A stretch of 64,000 nucleotides of DNA from Pararhizobium gei (lineage in GTDB: Bacteria; Pseudomonadota; Alphaproteobacteria; Rhizobiales; Rhizobiaceae): positions 1,514,001 through 1,578,000 of the forward strand of contig NZ_CP119409.1 in the NCBI RefSeq assembly GCF_029223885.1. Direction: 5' to 3'. Shown here piece after piece: positions 1 to 64,000 of this stretch. Below the pieces are notes generated by a model. The model saw nothing but the letters and a program-made list of their open reading frames with translations, made no database searches and was not told where the DNA came from. Positions within the stretch are counted from its first letter, which is position 1, and every line of letters starts with the position of its first letter. The position numbers and the translations under genes are program-made.

Positions 1-1
1 C

Positions 2-1834
2 GCCCTTGTCGGGGCAAAGGGCATCACCGCGCTGGAGAGTGCCATGGTGTCCGTCGGCAACAAGGAGGAGGTTGCCCGCGAAGCCATGGATCTGCGCGTC
101 GATATCATCGCCATCAGCCGCATGACCTATCAGCTCGCGGCGCAGCCGGAAAAGGCAGCTGACTTCCGTGCGGAAACCGAGAAACGTGCCGGGGAAATGC
201 TGGAGCGCCTGCCAAAGATCGAACAGGCCGCCGATGCTACCGAATTGGCGCAGCTGAAAACGATCCGGGCAACGCTTGAAAGCTATTTCAACGAAATTCG
301 AGCCATGGTCGGCATTGCCGAGACGAGCGGAACGGACGTTGCAGCGATCCAGGCGAGCCTCGACACGGCGCTCGCAGCCCAGAAGACCGTCACAGCCGCT
401 GTGAAGGAATACAGCACCTATTCGGGGGGAGCCCTCGCCACGGCCCGCGCCGATGCGCTGCATGCTTCCTGGGTCGCGCTGGTGGTCGCCGTTTCCGCCG
501 CCGCCGGCTGCATCCTGCTCGGCGCCGTCGGCAGCCTGCTGGTCGCCCGCCGCGGCATTGCCGCACCCGTGCGCAGTCTGACGGCCGCCATGAGCCGGCT
601 TGCCGAAGGCAATCTCGACAGCACCGGCACGGATACCGAGCGCAAGGACGAAATCGGCGAGATGGCCCGCGCCGTCGAAGTCTTCCGCCGCAATGCGCTC
701 GCCATGCGCGACATGAAGGCCCAGGAAGCCGCGCTCCATGCCCTCAGCAGCGAGTTGCAATCGAGCATCAGCGCCGTCGTTGCCGCCGCTGTCGCCGGCG
801 ACTTCACCGGCCGGATCGGCAAGGACTACAAGAACCCCGATCTCAACCGTTTTGCCGGCAGCGTCAACGAACTGGTGGAAAGCATCGATACCGCGATTTC
901 CGAAGTCCGGCGTGTCATCGCGGCTCTTGCGGATGCCGACCTATCGCAAAGCATGGATGGTAATTTCCAGGGCGCCTTCGCCGAACTGCAGCAGAACGTC
1001 AACGCGACCATGGTGACCTTGCGCTCGACCATGCACAATGTGCGCGGCGCCGCTGGCACCATCAAGGACAGCTCGGCTGAACTCAGTTCGGCCGCCAACG
1101 ACCTGTCGAAGCGCACCGAGCAGCAGGCCGCTGCCCTGGAAGAGACCGCCGCGGCTCTCGACGAGATCACGGCCACCGTCCGCGCTTCGTCGTCCCGCGC
1201 CAACGAGGCGCGCGACATGGTGCGCGCCACCAAGGACAGCGCCGGCAAGTCGGGCGAGATCGTCCGCAACGCCGTCAGCGCCATGAGCCGCATCGAGGGC
1301 TCCTCCAGCCGCATCAGCCAGATCATCGGCGTTATCGACGAGATCGCCTTCCAGACCAATCTCCTGGCCCTTAACGCCGGCGTCGAGGCCGCACGGGCAG
1401 GGGAGGCCGGCCGCGGTTTTGCCGTCGTCGCCCAGGAAGTCCGCGAGCTCGCCCAGCGTTCGGCCAATGCCGCCAAGGAAATCAAGACGCTGATCAGCGC
1501 GTCTGCCTCCGAAGTCGAAGGCGGCGTCTCGCTGGTGCGGGCCACCGGCGATGCCCTGGTCGAGATCGAACAACTGGTCCTCAAGGTCAACGATCATGTC
1601 GACAGCATAGCAACCGCCGCCCGCGAACAGTCTGTGGCGCTGGCCGAAATCAACACCTCGGTCAACCATATGGATCAGATGACCCAGAAAAACGCCGCCA
1701 TGGTCGAGGAAACCACAGCCGCCAGCGAAACGCTCGCCGAAGAAAGCCGCCAGTTGCAGACACTGCTGGCGCGGTTCAAGCTGGAAGAGGAAATCAGGCA
1801 CTCCCGCAACCAGCCGTCGCGCTACGCTGCTTGA
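2..1834 (+). CDS. Methyl-accepting chemotaxis protein, 5' end outside window
   Basis: The reading frame is open from base 2, so the N-terminus and probably the first membrane segment are missing. The visible part carries a periplasmic four-helix-type stretch, a membrane segment at about residues 142-168 counted from the Met at base 44, a HAMP domain, a second HAMP-like linker and a long coiled-coil signalling domain. The conserved hairpin tip (NLLALNAGVEAARAGEAG, about residue 440) binds CheA/CheW in this family. The C-terminus has no NWETF-type receptor-tether pentapeptide. The ligand cannot be told. Identification is firm; the true start is unseen. Confidence 0.93.
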   Translation, partial: ALVGAKGITALESAMVSVGNKEEVAREAMDLRVDIIAISRMTYQLAAQPEKAADFRAETEKRAGEMLERLPKIEQAADATELAQLKTIRATLESYFNEIRAMVGIAETSGTDVAAIQASLDTALAAQKTVTAAVKEYSTYSGGALATARADALHASWVALVVAVSAAAGCILLGAVGSLLVARRGIAAPVRSLTAAMSRLAEGNLDSTGTDTERKDEIGEMARAVEVFRRNALAMRDMKAQEAALHALSSELQSSISAVVAAAVAGDFTGRIGKDYKNPDLNRFAGSVNELVESIDTAISEVRRVIAALADADLSQSMDGNFQGAFAELQQNVNATMVTLRSTMHNVRGAAGTIKDSSAELSSAANDLSKRTEQQAAALEETAAALDEITATVRASSSRANEARDMVRATKDSAGKSGEIVRNAVSAMSRIEGSSSRISQIIGVIDEIAFQTNLLALNAGVEAARAGEAGRGFAVVAQEVRELAQRSANAAKEIKTLISASASEVEGGVSLVRATGDALVEIEQLVLKVNDHVDSIATAAREQSVALAEINTSVNHMDQMTQKNAAMVEETTAASETLAEESRQLQTLLARFKLEEEIRHSRNQPSRYAA

Positions 1835-2103
1835 TAAAGCTGAAGATCGAATCAGAGGCTGGGCCAACGTGTTTACGGGTACAGCCTCTGGTTACGTAAC
1901 CAGCATGCGCCACCTATTAAGAGTCAGTTAAAAAATCAGCTCGTTTTGTGCTGTAGCCCTGTTTCAAATTGACAGTCAACCTCCGCCGGAAATACCTTCG
2001 GTTGAGTAAGCGCACGATGAGTCGTGAAGGGGGCATGAACTTATCTGCTGCGTCGGACTCGGCCGGAAGCGATAACCATCCGAGTGAAATGGGGATTTTT
2101 TTC

Positions 2104-2817
2104 ATGAAGCGCTTTTCCAGCGGGATTCTGGCTCGCATCCTCAGCCCGCTGCTGATCTGCAGCATGCTGTGCATATCCTTCGGCTCCGCCGCGAACGCAC
2201 GGTTCATTCAGCCAGATACGATGGACCCGACGATCGAGGGGGTAGGTACGAACCGCTATGCGTATGCAGGCAATGATCCGGTGAATCGGAGCGATCCGAA
2301 CGGACACCAAACTGAACTATTGGTTGGAGGCGCTTTGACTGCTGGCATAGCAGGATGTGCTGCTAGTGGAGTTTGTGGACTTGTGGTCGCTGGAGCCATC
2401 GGTGTCGCCATAGTTGGATCCGCAATTGGCATATCCATTATGAGTGGGCGCGAAGAGGACTATGAAATTGGCGCGTTAGGAGAAGAATATGATGTTCGCA
2501 CTGGGAAGCTGAAAGGTGACCTCCCGCAATCAGTGCCACCGGACGTTTCGGATGAAACACTAGATGATGCAATTGATAAAGCATATGAGAGCTTGGGAGC
2601 GCGGGAAAATGAGCAGCGCTTCGGAAGTAGGGACAGCGCTACAGTTAAGGGTCATAAAGAAAGGATGGACCGAGAGCGAAAATATGCAGAGATGCTAAAC
2701 GAGGAACGGGAACGGCGTAATAAAGAACGAGAGCAAGATCTAAGACAATCTGACGATACAAATGACAATGATAGCGGTGATCACGATACGAAGGCGAACG
2801 AATCGAAAAAGAAGTAA
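2104..2817 (+). CDS. Secreted RHS-core-tip protein, candidate polymorphic toxin
   Basis: The start at 2104 is preferred over an upstream in-frame ATG because it opens a clear signal peptide ([20 protein letters not shown], ending near ANA). Directly after it come hallmark RHS-repeat-associated core residues ([27 protein letters not shown]), the motif that ends an RHS cage just before the variable toxin domain. A hydrophobic Gly/Ala stretch follows, then a highly charged Lys/Glu/Arg-rich tail of about 110 residues. No catalytic motif was recognised. The protein is therefore a short, secreted RHS tip without the large RHS shell, either a captured cassette or a remnant. It is followed by a candidate immunity gene. 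Codon use is more AT-rich than the flanks, which suggests transfer. Confidence 0.6.
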
Positions 2818-2838
2818 TTTTAGTGTATCGGTGAATCT

Positions 2839-3489
2839 ATGGTAGATAAATTTTTCTTAAAAAAAACGAATGATATAATTCTTGAAAGACAAGAAAGCAC
2901 CGACGGCGAGTTTATATATGAGGCCGAACAGGCCCTCCTTGGCAGATGGCGCGAAGGAACTGATCTGGAATTCCTGATCGATATGCTGGTATCTGAAATC
3001 ACGGAAAAAAGACTTAAAGGAATTTCCTTTCTCGGGGAATTGGGGCAGGGTGTCGCAGGATTACATGACGTTATATTCAAGCTTGTGAATGATCCGCTAC
3101 CGCAAGGTCGCCGGGCATTTGTCGGTTATCTGGTAAATTCACGGCTTTACAACAATGAAATCCGTGAAGGCTTGGCGGCGTGTTTCTTGGATTTCGATCT
3201 GAGTGTCAGGGCTGCTACGATAAACTGGGCAATTTTTACGACCGACGATAGATTGGACGGCGTCGCCAAGTTGGTTGAAGCTGGTCACGGTGCGATAGTG
3301 TCTGACATTTGGAGAGATTCAGACTTGAAGCGCGGTCTCAGAGGACTGAGTATTGTTCGTAGCGTGCGTAGCGGAAAAAGTATTCAGCTTATAAGAGAAA
3401 GTGTATATGAGGAAGATAGCTATATATTTGACTACCTTCAATTTTCTGAGCGTCGGATAAAAGCATACAATCAATTCAGAGAGAGATAA
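2839..3489 (+). CDS. HEAT-repeat-like protein, candidate immunity protein
   Basis: This 216-aa cytoplasmic protein starts 21 bases after the RHS-tip gene. It is made of short amphipathic helix pairs, for example LEFLIDMLVSEITEKRLKGI followed by a GELGQGV turn and a second helix, which resembles HEAT/ARM-type immunity proteins of RHS/CDI toxins. It has no signal peptide and no enzyme motif. The low GC (many ATA, TTT and AAA codons) matches its upstream neighbour. The function is inferred from position and fold type only; no family was recognised with certainty. Confidence 0.5.
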   Translation: MVDKFFLKKTNDIILERQESTDGEFIYEAEQALLGRWREGTDLEFLIDMLVSEITEKRLKGISFLGELGQGVAGLHDVIFKLVNDPLPQGRRAFVGYLVNSRLYNNEIREGLAACFLDFDLSVRAATINWAIFTTDDRLDGVAKLVEAGHGAIVSDIWRDSDLKRGLRGLSIVRSVRSGKSIQLIRESVYEEDSYIFDYLQFSERRIKAYNQFRER

Positions 3490-3523
3490 GTTTATTCGCG
3501 TCAAAGCGTCTACACGCCGGCTT

Positions 3524-3649
3524 CGTAGAGAATTCTGGCTTTGATCTGCCCCGCGCCGTGGGCTGAATAATGTGACTTGGTATTCCAAATCTGGAAGATA
3601 TATTGATATAGATAGTGATGAAACTATCGTTTCATTTGGGCAGTTATAG
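3524..3649 (+). pseudogene. Remnant of an RHS-type toxin tail
   Basis: No ORF of normal length is here, but one frame reads RLRREFWL, a stop at 3542-3544, then GLNNVTWYSKSG and further residues to a stop at 3647-3649, immediately before the ATG of the next gene. A frame that ends exactly where a small AT-rich gene begins is the usual layout of a toxin tip and its immunity gene. The R-x-x-F-W pattern occurs near the start of some HNH/LHH toxin domains. This is read as a broken, displaced toxin cassette. Support is moderate because the stretch is short. Confidence 0.35.
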
Positions 3650-4018
3650 ATGGACAAGGTTCGGTACGAGAAAATCAGCAAAATAATATCGAATCTTTTT
3701 GTCGATGTTGACGCGAAAGACATAAAAGAAAATATTTCAGGCGGAAATTTTTCGTATTTTAACGATGTCGCGAAGTTTGAAAATATCGCGGAATTTTCAG
3801 ATTTTTGGGATGATCTTTATTGGTTCGCAGAAATAAAAGATGAGCCTTCATGTGAAGAGCATCCGTGTATTCATATGTCACATGCTTGTTCAACCGCGGG
3901 CGGGAAAATAGTTTCTAAAGTAAACGGATTATACTCGATATCCGATGCGCGGAGTGGCGGGACCGTTATTAGCAATTGCCCTTGGTGTGGAATACATCTT
4001 AACACAGAAGCCTTGTAG
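3650..4018 (+). CDS. Small zinc-ribbon-like protein, candidate orphan immunity protein
   Basis: This 122-aa acidic protein begins at the base after the stop of the toxin remnant. Its C-terminal half has paired cysteines and histidines (CEEHPCIHMSHAC and a terminal CPWCGIHL) that look like a zinc ribbon. The Cys pattern and the closing CPWCG resemble small proteins of the DUF6980 type, but this is from memory and untested. The gene is AT-rich like the two genes before it. Its position after a broken toxin tip suggests a retained immunity gene. No promoter is obvious. Confidence 0.45.
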   Translation: MDKVRYEKISKIISNLFVDVDAKDIKENISGGNFSYFNDVAKFENIAEFSDFWDDLYWFAEIKDEPSCEEHPCIHMSHACSTAGGKIVSKVNGLYSISDARSGGTVISNCPWCGIHLNTEAL

Positions 4019-4081
4019 TTTGGAGTTCCTACAACGGCCTGGCCGGCACGGGAGGGCAGCAATGCTACTATTTCAAAGGAC

Positions 4082-4106
4082 AGAGGGCACCCCCGGGGCG
4101 CCCTCT
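4082..4106 (+). terminator. Hairpin after the toxin/immunity islet
   Basis: AGAGGGC at 4082-4088 pairs with GCCCTCT at 4100-4106 around an 11-base GC-rich loop, followed by TCTATTT. It lies between the end of the rightward islet and the leftward OsmC gene and could stop rightward transcription. Confidence 0.5.
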
Positions 4107-4146
4107 TCTATTTCCGTACCTCGGCCGTCGCTTTAGCGGTGAAAGC

Positions 4147-4578
4147 TTAACGCAGCAAGACGTTCAAGGTGATCGGAACGGCCGACAGAGCCTTTGACAC
4201 AGGGCATCCGGCCTTTGCCTTGTTGGCAATCTCCGTAAATGCCGCTTCATCCGTGCCGGGCACGCTTGCGGTCAGGTTGAGTTCGATGGCGGTGATGGAA
4301 AAGCCGTCGGAGACTTTTTCAAGCGTGACGACGGCCTTGGTGTCGAGACTGTCGGCCGTCAATCCGGCCTCTCCCAGCATCATCGACAGCGCCATGGTAA
4401 AGCAGGCCGCGTGGGAAGCGCCGATCAGTTCCTCGGGGTTCGTGCCGCGCACGCCTTCGAAGCGGGTGTTGAAACCGTAGGGATAGGACGACAGCGCGCC
4501 GCTTTCCGTCGAAATCTCGCCCTTGCCGTCCTTCAGGCCGCCGACCCAATGGGCGGAACCGTTTTTCTGAATTTTCAT
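4147..4578 (-). CDS. OsmC/Ohr-family peroxiredoxin
   Basis: The 143-aa size and the two spaced cysteines (AACFTMALS and GCPVSKAL) are those of OsmC-family thiol peroxidases, which reduce organic hydroperoxides in the cytosol using lipoyl or thiol donors. The N-terminal beta region (SAHWVGGLKDGKGEIS) and the GTNPEEL segment are typical of the OsmC rather than the Ohr branch. A GGAG-like ribosome site precedes the ATG. The gene is transcribed away from the following VOC gene's 3' end, with about 150 bases between them. Family assignment is firm; the physiological substrate is unknown. Confidence 0.9.
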   Translation of the reverse strand: MKIQKNGSAHWVGGLKDGKGEISTESGALSSYPYGFNTRFEGVRGTNPEELIGASHAACFTMALSMMLGEAGLTADSLDTKAVVTLEKVSDGFSITAIELNLTASVPGTDEAAFTEIANKAKAGCPVSKALSAVPITLNVLLR

Positions 4579-4725
4579 GAAAGTCTCCTCTGTCTGGGTT
4601 CACGGGCGGATAACACCCGGAGGGCACGATCTGTTCCGGCTTGATCGAGGACCGGTCGCCAATAGCCGATCCCGCAGCAATGATCTCACGGGTGGGCTTT
4701 AGCACCGCGTAACACGATGCTTGGC

Positions 4726-5685
4726 TCAAGCCGAAAGCTTCAGCCCGATCCCCCAGGGGTCGATCAGCGAGACCGTCTCGCCGTTGCGGGTCACGGGGAT
4801 TTCCAGTGCATCCAGCCGGGCAATCGCGCTCTGCAGCTTCGCCGTGTCGTTGAAATGCACCGTGTAGTCGGCAAGGCCGGTCATGTTGGCCTGCCGCTTG
4901 GCCGCACCGCGCGAGTTCCAGATATTGGCAGCGATATGGTGGTGGTATTTGCCGGATGCAAAGAAGCTGGCGCCGGGATAGGTCGCCATCAGATCGAGGC
5001 CGAGCACATCGCGGAAGAAGGCGTCGGCCTCAGGGATATCGGACACCTGCAGGTGGACATGGCCGATCGCAGTGCCGTCCGCCATGCCGTCCCAGCCGCC
5101 CTTCGGCGCCTCGTCGTAGAGCGCCTGCAGGTCGAGCCGCAGCGTCGCCATCTTCACCATGCCATTGTCGGCATAGTCCCATTCGGCGCGCGGACGGTCG
5201 CGATAGACTTCGATGCCGTTGCCTTCGGGATCGCCGATATAGATGGCTTCGCTGACGAGATGGTCGGAGGCGCCCTGCAGCGGCACGTTGTTATCGGCGA
5301 CATGGGCGAGCCAGCGGCCAAGCGCCAGGCGGTCGGGAACGAGAAAGGCCGTGTGGAAAAGCCCCGGCGCATTGCGCGGCGCGACCTCCGTGTTGCCCTG
5401 CGTGGTCAGCGTCAGGAGCGGCCGTCCGGCAACGCCCAGCACCTCGCCGCTCGCCGTCTTTTCGATCGGCGTCAGCCCCATGACGGACTGATACCAGGAG
5501 GAGACCATGGACAGGTCGCGCACCACCAGATGCGCGTGATCCACATAGGCGGGCATGCGGATGGCGTGGCTGTCGGTCTGTTCGGTCATGGCTGGGGTCT
5601 CCGCTCCGGCTCGATTGGCGGCAGTGCCTGTCATCAGCGCCGCTGCCGAAAGTTTCAAAAGGGTGCGTCTGTCGAGGCTGTCCAT
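4726..5685 (-). CDS. VOC-family (CatE-like) protein with Tat-type signal
   Basis: Two tandem vicinal-oxygen-chelate modules are present. The first starts near YVDHAHLVVRDL and ends near GNGIEVYRDRP; the second runs from IGHVHLQVSD to WGIGLKLS. Their His/Glu metal-ligand positions resemble catechol-2,3-dioxygenase-like CatE proteins. The N-terminus reads DRRTLLKLSAAALM followed by an AGA-type cleavage site, which fits a twin-arginine signal and is unusual for this mostly cytoplasmic family. An alternative start at 5589 (MTEQTDSH) has a GGAGACC site and would remove the signal, so export depends on which start is used. The substrate is unknown. Confidence 0.8.
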   Translation of the reverse strand: MDSLDRRTLLKLSAAALMTGTAANRAGAETPAMTEQTDSHAIRMPAYVDHAHLVVRDLSMVSSWYQSVMGLTPIEKTASGEVLGVAGRPLLTLTTQGNTEVAPRNAPGLFHTAFLVPDRLALGRWLAHVADNNVPLQGASDHLVSEAIYIGDPEGNGIEVYRDRPRAEWDYADNGMVKMATLRLDLQALYDEAPKGGWDGMADGTAIGHVHLQVSDIPEADAFFRDVLGLDLMATYPGASFFASGKYHHHIAANIWNSRGAAKRQANMTGLADYTVHFNDTAKLQSAIARLDALEIPVTRNGETVSLIDPWGIGLKLSA

Positions 5686-5926
5686 GGCGCGTCCTGTGTT
5701 GTCACCGGTCTTCTATCGCCCATGCGCGGAGCCAGCGAAAGCGCGCGGATTGGAGATGTACCGTTCTCTGCGCGTTGACAATCGCCTGCGGCAGTTCGCC
5801 GGTTGCAATCGGGCGGCAAGCCTACCTATATCTGAATATGCAGCGATAAGGGGAAGGGCCGGTGCAAACGGCCTCTGACGGATAATCCGTCTCCCTTGTC
5901 TCGCGACAACCTTCGAGGACACGGTC

Positions 5927-6349
5927 ATGTACAAGAAAATCATCGTTCCGATTGCCATGGATCAGCTGGAGCACGGCGAAAAGGCGCTGGTGCTTGCCAA
6001 AACGCTGCTCGACGCGGGCGGCGAAATCACGCTCCTGAACGTTGTCGAGGATCTCAACGCCTACGCGCAGGGATATATGATCGTTGATTTTCCGCTGGAG
6101 ATGATCGAAGCCTCGCGCAAGCATGCCACCGAGACGCTGGCAGCGTTGAAAGAGAAGCACGCCATCGCCGGTGCCGTCGAAATCCGCACAGGTGGAGCGG
6201 CCGGGGCGATCAATGCCTTGGCAAAGGATCAAGGGGCCGATCTCGTCGTCATCGCCTCGCACCGGCCCGGCCTGATCGATTATTTCATCGGCTCCACGGC
6301 AAGCCGCGTCGCAAGCCATTGCCCCTGCACGGTGCTGATCCACCGCTAG
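5927..6349 (+). CDS. Universal stress protein, UspA family
   Basis: A single 140-aa Usp domain. The N-terminal strand KKIIVPIAMD and the C-terminal nucleotide motif (ASHRPG, then GSTASRV) match ATP-binding Usp proteins. GAGGA stands about 8 bases before the ATG. The gene is divergent from the VOC gene across about 240 bases and convergent with the Sel1 gene, with only 21 bases between stops. It probably acts as a small ATP-binding stress protein; no partner is suggested by the context. Confidence 0.92.
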   Translation: MYKKIIVPIAMDQLEHGEKALVLAKTLLDAGGEITLLNVVEDLNAYAQGYMIVDFPLEMIEASRKHATETLAALKEKHAIAGAVEIRTGGAAGAINALAKDQGADLVVIASHRPGLIDYFIGSTASRVASHCPCTVLIHR

Positions 6350-6370
6350 ACGCGACAAGGACAGGCTGGC

Positions 6371-7732
6371 TCACCGAACCCCGAAAATCCTGTCGATGGC
6401 GGCCTGCGTCTGGGCGCCAAAGCCGCCGTCGATCGGGCCGGAATAGAGCTTCAGCCGTTTGAGGCGCTGCTGCAGCGCCTTGCGGAAGGCGGACGACCAG
6501 TTGCCGGAATTGTCGCGCATCTGGTCGCGGCTGAAGGTGGCGCCGGCGCGAAGGGCCTTTTCCATCCATTCCGCCGCTTCCGCCGGGTCAGCCGTCACGG
6601 CCTTGCCCTTGTCGTAGAAGTCGGCGAGATTGTTGAAAGCGACGCCGTCGCCGCCCGCCGCGGCACGGCGGTAGAATTCGATGGCCCGGTGAAGGTCGGG
6701 CAACGCGCCTTCGCCCGTCTCATAGGCGTAGCCGAGGTTGGTCAGCGCCGTGATATTGCCGGCATCGGATGCCTGCTGGTACAGCGCCATTCCCCGCGAC
6801 ACGTCCTTGGCAACGCCGATTCCGGAATAATACATGTAGCCCAGACCGTTCATCGCATCGGCATTGCCGGCTGCCACCGCTCTTGTGTACCAGTCGAGCG
6901 CTTTAGCGGTGTCGACCGGTCCGCCGATGCCGTTCAGATGGAAATGGGCGGCATTGTTCATGCCGACGGCATTACCGGCTTCGGCGCCGCGAATATACCA
7001 TTGGCGCGCCTGCTCCAGATCGCGCGGCACCGCGCTGCTGGTCTCCAGCAGATAGCCGGCATCGGTCATGGCGCGCGCATTGCCGCCCGCTGCCGCCTTC
7101 ATGTACCAGTCGAGCGCCACGACATCGTCTTCCGGCACGCCGCGGCCGTAGTCGTAGAAGTAACCGACATTGAACATTCCCCAGGCGCTGTTGCGCAGCG
7201 CCGCCTGGCTGTACCAGCGCAGGGCTTCCGCCTGATCCTGATCCACGCCTTCGCCATTGTCATAGGCGTAGCCCATCGCGGCATAGGCTGCGGCATAGCC
7301 GCGCCCGGCGGCCTTGCGATAGAGCTCGACGGCGACAGCAAGCTCCTTTTGCTTCTCCCTGGCGCGTGCCGTTTGATAGAGGAAGCGCAGAATGCCGGGC
7401 TTTTCCGCAAGCGCTCTTTCGCAGGCGGCCAGCGCCGCTGCTCCATCCATCTTGTCGAGCTCGACAGGTGGAACGGATTTTACCCGCTCCTGGTCCAGCG
7501 GGTCGGCGGCCAGCGCGTCGCAGGCATCGACCCCGTTTGCGCTGGCTGAAGGCACGGCGGTCATCGTGCCGATCGAAGAGCCTTGTCTGGTTCCGGCTGC
7601 CGGCGGGGCGGCCATCGGCGGAGAAGCATAGCCGCTCGACACGATATCCTGGGCTTGGCCGGCCGGAGGTCCGGCCAATAGTGCGGCACAAAGCGCCCAA
7701 GGCAGAATGCGGATATGCCGTGTCGTTTCCAT
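6371..7732 (-). CDS. Exported Sel1-repeat protein
   Basis: The start at 7732 is preferred because GAGGGAG lies 7 bases upstream and the protein then opens with a signal peptide ending near GQAQD. About seven Sel1/TPR-like repeats of roughly 36 residues follow (AAAxGYAAAYAAMGYAYD, then SAWGMFNVGYFYDYG and so on). The C-terminal segment (LYSGPIDGGFGAQTQAAID) looks like a short peptidoglycan-binding motif. Proteins of this build act as periplasmic scaffolds in rhizobia (ExoR- and PodJ-like repeats), but no specific partner can be named. Confidence 0.85.
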   Translation of the reverse strand: METTRHIRILPWALCAALLAGPPAGQAQDIVSSGYASPPMAAPPAAGTRQGSSIGTMTAVPSASANGVDACDALAADPLDQERVKSVPPVELDKMDGAAALAACERALAEKPGILRFLYQTARAREKQKELAVAVELYRKAAGRGYAAAYAAMGYAYDNGEGVDQDQAEALRWYSQAALRNSAWGMFNVGYFYDYGRGVPEDDVVALDWYMKAAAGGNARAMTDAGYLLETSSAVPRDLEQARQWYIRGAEAGNAVGMNNAAHFHLNGIGGPVDTAKALDWYTRAVAAGNADAMNGLGYMYYSGIGVAKDVSRGMALYQQASDAGNITALTNLGYAYETGEGALPDLHRAIEFYRRAAAGGDGVAFNNLADFYDKGKAVTADPAEAAEWMEKALRAGATFSRDQMRDNSGNWSSAFRKALQQRLKRLKLYSGPIDGGFGAQTQAAIDRIFGVR

Positions 7733-7969
7733 CAACGCTCCCTCGCCATTCTCAATCCTGCTATTCTGGATCAAACGGGCACGCGCGCAAGTCTCCCGGG
7801 GAACAGACCGGTGTCATTCAGTTGCAAAGATTGATCTTTGTCGAACTTGTCGCGGTGGTGGAGCTTGTGTCAGACTAACAAGGGCTGGGTCCGACGTTTG
7901 CGCTCCGCGCGTGCCGTGAGGAGAAAACATATGCGGCTGCGCAAGGTGACACCAAGGTGACACGATGTC

Positions 7970-8665
7970 ATGGGATGGCAGAACGAGACTGATCGAGAGG
8001 GCCTGGTGGAAATAAAGGGAATCAAGTGGAATTATGACCGCTCCGAACTGATCGCCGATGGCGTCGTTCACGGCATCGGTCTCGTCCTCGCGCTGATCGG
8101 TGTGACGGCAATGATTTTCTACGCCACGGTCTGGACCACGTCCGGGCAGCTTGTTGCAGCCTCGGTCTATGGTGCCGGTCTGGTCGCGACCCTGTCGATT
8201 TCCTTCCTCTACAATCTTTATCCGGTGTCGCAAACGAAATGGTTCCTGCGACGGTTCGACCATTCGTCTATCTTCATCCTGATTGCGGCTACCTATACGC
8301 CTTTCCTGCAGCGGGGCTGGGACGATTCCTTCCTGTTCGGTATGCTGATCGGCATATGGACCATCGCCCTGTTCGGCGTGCTGCTCAAATGCCTGTTTCC
8401 CGGCCGCTTCGACAGGCTGGCAATCCTGCTTTATCTCGCGATGGGCTGGAGCGGTGTCTTCGCAGCCGGCCCACTTCTGTCGCAGTTGAGCGAAACCACC
8501 CTGATCCTGATCGTCGTCGGCGGCGTCATCTATTCGCTCGGCGTGATCTTTCATGTCTGGGAAAGACTGCGGTTCCAGAACGCGATCTGGCACGGTTTCG
8601 TGGTCTCCGCCGCGGCGGTGCATTATTCCGCCGTGCTGACATGTCTGGCCAGTGGACCGGCGTGA
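7970..8665 (+). CDS. Hemolysin III / PAQR-type membrane protein
   Basis: Seven hydrophobic segments and the three conserved polar motifs of the HlyIII (YqfA/PAQR) family are present: ELIADGVVHGIG near the N-terminus, FDHSSIFILIAATYTPF in the middle, and IWHGFVVSAAAVHY near the end. Their His/Asp residues form the zinc site in family structures. A GTG at 8006 with GAGAGG upstream is a plausible alternative start and would remove 12 residues. An 11-base tandem repeat (CAAGGTGACAC) lies just upstream. The physiological role is uncertain; family members have been linked to membrane-lipid homeostasis. Confidence 0.88.
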   Translation: MGWQNETDREGLVEIKGIKWNYDRSELIADGVVHGIGLVLALIGVTAMIFYATVWTTSGQLVAASVYGAGLVATLSISFLYNLYPVSQTKWFLRRFDHSSIFILIAATYTPFLQRGWDDSFLFGMLIGIWTIALFGVLLKCLFPGRFDRLAILLYLAMGWSGVFAAGPLLSQLSETTLILIVVGGVIYSLGVIFHVWERLRFQNAIWHGFVVSAAAVHYSAVLTCLASGPA

Positions 8666-8695
8666 TGCCGAAGCCGTGCCGCTGGCCTGACCTCG

Positions 8696-8766
8696 CCACA
8701 GGGGGAGATTGTTCTTTTGGCTTATACGCTCAAATTCATGTGGTGATCTCCCCCTTGTGGGGGAGA
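8696..8766. repeat. Intergenic palindromic element
   Basis: The arms CCACAGGGGGAGAT (8696-8709) and ATCTCCCCCTTGTGG (8746-8760) are complementary apart from one extra base. The right arm is itself a hairpin (TCTCCCCC-TTGT-GGGGGAGA, 8747-8766). It looks like a member of a dispersed palindromic repeat family of rhizobia, placed between the convergent hlyIII and msrB genes where it may also end transcription. Confidence 0.55.
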
Positions 8767-8869
8767 AGTGGTCATCGCCGACGGAGGGGAAGCACGCTCT
8801 GATCTTCGGACAATCGATCGGAATGCGGTGGTTCTCGTTTGCGCCGACCACCGTCCCTCCGGCGAAATA

Positions 8870-9277
8870 TCATTCGGCTTCGAAGGTCAGCGCCACGCCG
8901 TTCATGCAGTAGCGCAGCCCTGTCGGCGGCGGACCATCGGGGAAGACGTGGCCGAGATGGGCGTCGCAGTCGGCGCAGCGAATTTCGGTACGGCTCATGC
9001 CGTACGACGTATCCTGATGGCTGGTGATCGCATCCGCCGAGATCGGCTCGAAAAAGCTTGGCCAGCCTGTGCCGGAATTGAACTTCGCCTGCGAGCGATA
9101 GAGCGGCCGGTTGCAGCAGACGCAGTGATAGACGCCCGTCTTGCTCAGGTCGAAATCGGGGCTTGAAAACGCCCGTTCCGTGCCGTGCTGCCGGGTAATG
9201 CGGAACTGCTCCGGCGTCAGTTGCGCGCGCCACTCCTCTTCGGACTTAGACACTTTCAACGTGCTGTGATGATCCAT
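8870..9277 (-). CDS. msrB: Peptide-methionine (R)-S-oxide reductase MsrB
   Basis: The start at 9277 (MDHHSTLK) is chosen because AAAGGAGACC lies just upstream; a longer frame has no such site. The protein has the full MsrB set: zinc cysteines in CVCC and CADC, the [10 protein letters not shown] core, and the catalytic RYCMNG motif where Cys attacks methionine-R-sulfoxide. At about 135 residues it is a stand-alone MsrB without fused MsrA and without a signal peptide, so it is cytoplasmic. It repairs oxidised proteins using thioredoxin. It is monocistronic. Confidence 0.95.
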
Positions 9278-9486
9278 CGGGGTCTCCTTTATTTCAAGGG
9301 AATATAGGAACGATGTGCCGTCCCGGCAATGCATCGGGCATCCGCTTTATTGGCTTGAAATCAGGGGAGACTATCCGATTTTCCGCCGGAAAACTTGAGT
9401 TTGCCGCCGGCATGCCCTATCCCCGAAACCGGGCCTGCAATGTTGCATGCCCCTGAGCATTCCGTCCCGAGAGGAAACGCAGCAGC

Positions 9487-11850
9487 ATGGATCTCGCCGA
9501 TCTGACATTGGCGGCTCTTGGTCTTCCCTTTCTGGGGGCGATTGCCGCCCCGCTTCTGACGCGCGCTCTCGGGCATCGGGCGGCCTGGCTGCTGGCGCTT
9601 GTTCCAGCCGCTGTTTTCCTGCATTTCCTCGGCTTTTCAGGAGAGATTTCCGACGGCGGCGTGGTCACCGGCGGCTATGATTGGGTGCCGTCGCTCGATG
9701 TGCGTTTTTCCTGGCTTATCGACGGGCTGTCGCTCACCTTCATCCTGCTGATCTCCGGCATCGGCGCTCTGATCGTGCTCTATGCCGGCGGCTATCTGAA
9801 AGGCCATGCGCAGCAAGGCCGCTTCTTTTCGTTTCTGCTGATGTTCATGGGCTCGATGCTCGGGCTCGTTGCCTCCGACAGTTTCCTAATGCTCTTCGTC
9901 TTCTGGGAAATGACCTCGATCACCTCCTTCCTGCTGATCGGCTTCGACCATAGCCGCGAGGCGGCGCGGCGTGCGGCGCTGCAGGCGCTGGTGGTGACGG
10001 GCGGCGGCGGTCTTTTCCTGCTGGCCGGGCTGATCCTCCTGTGGAACATCTCCGGCGTCGCGGAGATGTCGCTGCTTGCCGGCTTCGGCCCGCAGGTGAA
10101 GGCCAGTCCTCTCTATCTGGCGGCGCTCGTTCTCGTGCTCGGCGGCGCCTTCACCAAATCGGCCCAGTTCCCGTTCCATTTTTGGCTGCCGAATGCCATG
10201 GAAGCGCCGACCCCGGTGTCTGCCTATCTTCATTCCGCAACCATGGTGAAGGCCGGCGTCTATCTCCTGATGCGGCTTAACCCGGTTCTGGGCGGCACGC
10301 CCGAATGGCAGACGATCCTGCCCGTTTTCGGGGCTGCGACGCTTGTGATCGGGGCGCTGCTCGCCGTGCGTCAGACCGACCTGAAGCTGATGCTCGCCTA
10401 TACCACGCTGTCGTCGCTCGGGCTTCTGGTCTTCCTCACAGGCTTTGGAGCCTCCTATGCGATCGAGGCGGCGGTTCTCTATCTCGTCGCCCATTCGCTG
10501 TTCAAGGGTGCGCTCTTCATGGTCGCCGGCATCATCGATCACGAGGCGGGGACCCGCGACATCACCCGGCTGGGCGGCCTGCGAACGGCCATGCCGCTGA
10601 CCTTTGCCATCGCGCTGGCTGCGGCGGTCTCGATGGGCGGGCTGCCACCCTTCGTCGGCTTTCTCGCGAAAGAGGAGATCTATGCCGCGCTGGCCGCCTT
10701 CGATCCGCGATCCCTAGCCTTCGCCATAATCGCCATCGCCGGCAATGCCCTGATGTTCGCCGTCGCCTTTGCCGTTGCCCTCAAACCCTTCCTCGGCGAC
10801 CGGCTGGAAACGCCGAGGCATGCCCATGAGGCGCCGCTGCTGCTCTGGCTCGGGCCGGCCGCACTGGCGCTGGCCGGGCTTGCCTGCGCCGTCCTTTCCG
10901 GCCCGTTCCACGCCTCCGTTTCTTCGCCCATGGCATCCGCGATTGCGGGAGAGACGCGGCAGGTCACGATCTCCCTGGTCCCGCATTTCGGCGTGCCGCT
11001 GGTTCTGTCGCTTCTTACGGTCCTGCTCGGCGTCGGAATTTACTTCGGGCTCGCCCGGATCCGGGGCGGCATCGCCCGCGTGCTCACCGGCATCGGCTGG
11101 GGGCCGGATCGCGGTTTCGACCAGGCGATGCGCGGCCTTCTCCGCCTGTCCACGGCCGTCACGCGAAGGCTGCAGAACGGCAGGCTCGACAGCTATATGA
11201 CCGTAACCTTCGCGCTTGTGGCTGCCGTGCTTCTGGTGCCGCTGTTCGCCTATGGCGAAATGCCGCTTGCGCCGGTCTTTCCGGCCGATGTCCCGCTCTA
11301 CGAAAGCGCCATTATGGCGATCGGGGTTGCCGGTCTCGTCGCCGTGCTTCTGGCCAAGGACCGGCTGACGGCGATCGTGTCGCTCGGCATCCAGGGGTTC
11401 GCAGTCGCGATGATCTTCCTGCTTTATGGTGCGCCGGACCTCTCCTTTACCCAGTTCATGATCGAGACGCTGGCCGTGGTCATATTGGCGCTGGTGATGA
11501 CGCGGCTGAAGCTGTCGCCGTCCGACCACCGTCCGTTGCGCCAGACGCTGCCGGATGCTGCGGTGGCGCTTGCCTGCGGGCTGGGGTTCACGCTGCTGCT
11601 GCTCAAGGTGACGCAAGGACCCTTCGACAGCGCGCTCACGGATTTCTTCCTCGCCTATTCCAAAACCATCGCCCATGGCGCCAATGTCGTGAACGTCATC
11701 ATCGTCGATTTCCGCGGCACCGACACGCTGGGAGAGATCGCCGTGGTCATGGTTGCCGGGCTCGCCATTCTGGCGCTGGTGCGTCTGCGGGCAGGGGTGC
11801 TGCGGCCGATGGCCGACAATGATCCGGATGCGGAGGAGCAAGCCAGATGA
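9487..11850 (+). CDS. mrpA: Mrp/Pha cation:proton antiporter subunit A
   Basis: A 787-residue, highly hydrophobic protein whose N-terminal two thirds match the NuoL/MrpA antiporter fold (motifs around [37 protein letters not shown] and [15 protein letters not shown]). The C-terminal third is the MrpA-specific extension. It opens a seven-gene operon in which every start overlaps or nearly touches the previous stop. The complex exchanges Na+ or K+ for protons across the inner membrane and serves pH and salt homeostasis; the rhizobial homologue is called PhaA. GAGAGG stands upstream of the ATG. Confidence 0.96.
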
Positions 11851-12266
11851 GGTCGCTGATCCTGCGCACTGCAGCCCCCTCCATCGTCGCGGTGATGCTG
11901 CTGTTTTCGATCTTCGTGCTTCTGCGCGGTCACAACGAGCCGGGCGGCGGCTTTATCGGCGGGCTGATCGCCGTGGCTGCCCTATCGATACAGGGCATTG
12001 CATTCGGGGTGGAGTCCGTGCGCCGCGCCGTCGTCTTTCATCCGATGGCGATCGCCGGGGCGGGTCTCCTGCTATCGACCTTGTCCGGACTGCTGTCTAT
12101 GCTCTTCCATGTTCCCTTCATGTCGGGATTGTGGGTCTATCCCGTCGTGCTCGGCGTCGAGGTTCCTCTGTCGAGTGTCATGAGCTTCGATATCGGCGTC
12201 TACCTCACCGTCGTCGGTGCCGTCACCTCGGTGGCGCTGACCCTGGAAGAGCGGGGGGAGGACTGA
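11847..12266 (+). CDS. mrpB: Mrp antiporter subunit B
   Basis: A 139-aa membrane protein with four hydrophobic segments. It begins with an ATGA overlap of the mrpA stop. The [12 protein letters not shown] segment is typical of MrpB. It is a separate gene here, although MrpA and MrpB are fused in some bacteria. It is needed for a complete Mrp complex. Confidence 0.93.
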
Positions 12267-12643
12267 TGGAACCGGTATTTGCTTTGTTGACCGGGATATT
12301 TTTCACGGTCGCCATCTATCTGCTGCTGTCGAAGATGATCATCCGCATGCTGCTCGGCGTCGCCATCCTCGGCAATGCCGTCAATCTTCTTTTGTTTACC
12401 AGCGGCCGCATCCTGCGCGAGGTGCCGCCGGTGATCGGTGCCGGGCTCGATGTGCCGGCCGGGCCGGTCGCCAATCCGCTGCCGCAGGCGCTGATCCTGA
12501 CGGCAATCGTCATTTCCTTCGCGTTCTTCGCTTTCCTGCTGGTCTTGTCCTGGCGCGCCTATGGCACGTTGAAAACCGACAATACCGATGAGATGCGTGT
12601 CGCCGAGCCGGACGACGCGACGCCGCCGCCGATGGGGTACTGA
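12266..12643 (+). CDS. mrpC: Mrp antiporter subunit C
   Basis: A NuoK-like 125-aa protein with three membrane helices and the conserved stretch MLLGVAILGNAVNLLLF. It shares one base with the mrpB stop (TGATG). The PLPQALILTAIVISFA helix carries the region equivalent to the conserved charged residues of NuoK. The C-terminal tail is polar and probably cytoplasmic. Confidence 0.94.
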   Translation: MEPVFALLTGIFFTVAIYLLLSKMIIRMLLGVAILGNAVNLLLFTSGRILREVPPVIGAGLDVPAGPVANPLPQALILTAIVISFAFFAFLLVLSWRAYGTLKTDNTDEMRVAEPDDATPPPMGY

Positions 12644-12646
12644 CGG

Positions 12647-14203
12647 ATGGCGTCGCCTTCGACTTCCGTTGATCTATCCGCAGCACTGGTTCTCGAGCCG
12701 GTCGCAGCCCTCGACTGGCTGGTGATCCTGCCGGTCGCCTGGTGCATTGCCATCGGCGCGATCCTGATGATGATCCGCTCGAAGACCCGGCTGCACGCGC
12801 CGATCGCCATTGCGGCCCTGTGCGGTCTCGCGGGGCTCGATGCCGGCTTGCTGTGGCATGTCTCGCAATCGGGACCGGTGACCATGGTCATGGGCCGCTG
12901 GCTGCCGCCCTTCGGCATCGCCTTCACGGTCGATCTCACAGGCGCGCTCTTTGCCCTGACGGCGTCCATCGTCGCCATTGCCGCGGCCGTCGCAGCGGCC
13001 GGCGAGATCGATGCGAGCGGCCGCCGCTACGGCTTTTACCCCTTTCTCATGCTTTTGATGGCGGGCGTCAGCGGCGCCTTCCTGACCGGCGACATCTTCA
13101 ACCTCTATGTCTGGTTCGAGGTGCTGCTGATCTCGTCCTTCGGACTTCTTGTCCTGGGCTCGGAACGCCAGCAGATCGACGGCGCGGTCAAATATGGCTT
13201 CCTCAATCTCGTCGCCACCACGCTGTTCCTGGTCGCCACCGGCTATCTCTACGGAATTTTCGGCACGCTCAACATGGCCGATATCGCCGCCAAGGCGCCG
13301 GCGCTTGCGGGCAGGGCGCCGCTGGTCACGCTGGTGGCGCTCTTCCTGTTCGCCTTTGCCATGAAGGCGGCCGCATTTCCGGTGAATTTCTGGCTGCCCG
13401 CCTCCTACCACACGCCGCGCATCGTCGTCTCCGCCCTGTTTGCCGGGTTGCTGACCAAGGTCGGGATCTACGCGCTGATCCGCACCGGCGTCATGCTGTT
13501 TCCAGTCCAAAGGCAGGAACTGGGTGCCGTCATGGCACTGGTGGCGATCCTGACCATGCTCAGCGGCGCGCTCGGCGCGCTGGCACAGGCTGATATCCGC
13601 CGCATCTTCGGCTATCTCGTCATTTCCGGCATCGGATCCATGCTGGCCGGCATCGCCATCGGCGGGGCTGACGGGATCGGCGGCGTGATCTTCTATGCCC
13701 TTCATTCCATGGTGGTGATGACGGCGCTCTATCTCGCGGCGGGTTTTGCCGCGCGCCTTGGCGGCAGTGTCTCTCTTCACGCTCTGGGCGGGCTTTACAC
13801 GCGCCACGGGCTGTTTGCCGGCCTGTCGTTGGTGCTGTTCTTTTCAGTCTCCGGCCTGCCGCCTTTTTCCGGATTCTGGCCGAAGGTGATGCTGGTGAAG
13901 GCGGCGCTCGATAGCGGTGCGGGATGGCTGGCGGGTGCTCTGCTGCTGACCGGCTTCCTGACGATGATCGCCACCGGCCGGCTGTTCCTCCTCGCCTACT
14001 GGCGTCCTGCTCCGGCGCAAGCGAGCCCTTTGATGCCCTTGCCATGGACGGACCTGCTGCCCCTGGCGATGCTGACAGCGCTGAGCGTTGTGATCGGGCT
14101 CTTTCCGGAGAGCCTGCTCAGTCTCGTGCAAGCTGCCGCGCAAACGCTGATCGCGCCCTCCGCCTATCTGCAATCCGTCTTTCCGGCCGGGAGTGCGCCA
14201 TGA
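12647..14203 (+). CDS. mrpD: Mrp antiporter subunit D
   Basis: A 518-aa NuoN/NuoM-like antiporter subunit with the family motifs [35 protein letters not shown] and [10 protein letters not shown]. The conserved Glu in the FEVLL helix and the Lys in [10 protein letters not shown] are the presumed proton-path residues. It starts three bases after mrpC ends. With MrpA it forms the ion-translocating core. Confidence 0.95.
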
Positions 14204-14676
14204 TCCTCATCATACCGGCCGTTTTGCTGACACTTGTCTGGGCCGCCCTGACCGGCAGCGTCACGCCGCACAATCTGGCGCTTGGATTCCTGCTTTCCGC
14301 ATTGTCGCTGTTCGTGGTGCGCGCCCATATCCCCAAGGTCCGGCATCGTGTCCGCCTGGGCAAGCTTGCCCTGCTTGCCGGCCTGTTCGTCAGGGAGTTG
14401 TGGGTTTCGGCCTTCAGGGTCGCCATCCTCGTTCTGCGGCCGGACATGCGGCTGAGGCCGGGCATCTTCGCCTATCCGCTCACCGTGACGCGCGATTTCG
14501 AAATCACGCTGCTCGCCAATCTTATCACGCTGACGCCCGGCACGCTTTCTGTCGATGTCTCGCCGGATCGCCGGCTGCTCTATGTCCATGCGCTGGACTG
14601 CCGCGACCCGGCGGCCGAGAAACGCGCGATCGCAACCGGCTTCGAGCGCCGCATCAGGGAGGCTTTTCCGCTATGA
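14200..14676 (+). CDS. mrpE: Mrp antiporter subunit E
   Basis: A 158-aa protein with two to three N-terminal membrane segments and a soluble C-terminal part. [14 protein letters not shown] is the signature of the MrpE family. The start overlaps the mrpD stop as ATGA. MrpE is needed for efficient assembly of the complex in studied species. Confidence 0.93.
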
Positions 14677-15047
14677 CTGCCGAAGCGATCCTGTCTGCCT
14701 CGACCACTTTCGCGCTCGCCACACTTTCGCTGGGCCTGGCCATGACCGTTTTCAGGATCGTTCGCGGCCCGACATTGCCGGATCGGGTGCTGGGGCTCGA
14801 CATGCTGGTCGCGATCGCCATCGGCTTCGTCGCCGTCATTGCCATTCGCAGCGGCTTCAATCTCTATATCGATATCGCCATTGCCCTCGGCCTGGTGGGC
14901 TTTCTCGCCACCGTGGCCTTCGCTCGCTTCATTCTCTCGCGCGGCCTTTTGCCGGAGCGGCCATCCGGTGCGAGCAAACTGAAGACCGGCCCGAAGACCG
15001 GTGCCGGCCAGCCGGCACGTGGCAGAAACAGGAGAGCACGCCGATGA
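14673..15047 (+). CDS. mrpF: Mrp antiporter subunit F
   Basis: A 124-aa protein with three membrane helices and the typical [19 protein letters not shown] motif of MrpF. It starts in an ATGA overlap with mrpE. A basic, Pro/Gly-rich tail of about 30 residues ([20 protein letters not shown]) extends beyond the usual family end of about 90 residues. Confidence 0.93.
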
Positions 15048-15421
15048 GCGAGGGACTGGAGATGGCGCTGGCGATTGCGGTCGGCACGCTGCTGATTGCC
15101 GGATCGCTGTTCAGCCTGCTTGCGGCGCTCGGCATCCTGCGCTTTCCCGATCTCTACACCCGCATGCACGCGGCGTCGAAAGCCGGCACGATCGGCTCCG
15201 GCCTGCTGCTGCTGGCGGCCGGATTGCATGCGCTCGACATCGCCATCCTGTTGCGCTCGCTCGCAGGCTTCGGCTTCTTTCTGCTGACGGCGCCGATTGC
15301 CGCCCATCTGCTCGCCAAGACTGCCCACGATGCCGGTTATAGCATGAGCAGCCTCTCGGTCGTTGATCAGCTACCGGTGCCGAAGCAGGAGCCGGCAGCG
15401 GGCAAGCAGGAACAGTCCTGA
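15044..15421 (+). CDS. mrpG: Mrp antiporter subunit G
   Basis: The last gene of the operon, 125 aa, with three membrane helices and the MrpG signature [20 protein letters not shown]. The start overlaps the mrpF stop by four bases. The Gln/Lys-rich C-terminal tail is cytoplasmic. No clear intrinsic terminator follows; the next 380 bases are the long leader region of the regulator gene. Confidence 0.94.
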
Positions 15422-15801
15422 TCCTATTGTCATCTTTGGCGGAACGCATCAATTTCAAAGATCAATAGGCTAGATCTCGCATAAATTATTATTGGACTTT
15501 TTCTTGATGAATGTTAATCGAGTAACGTAAACTGCCGAATACATACTTCGTACTGAATTCCAGCATGGGTTGCAGATTTGTTCGTTGCTTTGAAGTTCCG
15601 GCATCTTCGGGTGCTTTGGCTGCGTTCGAAAACCCTGGAATGGGAAGTAGTATGGAACGATCACCATAGCGCCGTGGCGGCCACCGGATAACACCGGCAG
15701 GCTTCGCCACACACTATGTTTATCGGGCATTTCAAGACTTTGGTTCCGTTCGCGATACCCGTCGCGAAGGGTGTGAAGAATTCCGATAGGAGAAAACAAG
15801 A
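15422..15801. promoter_or_regulatory. Long AT-rich leader upstream of mucR/ros
   Basis: This 380-base stretch has no convincing gene; a leftward frame here has an atypical composition. The first third is AT-rich. The stretch ends in an AGGAG ribosome site 7 bases before the regulator ATG. Long, self-regulated upstream regions are known for ros, rosR and mucR, whose products bind AT-rich sites in their own promoters, so autoregulation is the likely role here. Confidence 0.5.
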
Positions 15802-16233
15802 ATGACGGACCAACCGCTTGGCTCAGGCCATGACCTTCTCGTTGAATTGACTGCAGAGATCGTCGCTGCCTATGTCGGCAACCATGTCGTACCGGTAAGC
15901 GAACTTTCGACCCTGATAGGCGACGTGCACGCAGCTCTGAACAATACCAACAGCCCGGCTCCGGTCGCTGTCGTCATCGAGAAGCCCAAGCCGGCCGTAT
16001 CGGTGCGCAAGTCCGTTCAGGACGATCAGATCACCTGCCTGGAATGCGGCGGCACCTTCAAGTCGCTGAAGCGCCATCTGATGACCCATCACAGTCTGGC
16101 GCCGGATGAATACCGCGACAAGTGGGACTTGCAGCCGGATTACCCGATGGTTGCGCCTGCCTATGCCGAGGCGCGCTCGCGTCTCGCCAAGGAAATGGGT
16201 CTTGGCCAGCGCCGCAAGCGCCGCGCCAAGTAA
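15802..16233 (+). CDS. mucR: Ros/MucR-family zinc-finger transcriptional regulator
   Basis: A 143-aa protein with the compact prokaryotic zinc finger [19 protein letters not shown] and the following [17 protein letters not shown] segment conserved in Ros/MucR/RosR. The C-terminus is strongly basic (GQRRKRRAK). Members are H-NS-like regulators that control exopolysaccharide, motility, quorum sensing and, in Agrobacterium, virulence and T-DNA oncogenes. A strong terminator follows. The neighbourhood matches what I recall of the Agrobacterium ros locus. Confidence 0.94.
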
Positions 16234-16257
16234 GATCTCAGTCTCGCAGCAACTCGG

Positions 16258-16289
16258 AACCGGTCTGGCTTTGTCAGGCCGGTTTTTTT
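16258..16289 (+). terminator. Rho-independent terminator of mucR
   Basis: AACCGGTCTG (16258-16267) pairs with CAGGCCGGTT (16275-16284) with one mismatch and a 7-base loop, followed by an uninterrupted run of seven T to 16289. Confidence 0.88.
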
Positions 16290-16438
16290 ATGACAGGTTT
16301 GCAGGGTATAGGTAAAAATACCTAATCTAACAGGGGCTCGAAAATTTCAAGAGGCGAAAACTGTTGAAATTTCAAATTTGGCTATCGCTCCCGCTTGGTT
16401 ATGGTGTATGAATAAATTCCTATTATGAGGAGTGGATC

Positions 16439-16918
16439 ATGCCCTTGCCCAAAACACTGCCGCCGCCGGATCGTGTTTTTCCATTTCACCACCGCAGCTT
16501 TGTCAGGCGCCCGGTTCTTGAGCGGAAGTCCGTACCGCGGTCCCTGCCGGCCGTTCCAGGCAAGGACGCGGCGAGCGCGCTGGCCATGCCTGCCGGGGCT
16601 ATTGCGTGCTGCCGTGCAGTGCGCGAGCTGACGGCGGAGATGGTGATGCTGGTGACCGAGCGCGTCGCTCTGCGTCGCGACCGACGGCGCCTCAATTGCC
16701 ATGTGCAGCAGATTTCCATGTATGTCTGCCATGTCGTCCTGCAGCTTTCCATGACCGACGTCGCCAACGCCTTCGGGCGCAGCCGGTCGACCGTCGGCCA
16801 CGCCTGCCAGACGGTCGAGGACCGGCGGGAGGATTCTGCCTATAACGACTTCGTCTCGGCCGTCGAGCGGGTTGTGGCGGTTATGTTTGTTGCGGCCGGG
16901 AGGGCGGATCATGCTTGA
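16439..16918 (+). CDS. DnaA C-terminal-like helix-turn-helix protein
   Basis: The C-terminal 70 residues (VQQISMYVCHVVLQLSMTDV, then FGRSRSTVGHACQ) resemble domain IV of DnaA, the DnaA-box-binding helix-turn-helix, but there is no AAA+ ATPase part. The 90-residue N-terminal region is basic and probably disordered. GAGGAG lies 7 bases before the ATG. It overlaps the DUF6456 gene by 8 bases, so the two are probably co-translated. A role in DNA binding is likely; a role in replication control is only suggested by the domain. Confidence 0.75.
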   Translation: MPLPKTLPPPDRVFPFHHRSFVRRPVLERKSVPRSLPAVPGKDAASALAMPAGAIACCRAVRELTAEMVMLVTERVALRRDRRRLNCHVQQISMYVCHVVLQLSMTDVANAFGRSRSTVGHACQTVEDRREDSAYNDFVSAVERVVAVMFVAAGRADHA

Positions 16919-17747
16919 GGCGGATCGCAAGACGCTGCTGCAGCTTGTTCGCTATATTGCCGGCAAGGGGCCGGCGCGGTTCGAACCGCTCGATAATCTG
17001 ATGTCGAGGGTGCGGGCCGGGGACCACGAGCGTTCTTTTCCGCGCGCTGCAATTGCAACGGCCTGCGGTCTGGGCGTGATCCTCGCCGATGGTGATGTCT
17101 TGCGCGCCAGCGGCGAGGCGCAGGCCTTTCTGCGCCGGGCGCTTCTGGAGCCGGAAGAGGCCTTTCAGGAGCAGCACCGTGTGAGCGAATTGCGCCAGAT
17201 GCCGATCGACGGCGTGCGGCGGGTCGTGCGGGTCAACGCGACGGAATCGCCGCTCGGTGCCATTGGCCGGCTGAAGGAAAAATCCGGCCAGTCCTTTCTA
17301 CCGGAGGAAGCGATCGCTGCCGGCGAGCGGCTGCATGCGGACTTTACGCGCGGGCAGTTGCAGCCGCGGATGACCATGAGCTATGAACCGCGGCTTTCCA
17401 CGAAACCAAAGGGGACCGCTGGTGGAACTGTCGATCTCAGCGACGCGGCGCTTCAGGCGCGTGTCCGCGTGGCAAGGGCGATGGAAGCGGTGGGGCCGGA
17501 ATTATGTGGCGTCGCACTCGATGTCTGCTGCTTCGAAAAGGGTCTGGAGACCGTAGAGCGGGAACGGCAATGGCCGGCGCGCTCGGCCAAGCTGATGCTG
17601 CGCACCGCGCTGATGGCGCTCGCCCGCCATTATGCGCCACCGCAAAAGACAGGCAGGCAAACCCATGCCTGGGGCGCCGAAGGCTACCGCCCGGATGCGG
17701 CTGCCATCGTCACGGGGCCGAAAGCTGGCGGGCAGCCTCGTCCTTGA
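16911..17747 (+). CDS. DUF6456-domain protein
   Basis: The start at 16911 is chosen because GGGAGGGCGG lies just upstream; a longer frame begins in unlikely sequence. The 278-aa protein has a C-terminal region (ALDVCCFEKGLETVERERQW, then AKLMLRTALMALARHY) typical of DUF6456, a helical domain found almost only in Alphaproteobacteria next to the DnaA-C-like gene. Its function is unknown; the pairing suggests a DNA-transaction role. Its 3' end overlaps the oppositely directed sufE gene by 38 bases. Confidence 0.75.
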   Translation: MLEADRKTLLQLVRYIAGKGPARFEPLDNLMSRVRAGDHERSFPRAAIATACGLGVILADGDVLRASGEAQAFLRRALLEPEEAFQEQHRVSELRQMPIDGVRRVVRVNATESPLGAIGRLKEKSGQSFLPEEAIAAGERLHADFTRGQLQPRMTMSYEPRLSTKPKGTAGGTVDLSDAALQARVRVARAMEAVGPELCGVALDVCCFEKGLETVERERQWPARSAKLMLRTALMALARHYAPPQKTGRQTHAWGAEGYRPDAAAIVTGPKAGGQPRP

Positions 17748-18159
17748 TGCGCTTGATCATCGAGCGCAGCCCGTTGGCGCGCTGGGCGGTCAGATATTCG
17801 ATCAGCCCCATGCGGCCGAACAAATCCAGCGCATCCGTCTCCACGATTGCGGAGGCGGTTTTTCCGGAAAAAATCGACAGGACGATGGCGACCAGGCCGC
17901 GCACGATATGCGCGTCCGACTCGCCCTCGAAGGTCAGGACCGGGTCCGCGGATGTGTCCGACACATGGCTCACCAGCCAGACCTGGCTGGCGCAGCCCTG
18001 CACCTTGTTCTCGGAGGTACGCAGGGCCTGCGGCATCTCAGGCAGCTTGCGGCCAAGCTCCATCACATAGCTCATCCGGTCCTGCCAATCGTCCAGATAG
18101 GAACAATTGTCGATGATTTCGGCAAGCGGCGTGATCGGCGATGTTTTTGTCGGGTCCAT
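17710..18159 (-). CDS. sufE: SufE-family cysteine desulfuration protein
   Basis: The 149-aa protein from Met at 18159 has the usual SufE length. A GTG at 18216 in the same frame would add 19 atypical residues. NKVQGCASQVWLV holds the catalytic Cys that receives persulfide sulfur from the desulfurase SufS. SDAHIVRGLVAIVLSIFSGK and ANGLRSMIKRI are strongly conserved in rhizobial SufE. It works in iron-sulfur cluster assembly in the cytosol. It is not beside the suf operon here. Confidence 0.92.
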   Translation of the reverse strand: MDPTKTSPITPLAEIIDNCSYLDDWQDRMSYVMELGRKLPEMPQALRTSENKVQGCASQVWLVSHVSDTSADPVLTFEGESDAHIVRGLVAIVLSIFSGKTASAIVETDALDLFGRMGLIEYLTAQRANGLRSMIKRIKDEAARQLSAP

Positions 18160-18250
18160 GCCGCTGATATAGGCGTGACGGGCGGATATGGGAAGGTGGT
18201 CCAGCAGTTCAACCACACAAGACTGCAGGCTCCAAAGTCGATTTTTGTTG

Positions 18251-18269
18251 CTACAGTTTCTGTACTGGA
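18251..18269. promoter_or_regulatory. Candidate HxlR operator, promoter of the regulator gene
   Basis: CTACAGTTTCTGTACTGGA lies 46 bases before the HxlR start codon. The inner CAGTTTCTGTACTG is partly palindromic. The same sequence recurs, with small changes and in both directions, at 19022-19060 before the methyltransferase gene, so it is probably the regulator's own site overlapping the promoter. Confidence 0.55.
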
Positions 18270-18315
18270 CGGTTCAGATGCGACGCCGCATAATCCCAAT
18301 CCGGGAGATCGTCCG

Positions 18316-18999
18316 ATGGCGAACGGCGGCTACAATCAATTCTGTCCCGTAGCGAAGGCCTGCGAGCTTCTCGAGCCGCGCTGGACACTTCTGCTCTTGT
18401 GCGAAATGTGGTCTGGATCCTCCCGTTTCAACGAAATCCGGCGCGGTGTTCCGGGCATGTCGCCAACCCTGATGTCGAAGCGACTGAAGGAAATGGAAGA
18501 GCGTGGTCTGATATCCCGGACAGAAAACAGGGCGACGGGCGACATCAGTTACACGACGACGATCATCGCCAACGAGTTGGAACCGATCGTCCATGCGCTG
18601 GGTGAGTGGGCGCATCGCAACGTGGATTCCGAGGTGACATTGGAGAATCTGGATGCGCGCCTGCTGATGTGGAACATGCGTCGGAAAGTCGATTCGGCCG
18701 CCTTGCCGAGATCGAAGCGCAGTGTCATCGAATTCACGTATCCGGAACTCTCCAAGGACGTTCAAAGCTATTGGCTGATTGCAAAGCCGGGAACGCCTGT
18801 TGATCTTTGCTCGATCGATCCCGGCTACGATGTCGATCTTTTCGTGTCCGCCGATCTGAAGGCGATGACATCAGCCTGGATGGGCTTGTCCAGTTTGAAT
18901 GCGGAAATAGAGAGGGGCAAGATTTCCCTGTTGGGGGATGCGGCAATCGCGGCTTCGATCGAACAATGGCTGGTGCGCAGTTCCTACGCCCGGTTCTGA
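18316..18999 (+). CDS. HxlR-family winged-helix regulator with C-terminal ligand domain
   Basis: Residues 1-95 are a clear HxlR/MarR-like winged helix (CPVAKACELLEPRWTLLLLC, then MSPTLMSKRLKEMEERGLI). Unusually for HxlR proteins, which are mostly about 110 aa, a further 130 residues follow that resemble an SCP2/sterol-carrier-type fold (ending near GKISLLGDAAIAASIEQWL). The family often senses electrophiles or oxidants; here the Cys in FCPVAK is the usual sensing position. Repeated operator-like sites before this gene and the next suggest joint autoregulation. Confidence 0.88.
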   Translation: MANGGYNQFCPVAKACELLEPRWTLLLLCEMWSGSSRFNEIRRGVPGMSPTLMSKRLKEMEERGLISRTENRATGDISYTTTIIANELEPIVHALGEWAHRNVDSEVTLENLDARLLMWNMRRKVDSAALPRSKRSVIEFTYPELSKDVQSYWLIAKPGTPVDLCSIDPGYDVDLFVSADLKAMTSAWMGLSSLNAEIERGKISLLGDAAIAASIEQWLVRSSYARF

Positions 19000-19021
19000 T
19001 CGAGTTTGGCAAACGCCTGCT

Positions 19022-19060
19022 CCAGAAACTGTACTGGACCCGCTACAGTTTTTACACTGG
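19022..19060. promoter_or_regulatory. Double operator-like site before the methyltransferase gene
   Basis: CCAGAAACTGTACTGG (19022-19037) is nearly its own reverse complement, and GCTACAGTTTTTACACTGG (19042-19060) repeats the site found at 18251. Two copies 20 bases apart suggest cooperative binding by the HxlR regulator. Confidence 0.55.
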
Positions 19061-19162
19061 CTGCAACTGGCAGACCTGACAATAAACGGTTCAAGACCCG
19101 CTCCGCCAAGACATCGATACCGGGTGCGGTCGAAGAAAACCACTGAAACAGGGAGAATGACA

Positions 19163-20011
19163 ATGCAACAGGCTTCTTTACATTCAGTGCCTGAGACTTC
19201 GCCGTTGACGCCGGATCTGGGCGCAGTCAAGGCGCGCCAGCAAACCGCCTGGGCGTCGGGCGACTACGCCGTCATCGGCACCAGCCTCCAGATCGTCGGC
19301 GAGACGCTTTGCGAGGCGGTCGATATCCGCGCAGGTCAACAGGTTCTCGACGTGGCGGCAGGAAATGGAAACGCCACGCTTGCCGCAGCCCGGCGCTGGT
19401 GCCGCGTCACATCGACAGACTATGTGCCGGCGCTTCTGGAACGCGGCCGCGTACGTGCCGAAGCAGAAGGGTTGGACGTTACGTTCGAGCCGGCCGATGC
19501 CGAAGTGCTGCCCTTTGCCGATGCAACCTTCGATGTCGTCCTGTCGACGTTCGGCGTCATGTTCACGCCCGACCAGGATCGTGCCGCCAACGAGATGCTC
19601 AGGGTTTTGAAGCCCGGCGGCAAGATCGGCATGGCCAACTGGACGCCGGCTGGTTTCATCGGCCAGTTGTTCAAAACCATCGGGCAGCATCTGCCACCGC
19701 CGGCGGGTGTCAAACCGCCCTCGCTCTGGGGCACGCAGGAGCGGCTTGACGCACTGTTTGCCGGCGGCGGATCGGTCGCGGTGACGCCTCGAACCTTCAC
19801 ATTCCGATACCGGTCACCAGCCCATTGGGTCGAGGTTTTCCGCACATGGTACGGCCCTGTCCATAAGGCCTTCGCAAGTTTGCCGGAACCGCAGCAAGCG
19901 CTTCTGGAGACGGATCTGGTGGAGCTGATAGGGCGCTTCAACCGAGCTGACGATGGAACGATGGTGGTGCCGAGCGACTATGCCGAGGTCGTGATCCGCA
20001 AATCGCTGTAG
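19163..20011 (+). CDS. SAM-dependent class I methyltransferase
   Basis: The second of two close ATGs (19163) is favoured because GGGAG stands 8 bases before it, against only 2 bases before the first. Motif I is LDVAAGNGNATLAAA, motif II EPADAEVLPFADATFD, and LKPGGKIGMANWTP follows, as in UbiE/Methyltransf_11 enzymes acting on small molecules. The 282-aa protein has an extra C-terminal lid region (WVEVFRTWYGPVHKAF). The substrate is unknown; co-control with the HxlR gene suggests a stress- or aromatic-linked role. Confidence 0.88.
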   Translation: MQQASLHSVPETSPLTPDLGAVKARQQTAWASGDYAVIGTSLQIVGETLCEAVDIRAGQQVLDVAAGNGNATLAAARRWCRVTSTDYVPALLERGRVRAEAEGLDVTFEPADAEVLPFADATFDVVLSTFGVMFTPDQDRAANEMLRVLKPGGKIGMANWTPAGFIGQLFKTIGQHLPPPAGVKPPSLWGTQERLDALFAGGGSVAVTPRTFTFRYRSPAHWVEVFRTWYGPVHKAFASLPEPQQALLETDLVELIGRFNRADDGTMVVPSDYAEVVIRKSL

Positions 20012-20081
20012 CGCGTCGCGGCGATTGCTTTGTTCCGGTGTAAGCCTGGGCCAGCTTTTCAGAGTAGCACCTGCGCGACGC

Positions 20082-20525
20082 TCAGTGGCTGCCGGCCTTG
20101 GGATCGATCCGTTTTTCCGGAACAGGGATGCGGCTGAAGACCGGGGCGGCTTCGGCGGTGGCGGACGTTGCGGTCTCAGCAGCAGCCGGTTCGGCGGCGA
20201 CCGTGCCCGTCGTCACCGTGTCGCTGGCGGGTGCGAACTGGTCATCGAGGAAAAGATAGGCGATCCTGGCGCCCTCGCGCGCCCGGTGGCCGAGTGCCAC
20301 GAAGGTTTCGGCGCCCTTGACGCAGACATCGGGCTTTTCGGCGCAGAGCGCGCTGATATAGCCGAACGCTTCGGTCGCAGCCGACATCGTCTCGCCGACA
20401 TCGACCTTCGGGCCGTTTTCCAGCGTCTGGCTGCTCGAAACATCGAGAAAGGGCAGGAGCACCAGCACCAGCGAAAACCAGAACGTTCCCTTGATCAGAA
20501 ACCACATCGTCTTGCCCATCCTCAT
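20082..20525 (-). CDS. DUF5330-type membrane-anchored protein
   Basis: A 147-aa protein with one N-terminal membrane helix (MWFLIKGTFWFSLVLVLLPF) followed by a conserved region with two cysteines (ALCAEKPDVCVKGAE) and an Ala/Thr-rich tail. Similar proteins (DUF5330) are common in Rhizobiales and lie near divJ-like kinase genes. Function is unknown; the two Cys could form a periplasmic disulfide. The TG-rich tail is probably disordered. Confidence 0.75.
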   Translation of the reverse strand: MRMGKTMWFLIKGTFWFSLVLVLLPFLDVSSSQTLENGPKVDVGETMSAATEAFGYISALCAEKPDVCVKGAETFVALGHRAREGARIAYLFLDDQFAPASDTVTTGTVAAEPAAAETATSATAEAAPVFSRIPVPEKRIDPKAGSH

Positions 20526-21050
20526 GGTCCGGCGCCGTCTTCCGGTCTGTGCCGGTTCCGTGTCTGGCGTCCTGTCTTTTCACCTTAGGCGGCGACTGAA
20601 AATATGCCTTTGCCAAAACCGGTGGCATTTGCACCGTCTTTTCGTAAAATTCGATCGATCGGCATTTGAACGGTATTTTGTTCGTATTTTAATGATCGCC
20701 GTTAAGGTCCGTGGCAATGCTTGACGCCGGTTGTCAACAAAGGCAGGGCTTGCCTGCCGGCGGGGCTGCCCCAATCCTTAACGCTGCGCAAAAAAGCGCC
20801 TTAAATCCGATGCTTACGCCCCATTAACCACAAAAGACAATGCCGACCGGATTTGTGCCGGAATGGGATTTTCGGGCCTCAACTGCCGGTTTCAGGGCAT
20901 GTCATTTATCCTTTCATTAAGCCGCGGGTGCGAAATTCGAGGCTCTGCAGACGCTGCTTCGGCCATCCTGACTTCGGGCGAAAAACGGCTGCAGGATATA
21001 AGGACGGAACCATGACGGTTCCCGACAAGAACGAGTATACAGGGTAGACC
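20526..21050. other. Intergenic region between DUF5330 gene and divJ-like gene
   Basis: About 525 bases between divergent genes. Short frames here have unlikely composition. The second half is relatively AT-rich, with several TTAA words (near 20701, 20777, 20802 and 20824), but none forms a perfect TTAA-N7-TTAA CtrA box. It presumably holds both promoters and the kinase leader. Confidence 0.4.
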
Positions 21051-22652
21051 GTGAGCGTATTGCGTAACATTGCTGGCAGGATGGCGTCCCGCGTGGACGA
21101 TGCCGCGCGCCCCTGGCTGCCCCGCCCCGTGGCGGGCGAGCCCGAACGGGTTCGCGAAATCGCGGTACTCCGGGCCGTTGCTGCCGCCGCTCTGATCGCC
21201 TTTCCCTGCCTGCCGCTGCTTCTTTCCGCAGCCCTTCCGGTCTCGCTGGCACTCCCCGTGGGCGCCGCGCTCGTTGCAGCGGCCGCGCTGATGACGGCGG
21301 CGGGCGGCATCGCCTATGTCCGGTCCCGCACCGCCGCCGAGCCGGCCATCGGCCTTGTGCCGTCGGTCGATGACGGCAGCCGTCACTATGATTGCTTCGC
21401 AGGCCTCGTTACGCTGCATGACATCCGCGGCGCGGTGACATCCGTGTATGGCCGCGACGCCGAAGCCTATCTGGGATGGATGCGCAATCCGCTGGGGCGC
21501 GGCTTCATCGACCAGATCCATGTCTCCGACCGCATCCTCTTCCTCCAGGCGATCGACGACCTGCGTCAGGGCAGGGGGCTGGCGACCATAGACCTGCGCT
21601 TCGAGCGGCCCAATGCCTTTGCGGAGGGCGAGCAGTTTGTCCATATGCGCTGCGAAATGACGGCACTGGCCGATGACGGAGAGACCCTGTCGTCGATCCT
21701 CGTCCAGTCGCACGATGTCTCCGAGGAGGCGCGGCTGCGCAGCGAAGCGGTTCAGAAGACCAGGCTTGCCGAATCCGCCAACGATGCCAAGACCCGCTTC
21801 CTGGCGGCGGTCAGCCATGAACTGCGCACGCCGCTGAACGCCATTCTCGGCTTCTCCGACATTCTCTCCGGAGAATATTTCGGCAAGCTGGAAAATGACC
21901 GTCAACGGGAATATGTGTCGCTGATCAACCAGTCGGGCGCCCATCTGCTGGCCGTGGTCAACACCATGCTGGACATGAGCAAGATCGAGGCCGGGCGCTA
22001 CGAACTGATCTCCGAACCGTTTCTGGTGGCCGATGTGGTTCATGCCTGCGAGGCGATGCTGGGCCTGCAGGCCCGTGAGAAGGGCGTGCAACTGACCAGC
22101 CGGATCATGCGCAGCGTCGGCGAGGTCAATGCCGATCAGCGGGCAATCCAGCAGATTCTGATCAATCTTGTCGGCAATGCGATCAAGTTCACCGACCGGG
22201 GCGGCGTGGTGACTATCGATGCGGAAGTTCAGGGCGGCGACCTCAGGCTGATCGTCAGCGATACCGGCATCGGCATCGCCGAAAACCGTCTTTCGACGCT
22301 GGGACAGCCCTTCGTGCAGGTGCAGAACGACTATACCCGCAAATATGAAGGCACCGGCCTCGGCCTGTCTCTCGTCAAGGGACTGGTAGCATTGCATGGA
22401 GGCCGGTTCGATATCCAGAGTCGTCCGGGCGAGGGCACGGTGATTACCGTGACCATCGCACTGGATGGCTCCGGAATTGTCGCGGCGGGCCAAGAGGAAG
22501 TTGTGGAACAGACAATGGTGGAGTTTCCGCCGCGCCTGAAGGAGCGCACAAAGGCGGTGAACGAGCGGCCGATCACCGATACCGAACAGAGCGGCGACGG
22601 CATGAAGACAGGAGGTGCTGGCCATGACGGCTCGCAAGCGAAAACAGCCTGA
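21051..22652 (+). CDS. divJ: Membrane sensor histidine kinase, probable DivJ orthologue
   Basis: The GTG start has AGGG 6 bases upstream. Two to three N-terminal membrane segments (residues 40-85) precede a PAS-like region (about 115-235) and a HisKA/HATPase core: H-box SHELRTPLNAILGFSDIL near residue 255, N-box NLVGNAIKF near 372, G1 DTGIGI near 404 and G2 GTGLGL near 434. The H-box is of the PdhS/DivJ type, which phosphorylates DivK in the CtrA cell-cycle pathway. The location a few genes after ros/mucR, sufE and a DUF5330 gene agrees with the Agrobacterium divJ locus as I recall it. The specific name is an inference. Confidence 0.75.
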   Translation: MSVLRNIAGRMASRVDDAARPWLPRPVAGEPERVREIAVLRAVAAAALIAFPCLPLLLSAALPVSLALPVGAALVAAAALMTAAGGIAYVRSRTAAEPAIGLVPSVDDGSRHYDCFAGLVTLHDIRGAVTSVYGRDAEAYLGWMRNPLGRGFIDQIHVSDRILFLQAIDDLRQGRGLATIDLRFERPNAFAEGEQFVHMRCEMTALADDGETLSSILVQSHDVSEEARLRSEAVQKTRLAESANDAKTRFLAAVSHELRTPLNAILGFSDILSGEYFGKLENDRQREYVSLINQSGAHLLAVVNTMLDMSKIEAGRYELISEPFLVADVVHACEAMLGLQAREKGVQLTSRIMRSVGEVNADQRAIQQILINLVGNAIKFTDRGGVVTIDAEVQGGDLRLIVSDTGIGIAENRLSTLGQPFVQVQNDYTRKYEGTGLGLSLVKGLVALHGGRFDIQSRPGEGTVITVTIALDGSGIVAAGQEEVVEQTMVEFPPRLKERTKAVNERPITDTEQSGDGMKTGGAGHDGSQAKTA

Positions 22653-23625
22653 CAGGAAAAAGCCGGCGAAGCAGCGCGGCCCCGGCCTGGCGCTGCGATG
22701 CGTTTTTTTCACCGCCCGGCTGGCCTCCCGCCATCCCGGCATCGTCAGTGGTTCGGCGGCGTTTGCAATCGCTTTTTCGTTCGTCGCGGCCAATGCCATG
22801 TGGTACCAGCCGGGCGCGCATCCTTCGCCGCTGATGCGCACCCGCATGCCATTCACCCAGCCGCAGGTCAGCGGCGACGAGACGGGGGCGACGCCGCGCA
22901 AGGTGACGACCTTCGTCATCCAGCGCGACGAGGTCACGGTCAGGGAAACGGCGGTCTCCGAACCGCAAGACGATCAATTGCCGCAAAAGCAGGTGCGAGA
23001 GCCAGAGCTGCCGCAGCAACAGGCACAGCGTGAGGTCGCGCAGCCTGAGCCGGAAGCCGAAACAGCGATTGACGGCGCCGCGGCGTCCGCGCCGGAGCCT
23101 GCTGCGGGCACGGCGCTGGTCATGTCCATCCAGAAGGAGCTGGCAAGGCGCGGGCTTTACGACGGACCGGCGGATGGCAAGACCGGCCCGAAAACCTCGG
23201 CTGCGATCCTGAAGTTTGAAAAGCAGGCCGGGCGTGGTGTAACCGGAGCCGCTGACGCGGCGCTGCTCGCGGCGCTGAAGAAGCAGCCGTCGAGAACCCG
23301 CAATGCTGCCCGTCCCACCGAACGGCCTTACGAGAACGTCAAGGCCGGCAAAGGAGATCTCGATCCCGTGGCCGCGGCCATCCGCAATGCGGAGATCAAT
23401 CCGGACTATGTTCCGAAAGTCGATATTCCCGCCTCCAGCGAACTGGTCATGAACATCCAGAGGGGCCTCAGCAATCTCGCTTATGCCGATGTCTCGGTCG
23501 ATGGCGTCGCCGGCGAGCAGACGCGGTCGGCAATCCGGCATTTCGAAAAACACTACCGCCTGCCGCAAACCGGCCAGCCAAGCCCAGCTGTGCTGAAGAA
23601 GATGAAGGAAATCGGCGCGCTCTGA
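22624..23625 (+). CDS. Membrane-anchored protein with two peptidoglycan-binding domains
   Basis: AGGAGG lies 8 bases before the ATG at 22624, inside the end of the kinase gene (29-base overlap), so the two are coupled. A membrane helix (about residues 38-58) is followed by a Gln/Glu/Pro-rich spacer and two PG_binding_1 modules (MSIQKELARRGLYDGPADGK and MNIQRGLSNLAYADVSVDGV). The protein probably tethers to the cell wall. Coupling to a DivJ-type kinase suggests a polar or envelope role. Confidence 0.83.
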   Translation: MTARKRKQPDRKKPAKQRGPGLALRCVFFTARLASRHPGIVSGSAAFAIAFSFVAANAMWYQPGAHPSPLMRTRMPFTQPQVSGDETGATPRKVTTFVIQRDEVTVRETAVSEPQDDQLPQKQVREPELPQQQAQREVAQPEPEAETAIDGAAASAPEPAAGTALVMSIQKELARRGLYDGPADGKTGPKTSAAILKFEKQAGRGVTGAADAALLAALKKQPSRTRNAARPTERPYENVKAGKGDLDPVAAAIRNAEINPDYVPKVDIPASSELVMNIQRGLSNLAYADVSVDGVAGEQTRSAIRHFEKHYRLPQTGQPSPAVLKKMKEIGAL

Positions 23626-23719
23626 GCGTTCTCGGGTGGTACTCGTCAGGTGCTGCGGCGCCGATGGCGGGTGAGACAAAGGATTTGCGCCGGAAACGGG
23701 CGAGGTATATCAGCCGGCC

Positions 23720-24067
23720 ATGCGTCTGAAATCCGAAATCGTCGTATCCGCCCTCGTCCGCCGGGTTTTCAGCCAGGGCGGCTATGCGGCCGTGCTGCGC
23801 AAGGGCGCGGCGGAGGCCGGTGCAATCTTCATCCGCCAGCGGTCGCGGCTCGGACGGGAAACGCTCTACGCGCCGGCGCCGCAGAATTACGTCACGGATG
23901 CGCCGGTCGGGCGATTGTTCGAAATCCGGCTGGACGGCGTGGAAAGCGAGGCCGTCGATCTGGCAATCGCCCGGGAGACCAAATTCGATCCCGATTGCTG
24001 GGTGGTCGAAATCGAGGTCGAGGACCGTGCCGATCTGTTCGAGGTCGTTGCCGGCGGTTCGCCCTGA
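23720..24067 (+). CDS. DUF1491-family protein
   Basis: This 115-aa protein has the features of DUF1491, conserved in Alphaproteobacteria: LKSEIVVSALVRR at the start, GAIFIRQ in the middle and DPDCWVVEIEVEDR near the end. It is small, acidic and cytoplasmic. No function is known. It follows the peptidoglycan-binding gene by about 95 bases and may share its transcript. Confidence 0.87.
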   Translation: MRLKSEIVVSALVRRVFSQGGYAAVLRKGAAEAGAIFIRQRSRLGRETLYAPAPQNYVTDAPVGRLFEIRLDGVESEAVDLAIARETKFDPDCWVVEIEVEDRADLFEVVAGGSP

Positions 24068-24089
24068 CCGCTCATGTCAAACGGATACT

Positions 24090-25142
24090 CTAGCGTCGGC
24101 GCGCAAAGACCGGCTGCTGGGCGGCCGTGTCGGAGCGCCGGTGCTTATCCTCGCGGATCGGGCTCTGCCGCGGATCGGCCATGCGATCCGGTCCCAGGTA
24201 GGGGTGATGTCCGGCATCGGTGCGGTCCTCGGTTTCGGCGCGCAGCCAGGACAATACACGATTGCGGCTGTCCTGCAGGTTGGTCGAGGCAAGCAATATC
24301 TCGCCGCGCGTCGAACCGCCGAAACGTTCGGCAAGATCAGGATAGAGACGGTTCAGGATAAACAGCATGTCGTCCGACTGCATCGACAGAGCGGTTAGTG
24401 CAGTGGCGAGGTGCTGGCCGGAAATATCGAGCAGGATCCGTTCGGCAAGCGCCAGGCTGCATGACAGTGTTGCGGACAGGCCGGCGGCAAACAGATTGGC
24501 TTCGCCGGAGCGGGCAAAGCGCACCAGCAGCGCCTCGTGAAGGGGCTCGACCGGCCCGATGCCGACGGCTGGCGCAGCCGGCGTTCCCGCGCGCGCCAAA
24601 GTCTTGATATCGCTGCGAAGCTTCTCTTCGCGCTGAAGTTTGGCCGCATTGCTTTCCGGGGAGGGTGTCTCTTCTCTGCGCGTTTGTTGTGGCAGCGCAG
24701 TTGCTTTTGCCGGTGCCGCCGTCTGCCGACGCTCGACCAGCGCATCGACGACGGTGACCGAGAGATTGTCGCGGCGGGCTATGGCCGTCGCATGTCCCGG
24801 CCCCTGCGACCGAATGATCTGCAGAAGCGTGGCGTCGGTGATCGCCGTCGAGCGCGTGAGAAAGATGGCTGCGGTGGGAAGCGGCGCCATGCCAATGACG
24901 AGCGCGACAGACTGAGGGACATGCGGGCACTGCGAAAGCGCTGCGGCGGCCTGGCGGCGGGCTTCGTCGCTGGAGGCGGAAAACAGCGGCTCGAACAATT
25001 CGGAAAACTGCCTGAGATCGGAGCGGCGCGGATGACGCAACCCTTCGAACCCGGTGACGGTCGCCATCAGGACCACATCCTTCAGCCGTCCTGTCTGCGG
25101 CCTTTCCAACTCACGAAACCGGTCCGCCACGGATACACCCAC
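24090..25142 (-). CDS. DUF2336-family helical protein
   Basis: A predicted alpha-helical, HEAT-like protein of up to 350 aa (DUF2336). Conserved parts include FSELFEPLFSASSDEARRQ and LLQIIRSQGPGHATAIARR. The GTG start has no strong ribosome site; an internal ATG at 25067 (MATVTGFEG) is an equally good start. The C-terminal 60 residues are polar and His/Arg/Asp-rich. DUF2336 proteins occur near cell-cycle and stress genes in Alphaproteobacteria, but no biochemical role is known to me. Confidence 0.78.
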   Translation of the reverse strand: MGVSVADRFRELERPQTGRLKDVVLMATVTGFEGLRHPRRSDLRQFSELFEPLFSASSDEARRQAAAALSQCPHVPQSVALVIGMAPLPTAAIFLTRSTAITDATLLQIIRSQGPGHATAIARRDNLSVTVVDALVERRQTAAPAKATALPQQTRREETPSPESNAAKLQREEKLRSDIKTLARAGTPAAPAVGIGPVEPLHEALLVRFARSGEANLFAAGLSATLSCSLALAERILLDISGQHLATALTALSMQSDDMLFILNRLYPDLAERFGGSTRGEILLASTNLQDSRNRVLSWLRAETEDRTDAGHHPYLGPDRMADPRQSPIREDKHRRSDTAAQQPVFARRR

Positions 25143-25469
25143 TCAAACGCAACACGAAACTGTCCCGATTACGCACAGACGGCCAAAGGACCGCCTGCAA
25201 GACGAGATACGAAATCATCGCCAGCCCGGTGCCGTCGGCTGAACCGAACAGGCAGGCACATCGCTAAGGCGCTGGAATCTTTACCTTAGAGATATGCATG
25301 CAATGCCACCGATCATGGCTGGATGACCGTTTCAGAATAGGGCAACGTGGTTAACATTCCCTTTATGGCAACCTTGGCTATCGAGAAGGATCGGGTTTTA
25401 CCTGTGGATAATGAAGACGGGAAATAAACATCGCTGCGGCGGTCACACGCAAGAAGCGGATGATGGAAA
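25143..25469. other. Intergenic region upstream of the DUF2336 gene
   Basis: About 330 bases without a credible gene. It should contain the DUF2336 promoter. A GGTTAAC word lies near 25350 but no second half-site at CtrA spacing was found. Confidence 0.4.
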
Positions 25470-25493
25470 GACGGGCGGCAAAGGCCGCCCGTC
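25470..25493 (-). terminator. Terminator of the SH3 gene
   Basis: GACGGGCGGC (25470-25479) and GCCGCCCGTC (25484-25493) form a perfect 10-bp stem with a 4-base loop. On the minus strand it is followed by TTTCC. Confidence 0.75.
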
Positions 25494-25507
25494 GAAGTAA
25501 GGCTTGA

Positions 25508-26323
25508 TCAGTTGCAGCCTGCTTCGCCCGGCATGCAGCCGCGGTCACGGCGGCGTTCGTTCCGATCGCCACGGCTCTGGTTTTCGCCGTTGTCCCGGCG
25601 GAACTCTCTCTGGCGGTCCCCGTCGCGGTTGCGCCGTTCGGAGCGGTCGCGGTTGTTGTCGCGATCGAAATCGCGGCGATTGTCGTTGCGATTCATATCG
25701 CGATCCCGGTCGCGGCGACCGTCCCGATCATTGCGGAAGTTCTGGTCGTATTCGCGACGACGCTCTATCCGGGCGCGATCCCGGCGGGGACCTTCGATGA
25801 TGATACCGTCTTCTCGATTGCGCCTGTTGCGGTCGAATTCCTGATAGTCCCGGCGGATGCGGCGGTCGATATTGTTTCGGTTGTTGTCGGTATCACGCCG
25901 ATAGTAATTGGGGTTTCGACGGTAGCTATCGCGATCGCGGTAAAAGTTGCGGTTGCGATAGTGGCGATCCCAGTAGCGATCGACTTCGAATGTGACCAGA
26001 GGCACACCGAGCGCTCCATAATAATCCGGCTCCACATAGACCCGGCGGCTCTGATAATTGGCCTGGACATACCGTCCAGCCACCCAGCCGCGGCCATCGT
26101 AGAAGGACACATCACACCACGGGATATCCGCAAGGCAACCGTGAATTTCCACCGGTGTACCCACGGGGATGACTGTGACCGCGGGATAGCCGGTGCTTGG
26201 GCCGGAGCGCATGTTGACATTGGCGGTTGCAAATCCCTCGGCCGCCTGTGCCCCGACCGGCAGCAGCAGCGTTGTCAGTCCAAGAAGCAGCGCCTTGAAC
26301 GCCTGTTTTCCAAATATCGACAT
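25508..26323 (-). CDS. Exported bacterial-SH3 protein with Arg/Asp/Asn-rich tail
   Basis: A signal peptide (KALLLGLTTLLLPVGAQA) is followed by one bacterial SH3 domain (ANVNMRSGPSTGYPAV to GWVAGRYVQANY), a tyrosine-rich linker and about 150 residues of low-complexity sequence dominated by Arg, Asp, Asn and Tyr. SH3b domains usually bind cell-wall material. The tail is almost surely disordered. Similar rhizobial proteins exist, but tail length varies. A strong hairpin terminator follows the gene. Confidence 0.85.
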   Translation of the reverse strand: MSIFGKQAFKALLLGLTTLLLPVGAQAAEGFATANVNMRSGPSTGYPAVTVIPVGTPVEIHGCLADIPWCDVSFYDGRGWVAGRYVQANYQSRRVYVEPDYYGALGVPLVTFEVDRYWDRHYRNRNFYRDRDSYRRNPNYYRRDTDNNRNNIDRRIRRDYQEFDRNRRNREDGIIIEGPRRDRARIERRREYDQNFRNDRDGRRDRDRDMNRNDNRRDFDRDNNRDRSERRNRDGDRQREFRRDNGENQSRGDRNERRRDRGCMPGEAGCN

Positions 26324-26545
26324 TCTGGTTCATCCTGTTGACGGCTGCAGGGTCCTATGCGGCCTTTGCTGTACTACACCTTTGTTTTTGTGTCTTTTCT
26401 GAGATCACAATTCCGTTGATGTGCTTCAATAAGCAGAAATGCAGAGAACGGGTTTTCGTTCCCGATGTGAGTCTGCGGGTTGACAGCGGGGAACCAAAGA
26501 ACGGACGGTGCGTTTCAGTGATGAATTCATGAAAAGGAGCCCCTC

Positions 26546-26830
26546 ATGGTTGAAAATAATTACGCGCCGGGTGTTAACGAAGCTGTCGCAGAAGTCGAAG
26601 CCAGCGCTGCGCGCATCGAACTCGACAACCAGATCGCCGACCTGCGAGCGGAAATTTCGCGCTTGACGGAATCTGTTTCGGCAATCGGTGCCGGTGCAAA
26701 GAATGTGGTCACCTCGGAGGCGGAGGTGCTGACGGAAAGACTGAAGGACCGGATTCGTGACGAACCCGTGTCGACGTTGCTTGCTATCGCCGGCGTTTCT
26801 TTCGTAGTCGGTCTTTTGGCACGCCGTTAG
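26546..26830 (+). CDS. DUF883/ElaB-YqjD-like small membrane protein
   Basis: AAAAGGAG lies 6 bases before the ATG. The 94-aa protein has a long amphipathic coil (residues 15-70) and a C-terminal membrane helix ending in Arg-Arg (LLAIAGVSFVVGLLARR). This is the layout of the ElaB/YqjD/DUF883 family, tail-anchored inner-membrane proteins that bind ribosomes in stationary phase in E. coli. The role here is inferred from the family. Confidence 0.82.
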   Translation: MVENNYAPGVNEAVAEVEASAARIELDNQIADLRAEISRLTESVSAIGAGAKNVVTSEAEVLTERLKDRIRDEPVSTLLAIAGVSFVVGLLARR

Positions 26831-27204
26831 AAACCGATTGGCCTGTTCCATCGGGAACTCTGCGCCGAAGCGATGTATTCTAGTGTGATCGAGACTGACG
26901 TTCCGTATTTTGCAGAGCGTCAGTCGGGCTTGCCAAATCACCCCGATTTGCGGTTACTGTTGCCAAAGCGAGATTTCGACCTTTAACGGGCTGTTAACTA
27001 TCGTGTGGCTCAATCAATTGGCAGGCAGTCGATCGCTCGATTCGCAGGCAATGTTGGGAATGGCATGATCCGGCGAGCCGGGAGAAGGAGTTAACGAGAA
27101 CGACGCGATGTCTTCGGCAATATCCGGAAGAGCGTCAGCCCGTTAAACGGGCAGGGTGAAATAGGTTCGATAGTTCATCCGTCTCAACCAATGCGGAGAC
27201 GAGA
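26831..27204. promoter_or_regulatory. Intergenic region with a perfect CtrA-type box
   Basis: This 374-base stretch has no credible gene on either strand. At 26983-26997 it carries TTAA-CGGGCTG-TTAA, an exact TTAA-N7-TTAA match to the alphaproteobacterial CtrA consensus. The box lies about 210 bases before the small gene at 27205, so that gene is the likely target. Confidence 0.5.
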
Positions 27205-27384
27205 ATGGCAGACATAATCAGACTGGAGGATCGCTTGACGCGGTCGCCGCCAAAACCCTCCCTGGGGCCAGCCGTGGCAAACAGGGCGGTAATCCTTCTG
27301 TTTACCGGAATCCGCTATGAGCGGTTGAACGGACAGGCCGATGTGCCACTTCTTAATCCCCCTGATAAGGCCAAGCAGCACTGA
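27205..27384 (+). CDS. Conserved-looking 59-aa protein
   Basis: The gene is short and easily missed. Its start has GGAG 6-7 bases upstream and its codon use matches the genome. The product begins MADIIRLEDRLTRSPPKP and has a central hydrophobic piece AVILLFTGIRYERL. I recall similar short rhizobial proteins sharing an ILLFTGVRYERL-like core, but no function. An upstream CtrA-type box suggests cell-cycle control. Unopposed small genes of this build are usually real; confidence is moderate. Confidence 0.6.
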   Translation: MADIIRLEDRLTRSPPKPSLGPAVANRAVILLFTGIRYERLNGQADVPLLNPPDKAKQH

Positions 27385-27477
27385 CGTCGCCTGTCGCTGA
27401 CCGTTGCGAGCGGGACAGAAGCGGGCCAGGCCGACGGCTTGGCAGAGCTTTTTAAAGGCGATGTCTTTAAGGAGATG

Positions 27478-28023
27478 TCAGCGCCGGAAGGGTTCGCAGC
27501 TCGATTCGGACAGAAAATTGCGTGCCGGCTCCTCGAAGCTGGGCGTCGGTGCCAGTGCACGCAGCACGGCATAACCCTCCTCGTTCGGCATTTCGACCAT
27601 GATCGACTGCGCCAGGGCTTCAGGCGGGGATTTCCTGAGATCGACGAGCTGAATCGGCGTTGCCAGGACCAGGTCGAGATTGCCGTTGACGGCAGTCTGG
27701 TCGTTCATGCTGAAAATCTCGTTTGAATCCGCGTCGTAAATCGACAGTGACCAGAAGGGTACCGAGCCTTTTGCGACGAACCGTGCCGGGCTGGTGCTGA
27801 CCGAAAATCCGCAGACCGCCACCCGCAGGAAGGGATCGTCATTGGCAAGGCCGGTGGCGCCGGGCTCGTTCGTCAACGGGAAGAAACTGTCCATCTCGTA
27901 AAGCCCCAGCACCCGGCTATAGGCATCCTGCCCGGTGAAGCGCGGCAGGGCGAGGATAATGACGATGTGGAGAAGGGCCGCCCCGACGAGACCGACGAGA
28001 ATGGCAAACAAGAGGCTACGCAT
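27478..28023 (-). CDS. DUF1254-family envelope protein
   Basis: A 181-aa protein with one N-terminal membrane segment (LLFAILVGLVGAALLHIVII) and a DUF1254 domain (RVLGLYEMDSFFPLTNEPGA, then FWSLSIYDADSN). It is about half the size of full DUF1254 proteins, and the partner domain DUF1214 is the separate gene just upstream (8-base overlap). The two together resemble the DUF1254-DUF1214 pair common in rhizobia. Function is unknown. Confidence 0.82.
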   Translation of the reverse strand: MRSLLFAILVGLVGAALLHIVIILALPRFTGQDAYSRVLGLYEMDSFFPLTNEPGATGLANDDPFLRVAVCGFSVSTSPARFVAKGSVPFWSLSIYDADSNEIFSMNDQTAVNGNLDLVLATPIQLVDLRKSPPEALAQSIMVEMPNEEGYAVLRALAPTPSFEEPARNFLSESSCEPFRR

Positions 28024-28669
28024 TGGTGCAGCCTGTTCGGACGATTTTCGGCATGGTGAGATCGATGACGCCGGATGATCCGGCTGTCGGCGTATCGAGC
28101 AGCGTCAGGACAAGCTTGAAGGGACCGACGCGTTGCACGGCAAGCCAGTTCCCGGGCTGCGCGACGGGCGACACGTGGATGACCAGCGAACTGTCGGGCT
28201 GCCGCAGGACGGTGCGGGCATTGAGCGCGCCGGGCAGCGCCGGACCTGTCTTTAAGGGACGGTCGCCGGCGTCGGTGGCGTAAAGCGTCCAGAAGCGCGC
28301 GGGCGGCGTCACGCCCGTGATATCGTAGGAGCAATCGGCAGACAGGCGTGCGCCGTTGCTGTCCTGTGCCGCCGTGAACTGAAGGCCCTCCGCGCCACCC
28401 AGAAGCAGCTTCCCCGCCCGGGCGCGATGCGCCTTGGCATAGGGATCTGTTTTCTCCGTCTGGGCGTCCGGAAAAGCGACCCAGGGACCGAGCGCAATGG
28501 CCCCGAAGCCGACGGTCGCTCTCAACGCATAAACCGCCGAGGCGATGCCGGCGCCGAAGGCGACGGACAGGGCAAAGGCGACGAGGAAGGGTATGCGAAA
28601 CAAAGGCTTTACCGGAAGTTCGTGAGGAAGGCTGGCATGGACATGCCGGCATGATCTGAATATGCGCAA
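28016..28669 (-). CDS. DUF1214-family envelope protein
   Basis: A 217-aa protein with an N-terminal membrane helix and a DUF1214 beta-rich domain (ARFWTLYATDAGDRPL, then NWLAVQRVGPFKLVLTLLDT). Met at 28669 starts 20 atypical residues before the membrane segment; a TTG start just before FRIPFLVAF is a possible shorter form. It is coupled to the DUF1254 gene. The pair probably makes a complex at the membrane; substrate unknown. Confidence 0.8.
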   Translation of the reverse strand: MRIFRSCRHVHASLPHELPVKPLFRIPFLVAFALSVAFGAGIASAVYALRATVGFGAIALGPWVAFPDAQTEKTDPYAKAHRARAGKLLLGGAEGLQFTAAQDSNGARLSADCSYDITGVTPPARFWTLYATDAGDRPLKTGPALPGALNARTVLRQPDSSLVIHVSPVAQPGNWLAVQRVGPFKLVLTLLDTPTAGSSGVIDLTMPKIVRTGCTNA

Positions 28670-28684
28670 GCATTCGCACCGATA

Positions 28685-30919
28685 TCATCGGCCCCCATTT
28701 CGGCCTCCCTTGGTGATTTCGCCGGTTGGGCGCAGGTCGATTTCGGCGACTTTGCCCGTCAGTTCGGCGGGTACCTCGAGCGGGGCGGCGGTGGCGAGTT
28801 TCTCGCCGATGGTTTTCAAGAGCCGTGTCACGTCCGAGGAAAGGGAGCGGGGGCGAACGAGCGGCGGCAGGGCGTTTTCGTCCGTTTCGGCGGCGACTTC
28901 GGGGTCTTTCTTTTTGGCTGGACCGGGCAGGGGATTGTCGATGCCGGGTATGGCGCGGTGCTCGATGCCCTGCTCGGCATAATCCATCAGCCGCTTGAAG
29001 GTCATCGCGGGCAGCGAGCCGCCGGTCATGTTGTTGGTTGAGGTATAGTCGTCGTTTCCGAACCAGACGGCGGTCGTGTAGTCGCCGGTGAAACCTGCGA
29101 ACCAGGCATCGCGATAGGCCTGCGTCGTGCCGGTCTTGCCGCCGGCGATGATGCCGTTGTCGAGTGCTGCCTTGCGGGCGGTGCCGATCACTGGAATTTG
29201 GGTCAGCATGTAGTTCATGCTGGCATTGGCTTTTTCACTGACGACGCGCTTGGCAGGCGGAGCGTCGCGGGTGAAGTCGTAGAGGATGTCGCCGTCATAG
29301 TTCAAAATTTGGCTGATGCCGTGGCGGCGCGACTGCATGCCGCCTGCCGGAAATACGGCATAGGCAGTGGCCTGATCAAGCACGGTGACTTCCGACGTGC
29401 CGAGCGGCATGGTCTTGTCGGTGCGGATGGGGGTTTCCACCCCCATGTTTTTCGCCGTCCGGGCGATCAGTTCGGTGCCGAGTTCGTCCTTGGCAAGGCG
29501 GACCGGCACGGTATTGATCGATTTGGCGATGGCCGTCAGCATGGTGACGCGGCCGGAATAGCTGCCCTTTGAATAGTTTTGCGGCGACCAGCCGCGCCAG
29601 GTGATCGGCGCGTCGCTGATCTTCGACTCCGGCGTAAAGCCTTTTTCCATGGCGGCCGTATAAGTGTAGACCTTGAAGGAGGAGCCCGGCTGGCGCAGCG
29701 CCTTGGTGGCGCGGTTGAACTGGCTTTCGCCATAGTCCCGGCCGCCGACCATGGCGCGGACAGCGCCGCCATTCTCGATCATGACCAGTGCGCCCTGTTT
29801 GACCTTGTAGCTGTCCCCATATTGCCGCAGGCTCGATTCGACAGCTTCCTCCGCTGCCTGCTGCAGCCCCATATCGATGGAGGTGCGCACGATGAGCGAA
29901 TGCTGGGCAAACGGGGCGGCGATGCGCTGGACCTCGTCGAAAGCCCAGTCGAGGAAGAAATCGGGCGCGCGGACCTGCGCGCGGTCGACCACCGTCGCCG
30001 GGTTGAGACGGGCGGCGATGACCTGCCCCTCGGTCATCAGGCCGCCCTGGACGAGATTGGTCAGCACCTCGTTCGCCCTCGCACGGGCGGCAGGCAGGTT
30101 GACATGCGGCGCATAGCGGGCCGGCGCCTTGAACAGGCCGGCGAGCATGGCGCTTTCCGCGAGGTTGATGTCGGTGATCTTCTTACCGAAATAGAACTGC
30201 GAGGCGGCGGCCGCGCCGAACGTGCCGCCGCCCATATAGGCCCGGTCGAGGTAAAGCCGGAGGATTTCCTTTTTGGACAGGTTGCTTTCAAGCCAGACGG
30301 CGAGAAAGGCCTCCTTGATCTTGCGCTCGATGGTGCGCTCGTTCGACAGGAAGAGGTTCTTGGCCAACTGCTGGGTGAGGGTCGAGCCGCCCTGCACCAC
30401 ACCGCCGGCCCGAGCATTTTCGGAGATGGCGCGTGACAATCCGAGGAAGTCGATGCCGTAGTGCTCGAAGAAGCGGCGATCTTCGGTGGCGAGAACCGCC
30501 TTGATCAGCGTGCCGGGCAGTTCTTCAATCGGCACGGAGTCCTCGTGGATGATGCCGCGATGGCCGATTTCGTTGCCGTATCGGTCGAGAAAGGTGACGG
30601 CGAAATCGCTCTGGCTGCGCCAGTTTCCCTTGGTTTCCTCGAAGGCGGGAAGGGCGAGCGCAAGCATCACCACGGCGCCGGCGGTACCCCAGGTCATGCC
30701 TTCATCGAGAATTTCGACGACGGCCTTTTTCCAGCCGCGCACGGTGAAACGGCGGAAGAAGATCGTGATATCTTCCCACCAGACGCTTAAGCGGAAGCCG
30801 GCATTCCAGACGGTGGAATCGATCCAGGAGTCGATGCGCAGCAGGATATGGCGCTTCCTGGGCTGCTCTTGCAGGGTCGCGGTCTCGCTGCGGGTGTCGT
30901 CATCGTTCGATCGCTGCAC
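28685..30919 (-). CDS. Bifunctional penicillin-binding protein, PBP1A class
   Basis: A 744-aa class A PBP. A cytoplasmic region and one membrane helix (about residues 78-93) precede the GT51 glycosyltransferase (ATEDRRFFEHYGID, GGSTLTQQLAKNLFL) and the transpeptidase with SSFK near residue 413, SIN and the KTGTT box near 593. It polymerises and cross-links peptidoglycan in the periplasm. The GTG start is preceded by GGAC. The tail after residue 690 is charged and Pro-rich. It is most like the rhizobial mtgA-linked PBP1 family rather than the essential PBP1a; which paralogue this is cannot be told here. Confidence 0.93.
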   Translation of the reverse strand: MQRSNDDDTRSETATLQEQPRKRHILLRIDSWIDSTVWNAGFRLSVWWEDITIFFRRFTVRGWKKAVVEILDEGMTWGTAGAVVMLALALPAFEETKGNWRSQSDFAVTFLDRYGNEIGHRGIIHEDSVPIEELPGTLIKAVLATEDRRFFEHYGIDFLGLSRAISENARAGGVVQGGSTLTQQLAKNLFLSNERTIERKIKEAFLAVWLESNLSKKEILRLYLDRAYMGGGTFGAAAASQFYFGKKITDINLAESAMLAGLFKAPARYAPHVNLPAARARANEVLTNLVQGGLMTEGQVIAARLNPATVVDRAQVRAPDFFLDWAFDEVQRIAAPFAQHSLIVRTSIDMGLQQAAEEAVESSLRQYGDSYKVKQGALVMIENGGAVRAMVGGRDYGESQFNRATKALRQPGSSFKVYTYTAAMEKGFTPESKISDAPITWRGWSPQNYSKGSYSGRVTMLTAIAKSINTVPVRLAKDELGTELIARTAKNMGVETPIRTDKTMPLGTSEVTVLDQATAYAVFPAGGMQSRRHGISQILNYDGDILYDFTRDAPPAKRVVSEKANASMNYMLTQIPVIGTARKAALDNGIIAGGKTGTTQAYRDAWFAGFTGDYTTAVWFGNDDYTSTNNMTGGSLPAMTFKRLMDYAEQGIEHRAIPGIDNPLPGPAKKKDPEVAAETDENALPPLVRPRSLSSDVTRLLKTIGEKLATAAPLEVPAELTGKVAEIDLRPTGEITKGGRNGGR

Positions 30920-31062
30920 GTCGGTTGCGTCCTTGAGGCCGGGCGGGCCGATATTTGCATGGGGCGGCTTTCTATTCTACGCCGATATCGGTAATGAGCC
31001 TTAAAATACCGGCAATCTTTTGATCGATTGTCGCACAAATTCAACAGCCGGAAGTCGAATAT

Positions 31063-31530
31063 ATGGGCGAGCTGCCCTTTTGGAAGATGAAAAGCCTGGC
31101 CGAGATGACGCCTGTCGAGTGGGAAAGCCTGTGCGACGGCTGCGGGCTCTGCTGTCTCAACAAGCTGGAAGACTGGGATACCGGCGAGATTGTCTGGACC
31201 AATGTCGGCTGCACGCTGCTGGACGGCGAAAGCTGTCGCTGCAGGGACTATCCGAACCGGCAGGCGACGGTTCCGGACTGCATCCAGCTGACGCCGCTGG
31301 AGGTGGAGACCCTGTCCTGGTTACCGCCGACCTGCGGCTACCGGCTGGTGCGGGATGGCGACGATCTCTACTGGTGGCATCCGCTGGTCTCCGGCGATCC
31401 GCAGACCGTTCATCAGGCCGGGATTTCGGTGCGCGGGCGGACGATTTCCGAGGACGTGGTCGATGTCGAGGATCTCGAGGATTATGTGGTGGACTGGCCG
31501 CTGACGGTGGGGCAGCGCGGCGAGCGGTAG
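31063..31530 (+). CDS. YcgN/UPF0260 cysteine-cluster protein
   Basis: A 155-aa protein with the cysteine cluster [11 protein letters not shown] and later [17 protein letters not shown], as in YcgN-type putative metal-binding proteins. The family is cytoplasmic and of unknown role; the cluster probably binds zinc or an iron-sulfur centre. It is divergent from the PBP gene across about 140 bases. Confidence 0.92.
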
Positions 31531-31609
31531 GTGCTGTGACCGTCAATTCAGTGCCGTGTGCGGTGAATAAACCGTATGGCTCCGGGGGCTTCGGGCCTAT
31601 AGTCGCGGC

Positions 31610-32239
31610 ATGATCGAGCCTGTGTCATTTCTTCCCGTCAATCTGCTGTCGTTTATCCTGACGGCCATCGTGATCGAGATCACGCCAGGTCCGAACATGA
31701 CATGGCTTGCGGTGATCTCGGCCCTGGAGGGACGCCGGGCGGGGTTTGCCGCTGTCGCCGGTATCGCGCTGGGACTTTCCGTCATCGGCGTGGCCGGGGC
31801 TCTTGGAGCCGCCGCGCTGATCCAGTCCTCACCCGCGCTTTATGAAACCCTGCGATGGGCGGGGGTCGCCTTTCTGTTTTATCTTGCCGTCGAGGGGTGG
31901 TTTTCCGCCGGGAGGCTGCAGGAAACGCAGGCGGGCAGCTATCGAGGCTATTTCCTGCGCGGCCTGCTGACCAACCTGCTCAATCCCAAGGCCTTGTTGT
32001 TCTATATCGCGGTGCTGCCGTCCTTCGTGGCGCCGCAACAGCCGGTCATGCACCAGACTTTGGCGTTGACCGCAGCCTATGTTGCGGTGGCGACTCTCAT
32101 TCATTCGCTAATCGCCCTGATGGCAGCGCGTCTTGAGCCGGTGCTCAACGATCCGCGCCGCGAGCGGCTGGCACGGCGCAGCCTGTCGGCTCTACTGGCG
32201 CTGGTTGCTGTATGGTTTGCACTGACGACGACGCAGTAG
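31610..32239 (+). CDS. LysE-family amino acid exporter
   Basis: A 209-aa protein with six hydrophobic segments and the LysE/RhtB signature ITPGPNMTWLAVISALEGRR near the N-terminus and LTNLLNPKALLFYIAVLPSF in the middle. It exports amino acids or related small molecules; the substrate is not predictable. No ribosome site is obvious, but no better start exists. Confidence 0.93.
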   Translation: MIEPVSFLPVNLLSFILTAIVIEITPGPNMTWLAVISALEGRRAGFAAVAGIALGLSVIGVAGALGAAALIQSSPALYETLRWAGVAFLFYLAVEGWFSAGRLQETQAGSYRGYFLRGLLTNLLNPKALLFYIAVLPSFVAPQQPVMHQTLALTAAYVAVATLIHSLIALMAARLEPVLNDPRRERLARRSLSALLALVAVWFALTTTQ

Positions 32240-32272
32240 CGGCGGATTTTGCCGGGGGCTAGGGCAGAGCGA

Positions 32273-32614
32273 TCAGGTAGCGGAGGTCTTCGCGCCATTC
32301 AGCAAGGCTTTTGGTGCAACGTTGCGCCAGGCGATTTCCATTACGTGGCCGATGATATCCTCGTCCGCATCGGCGAAATAGACCGAGGTCCAGCCCTTGA
32401 GGCCCCACCCGCCGGGAACGGCCGCGCAGACGCCCGGTTCGGTTTCGAGCAGCATCTTCTGCTGGCCAGGGGTGAACTTGAAGACGGCGCGTCCGGCTTC
32501 CGGCAGGGACATGAAGATGCGCTTTCCGACGCGGAAATCGCGCTTTCCGAAATGGGCGCTCTCGATAGCACCCGGCAGGCTCAAGGCCCGCTTTTCAAGG
32601 TCCTCGGTTCTCAT
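32273..32614 (-). CDS. MmcQ/YjbR-family DNA-binding-fold protein
   Basis: A 113-aa YjbR/CyaY-like fold protein: LEKRALSLPGAIESAHFG at the start, DFRVGKRIFMSL, and GWTSVYFADADEDIIGHVME near the end. The family is widespread and lacks a defined function. Its 3' end faces the LysE gene at 33 bases. Confidence 0.9.
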   Translation of the reverse strand: MRTEDLEKRALSLPGAIESAHFGKRDFRVGKRIFMSLPEAGRAVFKFTPGQQKMLLETEPGVCAAVPGGWGLKGWTSVYFADADEDIIGHVMEIAWRNVAPKALLNGAKTSAT

Positions 32615-32808
32615 GGCATAACAGTATCATGCATCGGCGATTGTGCAAATTTAAGAAAATAATCCTAATAGGAAAATAATCCTTGACGGCGTCACGGTCG
32701 TTTGATAGGTTCTGGGTATAGTCGGAGAAGTGCGGGTGGATCGGATCATTATCAGCCGGTTTCGTCCTGCGAGCTGGCTTCGACCTTCCCCTCAAGGATA
32801 ACGCGATC

Positions 32809-33405
32809 ATGGATGATCTGGATTTCGATCCGGAGACCTTTGGCCTTTGGCCGAAGGCGCCGGTTTATGATGGGTTGCGGCCGTGGCGGGCGGGCAGTGA
32901 ACGTCTGCAAGATCTGGCGGCCGGGGCCATACTCGACAGGAAAGCCGAGGCCTCGCCGCAGGAGAACCTGCGGGACATGCTGAACGGCATGACCAAGGAA
33001 CTGCGCGAGCAGATGCAGCAGTTTCAGCGATTGCGCAAGCTGGCCGACGAAAAGGCGGTCGAGGCTGGCGAGGAGATCGACCGCAAGCTCGTTCAGGCCG
33101 ATGCAAAGGCGAGCATCGAAGCCATGTCGGTGATCGTGCGGACGCTGGAAAAGATCGACAGCCTGCAGAGAACGATCGCCCATGACCGGCAGATGCTGGC
33201 CGAACAGGATTTCGACGAGGCGGCCTATGAAAAGCTTCAAGCCGAATTCGACGCCAGAATTGAAGCACGGGCCGATGAATTGGCGCGTGAGCGCGGCAGG
33301 CAGGCACCGGGACTTGCTGCGGCGGATGGTGCAGGGTGTGCGGATGCCGCAGGATGTGTCCCAGGCGGCGGCCCCGAACCGCCCTCATCAGCAGAACCGG
33401 CCTGA
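32809..33405 (+). CDS. GTA/prophage-type packaging protein (terminase small-subunit position)
   Basis: A 198-aa protein with an N-terminal DDLDFDPETFGLWP motif and a long helical middle (residues 50-160). It lies directly before the large terminase gene, the place of the small packaging gene in RcGTA-like clusters of Rhizobiales. The last 35 residues turn abruptly into Gly/Ala/Pro-rich sequence, while the +1 frame at the same place reads a plausible helical piece (RDLLRRMVQGVRMPQ), so a frameshift near 33,290 is possible. Confidence 0.6.
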   Translation: MDDLDFDPETFGLWPKAPVYDGLRPWRAGSERLQDLAAGAILDRKAEASPQENLRDMLNGMTKELREQMQQFQRLRKLADEKAVEAGEEIDRKLVQADAKASIEAMSVIVRTLEKIDSLQRTIAHDRQMLAEQDFDEAAYEKLQAEFDARIEARADELARERGRQAPGLAAADGAGCADAAGCVPGGGPEPPSSAEPA

Positions 33406-33499
33406 ACTGAACCGGCCTGAACCGAACCGCCTTGCGCGGCGGCGGGAAGAAGGGCTCCTGCGCAGGAGCGCAAAGATCAAGACATCTCTCGAAAGGGGA

Positions 33500-34206
33500 A
33501 TGGCCGGGGTGACCGAAATGCACGACGCCACCCTTCGGCTGCTGACCAAACTTAACAGCAGGGCCGGGACGACACGCTCCACCGCAGAGGCCGTCGATCT
33601 CGCCGATCCGCCGACTTCGAGGATTAAGGCCATTTCGTCCGGTGCCGCGCCTGATACCGGTGCGGACCTCTATTCCCTTTCCAGGGCGCGCGAAACCTTG
33701 CGACTGCTGCGCGCATGGCCAAACACGGGCCGCGCCGAGCAGATGGCGCCTCAGGGCGACTGGCGGGTCTGGCTTCTGATGGGCGGTCGCGGATCGGGCA
33801 AGACCCGGGCCGGGGCCGAATGGGTACAGGAGCTGGCGGGTGGCAGGACGGCTCGGCCGGGCCTCAGAATTGCTTTGCTGGCCGAGACGCTGGGCGATGC
33901 CCGCGAAGTGATGATCGACGGCGTGTCCGGCATCTGCCGGATCGCGCGGGAAAACCGGCCCGATTTCGAAACGTCGCGACGCCGGCTGGTCTGGCCGAAC
34001 GGGACGGTGGCGCAGATTTTTTCCTCCGAGGACCCCGAAAGCCTGCGCGGTCCGCAATTCGACTATGCCTGGTGCGACGAACTGGGAAAATGGAAACACG
34101 GGCAGGAGACATGGGACATGCTGCAATTTGCGCTGAGGCTGGGCGAGCGGCCGCAGGCGCTGGTGACGACGACGCCGCGGCCGGTGCCTGTGCTGAAGGC
34201 GCTGAT
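33500..34206 (+). pseudogene. Large terminase subunit (terL), N-terminal part, interrupted
   Basis: The ATPase half of a GTA/HK97-type TerL is intact: Walker A GGRGSGKTRAGAEW, Walker B FDYAWCDELGKW, and the coupling region LVTTTPRPVPVLKALI. The homology stops exactly where Mu-type element A begins at 34,207. The nuclease domain is missing; its first part (NAGNLAPGFLDAM...TRLG) is found 8.7 kb away at 42,901-42,969. The start is uncertain (33,500 or 33,518). The truncated product would not package DNA. Confidence 0.8.
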
Positions 34207-34254
34207 TGTGGCGCGGCGGCACCTTTTGGACAGATCGGCACTAGCTTTTAGACA
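34207..34254. repeat. Low-coordinate (phage right) end of element A
   Basis: Begins TGTGG. Two transposase-site-like copies, ACCTTTTGGACA (34221-34232) and AGCTTTTAGACA (34243-34254), are exactly 22 bases apart, the spacing of Mu R1 and R2. The first 34 bases recur exactly at 42,970-43,003. Confidence 0.7.
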
Positions 34255-34353
34255 GCGAAATGCGCTCCACTGGCAAACCTTAACGTTTTTACTGACGCGC
34301 CGCTGGTGGGTTTGAGTGGCATTAAAAGTAAAACCAGATAGTAACTCTGGCGA

Positions 34354-35100
34354 CTAGGCGACCTTCCGGCCCTGCGCCTTCGCCGCTCTTCGCTCTTTCC
34401 GTGAACCGAGAACGGCGACATTCTGGAATAGCCCGAAGGGATTTATGCGCTCGCCTATCGCGTCATTCCACGTTCTGATGGTCTCGACCTTCGCGCCGTT
34501 TCGGTCAATGACAGTCAAGTCACACTGTCCGCCGACGCCGAAGAACATGTCGCCGACACAAGCGCCATCGCGCCTGCCGGGTCGCTTGCGCATGATCTCC
34601 ATAAAGTCCGCGCCCACACGGCGGATATAGTCGGTCAATGTTTCAGCACTGCGCTTCGGAGAGACCAAGGTCGCGTCGGCGGTCGAAAACGACGGTCCAA
34701 AACTTTGAATTTCAGGCAGTGCCCGCACCTCAAAACGCTTCTCGCCATTCGTCTGGAAATAGCAATGCTGTCCGCCGTTTTTCGCATCCCAGGCCGCGAT
34801 GACGAACTGTGTAGCGTTGTCACCAGTGAATAAATCTGGCTGTTCGGAGAGATGATGCACCACACCGTGCAGACCGGCCAGCGTGTCACTCACGCCAATC
34901 TCATCGGCCATATGGCAGAGACGCTCTGCCACGACATTGCCAACCGCATCGCTGCCGCGCGATGTCACCGCAAATGACACCTGTTTCGAGGTCGTTACCT
35001 TGCAGCCAATCCGGCGAACGGTTCCATCGTCATCGTATGTCGCGCCGTCCGTCAGCAGCATGGCGACATCACCAAAGGCCATCGATATAATACCGCTCAT
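34354..35100 (-). CDS. Unknown protein, last gene of the element A late operon
   Basis: A 248-aa protein whose start overlaps the tape-measure-like stop as ATGA, so it is translationally coupled. The first 60 residues (MAFGDVAMLLTDGATYDD, then KQVSFAVTSRGSD) read like alternating beta strands, loosely recalling Ntn-hydrolase/proteasome-type starts, but this is weak. The basic tail ends AAKAQGRKVA. No counterpart exists in the part of prophage B that is visible. It sits at the place where Mu-like phages keep end-of-operon accessory genes. Confidence 0.55.
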   Translation of the reverse strand: MSGIISMAFGDVAMLLTDGATYDDDGTVRRIGCKVTTSKQVSFAVTSRGSDAVGNVVAERLCHMADEIGVSDTLAGLHGVVHHLSEQPDLFTGDNATQFVIAAWDAKNGGQHCYFQTNGEKRFEVRALPEIQSFGPSFSTADATLVSPKRSAETLTDYIRRVGADFMEIMRKRPGRRDGACVGDMFFGVGGQCDLTVIDRNGAKVETIRTWNDAIGERINPFGLFQNVAVLGSRKERRAAKAQGRKVA

Positions 35101-36932
35101 TGATCGTTTCCTTCCACGATTACGAATGTCCCGCCGTCGCCATAGATCGCGTTCTTGATCGGGTTCTTGATGGCCAGCGTGTTCAGTTCGCCCAAAATAT
35201 TCTTGCCGATATCCTTGAACGTGCTCTCGATGTCCTCAAACCCGTTCAGCGCGGAATCAGAGAGGTCGTCGATGGCGCTACGCCCTACATCGCGGATTTC
35301 CTCCCAAACCTTGACCTGTTCGCGCAAACTCTCATTCGAGCGGAGAATGCTGGCCTCATATGAGGAGAGATCGACAGGCAGTCCGGCATTGCGGAGTTGC
35401 GAGGCAATGCGCTGCTCGGGCTCAGGACGCCCAATCTGCTCGCGCTCAAACTGCGCATCCGCGCCGATCTTCATCCGGGCTGCTTGGCTTGCGGCATTGG
35501 CATAGGCCTCGCCCAGGCGCTCGATTTCGCGGCGTTGTTCGGGCGATGCCCGGTGCCCCTTGTTTTGGACCTCTTGCAGCAAATCAAGCTCGAACCGCAG
35601 CCGTTGCGCGGCGATGCCGGTAGCGCCGGACGCCGATGCCTCAAGCCGCATTTGCGCAATGCGTTCTTGCGCCGACTGGATGACATCGCGGTATGACCGG
35701 CCGGTGGCCTCGTTAGATTTTACCTCACCGGGCAAACCCTCCATTTCGATGTTCGGTCGCGCTTCCGGAACCGGCCCGATTATTGGCAGATCACCCTTGC
35801 CGTAAGGGTCGGCGCTGAAGGTCTTGCTCACGGCTTCGGTGAGCTTCCTCGCGCCGATCTCGGTCAATTCGAGGTTGGCGCGAAGCTCTTTGATCTTGTC
35901 AGTCAGAGGGTTTCGGTCCAAAAGATCGCGGGTCTTGTCGAGACCGGTCATGTCGTCGGGCAATGCGACGAAACGGCCCACGCGCTCATCGCCATAGCCT
36001 GTCCGCCCCAAGTCAAGGCGGGTGTTGACGGTAGCGGAAAGGTCCGATTTCAGCTGGTGTTGCGCTATCGCCAGTTCGGATCGTTGAACCTCAATCGAGG
36101 CCTGAAGCCGCTTTTGCTCCAATTCGAGAAGCGATTGTTTTGCCCGATATTCGCGCTCGCTGTTGGCGATAATGATGGAGGTTGCGGCCGAGCTCGCGTC
36201 GGCACCGGCGCGGATCGAGGAGTTATACGTCTCTTGCAGTGAGGTCAGGTCGCCCATCAAGCCTTGCAGCGTTCCAAGCGGGGAGGCCTGTTCGGCCAGC
36301 GCACGCGTGGTTTCGCTCACGGCAAGGCCCGCCTCAACTGAATAGGATGCCAGAAGCTTGTAGGCCCCGTATCCCGCCGTGACCGCAACGGCGAGCGGCC
36401 CGACAACTCTCGCCGCTGCACCAGCAATCGACATAAAGTCTTTCAATGCTGCATTGACGCCGCCGCTGCCAGCGTAAATTTGAAGCAGCTGCGGCCCCTG
36501 CTGTGCCGCGATCATACCGAGAGGCATGCCACCAGCCAAGCTCTGGCCGATGTCGAAATACTGATACCCCGCATTCTGGCGTCTGTACTGCGCCTCGTTG
36601 TCGTTGGCGGCTGGCATGGGGCCGTTTGGCACCGGATACGAGGACGGCGACGAATATGGCGATGAAGCGGGAACGGAGGTTGGCAACGAACTTGGCCGCG
36701 CAAGGGTCGCCTGATTGATACGCTCACGGACTGCCCGTTCCTGCCTCGCCGCCTCCGCTGCGTTACGTGAGGCGTCGGCATCCCGTTCAAGGGCGGTTGC
36801 GTGTTTTCCTAACGCCGCAGTCGCTTCCGTCACCTCGGCCGTGACACCATCCATTTCCCGCTTGACGATTTCCGCCGCTGGTTTGACGGCGGAAGCGTCG
36901 GCGCGGAACACCATGTCGAGATTGACGGTCAT
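35097..36932 (-). CDS. Short tape-measure-like protein of element A
   Basis: The first 85 residues (MTVNLDMVFRADASAVKPAA...) are about three quarters identical to those of prophage B's tape measure. Hydrophobic mid-segment, long coiled coils and the closing piece (EEIRDVGRSAIDDL ... NPIKNAIYGD) also match B, but internal stretches and B's last 390 residues, including the lysozyme-like domain, are absent: 611 against 1413 residues. The tape measure sets tail length in tailed phages, so a particle using this one would be short-tailed. The frame is intact and coupled to the next gene, which speaks against decay. Confidence 0.75.
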   Translation of the reverse strand: MTVNLDMVFRADASAVKPAAEIVKREMDGVTAEVTEATAALGKHATALERDADASRNAAEAARQERAVRERINQATLARPSSLPTSVPASSPYSSPSSYPVPNGPMPAANDNEAQYRRQNAGYQYFDIGQSLAGGMPLGMIAAQQGPQLLQIYAGSGGVNAALKDFMSIAGAAARVVGPLAVAVTAGYGAYKLLASYSVEAGLAVSETTRALAEQASPLGTLQGLMGDLTSLQETYNSSIRAGADASSAATSIIIANSEREYRAKQSLLELEQKRLQASIEVQRSELAIAQHQLKSDLSATVNTRLDLGRTGYGDERVGRFVALPDDMTGLDKTRDLLDRNPLTDKIKELRANLELTEIGARKLTEAVSKTFSADPYGKGDLPIIGPVPEARPNIEMEGLPGEVKSNEATGRSYRDVIQSAQERIAQMRLEASASGATGIAAQRLRFELDLLQEVQNKGHRASPEQRREIERLGEAYANAASQAARMKIGADAQFEREQIGRPEPEQRIASQLRNAGLPVDLSSYEASILRSNESLREQVKVWEEIRDVGRSAIDDLSDSALNGFEDIESTFKDIGKNILGELNTLAIKNPIKNAIYGDGGTFVIVEGNDQ

Positions 36933-36942
36933 GTTTTAAACC

Positions 36943-37860
36943 TCAAAACTTCCGGGCGGAGCTGGTCCGGTTGACATCCGTCCGCTGGCCGGGATCGCGG
37001 CCCGCCATGTCCAGCGCCGCCGCAAAGCTGATGTTCTCCCGCGCTTCCAACTCCCTCGCACGACGATAGAGTTCGGACTTGCCCTCATCCACTTCATAGC
37101 CTTCCGGCACGGCGATCTTAGCAACCGGCAAGTCACCCGCTAAAGGTCCATCGCCAATATTCATCGCCCCGAAGGAAACCACCTTTGGCTGGCGCGCCAG
37201 ATAGGACAGGAACCAACCGCGCCGCGTTTCCGGCCGGCCGTCCGCAAAACTTAACGTCTCGCTTTCGTCGAGGCTGGCGGCAAACGAGAGGATTTCACTC
37301 TTGAACACCGGCAGGACGCGGCCATCATTGATGAGGCCTTCCAGTTCCAAGGCGTTCAGCCTCTGCTTGAGCGCCTTGTTCTCATCTTGCACGAAGGCAA
37401 AATCCAGCACGTCCTGGGCGAAAGAAACCGTCCCTTCGACACCCCCCGAAAACTCCACCGGCTTGAGACCTGCGACTGCGGGCGCTGCCGCACCGAGAAA
37501 GCCGATATGCTTGATATACATCTCGCCGGGCTTCGGGTTCGCGGGGCTGTTCGGCAGGAACAGGGACATGGACACCCGCGTATAACGCTTCGCCTTCACC
37601 ATGTCGGCAAACTCGGCAACCGTGTCCTTCAGCATCGCCTTGAGCTTGCCGCCTTCGACATAGAGGCGCTCGACCCAGCCATAGGCGGGCGCGTCCATTG
37701 CCGGATGTCCGATCACGATAGGCGCTGGCGCTGTTTCGGGATCGTAGCTGCTGGCGATCTTCTGGAGCTCAAGTTCCGTGATCGTTGTCGTCTGGCCTTC
37801 CACAGGCGAAAATGTTCCCGCCCGAAAGACCTCAATGGGGCCGTAGCTTCCTGTTTTCAT
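36943..37860 (-). CDS. Mu gpI-like prohead protease/scaffold of element A
   Basis: A 305-aa protein with the N-terminal FRAGTFSPVEGQTTTITELE, GHPAMDAPAYGWVERLYVEG and IKHIGFLGAAAPAVAGLK segments shared with the protease of prophage B and with Mu-like gpI. A coiled-coil scaffold-like half follows (DENKALKQRLNALELEG). It lies 3 bases after the capsid gene, which is opposite to the usual protease-before-capsid order. Confidence 0.8.
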   Translation of the reverse strand: MKTGSYGPIEVFRAGTFSPVEGQTTTITELELQKIASSYDPETAPAPIVIGHPAMDAPAYGWVERLYVEGGKLKAMLKDTVAEFADMVKAKRYTRVSMSLFLPNSPANPKPGEMYIKHIGFLGAAAPAVAGLKPVEFSGGVEGTVSFAQDVLDFAFVQDENKALKQRLNALELEGLINDGRVLPVFKSEILSFAASLDESETLSFADGRPETRRGWFLSYLARQPKVVSFGAMNIGDGPLAGDLPVAKIAVPEGYEVDEGKSELYRRARELEARENISFAAALDMAGRDPGQRTDVNRTSSARKF

Positions 37861-37863
37861 GGA

Positions 37864-38814
37864 TCAAGCCGCCGCCGCGCCGGCGTTCTGCCACAGAAAG
37901 CCCGACGCGATGCCGGTCAACACAGGCTCCCGCTCATAGGTCACCCCATAGAGGAAAGACCGGGTGTCGCCGTCCCAGCGTTCCTGTTCAACGAACGGAT
38001 GGCCCTTCAGGGTGTAGGTGTAGCCGTAGGACGGCTGTTCCATTCCCATATCGGTTTTCGGAACATAGGCCAGCACGGCATCCAAACCCCACGCCTCGAC
38101 AAACGGTGAATTGTCGTCGGGACCGTTGATATAGGCTGCCGTTCCGACCGCAAGGTCTTCGAGCTCGAATAGTCCGGCCAGCATCTTGGACGTGATCGAT
38201 TCAGCGCTGACATATTTGAAGCGGTCAACGATAGTCGGATGACCCTTCAAGGCGCTGAATACATCGCTGCCGATCACCATCGTGTTGGGGTTCAGACCGC
38301 ACGAGGTGCGGATTTTCTTCTTGGCAAGTTCGACATCGGCAATCGGCGTACTGTTTGCCCCCGTCCACCGCGCCGCGCCGACAAGCGCCGTTTTGTTCTC
38401 CGCCGCATAGTTCGCGGTATTGCGGGCAATCAGCGCCTGTTCGATTTCCAGCGAAAGGGTCAGGACATCCATGACGTTGCTGACGGACCGTCTGGAAAGG
38501 TCGATGCCGGGAACCACGGCTGCATCGTCCATATGCTCACGTGGCACCACGGCGTCCAGCGCCTGTTGGGAAAGCGCGAACGGCTTGCCCTTGTAGCCGA
38601 ACTGGACGCGACCGACCGAAGCGCCAGGCGCACGCTTCGTGGCGTAGTGCCGGAAGCTTTCCTTGCCGAACTCGATGACCTGTCCGCCACGGGCAGGAAC
38701 GTCAACGGCTGGAAACAGCATATGGCCCACGCGTTGCGCATGGCGGTAGCCCTGCGCAACTCCGGTCAAGACCGGATCGATAACGCGGGCACCTCTGGTA
38801 TTGAGGATAGTCAT
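37864..38814 (-). CDS. Major capsid protein E-type, element A copy
   Basis: A 316-aa capsid protein homologous to that of prophage B (about 45% by eye): conserved DPVLTGVAQGYR, FGKESFRHYATKRAPG, ALVGAARWTGANS and PSYGYTYTLKGHP. It belongs to the phage major capsid protein E family. It directly follows the Mor-like gene and heads a capsid-protease-tape-measure operon. The divergence from B shows that it is an old, separately evolving copy and not a recent duplication. Confidence 0.85.
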   Translation of the reverse strand: MTILNTRGARVIDPVLTGVAQGYRHAQRVGHMLFPAVDVPARGGQVIEFGKESFRHYATKRAPGASVGRVQFGYKGKPFALSQQALDAVVPREHMDDAAVVPGIDLSRRSVSNVMDVLTLSLEIEQALIARNTANYAAENKTALVGAARWTGANSTPIADVELAKKKIRTSCGLNPNTMVIGSDVFSALKGHPTIVDRFKYVSAESITSKMLAGLFELEDLAVGTAAYINGPDDNSPFVEAWGLDAVLAYVPKTDMGMEQPSYGYTYTLKGHPFVEQERWDGDTRSFLYGVTYEREPVLTGIASGFLWQNAGAAAA

Positions 38815-38840
38815 GGTTTTCCCTTCTGTGGAAACTGGAT

Positions 38841-39554
38841 TTAAGCGCCGCTGACGCGGTTTTCGTTGGCGGGATGAGGCAAGGTGCCGGAATTTGCGGC
38901 AAGGCCCGTTAGAGGGCCGTTAGAATTGGCAGGATACACCGGTGTGGGCTTCAACAGCGCTTCAAGACTGCCGCTCTTGCGATGTTCATCTATCACCAGC
39001 GCGAATTCGCTCTCACTGACGCTGAGGCGTCGAGCCCCTTGATACGGTGTCATTTCTTTTCGGCGGACCATCCCCGCGACCGTCTCGAAGCGGTTAAGCC
39101 GGGCTGGATCGATGTGAAAATAAACGACACGATTTCCGCCAGTTTTTTTGTTTTTGAAGATGCCTTGCAAGCCAAGCGTTTTCAGGAGTGTGCGAAGCCA
39201 TCTGTTGCTGATGCCGAGGTGTTGCGCCACTTCGGCTGACGTTTTGCCTTCGTTTGCGGCTGCGCGAATATACTCGGCGCGTCCTGCATTATGGTCGATT
39301 GGCAAAGCCGGTATGTAGACTTGCTCACATGCGAAAGTTTCGGATATAGCCTTCGCAGCGTCCCATCCCACGGCTTTCGTCAACCAATGATCGTCGCTCA
39401 GCCGACGCGGGTCAGGAAATCTTGTTTCCAGACCGCCGCACTCCCTTTGCAATTTTTCAAAGGCCTCGGCTCCCACAAGTTCAAACAAATGCGAGGTCGA
39501 GGTATCGGGATTGGAAGAAACGATCTGTCTGCTTTTGATGCCAATCTGCTGCAT
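38841..39554 (-). CDS. Mor-like transcription activator of element A
   Basis: The start at 39554 has GGGGA upstream. Residues 20-125 fit the Mu Mor/C activator layout: a helical dimerisation part (FELVGAEAFEKLQRECGG), the QVYIPALP beta strand, then AEYIRAAANEGKTSAEVAQH and LGISNRWLRTLLKTLG as helix-turn-helix. Mor switches on late genes in Mu. A 110-residue extension with a second possible DNA-binding part follows, which is unusual. It lies just before the capsid operon it probably controls. Confidence 0.65.
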   Translation of the reverse strand: MQQIGIKSRQIVSSNPDTSTSHLFELVGAEAFEKLQRECGGLETRFPDPRRLSDDHWLTKAVGWDAAKAISETFACEQVYIPALPIDHNAGRAEYIRAAANEGKTSAEVAQHLGISNRWLRTLLKTLGLQGIFKNKKTGGNRVVYFHIDPARLNRFETVAGMVRRKEMTPYQGARRLSVSESEFALVIDEHRKSGSLEALLKPTPVYPANSNGPLTGLAANSGTLPHPANENRVSGA

Positions 39555-39701
39555 GTCTAATCCCCGGAAAAGCCACCTGTAAGGAAGTAGGTTCCGGCGC
39601 CCAATGACGCGACCGGAACTCACTTCCGCGCGCGCGCACGCGCACACGCGACGATGGTGCGCCAATCACGGCATTCCCTTCGCCACACGGTTGTTGTGAT
39701 C

Positions 39702-39747
39702 GGCATGACGGTCGGGGATTTTCATACTTTCACCCGGCCGTCATGCC
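39702..39747. promoter_or_regulatory. Inverted repeat in the divergent promoter region
   Basis: GGCATGACGG (39702-39711) and CCGTCATGCC (39738-39747) are perfect complements 26 bases apart. They lie between the leftward Mor-like gene and the rightward C4/regulator operon and could be a regulator site for both. Confidence 0.5.
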
Positions 39748-39817
39748 ACTTGTAAAATCACCAAATCAGCGTTAGAAATTGATCACGGGCGTAGAAACCC
39801 ATTACCTACGGTGCTCA

Positions 39818-39857
39818 AGCACCACTGAGACCGGCAACGGTTACATGGTGCTTTTTT
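39818..39857 (+). terminator. Attenuator-like hairpin before the C4-like RNA
   Basis: AGCACCA (39818-39824) pairs with TGGTGCT (39846-39852), followed by a six-T run. The loop contains a second small hairpin ACCG-GCAA-CGGT with a GNRA-type loop. It could end or attenuate leader transcription before the structured RNA. Confidence 0.65.
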
Positions 39858-39890
39858 GTGTCCGGTTTCCGGGCAGGTCGTATTCGTGCG

Positions 39891-39993
39891 GCCGGGAGGG
39901 CATGGCATATGTCCAGGGCGAAAGCCTAAAGGTCATGCTGCCGTCCGTAGGCGGTTTCTAACTCCCGGCTCTGTCGCGATGGTCGCACAGAGC
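39891..39993 (+). ncRNA. C4-like antisense RNA
   Basis: Stem P1 GCCGGGAG (39891-39898) pairs perfectly with CTCCCGGC (39962-39969). Inside, GGCATG/CATGCT closes an arm ending in GGC-GAAA-GCC, and a third arm GCC-GTCCGTA-GGC exposes the antisense loop: a three-way junction as in the C4 RNAs of phages P1 and P7. CCGTAGG and GGTTTCTA (39945-39960) are exact complements of CCTACGG and TAGAAACC upstream (39792-39811), and TCCGTAGGC and TTTCTAA match GCCTACGGA and TTAGAAA at 40008-40028, over the ribosome site of the next gene. A second hairpin (39968-39993) follows. Confidence 0.7.
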
Positions 39994-40036
39994 TTGCCAA
40001 AAGCGCCTTAGAAAGCGCGGCCTACGGAGACCGACC

Positions 40037-40597
40037 ATGAACACCTACAATCACAGCTATGAAGACATGCGCGACGTCATGGATGCGCTGGAAAATACCG
40101 TCCATGCCCTGAAGGGATTTTCTACCCTTCTCAATATTTCGCTGCAGAATGCTGGCGGCGATCTGCAACATGACACCACAGGCATTTCGATCCTGCTCAA
40201 TCACCAAATCAGCGATCTGGACGATATCCGGCGCGGCCTTCAAGTCGAAGTCAACGCGATCCGCAAAAGCAAGTTGGTCCTTACAAGCCCGCGTCACGCT
40301 GCCTCGGTCTACGGCCTTCCTGTAGCAACCGTCATCGGAATAACCCGCATGATGACCGGCGTCGGCCTCGAGAGCGAAGGTGACACGTCCCCCGCCGCCG
40401 AAGAGGAAACCGCAACCAACCCGAAGCAACTCCGCGACGATATCATTGCCGAACAGCTCAAGGCAGGAGTCAGCGAGGCTGAAATATCGCAGGCGATTGG
40501 CGTTCGCAAAACAGCGATCGAGCGCGTGAAGCGGAAGTTGGAGGCTGACGAACTGCCAGACGGACAATCACCCGATCAAACAGCCGTCAACGGCTGA
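40037..40597 (+). CDS. Putative regulator under C4-RNA control
   Basis: A 186-aa protein with a helical N-terminal half and a C-terminal helix-turn-helix-like piece (AEQLKAGVSEAEISQAIGVR, then KTAIERVKRKL). Its GGAGA ribosome site lies within the box complementary to the C4-like RNA, so translation should be blocked when that RNA is present. In P1/P7 the gene in this position leads to the antirepressor. By analogy this may be an antirepressor or early activator; no family was recognised. Confidence 0.55.
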   Translation: MNTYNHSYEDMRDVMDALENTVHALKGFSTLLNISLQNAGGDLQHDTTGISILLNHQISDLDDIRRGLQVEVNAIRKSKLVLTSPRHAASVYGLPVATVIGITRMMTGVGLESEGDTSPAAEEETATNPKQLRDDIIAEQLKAGVSEAEISQAIGVRKTAIERVKRKLEADELPDGQSPDQTAVNG

Positions 40598-40654
40598 TCT
40601 CACAAGGCGCGGTCCCCGGATCGCGCCTTTCCTTTTTGCAAATCAGGTGAACCC

Positions 40655-41230
40655 ATGTTTGGTAACGATAGTCTTGAGCTCACAGTGAATGTGTCCGCCT
40701 CGGAATGGGCCTACGCCCAAAGGCGTCTGACCTATCTTGAAACCCTCCTCCTGCGGATCGTCCGCGACAAGGCCCATATCCAAGAATGGTACGACGCCGC
40801 CGAACTGGCGGCGCTCCGTCTCCCCGGCCTGCCAGACAGCAAGACAGGGATCACGCGCAAGGCGACCATGGGCAACTGGCGGCGGCGCACTTTGAAGGAC
40901 CGCAAGGGCAGGCGCTACGTCTACCACGCATCCAGCTTCCCGGCCCGCGCTTTCGATGCCCTGATAGCCCGGCTTCTCGACTTGCCGCCCGTGGATGCCG
41001 ATATGGATGGCGTCTTTGCCCTGCCGGTGGAAACCCCGCCGCAACATCCGCCAATGCCGGAAAACACCGCACCGGTTTGGGTGCTTCCCCTGATGCGCCT
41101 CATGAAGGGCGAGGCGAACGGCAACCTTGGCAGGGCATGGCAGGCCCTGCCTGCGCATCTCCCAAAGGGCATTGCTTTGCCGTCTGTCCGCGAGGCAGCA
41201 GAAATCCTCGTTAATCTGGGCTTGGCCTAG
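40655..41230 (+). CDS. Mu-type (MuA/repressor-like) DNA-binding protein without transposase domain
   Basis: AGGTGA lies 7 bases before the ATG. Residues 45-105 carry the HTH_Tnp_Mu_1-type domain found at the N-terminus of MuA and Mu c repressor: LPGLPDSKTGITRKATMGNW, then GRRYVYHASSFP. The rest (106-191) has no DDE catalytic core. The protein may be a repressor that binds operators and ends in competition with a transposase, or a truncated transposase. It is the only visible Mu-end-binding candidate in element A. Confidence 0.65.
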   Translation: MFGNDSLELTVNVSASEWAYAQRRLTYLETLLLRIVRDKAHIQEWYDAAELAALRLPGLPDSKTGITRKATMGNWRRRTLKDRKGRRYVYHASSFPARAFDALIARLLDLPPVDADMDGVFALPVETPPQHPPMPENTAPVWVLPLMRLMKGEANGNLGRAWQALPAHLPKGIALPSVREAAEILVNLGLA

Positions 41231-41272
41231 CCGCCCATCAATTCCCCCACGTCCCAAGGTTCAAAATCAAGT

Positions 41273-41448
41273 GGCAATTTTTGCCGTTTGATTTCGGCCG
41301 TTGGTTTTTGCCGTTTGATCGCCTCATCACCGGTGGCAGACGGCAAATTTTGCCAACTGGCAAAAATTGCCGCTTGGCAAAATCAAAGGCGCAAAAATTG
41401 CACGTTTGATCCGTTGGTCAGCATGAAACAGCAACGGCAAATTTTGCC
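41273..41448. promoter_or_regulatory. Cluster of GGCAA-N3-TTGCC palindromes
   Basis: Four near-identical 13-base palindromes occur: GGCAATTTTTGCC (41273), GGCAAATTTTGCC (41342), GGCAAAAATTGCC (41359) and GGCAAATTTTGCC (41436). TTTTTGCCGTTTGAT is repeated directly at 41278 and 41305, and there are further half-sites near 41375 and 41392. This lies about 1.45 kb from the element's high-coordinate end. In Mu a similar operator/enhancer cluster is bound by the same type of DNA-binding domain. It may also be iteron-like. Confidence 0.6.
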
Positions 41449-41459
41449 ATTGCACGGCA

Positions 41460-41496
41460 GGTTTATGCAAACGAAAAAATTTCGTTTGCATAAACC
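41460..41496. terminator. Perfect 17-bp hairpin between convergent genes
   Basis: GGTTTATGCAAACGAAA (41460-41476) and TTTCGTTTGCATAAACC (41480-41496) are exact complements with a 3-base loop. It stands directly after the leftward tail-completion gene and after the rightward DNA-binding gene, and probably ends transcription from both sides. Confidence 0.7.
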
Positions 41497-41504
41497 ACTA
41501 CTGC

Positions 41505-42092
41505 TTAGCTCAAATCGGGATTCTCCGACAACAGCCACTCTTCCGCTATACCGACGATGATCTTTTCATCGTCCTCGGATGCTCCAAGATAGGGCCGGGC
41601 GGGGATATGGATGACGTGAGCCTTGACGGTTACGTCGCGCGCAAAGTTGCTCTTCGATTTCCGGCGAAACCTCTGATCCAGCGTATCGGTCTTGGCGTCA
41701 TAGCGCTGGTAGATCGTCTGCTGCCGTTCCTCCTTCTTGATCTCGCCGCCAAGCTGGTGAATAGCGGCGTGCGGCACCGGCGTTCCGAGCCGCGCCTCCT
41801 CGTTGGTCGCGACCATGTTGACGGACCCGGCCAGACGGCCACGGGCTCGCAGGATCGTTATCGGCACCTGGCCCAGTTTTTCGCGCTTGGCAATTGTCTT
41901 CGGCATGAGGCGCTTCCAGGGAACGCCCTCCGGGCTGCGCTCAAGCCGGAAGTTGTCGGCCGTCGAATTCAGAAGATGCTCGCCCACATTTTTGTAGAAG
42001 CCCTGCCGGTTCGACATACTGGCAACCAACCGGTTGACCGCATCGCGAGCTTCCTTGCTTTTCAGTTCCAAAGTGTAAACGATTGGGCTCAT
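41505..42092 (-). CDS. Phage virion morphogenesis (tail completion, Mu gpG/P2 S-like), element A copy
   Basis: A 195-aa protein about 90% identical by eye to the copy in prophage B at 63,132-63,719: PIVYTLELKS, PITILRARGRLAGS, TPVPHAAIHQLGGEIKK and ARPYLGAS are all shared. The near-identity, far above that of the capsid pair, implies recent exchange between the two elements. The ribosome site is poor and the gene is separated from the late operon by a reversed block. An AT-rich TATACTATATTAA stretch lies just upstream. Confidence 0.85.
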   Translation of the reverse strand: MSPIVYTLELKSKEARDAVNRLVASMSNRQGFYKNVGEHLLNSTADNFRLERSPEGVPWKRLMPKTIAKREKLGQVPITILRARGRLAGSVNMVATNEEARLGTPVPHAAIHQLGGEIKKEERQQTIYQRYDAKTDTLDQRFRRKSKSNFARDVTVKAHVIHIPARPYLGASEDDEKIIVGIAEEWLLSENPDLS

Positions 42093-42900
42093 ACCGTGAG
42101 ATATACTATATTAAACCAAAAAACACGATCTACTAATTTCGGACCTTAACCGGGCCGAACGGCTAGAAATTCAATAAATTATCATTTAGATACAGTATAT
42201 TAACCGAGGTCCGAAATCCTCGTTTAAGGTCCGCAACGTTTTCGGACCTTAAAACATCCGCCGTCGCTTTACTGCCAAGGATGCGTATCAGTTCGATGCC
42301 AGACCTTAACGCCGCATACTAGACGCGGTTCGGCCAGAATTATGAAGTCTGCACAATGGGTTAGGCAAGGTCGGGCATTTTCGGCCAAGGTAGGGCAAAA
42401 TGCCCGACCTTCCATCGGCAGCGCATCACATTGAATCATCAGACGCAAACCGTGAAAAGTATTCGCCAGCCAATACTGCGTTCCCACCTCGGAGTCTCCG
42501 AGCATACGGCAACGTGATAATTTAAATAAACATTTTCAATAGCTTGTCTTAAGTGGGAACTTTGCCTTTGAGGTGGGAAGAGATTTCCCACCTCAAACAG
42601 CCGCAATTGTTCGGCATGCGGCCCTCGGCTCGTACCGTCCGGCCTCTCTTGCTCACAAACCTCGAAAAAAGTTCTTTCTGATCAAATGCTTGATGTCTGC
42701 GCAGCCTTGCGCGATTTTTGCTGCCAAAATGCGCGATTTGTCCAGAAGGTCGCGCAGAATTCGCTCACTTTCATCGCCCTTTTTGCATTTTCCCGCGAGA
42801 TTATTTTCTACTCTTTTTTATTTTATCGCGATGAAATCGTTAGTGTTTTCGTCTTGCAGGCTGACAATGGTCCGTGTCCAGAAGGTAACACCCCCCTACA
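42093..42900. promoter_or_regulatory. Palindrome-rich non-coding end region of element A
   Basis: About 800 bases without a credible gene. Several different palindrome families occur: TTAAGGTCCG-type sites (near 42,150-42,260), AAGGTCGGGCATTTT/AAAATGCCCGACCTT (42367-42381/42397-42411), and TTTGAGGTGGGAA/TTCCCACCTCAAA (42567-42579/42585-42597). Transposase-site-like TGTCCAGAAGGT occurs at 42739-42750 and 42875-42886. This is the expected place for Mu left-end sites, operators and early promoters. Confidence 0.5.
42875..42900. repeat. High-coordinate (phage left) end of element A
   Basis: On the minus strand the end reads TGTAGGGGGGTGTT, then ACCTTCTGGACA. At the other end of the element the same site also follows 14 bases after the terminal TG. 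The element therefore ends with ...CA at 42,900. Confidence 0.6.
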
Positions 42901-42969
42901 CAATGCAGGGAATCTGGCGCCGGGTTTTCTCGACGCCATGGCCGGGCGCTACGGCGGCACGCGCCTCGG
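42901..42969 (+). pseudogene. 69-bp terL stub between two Mu-type insertions
   Basis: The frame reads NAGNLAPGFLDAMAGRYGGT and then RLG, the conserved start of the TerL linker/nuclease region, and continues the fragment that ends at 34,206 after a gap of about 14 codons. It stops exactly at the TGTGG end of prophage B. It proves that both elements entered the same gene. Confidence 0.75.
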
Positions 42970-43017
42970 TGTGGCGCGGCGGCACCTTTTGGACAGATCG
43001 GCATCAGCTTCTGGACG
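42970..43017. repeat. Right end of prophage B
   Basis: The first 34 bases equal those of element A's end at 34,207. ACCTTTTGGACA (42984-42995) and AGCTTCTGGACG (43006-43017) are 22 bases apart. The flanking host bases are CTCGG, which should recur as the 5-bp duplication after the other end. Confidence 0.7.
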
Positions 43018-43032
43018 GCAAAATTGTCCGCG

Positions 43033-43845
43033 CTAACGTCCGAACGACGTGATGATCAACTCCCGAGCCGGTGTTCCTTTGCCCCCGCCGACTGAGTAAT
43101 TCAGCTCCGCCTCGGCAAAGGTAAACTCCCTGAATATCTTTCGTATCGGCTGCACGTCGTTGATGGAAACAATGAACGATCCTCGTATGCCCGAGAGCTT
43201 TTCGGCCATCAGTTCGAATTGCTCAGGGCCAAACAAGGCCTTGCCGTAGTCGTCCTCGTTCCCGAAATATGGTGGATCCAGATAGAAGAGTGTCTCGGGA
43301 CGATCGTAGCGATCGATGAACGCTGCCCAGTCGAGGTTTTCGATTACCACTCCTGAAAGGCGCTCATGGACGTCCTCCAGGAGTGGCGCGAGCCGGTTAA
43401 GATTGAAGCGGGCATCCCGGCTCGTATCGACGCCGAAAGTCTGGCCCGAGACCTTGCCGCCGAATGCCAGCTTTTGCAGATAGAGGAACCGGGCTGCCCG
43501 CTCCAGATCGGTTAGGGTCGCGGGGTCGCAAGCTTTCAACCGAGCAAATTCCTTGCGCGATGTAATCTGAAATTTGAGGGTGTCCATGAACTGCGGGTAA
43601 TGCCGCTGCAAGATCCGGAAGAGGTTCACAACCTCGCCATTGCGGTCGTTGATGACCTCTGTCCTAGGCACGCGTCTGCGGCGGAAAAATACGCCACCCA
43701 TGCCCACGAAGGGTTCGGCATATATATTGTGTGGTGTTTGAGAAATCCTCTGCACAAGGCGCGGGGCCAAGGTGCGCTTTCCGCCGATCCACGCGGCCGG
43801 AGGCTGAGTGTTCAGGACGTCTCTCAATTGGGCATCGTTAGGCAT
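43033..43845 (-). CDS. D12-class adenine-N6 DNA methyltransferase (Dam-like)
   Basis: A 270-aa enzyme with SAM motif EPFVGMGGVFF near residue 45 and catalytic LDPPYFG near residue 193, as in Dam-type methylases. The NtermWIGGKRTLAPRL segment is also typical. It is the last gene before the phage end, the place of mom in Mu, so it probably modifies phage DNA against host restriction. The recognition site is not predictable with certainty. Confidence 0.9.
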   Translation of the reverse strand: MPNDAQLRDVLNTQPPAAWIGGKRTLAPRLVQRISQTPHNIYAEPFVGMGGVFFRRRRVPRTEVINDRNGEVVNLFRILQRHYPQFMDTLKFQITSRKEFARLKACDPATLTDLERAARFLYLQKLAFGGKVSGQTFGVDTSRDARFNLNRLAPLLEDVHERLSGVVIENLDWAAFIDRYDRPETLFYLDPPYFGNEDDYGKALFGPEQFELMAEKLSGIRGSFIVSINDVQPIRKIFREFTFAEAELNYSVGGGKGTPARELIITSFGR

Positions 43846-44033
43846 TTCATACTTTCGGGGAATCAGTCACAGAGAGGTGCCCGCAAGGGCCTGGGTGTGA
43901 CGGTTATCCTTGATTACTGTCGGACGGGTTCGGTCGCCAAACTTGACCCCGTCTTCCGGAGGGAGTGATCTCTCCGGCACCTGGCGCATCGGCCCCGAGC
44001 CTCGGGACCGAAGAGGACCGCGTCGCGGCCGGC

Positions 44034-47000
44034 TTAGAGCGGGAATGCACCCGGTCTGATCGGGTTGGTCATGAACTGGTAGGATGGCGAGATGACGATC
44101 CGGGTGATTGCCGTCTCATCGATCTCGTCACCGGCCCCGTACAAGAAATAGAGCATCCCGCCCGTCGCATCTGCGGTCAGAAACAGCCGCATCTGCGTGG
44201 TCGAGACCCAATGAATTCGCGCGATGGTGACTTTGACCCCGGCAGCATTGTGGACCGTGAAGCCAGTTGGGTCTTGGAACCGCCGCAGCGAGCCGCCCGT
44301 GACTGTCACGGTGATGGTGCGGGTCGCAGCGGTATAGACCGCCGCCGAGATTGTCAGATAGGTATGGACGCCGGCGACGCCCTCGACGCTCGCCACGGCC
44401 TCGGCAAGCCGACGCCCCATTTCCAGCTGCCCGTAATAGTCCGGATGAAGGGAATCCTTATAAGGCAAGTCCCACGTCTCCGGACCCAGATGCACCCCGA
44501 TCTCATCCTCAATGATCTCCAGCTGAAGCCTGCGAATTGCCTGCCAGCGGCTGGGCGTCGGGGTCGCCAGCGTAGAGCGGCCGAGGCGCTGGAAAATCAC
44601 AGGCACGGACCCTCCGGCCATGCTGCGCAGCCGGGCGAGCGCGTAGGTGGTGGCGTCCTTGTACATCTGCTGCGTCATCGACGGATTTGGGTTCTGCGGC
44701 GTGTCGATCACGCCTGCCGTCGTTTGGCCCTGGTCCCAGATGATAGCGCTGATCTGCGGCTGCGAGAGGTCGCCGGCACGATTGGCGATGATCGCCTCCG
44801 CCTCGATCAGCAGCGGACCATCGGCTGGCGCTTCAGGATTGCTCATATCGACCCACCAGTTTCCGACAGGGGGTCCATCGCGCTCGCAAATACCGCTGCC
44901 GCCGCGCGCCGCGCAGATGAAATTGACCTTCGCGTTCGCCACCAGCTCGGCATAGCGCTGCTGAAACCATCCCGCGCCCCAGCCATAGTTAAACGCTTGG
45001 GTCATCAGCGACTGGCCGACTGTCAAAATCGTCTTCGTCCGGGGCGAGCGGGCAAAGTCTGCAAGACCTGTGATCAGACCATAGACTTCGCGGGACGCGA
45101 CAATCACGAATTGATCTTCTTTACTGCGCTCGATGATCAGCGACGTGCCAGACGGCACATCGATGTAGCGCTGATCGGCAAAATCGGTCCACTTGTTGCT
45201 GTAGCCGGCGTCGATGACAACATGCGACGTGCCCATGTGCCGCGAGGATATGCGAAACGGCTGGTTGATCGGGATCGTTGAGGCATCTATCTCCAGCAGC
45301 CCGCCAGAGCCGGAAAACGAGATCTGGTGCAATCGCGGCTGATCCGCGCCGCGCAGCAGATAATAGCCGGTGAGCGGGAGTTGAGCGGCAGCGTCCGGAT
45401 ATTGACGAGCGAGCGCGGACTGCAGCGGCACCTTGCCGTCTGGCGGCTTGACGCCATCGAGCACGGATGTGACGCCGAGGGCGCGGGCCGGCGTGGTGAC
45501 ATCAACAAGCACGCCGGCACCTGCCGCCGAGCGAAACACCTGACTGGCGGTGCTGTACATCGCCTGTCCACCATCGCCAGCGCTGTTTAACCCGGCCAGC
45601 ATAAATGGCTCGGCCGGCAGCACAGCGCCTCCTGTGACAGCGGTTTCCATGATGGCCCTGGTCTGAAAGTTCTGGACGCGTTGCCGCAGCGAAAATCCGG
45701 GCCAACGGAAATGCGGCGCGGGGCTCGCTTTATAGATCAGGTGAGCAACTTCGTTCGCGCGCGTCGAGTTCGCCGGGATCTCGATACCGTACTCGTTGCA
45801 GATCGGGAAAGTCGGGTTGGTGCCGACTTTCAGGACAGGCGGCAGCAGGTTTATGCCAGAGAATTTGACCTCGACAACTTGCCCGTCCAGCAACTGGTTG
45901 TCGTAGATCCCGAGCGGATTGACGACGATCGTGTTGACCAATCCGCCTGCAGTCTCGGTGCGCAATACCCCGGTCTTGGCGACGGCACCCGGCGCAAAAT
46001 CCCCGGAAATGATGCGCGCCGATCCGGGACCGGTGACGTGGTAGCTGTAGCGGGTGCCAGGCACCAGCGCAAAGGCCGCCAGATACTCGCCGGCCGGCCC
46101 GAGCAGCTCGCGCGTAAAGCCGCCAACCGTCAGTGTCGGCCGCAGCGCGCTGTTGGTCGCGAGCGGCACGAAGGTTGCGATATGACCACTATTCAAACCG
46201 GTTGCGGAGGCCGGCACCTCGGCCGTGATCGCGTCACCGGTCCCGCCGATATTGGTGAGGTGGATGAGCGATGTTGCGTCGATGCTCGAAATCAGCCCAT
46301 CCTTGACCACCTTCAGGCCGGACGGAACCACGGCCTTGTTCGCGATCACACCGGCGAGCGTCTCCGCGTCCGTTGCCGCAGGCACATTGATCGTCGTGTT
46401 GCCAGCGAGCGTACCGCCTGCTGAGACGCCAGCCAGACCCGTGGCGACGATCTGGATAGTCTTGAGGGCGCGATCGTTAAGCGCCGCTGCCGTGGTCGCG
46501 GCAAAATTGGCATCATTGCCCAGAGCTGCCGCAAGCTCGTTGAGGGCATTCAGCGCGCCCGGCGCGCCGTTGATCAGGGCGTCAATGGCCGCATCGACTG
46601 TCACTTTAAGGGTTGATGGGACAACAGCCTTGTCGGTGAGCAGTCCCGCCAGCGCCTCGGCATTGGTGGCCACCGGAACGTGGATTGTTGTGTTGCCGGC
46701 AAGCGTGCCGCCCACCGCCACGACGGCCAGACCCGATGCGGCGATCTGAACGGTTTTGAGGGCTCGCTCGCCGATCGCCGTCGCCGTGGTCGTGGCAAAA
46801 TTGGCGTCATTGCCCAGCGCAGCCGCCAGTTCGTTCAGGGCGTTCAGCGCGCCCGGTGCGCCGTTGATCAGTCCGGAAACAGCGGCATCAAGCGCGACCT
46901 TCAGGCCGGCCGGGACCACGGCCTTGTTCGTAAGCAGACCAGCAAGCGTCTCGGCGTCCGTTGCCGCAGGCACATTGATCGTCGTGTTGCCGGCGAGCGT

Positions 47001-47681
47001 ACCGCCTGCTGTGACGCCAGCCAGACCCGTGGCGACGATCTGGATAGTCTTGAGGGCGCGATCGTTAAACGCCGCTGCCGTGGTCGCGGCAAAATTGGCA
47101 TCGTTGCCAAGAGCCGCTGCCAGCTCGTTCAGGGCGTTCAGCGCGCCCGGCGCACCGTTGATCAGGGCGTCAATGGCCGCATCGACTGTCACTTTAAGGG
47201 TTGATGGGACAACAGCCTTGTCGGTGAGCAGTCCCGCCAGCGCCTCGGCATTGGTGGCCACCGGAACGCTGATCGTGGTGTCACCACCGAGCGTGCCGCC
47301 AGCGGTTACCGCAGCCAGCCCTGTCGCAATAATTCGTGTCGCGCGGATCGCATCCAGATCAACTTCGATTGCGCCTAGATCGGCCTCTGGCAGCGGCCCG
47401 ATTTTGGTCCAGTTGCCAGCCCCGGCCGGGCCATTCTTTTTCCAGACGCCGTTCTGCGAGCCATCGGCGACCACCTTGGCAATCGTGTCCTCATCCCAGG
47501 CAAGGCCGTCTTCGGTAGCGAGGTCCGTTGCCAACCCGACCGTCGGCCCGAAAATCGCCGACAGCTGCGCCGCCAGTCGTGCGGTCGTGATCTGCCCGGA
47601 CGTGTCGTTGCGGTTGGCGAGCAGCGTATCTGCAAGCAGCAGATTGTCCCACTCGGTCGTTCTAACGCCATGCATTGCCAT
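44034..47681 (-). CDS. Tail fibre with tandem repeats and SGNH esterase-like domain
   Basis: The start at 47681 (MAMHGVRTTEWDNLLLAD) lies 13 bases after the tail-tip gene. The 1215-aa protein has a short N-terminal attachment part, three and a half 98-residue repeats (each with VP-ATNAEALAGLLTDKAVVP and INGAPGALNALNELAAALGN), a beta-rich middle, and near residues 890-1110 an SGNH-like hydrolase: GQSLM, ICAARGGSG, WDQGQ and DSLHPDYYG. Such domains remove acetyl groups from surface sugars. It is the likely receptor-binding and polysaccharide-modifying protein. Confidence 0.85.
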   Translation of the reverse strand: MAMHGVRTTEWDNLLLADTLLANRNDTSGQITTARLAAQLSAIFGPTVGLATDLATEDGLAWDEDTIAKVVADGSQNGVWKKNGPAGAGNWTKIGPLPEADLGAIEVDLDAIRATRIIATGLAAVTAGGTLGGDTTISVPVATNAEALAGLLTDKAVVPSTLKVTVDAAIDALINGAPGALNALNELAAALGNDANFAATTAAAFNDRALKTIQIVATGLAGVTAGGTLAGNTTINVPAATDAETLAGLLTNKAVVPAGLKVALDAAVSGLINGAPGALNALNELAAALGNDANFATTTATAIGERALKTVQIAASGLAVVAVGGTLAGNTTIHVPVATNAEALAGLLTDKAVVPSTLKVTVDAAIDALINGAPGALNALNELAAALGNDANFAATTAAALNDRALKTIQIVATGLAGVSAGGTLAGNTTINVPAATDAETLAGVIANKAVVPSGLKVVKDGLISSIDATSLIHLTNIGGTGDAITAEVPASATGLNSGHIATFVPLATNSALRPTLTVGGFTRELLGPAGEYLAAFALVPGTRYSYHVTGPGSARIISGDFAPGAVAKTGVLRTETAGGLVNTIVVNPLGIYDNQLLDGQVVEVKFSGINLLPPVLKVGTNPTFPICNEYGIEIPANSTRANEVAHLIYKASPAPHFRWPGFSLRQRVQNFQTRAIMETAVTGGAVLPAEPFMLAGLNSAGDGGQAMYSTASQVFRSAAGAGVLVDVTTPARALGVTSVLDGVKPPDGKVPLQSALARQYPDAAAQLPLTGYYLLRGADQPRLHQISFSGSGGLLEIDASTIPINQPFRISSRHMGTSHVVIDAGYSNKWTDFADQRYIDVPSGTSLIIERSKEDQFVIVASREVYGLITGLADFARSPRTKTILTVGQSLMTQAFNYGWGAGWFQQRYAELVANAKVNFICAARGGSGICERDGPPVGNWWVDMSNPEAPADGPLLIEAEAIIANRAGDLSQPQISAIIWDQGQTTAGVIDTPQNPNPSMTQQMYKDATTYALARLRSMAGGSVPVIFQRLGRSTLATPTPSRWQAIRRLQLEIIEDEIGVHLGPETWDLPYKDSLHPDYYGQLEMGRRLAEAVASVEGVAGVHTYLTISAAVYTAATRTITVTVTGGSLRRFQDPTGFTVHNAAGVKVTIARIHWVSTTQMRLFLTADATGGMLYFLYGAGDEIDETAITRIVISPSYQFMTNPIRPGAFPL
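46278..47327. repeat. Tandem 294-bp repeats in the fibre gene
   Basis: Units at 47327-47034, 47033-46740 and 46739-46446 and a partial unit to about 46278. The DNA is nearly identical over long stretches, so the copy number may change by recombination. Confidence 0.85.
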
Positions 47682-47694
47682 TCGAAAATCCGTC

Positions 47695-50600
47695 CTATTG
47701 TATCGTGACGCTAAAAGGACCGGCGAGCGGCCCGGCAACGCCATCGTCGTTGCGGGGCTCCAGCCAGTAATAATGGTTGCCCGCTGCGAGGCAGGTAGTC
47801 GTCTCCAGGAACATGAAGGCGTCGTCGATCGAGCCGTTGAACGTGGGGCTCGCGTCAAACGAGACGGTTGCACTGCCGGTCACCGCCTGGATGCGGTCGC
47901 TGATCGGCCCATTGACCGATTTGCCGACGCCGGTTTGCGTGGAGGTGCCGAGCAGCTTGATTGTCAGCGCGCCGGTGATGCGGCCAGAGAGGGTGTAGCC
48001 AAACCTATAGAATTTGGCGGCCGTCATTGCCCTGTCCTGGTTGAGCACGCCGGCCGTTCCCTGCGCGTGGGTTGCCTTGCCGGCTGTAATCCCCCAGCCG
48101 GTCCCGAGCACCCAGCCGGTGGCGCTGTCGAAGGTGCCGTTATCCAGCAGGTTGGAACGGGTCGTGTCGCCATGCGGAATGCTGAAGGACCGGGACGGGT
48201 TGACGGCGATCGGCTGACCCACGGCATCCGTCGCGGTGTTCACGGTGGTTGTCCTGGAGTGATAAAGCTGCAGGTGGCTGGTGGCAGTATCATCCGTCGT
48301 CTGGCCGGTGATGACAGCGCCGCCGAGCAGCCGGCCGACGCTGATCGTGCTGGCATCGAGCGCGGCAGGCAGATCGATATCGTTGGCACCGACGATGACG
48401 GTGGCGGTGGGGCCGAACGGGCCGGCCACGCCCGTCAGCGACAGCGCCTGGGCGCGCAGCTCGACATGCTGGCCCTTGGTGTAGACGCCCTCGATCTCGA
48501 CGCCGCCATTGATCGCCGGCACGTTGATCGTCACCCAGGCCGGTGCGCCCGATAGCCTGTGCTCTATTTTGTAACGCGCAGAATAGACCGGACCATTGCC
48601 GGCCGTCAGCAACGCCTCGACCGTGCCGCCCGTGCCGGTGTCGGCCAGACCGCTGCCGAGGCTGATCCAGCGTGGAGCAGGCGGCGTCTGGAAATTCTCG
48701 GCGATCTCATGGCCGACAAGGCTCGACCAGGGCTCGATCTCCAGCGCGTCCGTCAGTTCGTCGATTTCCGGCGCGGCGGGCACGCCACGATAATAGCCCG
48801 AAAACCCTTCTCCGGCTTCGACCTGGGTGATGAGGACCTGCGAGGTCTCGTTTCCGGCCTCGCCAAAATAAATGGATTCACCGGGCTTTGGCTGCGCACC
48901 GAGCCCGGTCATCTGGATCAGGCGGCTGGAGCCCGCCTCGGTCTTGACGGTGCGCAGCACGTTCATTCCGACCTGGTCGTCATTGTCCGGGAAGACGCGG
49001 AACAGCACGACATAGTTTTTGCCGGCCTCCATGGACACTGGCGCATCCAGTTCCACCAGCGGCCCCTCGACGGCAAGAATACGCGCCGAGATCTGCGCCT
49101 CGTGAAACGTCGAAAGCGACATTTTGACGTGATCGCCGCGCGTGGCGACGCGGGTTGCACCCGACTGCAGATAGGTGATCACCTCCTGGCGGTAGATTGC
49201 CTCAAACATCCGGCGCTTGGCCTCGACAAAGACCTCGTCCGGGTGCGTTTTTCCGGGCAGCGCCAGCTGCTCGGTGATGGTGATCTCGCCCTCATAGCCC
49301 GGCCAGCGCACCCAGCGCTCGGAGGGCTCGTAATTGTTTGTCGCGTCGTTGAACGTGATCCGGAATGCATGCGGCGGGCGCAGATAGACGCGGCGCACGC
49401 TGATATCGCCCGCATTCCGCTCGCTGACCTCATCAATCGCTATCTCGTCAGGGCGATCAATAATGACTGTGCGCTGGCGACCGTCATGGCGGGGCGATGC
49501 CCGGCCGGCACGAGCAACCTCGACCAGTCGCTCCAGATGGTTGGCACTGTCGTCATGGACGCGGTCATATTTGAGCCCTTTGACCCGGCAGAAATCGTGC
49601 CAGTCTTCAAGCTTCGCGATATCGATGCCGCTGTCGGGAGCCGGCCGGGTCGCCCCCAGCCCCTGCTGTTTATAGCGCAGCAGCGAGGCCGGATTGCTGG
49701 TCTCTCGGGTGATCCACTCGCCGCTCGTATGGTCGTAATCCTTACAGCGCCGGGACGCGAGCAAGTTGAAATTATCGAGCGTGCCGGACAGCTGATGCGT
49801 CGCTTTGATGTGCAGAGCCACCAGCGCCATCGGCTTTTTCTCGTTGATGGGGTATTCGGGACGGATGGTCTGCAGTGCCTCCCAGGTCGATCGCGACTGT
49901 GTCTGGCTGTCGATATGCTCATCGGTCAGGCGCGTCAGTTCGATGGCCCAGGTGCCGCGAACCGGAAAAGTCCAGGAGTGCTGTCGAGAAAACCCTTCGC
50001 CCAGCTTCTTGGCCTTAACCTTGATCGTCTCGACCTCCTGCCATTCCACAGTGCCGACAAGGCGCTGTCTGATCCGGAACTCGACGGTCTTCGACTTGTA
50101 GTCTCCACTGTCGTTGACCTTGCCGAGGCCGCCCTGCCAGCCCAGGATCACCGAGCAGCCCGAGGCGTTCGAGCCGGTGTTGCGCACCACCGGCGTTTCG
50201 ATCGTGTCTTCGTCATCTTCGATGTCGCCGTCTGCGGCACGCGGATAGGGGCGGGTGAGTTCGACCCCGATATTTTCTTGCCAGATCGTGTAGGGGACCA
50301 GCGACAACGGCAGGTCACCCGGGACGCCCTCCCGCACCTCCACCACATAGGATTCGGCGTCAAATTCCGACAGCGACGTATCGCCGATCTTGTAATCGCT
50401 CATAGCGATGCCGCCGGCCGGGTCGTTGCTGCCGTAACCGACCAAAAATGTGCCGGTCACCCAAAGGTCATCGCCCTTGATCGTCCAATATGGCGGCACG
50501 GCAAACGGCGGGGCGTAACGGTGCTTGCCGACCACGTCAGGGATGACGCCGTTCGGCTCAATCCGATTCTTCCAGCCCGAAATCGTATAGTTGGTCTTGC

Positions 50601-51063
50601 GCTCGTTGCTGGACGGCGCGGCTGGCGGAATGAGCGCATTGAGCGCCAGCATGCCGATGGCGTTGAGGGCGACCGTAAGGCCGGCCTTGACGATGGCTGC
50701 ACCCGTCGCCGTCATGCCCGAGGCAAGAGCCGCACCCCAATATTGGCCGAGCGACACGGCGGCGATCGAGATGACGATCTGCAGGATCGAGCGCAGGGCG
50801 TCTTTTCCCGGTATCGGACGGATGATGACGGTGACATGCGGCTTCGGCTTGACGCGGGTCCAGCGCTTGTAGCTGACGACGGTCGATCCACGCCGCGAGA
50901 CCAGGACAACGCGGATTGTTTCGTGCTCGGCCGCTGGAAAGCCCGGCAAGAATTTATCGACGATCTCCGCGACAGATGCGCCGGCCGGGGCCACGCCGTG
51001 AATGCGGGCAATGCCGGGATCGGCGACGGGCATGGCAATGACGCGGGCGGCTTGAGCGCTCAT
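47695..51063 (-). CDS. Tail tip / host-specificity protein (gpJ/TipJ-like)
   Basis: A 1122-aa protein. The N-terminal part has a hydrophobic segment (residues 93-145) as in many TipJ/gpJ proteins, followed by the central hub domains (DVWVTGTFLVGYGSNDP-like and KLEDWHDFCRVKGLKYDRV), and C-terminal fibronectin-like beta domains with PAPRWISLGSG. It follows the NlpC/P60 gene with a 4-base overlap, as in lambda-type tail tip operons. It forms the baseplate hub that contacts the host. Confidence 0.85.
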   Translation of the reverse strand: MSAQAARVIAMPVADPGIARIHGVAPAGASVAEIVDKFLPGFPAAEHETIRVVLVSRRGSTVVSYKRWTRVKPKPHVTVIIRPIPGKDALRSILQIVISIAAVSLGQYWGAALASGMTATGAAIVKAGLTVALNAIGMLALNALIPPAAPSSNERKTNYTISGWKNRIEPNGVIPDVVGKHRYAPPFAVPPYWTIKGDDLWVTGTFLVGYGSNDPAGGIAMSDYKIGDTSLSEFDAESYVVEVREGVPGDLPLSLVPYTIWQENIGVELTRPYPRAADGDIEDDEDTIETPVVRNTGSNASGCSVILGWQGGLGKVNDSGDYKSKTVEFRIRQRLVGTVEWQEVETIKVKAKKLGEGFSRQHSWTFPVRGTWAIELTRLTDEHIDSQTQSRSTWEALQTIRPEYPINEKKPMALVALHIKATHQLSGTLDNFNLLASRRCKDYDHTSGEWITRETSNPASLLRYKQQGLGATRPAPDSGIDIAKLEDWHDFCRVKGLKYDRVHDDSANHLERLVEVARAGRASPRHDGRQRTVIIDRPDEIAIDEVSERNAGDISVRRVYLRPPHAFRITFNDATNNYEPSERWVRWPGYEGEITITEQLALPGKTHPDEVFVEAKRRMFEAIYRQEVITYLQSGATRVATRGDHVKMSLSTFHEAQISARILAVEGPLVELDAPVSMEAGKNYVVLFRVFPDNDDQVGMNVLRTVKTEAGSSRLIQMTGLGAQPKPGESIYFGEAGNETSQVLITQVEAGEGFSGYYRGVPAAPEIDELTDALEIEPWSSLVGHEIAENFQTPPAPRWISLGSGLADTGTGGTVEALLTAGNGPVYSARYKIEHRLSGAPAWVTINVPAINGGVEIEGVYTKGQHVELRAQALSLTGVAGPFGPTATVIVGANDIDLPAALDASTISVGRLLGGAVITGQTTDDTATSHLQLYHSRTTTVNTATDAVGQPIAVNPSRSFSIPHGDTTRSNLLDNGTFDSATGWVLGTGWGITAGKATHAQGTAGVLNQDRAMTAAKFYRFGYTLSGRITGALTIKLLGTSTQTGVGKSVNGPISDRIQAVTGSATVSFDASPTFNGSIDDAFMFLETTTCLAAGNHYYWLEPRNDDGVAGPLAGPFSVTIQ

Positions 51064-51479
51064 AAAGCAGCCCTCGAAGCCATTTCAACGTGGCGATAAA
51101 TGCCCGTCAGACGATGCTCCCACTTCGGAGCCTTGTAGTGCTCGATCTTGGTGCAATCGTCATGGGCATGGATCATCATGCCCGGCGCGACGACGATGCC
51201 GAGGTGCCGACGCAATGTGCCGACACGGAACACGGCGATGTCGAATGTCTGCGGTCGGCTGGCCTCCAGCCACATGGGGCTATCGGCCGCGCCGCCGATC
51301 TCGGCATCGATCTCGGCCATCTCGGCGACACTCGCATAGGCCTCGGTATAGCCGGGCAACTGGATGCCGAGCTCGCCCGCATAGATCACGCAGGCCAGCC
51401 CCCAGCAATCGACGCCGGTGGAAGAGCGGCCGTGCTCGCGGAATGGGATGCCGATATAGGCGGAGGTCCAATGGGTCAT
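51060..51479 (-). CDS. NlpC/P60-type tail tip peptidase
   Basis: A 139-aa papain-fold domain. The catalytic Cys sits in STGVDCWGLACVIY and the His in RRHLGIVVAPGMMIHAH. Such proteins open peptidoglycan at the tail tip during DNA entry and lie next to gpJ in lambda-like and Mu-like tails. Starts and stops overlap by 4 bases on both sides. Confidence 0.88.
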   Translation of the reverse strand: MTHWTSAYIGIPFREHGRSSTGVDCWGLACVIYAGELGIQLPGYTEAYASVAEMAEIDAEIGGAADSPMWLEASRPQTFDIAVFRVGTLRRHLGIVVAPGMMIHAHDDCTKIEHYKAPKWEHRLTGIYRHVEMASRAAL

Positions 51480-52000
51480 CGGTGCAGCCCCGGAAAACGG
51501 TATTTGGTCATCAGCCCCTCGGGGTCCATTTCGAACTCTGTTGGCTCTCGGGAAAAATTGATCGTGACCTCACCGGGCGTGATGACGCTGTCGATCAGCA
51601 GCAGGTCGAGATGCTCCTGCTGAAGGACGTTTGGGGTGCGCGGGTTGACCATCGCGAAATGGATCGTCGCCTGATCGCGCACCGAACGCAGCAGCGTGGC
51701 AATCTGCGGGCTGGCATTGACGATGATTATGTTGCCGGCCGCAGGCGCGTCTTCTTTGTCGGAGGGCAGCATGGTTTCCATCGGCACATACAAAAACGGA
51801 TTGGCGGCAGGATCGGGCGTCATCCACGTCGATCGCGTGCAGAAAAGCGGCGGCATGTAGGACAGTTCTTCGGTGGGATGAGTGGACAGCCGCACCGGTG
51901 CCAGCATGTCCGGATGGTCGATGAAAAACAGGATCGCCCATTGCTCGGCCGAGAATTCGTCGCGGTGGGCTTGGCGACCGTCCAGGGAGTATCGCCTCAT
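51476..52000 (-). CDS. DUF1833-like tail protein
   Basis: The start at 52000 overlaps the previous stop as ATGA; a longer frame upstream is out of place. The 174-aa protein (MRRYSLDGRQAHRDEF ... LLLIDSVITPGEVTINFSRE) resembles tail-tip proteins of the DUF1833 type found just before NlpC/P60 proteins in siphovirus tails. The exact role is not known. Confidence 0.65.
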   Translation of the reverse strand: MRRYSLDGRQAHRDEFSAEQWAILFFIDHPDMLAPVRLSTHPTEELSYMPPLFCTRSTWMTPDPAANPFLYVPMETMLPSDKEDAPAAGNIIIVNASPQIATLLRSVRDQATIHFAMVNPRTPNVLQQEHLDLLLIDSVITPGEVTINFSREPTEFEMDPEGLMTKYRFPGLHR

Positions 52001-52413
52001 CGCAGAACCACCAGCCGGTACGACACCCGGAACCGATTGCCGATCGGCACATCGGTGGGCAGCGGCTTGCCGAAATAGCAACGCTTGCGGGACGACATAA
52101 GCAGCGGCCGGCCGTCCGGCATCAGGATCGGCTGCCCGCTCGATGTCAGCGCCGGCCACCCATCGGTGATCGGGTCAGGCATCAAAAATGGCAGACTGCC
52201 GATCGCCGTATCGTCCTCAAGGAACCGGTCGAAGACGGCCAGCTGCGCCCGGTCGATATCCATGACCAATGAGACGTTGCGGATTATAACGCCATGGATC
52301 AGACGCGGCAGCACCGGCCCGGCCGTCGATGTGCGGTCTTGACGCGGGTCTTCCAGACCGCGCTGCCAGCCCTCGCGGTTCGGGAGCGGGAGTTCAGCAG
52401 GCCATGTCAGCAT
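51997..52413 (-). CDS. Phage tail protein of unknown family
   Basis: A 138-aa beta-rich protein with no recognised domain (MLTWPAELPLPNREGW ... LPTDVPIGNRFRVSYRLVVL). Its place between tape measure and the DUF1833-like gene corresponds to a distal tail protein of siphovirus tails. It is coupled to both neighbours by start-stop overlap. Confidence 0.6.
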   Translation of the reverse strand: MLTWPAELPLPNREGWQRGLEDPRQDRTSTAGPVLPRLIHGVIIRNVSLVMDIDRAQLAVFDRFLEDDTAIGSLPFLMPDPITDGWPALTSSGQPILMPDGRPLLMSSRKRCYFGKPLPTDVPIGNRFRVSYRLVVLR

Positions 52414-55400
52414 CAGCGCCTGATCCCCATTGGCGGCAGGCCCATGCTCTGCAGCGCGCGGTTACTCTCCGAGCCCGCTTCCGTCATGTTGGCCGCATGC
52501 ATGCTGTCCAGGACGTACCGGTACTGACGACGCCCGTGAGCGTCGCGCTCCTCTTTCCTCTCGTTTTTAATCGGGATGCCGGTGTTATTCTCGACGAATA
52601 CATTGATCGGCGGCTCGGATCTGCCGCTGTTCTGATTGCCGCCCATCAACGGAGCGTAAGAAATAACCGACCCGCCCGGCACGAAGCCGCCGTTAGAAAA
52701 ACCCGGCAAGTCGTTGTCGTTTAACGCTTGGAGGAAAGCTCTTACGCCGGGCCGTGCAACGACAGGGGCCTTGACGACGAATTCCTTGCCATGAACAACG
52801 CCGGCGGGCTCGCGTGGGTCGCCGTCGCCAGTCCAGCCGCCGACCGAAAAGCTTTTTGGCCCGGCGGTACGCATTCCTGCCCAGGGATCAGCGGACGCTC
52901 CGCCGGTGAAAATCGATCCGATACCGTTTACGATCGTGCCGAGAAGGCCACCAAGGCCACCACCGCCGCCGGCTGCATTGCCGGCTGCGCTGAGCAGCGT
53001 CTGCCCGAACTGACCAAGCCCGCCACCCAGCTGGCCAAGGCCCTGACTGGCAACATTGGTCGACGCGGTGGCACGCCCGAGAGCCTCTTCGAATTTTCCG
53101 ACATAAGCCGTGCCGGTCGTGCCGAGAATATCAGCGCCAGCGCCGCCCCGTCCTACCGAGCCGGGACCACCAAACCATGCCTGAGACGCGCCGCTCATCC
53201 CGAACTTGTCGATATAGCCGCCAAAATATTTCTTGAAGATCGCATCCTGGGCGCTGTTGTCGTTGAGAAATTCGGTCGGCGAAAGACGGCGGCCCAACGT
53301 TGCCTCGCTCCACGGACCTACATTGTTGCCCATCACCTGATACGCGCCATAGGCACGATCACCATTTCGAGTAACAGGGCCGAGCGCGCGATAATTTCCG
53401 CCACTTTCAATCGACTTGATAGCCTGCGCCGCGAGGTCGATCTGTGTGTTGTTGTTCGCTGCAGGGCCTGCCCCGAGCAGAGCCTTGAATGGATCGGCCG
53501 CGCCACCGATCGCAGCCCCGTTAATCATGACGGTGCCAGCCGAAACGGACATCGAGCCGACAGATTGCAACGCCTGACCTGCCGCAGCCGTCACCGGGTT
53601 TTTTCCACCCAACATCGCCCCGAAGAATCCACCGATACCGCCGACACTCTCCATGGTTGGCAGATTGTCGCCGTAAACCGCGTTTTTCAAAGGATTTGCT
53701 GTGCTGAGCGTCAGCAGCTGCTTGACGATATCCTTGCCGACGCTTTCTGCAGCATCCGCGAGGCCATCCAGTCCCGAGGAAGCGCCGTCCACGAGCTGGT
53801 CGATCGCATCACGACCGACATCGCGGATGTCTTCCCAGGCCTTCTTCTTTTCCTTCAGGATCTCGATATTGCGCAGTAGGGCTGCATCTTCGGAGGCAAG
53901 ATCGACCTCTAGCCCCGCGCCCTGCAGCTGAGAGGCGATCGTCTGCTCTCGGTCGGTGCGTCCGAGCTGTTCAAGCTCAAAGCGGGCATTCTGGCGAAGA
54001 TCGGCGCGAGCCTGCATTTCCGCCAGACGTCCGAATTCGGCGGATTTCAGGCGAATACGTGCAAGTTCGGCTTCGTCAACCTTGGTGTTGTTGCGGGCAG
54101 CGTCTTCTTTAACCTGCGCTGTCAGTTGATATTCCATCCGCAGGCGAGCTGCTTCGCTGGCGGTCGCCCCGATGAGGGAGATCTCCAGGCGTTGGCTGTC
54201 GAGCGTCAGGTCGAGCGACCGGCCCCGTTCAAGCTGGGCGTCCGTAAGGCTCTTCTCGGCGCGCTCATAGGCTTCTTTTTCTGCAGTATCGATTCGCAGT
54301 TTGCGCGTTTTCGGATTGTCTTTTTCGCTGTCGGCAACAAGTTCGGCCTCACGACGAGCGATGGCTGCTTGCTCCTGAGGGGACCGGGCAAAAAGGCTTG
54401 AGCGCCGAATGGCGGCTTCCTGGCGAATACGTGCCTGCTCGGCGGACTGGTCGAGATAGGCATCCCGATCATCTGCAGCCGGACTATTGAGCAGAGGGCC
54501 GCGCGATGACGCGGAATTAAGCGCTGCCTTCAACCTGCCTAGTTCCGCAACTTTTTCGCGGATACGCAGTATCTCGGCCGTATCCTCTTTCTTCCCACGC
54601 GCCCAGGCATCCTCTTTGACCTGGCTGATAAGTTCATATTCCTGCCGCAGACGTTCCTGCTCGGTCTTTGTCTTGCCAATCAGAGAGTTTTCGAATTGCT
54701 GACGCTCAACCGATGCGTCCAGCGCGCGGTTTCTGCCTTCCCGTGCCGTGGCGTCGGCCGCTGCAGCCTGATCGAGAGAATTCTTCCGTGCGGCGGCAAT
54801 CTGCGCCTCCGCCTTGCCAGTTTCAATCTCCTGCCCGGCAAGCTGCAGACGTGTGCGCGCAGCGGCGATATCGGCCCGCACCAAAGGATCACGTTCGGTC
54901 TGAAGGCGCAGATCAAGAGCGGCGATCTCGGCGGCTCTCTTTTCCTCGGGGATCAGTGTTTGCAGCGCCCGCGTTTTCGCGTCGATCGCACGGGCAATAT
55001 TCTCGTTTTCCACCCCGCCCATTTCATCGACATTGCGACGGCGTTCCATGGCGGCAATATCATCGGTGAGCTGCTTGCGCCGGAGTGGAGATGCGTTTGC
55101 CGGAGATTTTTCCGCGATCCCGGATGCTACAGCGCCATTGGCGCGCAGCTGGTAAAAAGCCCTGACCCGTTCCGCATCTTCTTGCTCGCGGCGGCGCTCC
55201 ACCTGCAGCGTCTGCAGTTCGACCCGATCACGCTCAGATCTGTCACGAATGCCTTTACCCATTCCAAGGGTGAAGACGGGTCGGGCAGAGGTTCGGGCAC
55301 GGGCCGCTTCCAGTTCCTGGATCCGCTCATCACGGGTCGGTCCCTCGATCGCCGCGTTAACGCCGCTACCAATCGCGTCCCAGGCATTGGATGCGGCAGT

Positions 55401-56654
55401 GGCGACGGACTGCCATGCGCGGCCGAGAGCCGTGGTGGCTTCGCTGGCATCAGCGAGTTGAGACGGCAGCGCATCGAGCAGGACGCGCTGCGCGCCGGAC
55501 AGGTCATTCTGGGCTGCGAGCTTGCGCGCATATTCGGCCGTCGCACCGTTGATCAGGCCATACTGCCGGTACAGGGTCTCCGCTGCCTTTGCCGGGTCTG
55601 CAAACATCTCCGCAAGTTTTGCGCCGGCGTCTTCGGCGCTGAGGCCGAAGGTGGCACCAAAATCCCTGGAAATACCAATCAGGGCCTCGAAGTTTTCCGA
55701 GCCGATACGACCGGTGCGCAGAAACTGCGCCTCCATGGATCGCGCGGCCGAGACAGAAATATTCGCTGCGGCCGCACCGGCTTGCGCTGCGCGCTCCATC
55801 GACGCGGCTGTGCCGGCGGTGCTGCGGCCCAGCCCGGTGGCTGCGGTCTCTACCTCCTTTACCGAGTGCAGATACTGGTTCCAGGCGATGCTGCCAGCCA
55901 AAACCACGGCGGTGGTTCCGCCCACGGCGAGGCGCAAAGGCGTCGCGGCGGCAGCGGCGGCCTTCATGGCGTTGCCGATGCCGCCATAAGCCTGAATGAT
56001 TTGCGGGCCTTGCTGCAGGGCGACTTGCTGGATCGGCATGCCGAGCAGGAGCGACTGGACGGTGTCATTGGCCTGATAGGCCAGTTGCGTCTTTTGCCAC
56101 GGTTCAAGCTGCTGGGGACCGCTGCCCTTCTGGCGCTGCTGCTGCGTTCTCTGTGTCTGGAGAAGTGTCAACGTTGCCTGCCGCTGGCGACCGATCGCGG
56201 CTGTCATTTCGTCGTGACCGATCGCACCGAGCTTGTTTGCCTTGCGGATCCCCTCGACGGTTTCGCGATATTCCATAAGGGCTGCGTAGCGCGGGCTATA
56301 CTGCCGGCGCAGATCGTCCAGCATCTTTTGCGTCGGCCCGCCGGCACCTTCGCCGGACGGCTGTACAGGCAAAGTGGACGGCGATGACGATGGGGCGGCT
56401 TTCGGCGTCGGGCGCGGCCGAGCGGCCATTGCCTGATTGACACGGTCCCGCGCCGCTTTCTCGTCATTGGCGGCTGCGGCTGCCTTTCGCGACACGTCCG
56501 CATCCCGCTCCAGTGCGGCGGAGTGTTTTTCTAACGCCGCCGTCGCATCGGCCACCTCGTTGGCCACGCCATCCATTTCACGCTTTACGACCTCTGCCGC
56601 CGGCTTGACGGCAGAGGTATCGGCGCGAAAAACCATGTCCAGATTGACGGTCAA
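52413..56654 (-). CDS. Tail tape measure protein with lysozyme-like domain
   Basis: A 1413-aa protein: an N-terminal coil (MTVNLDMVFRADTSAVKPAA), hydrophobic segments near residues 190-260, long coiled coils and many Arg/Glu-rich repeats to about 960, then a C-terminal part with a transglycosylase/lysozyme-like module (IKSIESGGNYRAL, RAYGAYQVMG, GMSGASQAWFGG) and Gly-rich end. It sets tail length and may cut peptidoglycan on entry. The first 85 residues match the short homologue in element A. Confidence 0.88.
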   Translation of the reverse strand: MTVNLDMVFRADTSAVKPAAEVVKREMDGVANEVADATAALEKHSAALERDADVSRKAAAAANDEKAARDRVNQAMAARPRPTPKAAPSSSPSTLPVQPSGEGAGGPTQKMLDDLRRQYSPRYAALMEYRETVEGIRKANKLGAIGHDEMTAAIGRQRQATLTLLQTQRTQQQRQKGSGPQQLEPWQKTQLAYQANDTVQSLLLGMPIQQVALQQGPQIIQAYGGIGNAMKAAAAAATPLRLAVGGTTAVVLAGSIAWNQYLHSVKEVETAATGLGRSTAGTAASMERAAQAGAAAANISVSAARSMEAQFLRTGRIGSENFEALIGISRDFGATFGLSAEDAGAKLAEMFADPAKAAETLYRQYGLINGATAEYARKLAAQNDLSGAQRVLLDALPSQLADASEATTALGRAWQSVATAASNAWDAIGSGVNAAIEGPTRDERIQELEAARARTSARPVFTLGMGKGIRDRSERDRVELQTLQVERRREQEDAERVRAFYQLRANGAVASGIAEKSPANASPLRRKQLTDDIAAMERRRNVDEMGGVENENIARAIDAKTRALQTLIPEEKRAAEIAALDLRLQTERDPLVRADIAAARTRLQLAGQEIETGKAEAQIAAARKNSLDQAAAADATAREGRNRALDASVERQQFENSLIGKTKTEQERLRQEYELISQVKEDAWARGKKEDTAEILRIREKVAELGRLKAALNSASSRGPLLNSPAADDRDAYLDQSAEQARIRQEAAIRRSSLFARSPQEQAAIARREAELVADSEKDNPKTRKLRIDTAEKEAYERAEKSLTDAQLERGRSLDLTLDSQRLEISLIGATASEAARLRMEYQLTAQVKEDAARNNTKVDEAELARIRLKSAEFGRLAEMQARADLRQNARFELEQLGRTDREQTIASQLQGAGLEVDLASEDAALLRNIEILKEKKKAWEDIRDVGRDAIDQLVDGASSGLDGLADAAESVGKDIVKQLLTLSTANPLKNAVYGDNLPTMESVGGIGGFFGAMLGGKNPVTAAAGQALQSVGSMSVSAGTVMINGAAIGGAADPFKALLGAGPAANNNTQIDLAAQAIKSIESGGNYRALGPVTRNGDRAYGAYQVMGNNVGPWSEATLGRRLSPTEFLNDNSAQDAIFKKYFGGYIDKFGMSGASQAWFGGPGSVGRGGAGADILGTTGTAYVGKFEEALGRATASTNVASQGLGQLGGGLGQFGQTLLSAAGNAAGGGGGLGGLLGTIVNGIGSIFTGGASADPWAGMRTAGPKSFSVGGWTGDGDPREPAGVVHGKEFVVKAPVVARPGVRAFLQALNDNDLPGFSNGGFVPGGSVISYAPLMGGNQNSGRSEPPINVFVENNTGIPIKNERKEERDAHGRRQYRYVLDSMHAANMTEAGSESNRALQSMGLPPMGIRR

Positions 56655-57025
56655 TGCTTGATCTCCGCAAAGGCTTCGAGGGCCTTGGCTTCCATATGCT
56701 GCAGGTCTTCGAACACATGCTCCGGAGACTTCTGCCGTCGCATCACCACTTCGACGGCGTTATAGTCGAGGCCGGTCCAGATCATGCGCGTGAGACTAGG
56801 CGCACCGCGCCATTGGGTCTGGCAACCAAGGAAGGCCTGAAAGCTTGGCCAGTTTTCTCGCCAGATGCCGAGCACGTCGTCTTCTTTCGGTTGGGCTTCG
56901 TCGTCTTCGAATTCGAAACCGAGGATCCGGAAATCCTCGATAAGATCATCGTCGAGGGTGGCTGTTGCCTCCGGATCCGCCACGCCGTGCCGGAAAAAAA
57001 CCCAGGCACGCGCGGCGGCGGTTAG
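56651..57025 (-). CDS. Tail assembly chaperone, frameshift extension (GT-type, DUF1799-like)
   Basis: The 110-aa frame from GTG at 56983 (MADPEATATLDDDLIEDF) looks like DUF1799, but the same frame is open up to 57025, the exact point where a -1 slip on the upstream gene would enter it. The fused product therefore adds LTAAARAWVFFRHG and then this domain to the upstream protein. This is the G-GT arrangement of lambda-like tails. Independent expression from the GTG is also possible; no good ribosome site is seen there. Confidence 0.7.
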   Translation of the reverse strand, partial: LTAAARAWVFFRHGVADPEATATLDDDLIEDFRILGFEFEDDEAQPKEDDVLGIWRENWPSFQAFLGCQTQWRGAPSLTRMIWTGLDYNAVEVVMRRQKSPEHVFEDLQHMEAKALEAFAEIKH

Positions 57026-57396
57026 TTTCCCAGGCGCGCCTTGTCGGCCGCGAGGCTTTCGCCATAGGCGCGATAGACGCCAATCCGGAACCAGACGTTT
57101 TTAAGGGCCTTTTCAAAAACTTCAGGGGTGAACGGAACCGGTGTCTTGAGGTCCGCTTCGGTAACTTCGTCCCAGTTCTTGACGATCCGACGCAACTCAT
57201 CGAGTTCGTGCGCGTCCTGCTCCGAAGGCGGAAGAGTTGCGACCTTTTCCATGCGCGCAATCGCTTCGTCGCGGTTTTCCGCTTCGAACTCGATCTTCAT
57301 GGTCTGCTTCAGCACCTTCCCGGCATTGTCCGGATCGGGCGGCAGGATGGTCACCGGCCACCAGTAGCGGTAGGAATCAATGAGTGCGAATTTCAT
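57022..57396 (-). CDS. Tail assembly chaperone (gpG-like)
   Basis: A 124-aa protein (MKFALIDSYRYWWPVTI ... AADKARLGN) between tail tube and tape measure genes, the place of the tail assembly chaperone. Its last codons are CTG GGA AAC TAA, which contain the classical slippery heptamer. Most ribosomes should stop here and give the short form. Confidence 0.75.
   Translation of the reverse strand: MKFALIDSYRYWWPVTILPPDPDNAGKVLKQTMKIEFEAENRDEAIARMEKVATLPPSEQDAHELDELRRIVKNWDEVTEADLKTPVPFTPEVFEKALKNVWFRIGVYRAYGESLAADKARLGN
57025..57031 (-). promoter_or_regulatory. -1 ribosomal frameshift site GGGAAAC
   Basis: On the minus strand G GGA AAC is immediately followed by the TAA of the chaperone gene. 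Slipping to GGG AAA continues into the downstream frame without a stop for 124 codons. The heptamer type, its place and the gene order match the lambda G-T site (GGGAAAG). Confidence 0.8.
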
Positions 57397-57438
57397 GCGA
57401 TTGGTCTCCGTTGCGTTAGAAGAAAAAGAGCGGCGGCG

Positions 57439-58365
57439 TCAGCGAACGACGATCTTGATGTCGCCCGTGCCATGGTTGAGGATGTCGAGCGCCAGCGAAT
57501 AGTTGAGGAACCCATCGGTATTGCCGGGTTCCGGCTCGCCCGTTTCCACTTGCGCCATCTGGAATTCGACAATGTTACCGGCCGTCTTGCCGTGAACGCA
57601 GTTGATGACCCCCTCGGATCGGTCGATCGCCTTCTGAAAAAAGTTGATCGTTGCGAGGTCGGCCGGCCGCACGACGGCCGTGCCGGTGGCGTTGACGCCG
57701 GTGATGGCAATCAGCTCATCGCCGATCAGGAAGGACGGCGTCACCGTGTTTCCAAGGTTGATGGAAAGGCTCTCGGCCACCGCATCCCAGCCGTGGATGC
57801 TCAAGGTGGTATTGTCCTTCGAAACCGGTACCGGCTTCGTCCAGCCGGTCTTTGTCACCACAGGATTGGCCGTATCTGTGATGGTTCCGAGAAGGCCCGT
57901 GATCGTGGCGCGCATGCGCGGGATCTGCGAGGAGGTAAGGCTTGGAGCAAGGTTTGCCTTGGCACCGAGAAGGACATGCTGGATCTTGCCGATCACGAAA
58001 TAAACGGAGCCGCTATCGCCATCCTCGACCCGGCTATATTCGACCTTCTGGCCGGGCGTAATGGTCTCGGCCATGCCGGTCATTTTTGCGACCGAGCCCC
58101 ATTTCGGCGGCGTGCCCAGTACACCGGAGCCTGCGATTTCGATATCGCCTTCGATGGTCGCGTAAATGCCGGCAAGAATGACGCCCTGGTTGCCGAGCCA
58201 GGGCAACATCAAATCTCGCGTCAGGCGCTGGGCGACCATGGGGCGAAAGTTGACATTGCTCATAAGAATGTTGTCGCCGGCGACCGGCAAGGCATCCTCG
58301 CCATACTCGGTTTCGACCTTGACCTTGCAGGCCATCTTCCGGAAATATTTCGGCTCAAGCGCCAT
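57439..58365 (-). CDS. Phage tail tube protein
   Basis: A 308-aa protein with an N-terminal region (MSNVNFRPMVAQRLTRDL) and repeated beta motifs (GVLGTPPKWGSVAKMTGM, TGLLGTITDTANPVV, then QKAIDRSEGVINCVHG) of major tail tube proteins of long, non-contractile tails. It overlaps the small upstream gene. No sheath gene is present nearby, so the phage is a siphovirus-tailed Mu-like phage. Confidence 0.75.
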   Translation of the reverse strand: MALEPKYFRKMACKVKVETEYGEDALPVAGDNILMSNVNFRPMVAQRLTRDLMLPWLGNQGVILAGIYATIEGDIEIAGSGVLGTPPKWGSVAKMTGMAETITPGQKVEYSRVEDGDSGSVYFVIGKIQHVLLGAKANLAPSLTSSQIPRMRATITGLLGTITDTANPVVTKTGWTKPVPVSKDNTTLSIHGWDAVAESLSINLGNTVTPSFLIGDELIAITGVNATGTAVVRPADLATINFFQKAIDRSEGVINCVHGKTAGNIVEFQMAQVETGEPEPGNTDGFLNYSLALDILNHGTGDIKIVVR

Positions 58366-58567
58366 GTGCTTTTCCTTTCCGACCCGGTACTGCCGGCGTT
58401 TCGGTTTCGGTTTCGGTGATCGGCGCTGGCTCCGTTGTCCCGGCGGCCGACACGTCCGGCGTTGGTTCCGGGGCTTTCTTGGCCCAGGCTGTTGCGGCCT
58501 GAACGAGGGTGAGTTCGCCGGTTTCGGGGTCCCGCAGATAGGTGCCGCCGGATGTGGGTTGCGTCAT
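58355..58567 (-). CDS. Small phage protein
   Basis: A 70-aa protein (MTQPTSGGTYLRDPETGELT) with a Thr/Glu/Pro-rich, probably disordered tail. It sits between the tail terminator-like gene and the tail tube gene and overlaps both loosely. Similar small proteins occupy this place in other Mu-like phages; function unknown. Confidence 0.6.
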   Translation of the reverse strand: MTQPTSGGTYLRDPETGELTLVQAATAWAKKAPEPTPDVSAAGTTEPAPITETETETPAVPGRKGKAHGA

Positions 58568-58570
58568 GTT

Positions 58571-58993
58571 TCAGGCTCCGGTGAGAAGGTACGTGGTCTC
58601 CCACGTCTGGACGTAGATCGTGATGTTGTTGCCGATCGGCGTGCCTTCGCCGCCCACGAGCTCGATCGGGATGCTGTGTTCTGTCGGCTCCCAGCCGGCC
58701 AGGGCGTTTTGAATGTCACCTTTGATGGCGTCGAACTGGAGAGCCCGCAGGCCACCCTTGGCGTCATCGTGACGGCGCAGGACGAAGGCGACGAGGAACT
58801 GGAAGCCGACAACCTGCATGAAGCCACCGGTCGCAACCTTGTTCGCAGTGCCTTTCTCGCGGAACGGCACGACATAGGTGTAGCCGTCGCCGGGTGCGGT
58901 GCCCTTGAAGATGGCGTCCAGGTCCTCGGCCATATCGACGAAAGGAAGTGCCGGGGCTTCCGTTTTCAGGCGGTCAACGATCAGGGCTATCAT
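58571..58993 (-). CDS. Tail terminator/minor tail protein-like
   Basis: The start at 58993 overlaps the DUF1320 stop as ATGA. The 140-aa protein (MIALIVDRLKTEAPAL ... GNNITIYVQTWETTYLLTG) has the size and place of a tail terminator (lambda U / Mu gp37-like). No certain family was recognised, so the role is from position. Confidence 0.65.
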   Translation of the reverse strand: MIALIVDRLKTEAPALPFVDMAEDLDAIFKGTAPGDGYTYVVPFREKGTANKVATGGFMQVVGFQFLVAFVLRRHDDAKGGLRALQFDAIKGDIQNALAGWEPTEHSIPIELVGGEGTPIGNNITIYVQTWETTYLLTGA

Positions 58994-59412
58994 CGCCAGC
59001 CCCGCAGCGTGTCGCAGCCAAACACCTCGGCCGGCGCGAAAATCAGATAGTCGCCACCATTCGTCGTCGGGGTCGCGCCGCTCGGCAGCGGCAGCTTGAT
59101 CTGCCCGCGCGCGACGTCCTTCAGGGCGGCAATGGCGTCGTCGTAATCCTTCACGACGTTTTCTGGCGGCAGGTTGCGGTGCAGCCAATAGCGCGCGATC
59201 GACACGGCCCAGGTGGTCACGAGGCCGGGGATAACAGGCAGCGGCAGGACGTATTGCGTGGCGATGTAGCCGTCGATCGTATTGTCGGCATTGGCGAGAG
59301 CCTCGGCGATCACGTCGGGATCCGCCGCGCCGTCACTGTTCCGATCGGCAACCTGCAGAATTTCCCGTTCACCGGCTCGGGCGACAAGTGCGTCGATGGT
59401 TGCGTAGGTCAT
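58990..59412 (-). CDS. DUF1320 head-tail connector (Mu gp36-like)
   Basis: A 140-aa protein with the DUF1320 pattern: MTYATIDALVARAGEREIL at the start, then ALANADNTIDGYIATQYVLP and ARYWLHRN. In Mu this is gp36, an adaptor between capsid and tail. The order capsid, accessory genes, DUF1320 and tail terminator is as in Mu. Confidence 0.88.
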   Translation of the reverse strand: MTYATIDALVARAGEREILQVADRNSDGAADPDVIAEALANADNTIDGYIATQYVLPLPVIPGLVTTWAVSIARYWLHRNLPPENVVKDYDDAIAALKDVARGQIKLPLPSGATPTTNGGDYLIFAPAEVFGCDTLRGWR

Positions 59413-59502
59413 GGGGTCGTTCCGGTTTCAAGATGACGGCATGCAGTAGGGAGAAAACCGGACGCGCGAGACGCGCCCGGCAGATTTCAATTGCGCGAAG
59501 GA

Positions 59503-59817
59503 TCAGGTCCTTCGTCGGACCTCGGTGAAGTTGAGGGCATCGGTCGCCAGCGCTTCTTCGTATTCCGGCTTCAGGCGGTCGATGGTTTTGACGGCCTCGG
59601 GTGCCATGACATCCGCGATCGACGGCTGGTTGACGGTGAAGCTGGCAGGAAGTGTGAGGCGCAAGTCGTCGATTTCGTAGGGCATCACGACGTGAGCACT
59701 GAGATGAACAGCCGGACGGCGCACTGTCACATCGTCGTCATCGCCGCAGGAGGTAAGCAGCACAGGAGCAGAAATACAAAAGGCAACGGCGAGTAGGCCG
59801 GAATAGAAACTTCGCAT
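59503..59817 (-). CDS. Phage-encoded small lipoprotein
   Basis: A 104-aa protein with a signal sequence and a lipobox (LLTSC followed by GDDDD). Four acidic residues follow the lipidated Cys. A lipoprotein set inside a structural operon is unusual. Phage lipoproteins such as T5 Llp block superinfection by covering receptors, so a similar role is possible. No homologue was recognised. Confidence 0.6.
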   Translation of the reverse strand: MRSFYSGLLAVAFCISAPVLLTSCGDDDDVTVRRPAVHLSAHVVMPYEIDDLRLTLPASFTVNQPSIADVMAPEAVKTIDRLKPEYEEALATDALNFTEVRRRT

Positions 59818-59923
59818 TGACGGTTCCTTGGTTGAGGATCGGGGCAGTTCAAAGAAACGACAGGGCGGCGGAAGAAAGATGCCGCCCTGTCGCTAAGGCC
59901 TGGCTTGCGAGGAAGGGACAGGT

Positions 59924-60379
59924 CTATTTGGGCTTGGATTTAACGGCGGGTTTGTCCGGATCGGGCGGGGCCACCGCCGCCGCGATCTTCACCGCCGCCT
60001 CTTCCTCCGCCTTCTCGATCCTGGCAGTGGCAGCTGCCTCGATCAGAGCAATGCGGTCGCTTGCGTCGTTCTCGGCGATCGAGATGCGCAGATCAGCTTC
60101 GGTTTGGATGAGCTTCACCCGTTCTTCCGCGTCGGCCTGGATAATGGCGGCACGGGCTGAAACCGCCGTTTCGATCAAGGCCGCGTTAAAAACAGCCGCG
60201 TCCTCGTCCGGATCAGCGTCCGGATCGAAAACCATCGTGACGGACAGGCGATCGACGTTTCCGCCATCGAGCAGTTGGAGCAGGATACCCTCGGAAACGA
60301 CGACACTTGCGCCGACGCCCTTGGTCTCATCATCGATCTTGGCTGGCGACGTCAACGCTGCAGAAAACATGCGTTCCAT
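59924..60379 (-). CDS. Phage protein with acidic coiled coil
   Basis: A 151-aa protein that starts 13 bases after the capsid gene. Residues 60-135 are a regular Ala/Glu/Ile-rich helix (VSARAAIIQADAEERVKLIQ), and the end is a Lys/Pro tail. It may be a capsid accessory or a head-tail linker; nothing more can be said from sequence. Confidence 0.6.
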   Translation of the reverse strand: MERMFSAALTSPAKIDDETKGVGASVVVSEGILLQLLDGGNVDRLSVTMVFDPDADPDEDAAVFNAALIETAVSARAAIIQADAEERVKLIQTEADLRISIAENDASDRIALIEAAATARIEKAEEEAAVKIAAAVAPPDPDKPAVKSKPK

Positions 60380-60391
60380 GATGGTCTCCCC

Positions 60392-61348
60392 TTACGCTGC
60401 CGGCGCGCCGGCGTTCTGGAAGAGGAAGCCGCCTTCGGCTCCGGTGAGGATCGGCCGGCGCTCGACCTTGGTCGGGTAGATCCAGCTGTCCGATTTGTTC
60501 TCGAAATACGGCTGCTCGACCAGCGGATAACCGCGCAGTTCGTAGGTATAGCCGTAGGATGGCACCTGAAAATTGTCGCCGGTCTCAGGCACATAGGCGA
60601 GGATGGCGTCATCGCCCCAGACGTCGTTTGCGAGCGCCGCATCATCGACCGTTTCCGGCAGGAACACGGCGGAGCCGATCACCACCTTTTTAACGTCCAG
60701 ATAGGCAGCGAGCATGTCCGTTGTGATGCTGTCTTTCGACGTGTACTTGAACTGCTCCTTGATCTTCGGGTGGTTCTTCAGACCATTACCGGCGTTCGGA
60801 CCCAGCGTGAGGGTGTTGGGATAGCGGCCGATCGAGCGGCGGATCATTTCCTTGCCGGCATCGATGTCCGCCTTCGGGTCGCTGTTTGCGCCGGTCCAGC
60901 GAGCCGCGCCGACCAGGGCGAGCTTGTGGTTGGCGTCGTAGGACGCGGCATTGCGGGCAATCTGGGCAGTCTCGTATTCCAGATTGAGATCGAGAACATC
61001 GAGAACCATGTTGATGGCACCCGCACCGAGGTCGATGCCGGGAACGCTCTCGGCCTCTTCCTGGTGTTCGACCGGAACCACGCCTTCGAGTGCATCCTGG
61101 ACAAGTGCGACGGCATCGGAAGCATAGCCGTACTGGACGCGCTTCTTGTCTGTACCCGGCGCACGCCGGGTGTTGAGCATCCGGAATGCTTCCTTACCGA
61201 AACGAATGACTCGCATCGAGCGGTTCGGGATCGACACGCGTGGAAACAGCGCGGTCGAGATGAAGGTCGAGTTGCGATAGCCGCGCGCATGCGTCGAGAG
61301 GATGGGATCGATGACGGCGGCTGTACGCAGATTGAGGGCTTTGACCAT
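60392..61348 (-). CDS. Major capsid protein (E-type)
   Basis: A 318-aa capsid protein, homologous to that of element A: FGKEAFRMLNTRRAPG, LALVGAARWTGANS, DAILAYVPETGD and PSYGYTYELRGYP. It belongs to the phage major capsid protein E family and follows the decoration protein gene by 11 bases. It forms the icosahedral head of prophage B. Confidence 0.88.
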   Translation of the reverse strand: MVKALNLRTAAVIDPILSTHARGYRNSTFISTALFPRVSIPNRSMRVIRFGKEAFRMLNTRRAPGTDKKRVQYGYASDAVALVQDALEGVVPVEHQEEAESVPGIDLGAGAINMVLDVLDLNLEYETAQIARNAASYDANHKLALVGAARWTGANSDPKADIDAGKEMIRRSIGRYPNTLTLGPNAGNGLKNHPKIKEQFKYTSKDSITTDMLAAYLDVKKVVIGSAVFLPETVDDAALANDVWGDDAILAYVPETGDNFQVPSYGYTYELRGYPLVEQPYFENKSDSWIYPTKVERRPILTGAEGGFLFQNAGAPAA

Positions 61349-61359
61349 GAATGGCTTCC

Positions 61360-61698
61360 TTAACGGATTAGGATGGTGACGAATTCACCGTCAGCGGCGG
61401 CGGTGAGGGCGCGGGCGAAGGGGTTTGCCGGTGTTGCACCGGCAGTCTTGACGCCACCGGCCGCAGCGGAAATCAGCCTGTCGCCCTTGGCGATGGCACC
61501 GCGTGCGCGAACACGCGCCCAGCCGAGGAGAATGACGGCAGTCGGCTGGCCGATTTCGGTGCAGGGGTGCTTTGCAACACCCTTGACAGCGACGTCATCG
61601 GCCACGATCAGCCCGTCGTTAAAACTGATCAGGTCGTAGGCGTCGAACAGCGTCGTCGGAATCGCCGTGTCCGTCAGGACATCATGAAAATGCTGCAT
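61360..61698 (-). CDS. Capsid decoration protein-like
   Basis: A 112-aa beta-rich protein (MQHFHDVLTDTAIPTTLF ... GKGDRLISAAAGGVKTAG) between protease and capsid genes, the usual place of a capsid cement/decoration protein such as DUF2190 or lambda D. The internal GDRLISAA and closing GEFVTILI are typical of that group. Element A lacks a counterpart. Confidence 0.75.
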   Translation of the reverse strand: MQHFHDVLTDTAIPTTLFDAYDLISFNDGLIVADDVAVKGVAKHPCTEIGQPTAVILLGWARVRARGAIAKGDRLISAAAGGVKTAGATPANPFARALTAAADGEFVTILIR

Positions 61699-61713
61699 GG
61701 GAAAATGCTCCTG

Positions 61714-62880
61714 TTACGAGACGGCGTTGACGGCGGCGATGTAAGCCATTCCGGGGTTCTGGCGCTGGTATGCCAGCGCCTTCTGGTGAAGTTCGAGCTG
61801 CTCGGCATCGACCTCCTTGCCATCGGAGGCGAAAGACGCGGTTGCCTCACGGCCTGACGCCGGAAGGTCGGTACGGCCGAACGAAACGACCTTCGGCTGC
61901 GCGGTCAAAAGGTCCCGGATCGCCTTGGCGACGGGAACGGCCGGTTGACCGGCGGCAAAAGAGACGGACGTTTCGGCCGGCAGCGCGTCGAGAATGGTGA
62001 CGAGCTGGTCTTTCGAGGCTGGAATCAGCTTGCTGTCCGTAACCAGCGCCTCCGCGAAAGCGACATTGTCGGCATGGGTGATATCGCGCTCGCGCACCTT
62101 CAGCGCTTCCTCGCGGGCATTCACGGACGCTTCGCGTGCGGCGAAAGCGGGATCAACGGGGGTGGTCACGGGTGTCTGCTCCTTTTTTGGGACAATAAGT
62201 GGCTCACGGGAGATGCGGTGGGTGACTGTGCCGAGGTGGGGGCCGACGATGCCACCGGCCGCGAAGCTCTTCGGCTTGCCGATATCGGTCTCACCCAGCC
62301 ACTCGATCTGGTAACCGGGCAGAGCCTTGTCGGCGTCTTCCATGCCGAATTTCTCGATGAAGAATTCGCGCAGCATGCGCAGTAGGCTGGCGGTCTGCTC
62401 GAAACCGCGCTCGCCGAATGAGGCAGTGAACGTCGGCATGTCGGCCGAGGGTGCCGAAAACTGAACGTTCTTGAGGCCCGGCACAGCGGGAGCCGCGCCA
62501 CCGAGAAAGCCGACATGTTTCGGGTACCAGCATCCGGGAACCGGATTGTGGGCGACACCAGGGGAAAAGAACTGGAGCGAAATTTTCTTGTAGCGTCCCT
62601 CTTTGACCGCCTCGGCGAAGGCCGGATTGATCTCACCGACATTGGCATAGAGTTTTTCGGTGCCAGGATCGAAATCGAAACTCTGCACCCAACCGAAGGC
62701 CGGTGCGTCCGTTGTGGGATGGCCGACGACGATAGGAGCCGGCGCGGTGGCATAATCGTAGCAATCGGCGACGGCCCGCAGGTCGGCGGCGCTGTACGAA
62801 ATCGCGGCCCCCTCCATGGGGGTGAACGTCCCTGTGCGGAATACTTCGATGCGGGCAGTACGAGCTGCGGTCGTTGTCAT
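61714..62880 (-). CDS. Mu gpI-like prohead protease/scaffold
   Basis: The start at 62880 (MTTTAARTARIEVFRTG) has GGAAAG upstream and matches the start of the element A homologue; a longer frame adds 26 atypical residues. Of 388 residues the first half is the protease (GHPTTDAPAFGWVQSFDFDP, YPKHVGFLGGAAPAVPGLK) and the second a coiled scaffold region. It is processed during head maturation in Mu. Confidence 0.85.
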   Translation of the reverse strand: MTTTAARTARIEVFRTGTFTPMEGAAISYSAADLRAVADCYDYATAPAPIVVGHPTTDAPAFGWVQSFDFDPGTEKLYANVGEINPAFAEAVKEGRYKKISLQFFSPGVAHNPVPGCWYPKHVGFLGGAAPAVPGLKNVQFSAPSADMPTFTASFGERGFEQTASLLRMLREFFIEKFGMEDADKALPGYQIEWLGETDIGKPKSFAAGGIVGPHLGTVTHRISREPLIVPKKEQTPVTTPVDPAFAAREASVNAREEALKVRERDITHADNVAFAEALVTDSKLIPASKDQLVTILDALPAETSVSFAAGQPAVPVAKAIRDLLTAQPKVVSFGRTDLPASGREATASFASDGKEVDAEQLELHQKALAYQRQNPGMAYIAAVNAVS

Positions 62881-63131
62881 TCGGTCTTTCCAATGAGGTG
62901 CTGGAAAGACCTTGGCCGATGCTGAAAACAAAAATGACCGGAAGTGACTTCCGGCCAAGTGAGTTCGCGTTTGCGGAGAGACAATGCTTCAGGCGGAGAA
63001 GAGTTGCAAGTCCGCCCCCCTGAAAACACGGACGGTGCGTTTTCCCGGCTTTCTAACGGGGGTCTAACGGGCCTCGCACCCATTTTCCAGACCATCGGGG
63101 CGGGACTGACCTGAAACGCGCCTGTGCGGCG

Positions 63132-63719
63132 CTATTTGAAGTCTGGGTTTTCCGAGAGCAGCCACTCTTCCGCGATGCCGACTATGATCTTTTCATCCGC
63201 TTCAGAGGCACCGAGATAGGGACGTGCGGGAATATTGATCACGTGCTCCTTGACGGTTACGTCTCGCGCAAAGTTGCTCTTCGATTTCCGGCGAAATTTC
63301 TGATCCAGAGTGTCGGTTTTTGGGTTGTACCGCTGGTAGATCGTCTGCTGCCGTTCCTTCTTTTTGATCTCGCCACCGAGCTGATGGATAGCGGCATAAG
63401 GCACGGGCGTTCCTAAACGTGTCTCCTCATTGGTGGCGACCATGTTGATCGACCCGGCCAGACGGCCACGGGCTCGCAGGATCGTTATCGGCACCTGGCC
63501 GAGTTTTTCTCGTTTGGCGATCGTCTTGGGCATGAGCCGTTTCCAAGGGATACCTTCCGGGCTGCGCTCAAGCCTGAAGTTGTCGGCTGTGGAATTGAGA
63601 AGGTGCTCGCCCACATTTTTATAGAAGCCCTGCCGGTTCGACATGCTGGCGACCAGCCGGTTGACCGCCTCGCGAGCTTCCGTGCTTTTCAGTTCCAGCG
63701 TGTAGACGATCGGGGCCAT
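63132..63719 (-). CDS. Phage virion morphogenesis (tail completion, Mu gpG/P2 S-like)
   Basis: A 195-aa protein of the phage tail completion family, nearly identical to the copy in element A. It lies between the head morphogenesis gene (partly outside) and the protease gene as in Mu, where gpG is encoded after F. About 250 bases without a gene separate it from the protease gene. Confidence 0.87.
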   Translation of the reverse strand: MAPIVYTLELKSTEAREAVNRLVASMSNRQGFYKNVGEHLLNSTADNFRLERSPEGIPWKRLMPKTIAKREKLGQVPITILRARGRLAGSINMVATNEETRLGTPVPYAAIHQLGGEIKKKERQQTIYQRYNPKTDTLDQKFRRKSKSNFARDVTVKEHVINIPARPYLGASEADEKIIVGIAEEWLLSENPDFK

Positions 63720-63799
63720 ATCGACTTTTCCGGACTTCCGACTATAATGGTCTTGCCTGAAAGCGAGACCGGTGATGGGTCATGCTAGCTTGACGGCAC

Positions 63800-63825
63800 A
63801 AAAGGCCGGATCACCTCGGCCTTTT
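63800..63825. terminator. Bidirectional hairpin at the end of the head-protein gene
   Basis: AAAAGGCCG (63800-63808) pairs with CGGCCTTTT (63817-63825). T-runs on both sides allow termination in either direction. It overlaps the last codons of the leftward gene at 63,811. Confidence 0.65.
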
Positions 63826-64000
63826 TCGTTTTGGTCGCGTGTAGACCAGCTTGCCGCCGCGCCTGCGATCGAGTGTCTTGAGATCCGGCTTTCCGGTTTT
63901 GGTCAACGCGGCATAGGCCGTGACGCCTTCCCAGAACTTCTCACCGATCTCGAAAATGACCAATAGGCCGGTTTTGGGATCGGCACGAATGTAACGGCGA
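63811..64000 (-). CDS. C-terminal end of a phage head-morphogenesis protein (partial)
   Basis: An open leftward frame enters from the window edge and ends at TGA 63811-63813, giving 62 residues (RRYIRADPKTGLLVIFEIGE ... a basic KRKRPR end). Its place before the gpG-like gene suggests the Mu gpF head protein. The mixed basic fold recalls PBECR-type nuclease tails fused to such proteins, but this is uncertain without the rest of the gene. Confidence 0.5.
   Translation of the reverse strand, partial: RRYIRADPKTGLLVIFEIGEKFWEGVTAYAALTKTGKPDLKTLDRRRGGKLVYTRPKRKRPR

Follow-up and report, generated by a model that had tools for sequence, protein, structure and literature searches.

Gene content and ends of element A

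The window analyzed here, a 64,000-nucleotide stretch of a Rhizobiaceae chromosome (Pararhizobium gei), contains an element with Mu-type ends, which we call A, and, next to it, prophage B. Both interrupt one terL gene. The features are as follows, in window coordinates unless noted.

33182..34206, +, frame with the 5' part of the interrupted terL (Terminase_6N, 9.5e-27; Pfam match from about 33776, start provisional)
34207..42900, element A, 8694 bp
34207..34261, late-side Mu-type end of A, two transposase-site-like repeats with 22 bp spacing
34354..35100, -, 248-aa protein, predicted Ntn-hydrolase/proteasome-subunit-like fold
35097..36932, -, short tape-measure protein, 611 aa (Pfam TMP_2, 1e-9)
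36943..37860, -, head maturation protease, 305 aa (phrog_976, 2e-70), without a segment found in phage homologues
37864..38814, -, major capsid protein, 316 aa (phrog_1005, 8e-90), in the satellite clade described below
38841..39665, -, Mor-like late activator (phrog_836, 7e-17)
40037..40597, +, 186-aa helical protein with a C-terminal HTH (model pTM 0.37)
40655..41230, +, 191-aa protein with a Mu DNA-binding domain (Pfam HTH_Tnp_Mu_1, 1.6e-9)
41266..41496, cluster of TTTTGCC repeats and palindromes, 30 nt of which are the same as B 80568-80597 (joined region)
41505..42092, -, tail-completion protein (Phage_tail_S, 1.5e-30)
42100..42700, non-coding palindrome stretch containing AAGGTCCGAAA sites, which also occur at the early end of B
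42728..42900, early-side Mu-type end of A, resembling the early end of B (stretches of 78% and 94%)
42901..42969, +, terL stretch of 69 bp between A and B
42970..64000, continuing beyond the window, prophage B, putative helper, 41,609 bp, target-site duplication (TSD) CTCGG

The late genes of A run from the Mor-like activator through capsid, protease and tape measure to the 248-aa protein; the genes for the 186-aa and 191-aa proteins are divergent from these, and the tail-completion gene lies near the early end. The main frames are intact. An earlier reading made from the sequence alone (the sequence-only reading) had credited A with intact capsid, protease, short tape-measure and tail-completion genes and with its own Mor-like activator and Mu-type DNA-binding protein, and the profile matches listed above bear this out. 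That reading had also seen no transposase, portal or terminase gene. We likewise found none of these, and no integrase, in the eight frames of A that were scanned (Pfam, phrog); the remaining frames are all of 240 aa or less, compared to 462 aa for the portal and 551 aa for TerL of B. The order of capsid and protease in A is the opposite of that in B, as had been noticed. The tape measure is less than half as long as that of B (611 vs 1413 aa), with 69% identity over 96 aa and 29% identity over 422 aa. The late genes had also been described as start-stop coupled. The tape-measure and 248-aa genes overlap by 4 nt, and the gaps at the other junctions are 3 nt (capsid-protease) and 10 nt (protease-tape measure); judged by this spacing, the late genes are coupled or nearly so.

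The fold of the 248-aa protein was predicted with modest confidence (pLDDT 59, pTM 0.61). All 50 matches listed by Foldseek for the model are proteasome entries (best E 7e-8), suggesting a proteasome-like fold. Homologues of this protein are encoded after the protease in two satellites on viral contigs (L180 and L182). The N-terminal part of the 191-aa protein is common to MuA. A long match to the 191-aa profile was also seen in genome G1329, on small contigs. In the first, species-genome set of loci (see below), the 186-aa profile labels frames in satellite loci only, with MuA either present or absent.

The left boundary of A is TGTGGCGCGG.. at 34207 and the right boundary is ..CCCCCCTACA at 42900. 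The termini read TGTGGCGCGG at one end and TGTAGGGGGG, on the opposite strand, at the other, with transposase-site-like repeats 16 nt inward. At the left end these repeats are at 34223 and 34245, 22 bp apart, and the equivalents in B are at 42986 and 43008; at the right end they are at 42884 and 42748 in A and at 84562 and 84427 in B (joined-region coordinates). Over 55 nt, the left end of A is 89% identical to that of B. The first 26 nt match at 26 of 26 positions at the late end and at 24 of 26 at the other. Of 10 occurrences of the end motif in 92 kb, seven are at the four ends of A and B. A thus has the Mu-type ends that the sequence-only reading had described, a feature that marks membership of the Mu-like phages, with sites spaced by 22 bp at the left end as in B. 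The operator clusters that it had proposed are also represented: A contains inverted repeats, and two kinds of putative operator-like sites are common to A and B, which share the 30-nt stretch and the AAGGTCCGAAA sites. A C4-like RNA had been suggested as well; an Rfam scan of A gave no RNA-family match at E values up to 0.1, and this reading was therefore dropped. A search for closely similar DNA among phage records gave no match to A.

Insertion site and prophage B

The terL gene that contains A and B has a match in 25 of the 26 genomes of the genus and is uninterrupted in relatives. A is not flanked by a target duplication (CTGAT/CAATG), and 42 bp of terL that are kept in relatives are absent at A. 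Because of these two features, this copy of A may have formed, changed or been rearranged in place. Prophage B, which begins 69 bp from A, encodes MuA, MuB, TerL, portal, MuF, protease, capsid and tape measure.

The capsid of A recurs in element C

The capsid protein of A is found again 1.3 Mb away in the same genome, identical at 316 of 316 residues, in an element of 8923 bp with a 4-bp TSD, CAAC (element C; G000:C1 2863421-2872343). C has genes for two proteins with a CI-repressor HTH, for transposition proteins of the MuA type (669 aa) and the MuB type, for a phrog_286 protein, and for Mor, capsid and protease; neither portal nor terminase nor any tail gene was found in it. Portal and TerL, virion genes that a helper would supply, were thus found neither in A nor in C. 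The transposase of C had no match at E 1e-5 among 50,697 phage records. The ends of C, with TTTTACAG sites and the 4-bp TSD, are unlike those of A. High identity between A and C is limited to the capsid gene and the end of Mor and falls off beyond. Of the 951 nucleotides of the capsid gene, 22 are different in A and C, and every one of these changes is synonymous; 75% of random changes would be expected to be non-synonymous (P about 4e-14). We read this similarity as a probable recent exchange under selection. A further element, D, has an HNH gene, an HK97-type capsid, a tape measure split over two frames and a 251-aa homologue of the 248-aa protein of A; it may be a satellite or a remnant.

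Transposase-free relatives in other genomes

The sequence-only reading had proposed looking for elements with the same core and ends in other genomes. Such elements, 6-9 kb long, were found, so that the refutation which that reading had set for itself does not hold. They share a Mu-HTH regulator and a divergent Mor-capsid-protease set, have no whole transposase, measure 6.0-8.7 kb, and come from five other genomes and one viral contig. The following have Mu-type ends and a perfect 5-bp duplication:

L066, 6329 bp, TSD AAATC
L069, 6551 bp, TSD GCCCC
L075, 6042 bp, TSD TGTAA
L177, 8723 bp, TSD GCATA
L181, 8285 bp, TSD GCAGA
L325, 7844 bp, TSD GAATC

A further element encodes the 191-aa protein and has a capsid of the Mu gpT type instead:

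L176, 9505 bp, TSD CCAGA

In a common scan, the seven delimited elements scored 20-23, compared to 15-19 for 60 control windows from phage loci. L176 sits within a cytochrome c peroxidase gene, and joining its flanks restores a frame of 350 aa. When the flanks of five other elements were joined, two gave no spanning frame, two gave short ones (87 and 139 aa) and one (L067) gave a frame of 300 aa. Judged by their ends and TSDs, the transposase-free members appear to have transposed as units. In gene content, L066 and L177 deviate somewhat from the core: a frame of 251 aa in L066 matches the MuA profile at 153 bits, although at one third of the length of MuA it was too short to be counted as a whole transposase, and the L177 counterpart of the 186-aa protein has only 17% identity. 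A TerS-like gene is present without portal or TerL in L075 and L177. The protease of the satellite in G1127 was read as two frames. Pairing of ends and TSD failed for L068, L071, L072, L073, L130, L137, L086, L077, L092, L187 and L198; a single end was detected for L070 and a weak pair for L194.

Ends and TSD alone are not sufficient to call an element a satellite, because decayed Mu-like elements can also retain both. In genome G299, TSDs flank both an early-gene derivative of 6.8 kb and a decayed phage of 16.5 kb (C18, C61). It is the gene core, the gene order and the capsid clade that distinguish satellites. As had been argued for A, simple deletion from the phages in this analysis does not account for them, given their different gene order, capsid clade and regulators. 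We also considered tail shortening as a general rule and dropped it, since the tape measures are long in L070, with 1018 aa, and in L179, with at least 1096 aa.

Gene order and capsid lineage

A pattern scan derived from an alignment of five capsids, which detects only capsids with one of two peptide patterns, yielded 72 loci in a collection of species genomes. These were labelled with profiles built in this analysis and counted by gene order. Capsid preceded protease, with no label for terL, portal or MuF, in 11 of the 72; protease preceded capsid, with at least one such label, in 42; 10 had the phage order with no such label in reach, and nine were unclassed. The best 80 of 335 viral-contig loci comprised five with the satellite order, 38 with the phage order and a label, 24 with the phage order and no label, and 13 unclassed. 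The missing labels in the 10 and the 24 phage-order loci are partly due to short sequence.

In the family, a capsid match was found in 20 of 297 genomes. Nine loci outside this genome were labelled: three have the satellite order (G118, G162, G117), one is fragmentary (G209) and five are phage-like. A satellite-order locus is thus present in at least four of the 297 genomes, weaker matches having been left unlabelled. In the class, 22 of 385 genomes had a capsid match, and among 25 labelled loci (A excluded) only that of C had the satellite order. Because satellite-order loci were few in both surveys, capsid-encoding elements of this kind look rare.

In a capsid tree of 71 rows, 12 of 13 satellite-order rows form one clade (support 100/97, bootstrap unsettled), with L086 outside. 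In a quick tree of 151 rows (131 distinct), all 18 satellite rows group together with no phages; support for this clade is 77 by branch look-up and 99 in a group table, which omits ungrouped rows. The capsid of L325 is in neither tree. A lineage apart from phages, a feature expected of phage satellites, is therefore seen in the capsid clade and in the recurring core.

The satellite proteases appear shortened. They are 289-312 aa long in 15 satellites, compared to a median of 381 aa (286-484) in 101 phage-order loci, a comparison that is uneven in that satellite starts were shifted past the capsid stop and phage frames were taken entire. The protease of A (305 aa) is within the satellite range; those of C and L177 have 355 and 319 aa. 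In an alignment of 17 satellite and 25 phage rows (B and the first 24 phage proteases of 350-420 aa), the satellites miss residues 184-237, 256-268 and 291-301 of the B protein.

Satellite ends match those of a Mu-like element in the same genome

Seven genomes contain A or a delimited transposase-free element. In all seven, the satellite-end pattern also matches the ends of another Mu-like element, with 1 to 3 mismatches. Stray matches were few (one in G000, the genome of A; two in G297; one in G1127), as were matches to a reversed control pattern (one each in G000 and G298, two in G1127). In the first four genomes, all eight satellite ends were matched best by an end from their own genome, with one tie, and the true assignment of satellites to partners scored 194, compared to 182 for the next best of the 24 assignments.

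In three genomes the candidate helper is a contiguous phage that encodes MuA, TerL and portal: B in G000, and the following two.

G511 candidate helper, 38,979 bp, TSD GCATG
G1127 candidate helper, 39,825 bp, TSD TGCGG, 42 bp from the satellite

In G298, one matching end is on a contig with MuA and MuB that is equal in length to the contig with TerL and portal (L094). In G535, matching ends are on two contigs, one of which has portal and MuA. Not every partner is now intact: neither TerL nor portal was labelled in the phage of G297 (UBA1943), and the partners in G299 are decayed.

Satellite and phage are close in several cases. Besides A and B and the pair in G1127, the ends are 92 bp apart on viral contig L179, and in G297 the satellite is nested 30 bp inside the phage. 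The two are apart in G511, by some 600 kb, and on separate contigs in G298, G299 and G535. Tail-completion sequences of satellite and helper are 86% identical for A and B (DNA) and 87% for G1127 (protein); the capsids are 50% and 44% identical (protein). In both pairs compared, the tail-completion sequence of the satellite is thus closer to that of its candidate helper than the capsid is.

Interpretation of element A

In our interpretation, A is one of the transposase-free members of a family of satellites that encode a capsid and live on transposable phages; we give this reading a probability of roughly 0.8. The satellite interpretation had been offered by the sequence-only reading, and the recurring core, the capsid clade without phages and the matching ends in seven of seven genomes support it. 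The case at the level of the family is independent of this copy of A.

More broadly, it is likely that a class of satellites lives on transposable phages, making their own shells and depending on a Mu-like helper for portal, packaging motor and tail. One type would carry its own MuA and MuB; the other would have dropped the transposase and be moved in trans via ends that track those of the helper. Such satellites would have arisen with at least three capsid types: the A/C clade, a Halomonadaceae/Alcaligenaceae clade with a tape-measure-like gene, and the Mu gpT type. In four of the nine cases with a known end, a Mu-like phage ends less than 100 bp from the satellite or has the satellite nested just inside its end.

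A life cycle can be proposed. A would be kept silent by its own Mu-HTH regulator acting with the operator-like sites that it has in common with B. When B is induced, its MuA and MuB would act in trans on the ends of A, and replicative transposition would copy A. The Mor-like activator would then switch on the capsid, protease, tape-measure and tail-completion genes. The products would form heads of its own, probably smaller ones to judge from the shorter protease, and B would provide portal, packaging motor, tail tube and tip. The B-like tail-completion protein would link the satellite head to the helper tail. Transposition of A-type satellites by the helper in trans appears to be supported indirectly; packaging in their own heads with the portal, motor and tail of the helper is what we infer.

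Three other explanations have to be weighed. A could be a rearranged, decaying remnant of two adjacent Mu-type prophages in terL that recombined, losing 42 bp of terL and most of the phage genes. This would fit the absence of a TSD and of the 42 bp, the position of B only 69 bp away and the presence, in a related genome, of a Mu-like end in the same stretch of terL; decayed Mu-like elements that retain ends and TSD do exist. However, the main frames of A are intact, its capsid gene differs from that of C by synonymous changes only, the same core recurs in other genomes with clean TSDs, and its gene order and capsid clade are unlike those of the phages. We consider decay quite improbable on these grounds.

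The function of the capsid and protease could also be different: they may chiefly poison head assembly of the helper and protect the cell, with packaging of the element secondary or absent. Elements that have capsid and protease without portal or terminase, a protease without one of the phage segments, and a sub-threshold AbiJ-like match in one satellite are consistent with this. But the elements have their own ends and TSDs and tape-measure, tail-completion and TerS-like genes, which better suit propagation, and PADLOC gave no match for the 248-, 186- and 191-aa proteins of A, so interference as the main role seems unlikely. As for the enzyme that moves A, element C is in the same genome, encodes MuA and MuB and has an identical capsid protein. 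Its ends (TTTTACAG sites, 4-bp TSD) are nevertheless unlike those of A, which match B at 26 of 26 and 24 of 26 positions, and mobilization by the transposase of C rather than that of B is very improbable.

Comparison with known elements

Under the preferred reading, that A is a satellite of a Mu-like phage, capsid-encoding satellites of other kinds are among the closest parallels. The cf-PICIs are described as helper-dependent satellites with their own capsid and head protease, and their capsids are in clades of their own (PMC11389934, PMC10690885). A is similar in having these two genes and a separate capsid clade, and would likewise depend on a helper. The cf-PICIs are also reported to encode portal, connectors, both terminase subunits and HNH, and to need tails only (PMC10690885). 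In contrast, A-type elements have Mu-type ends and no portal or TerL, and the scanned frames of A include no integrase. The Streptomyces satellites MulchRoom and MiniFlayer, which resemble A in having satellite-encoded head genes, are described as carrying terminase and portal and following virulent phages; the passages on them mention terminal repeats and, in one, a tyrosine-type lysogeny module, and do not mention Mu-type ends (PMC10690885). A differs from them in its Mu-type ends and in having neither terminase nor portal.

MITEs have no transposase and are moved in trans by that of a helper, according to PMC11389934. They are about 300 nt long with no protein genes, whereas the satellites here are 6-9.5 kb long and have virion genes. 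In helper-embedded PICIs, satellite and helper prophage are physically joined (PMC10111431); similarly, one satellite here is nested 30 bp inside a phage and three are within 100 bp of one. Unlike these, helper-embedded PICIs enter helper late genes via an integrase. Compared to Mu-like phages, A has no full set of head, packaging and tail genes and no MuA-type transposase, only the DNA-binding domain in the 191-aa protein; C has MuA and MuB. The capsid of A is 46% and 45% identical to those of the Mu-like phages RR1-B and RcapMu, the records of which are 37 and 39 kb long.

Reviews name P4-like, PICI, cfPICI, PLE, PICMI, VEIME and tycheposon satellites, and the review passages on transposase helpers mention them for MITEs only. 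We found no report of satellites of Mu-like phages in the titles and abstract starts of open-licence literature. We take A-type elements to be a family, new to that literature, of satellites that encode a capsid and live on transposable phages. A satellite with ends that imitate the transposase sites of a helper would resemble a MITE, but a large one that encodes proteins and makes virion parts as well, and its helper could be named straight from the sequence of its ends. The shortened protease and helper-like tail-completion gene would make head resizing and head-tail compatibility directly testable.

Other capsid lineages

In L077, L080 and L092, and on seven viral contigs of which some duplicate each other, the capsid gene comes after Mor and no protease was recognized. 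Their capsids form a clade of their own (10 of 10, branch support 94). The frame after the capsid is 658 aa long in L077 and 610 aa in L080, where it has tape-measure matches. L080 also has MuA- and MuB-type genes. Its putative ends delimit 12,993 bp with a 6-bp repeat, AGCGAT, and score at the level of the controls; a block common to L080 and L092 ends at the same base as the putative end of L080.

Related compact elements

The same genome (G000) carries a second compact Mu-type element, element C, whose capsid protein is identical to that of A, the putative capsid-encoding satellite located in terL. We found no portal or terminase gene in element C.

Compact elements and related regions
G000:C1 2863421-2872343 (L045 and L046): element C, Mu-type, 8.9 kb, with MuA/MuB, Mor, capsid and protease genes
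L176 3456-12960: element of 9.5 kb that encodes the Mu-HTH regulator and Mor, along with a protease, a tape measure and a capsid of the Mu gpT type
L080 1619-14611, with L077 and L092: compact Mu-type elements of a second capsid lineage, from Halomonadaceae and Alcaligenaceae
G000:C1 about 538000-547000 (L048, L049): region D, with HNH, an HK97-type capsid and a tape measure in two frames
G299:C18:23442-30252 (L138): 6.8-kb derivative of a Mu-like phage, early genes only

The L176 element interrupts a cytochrome c peroxidase gene of its host. Members of the second capsid lineage have a capsid and a tape-measure-like frame, with no portal or terminase label. Region D, which encodes a homologue of the 248-aa protein of A and is adjoined by an IS-type transposase, may be either a satellite or a remnant. 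The early-gene derivative retains an intact target-site duplication, GCACG.

In the G511 satellite, a 296-aa protein (L177 2586-3476) had a sub-threshold match to the AbiJ N-terminal domain and may be anti-phage cargo. The protease of the G1127 satellite (L325 13961-15625) lies in two adjacent frames, and may be broken or misread.

A single conserved terL gene stretch of ~110 bp holds A, the neighboring Mu-like prophage B and the end of a Mu-like phage in a related genome (window 34206-42970; G234:C37:85301), and is possibly an insertion hot spot.
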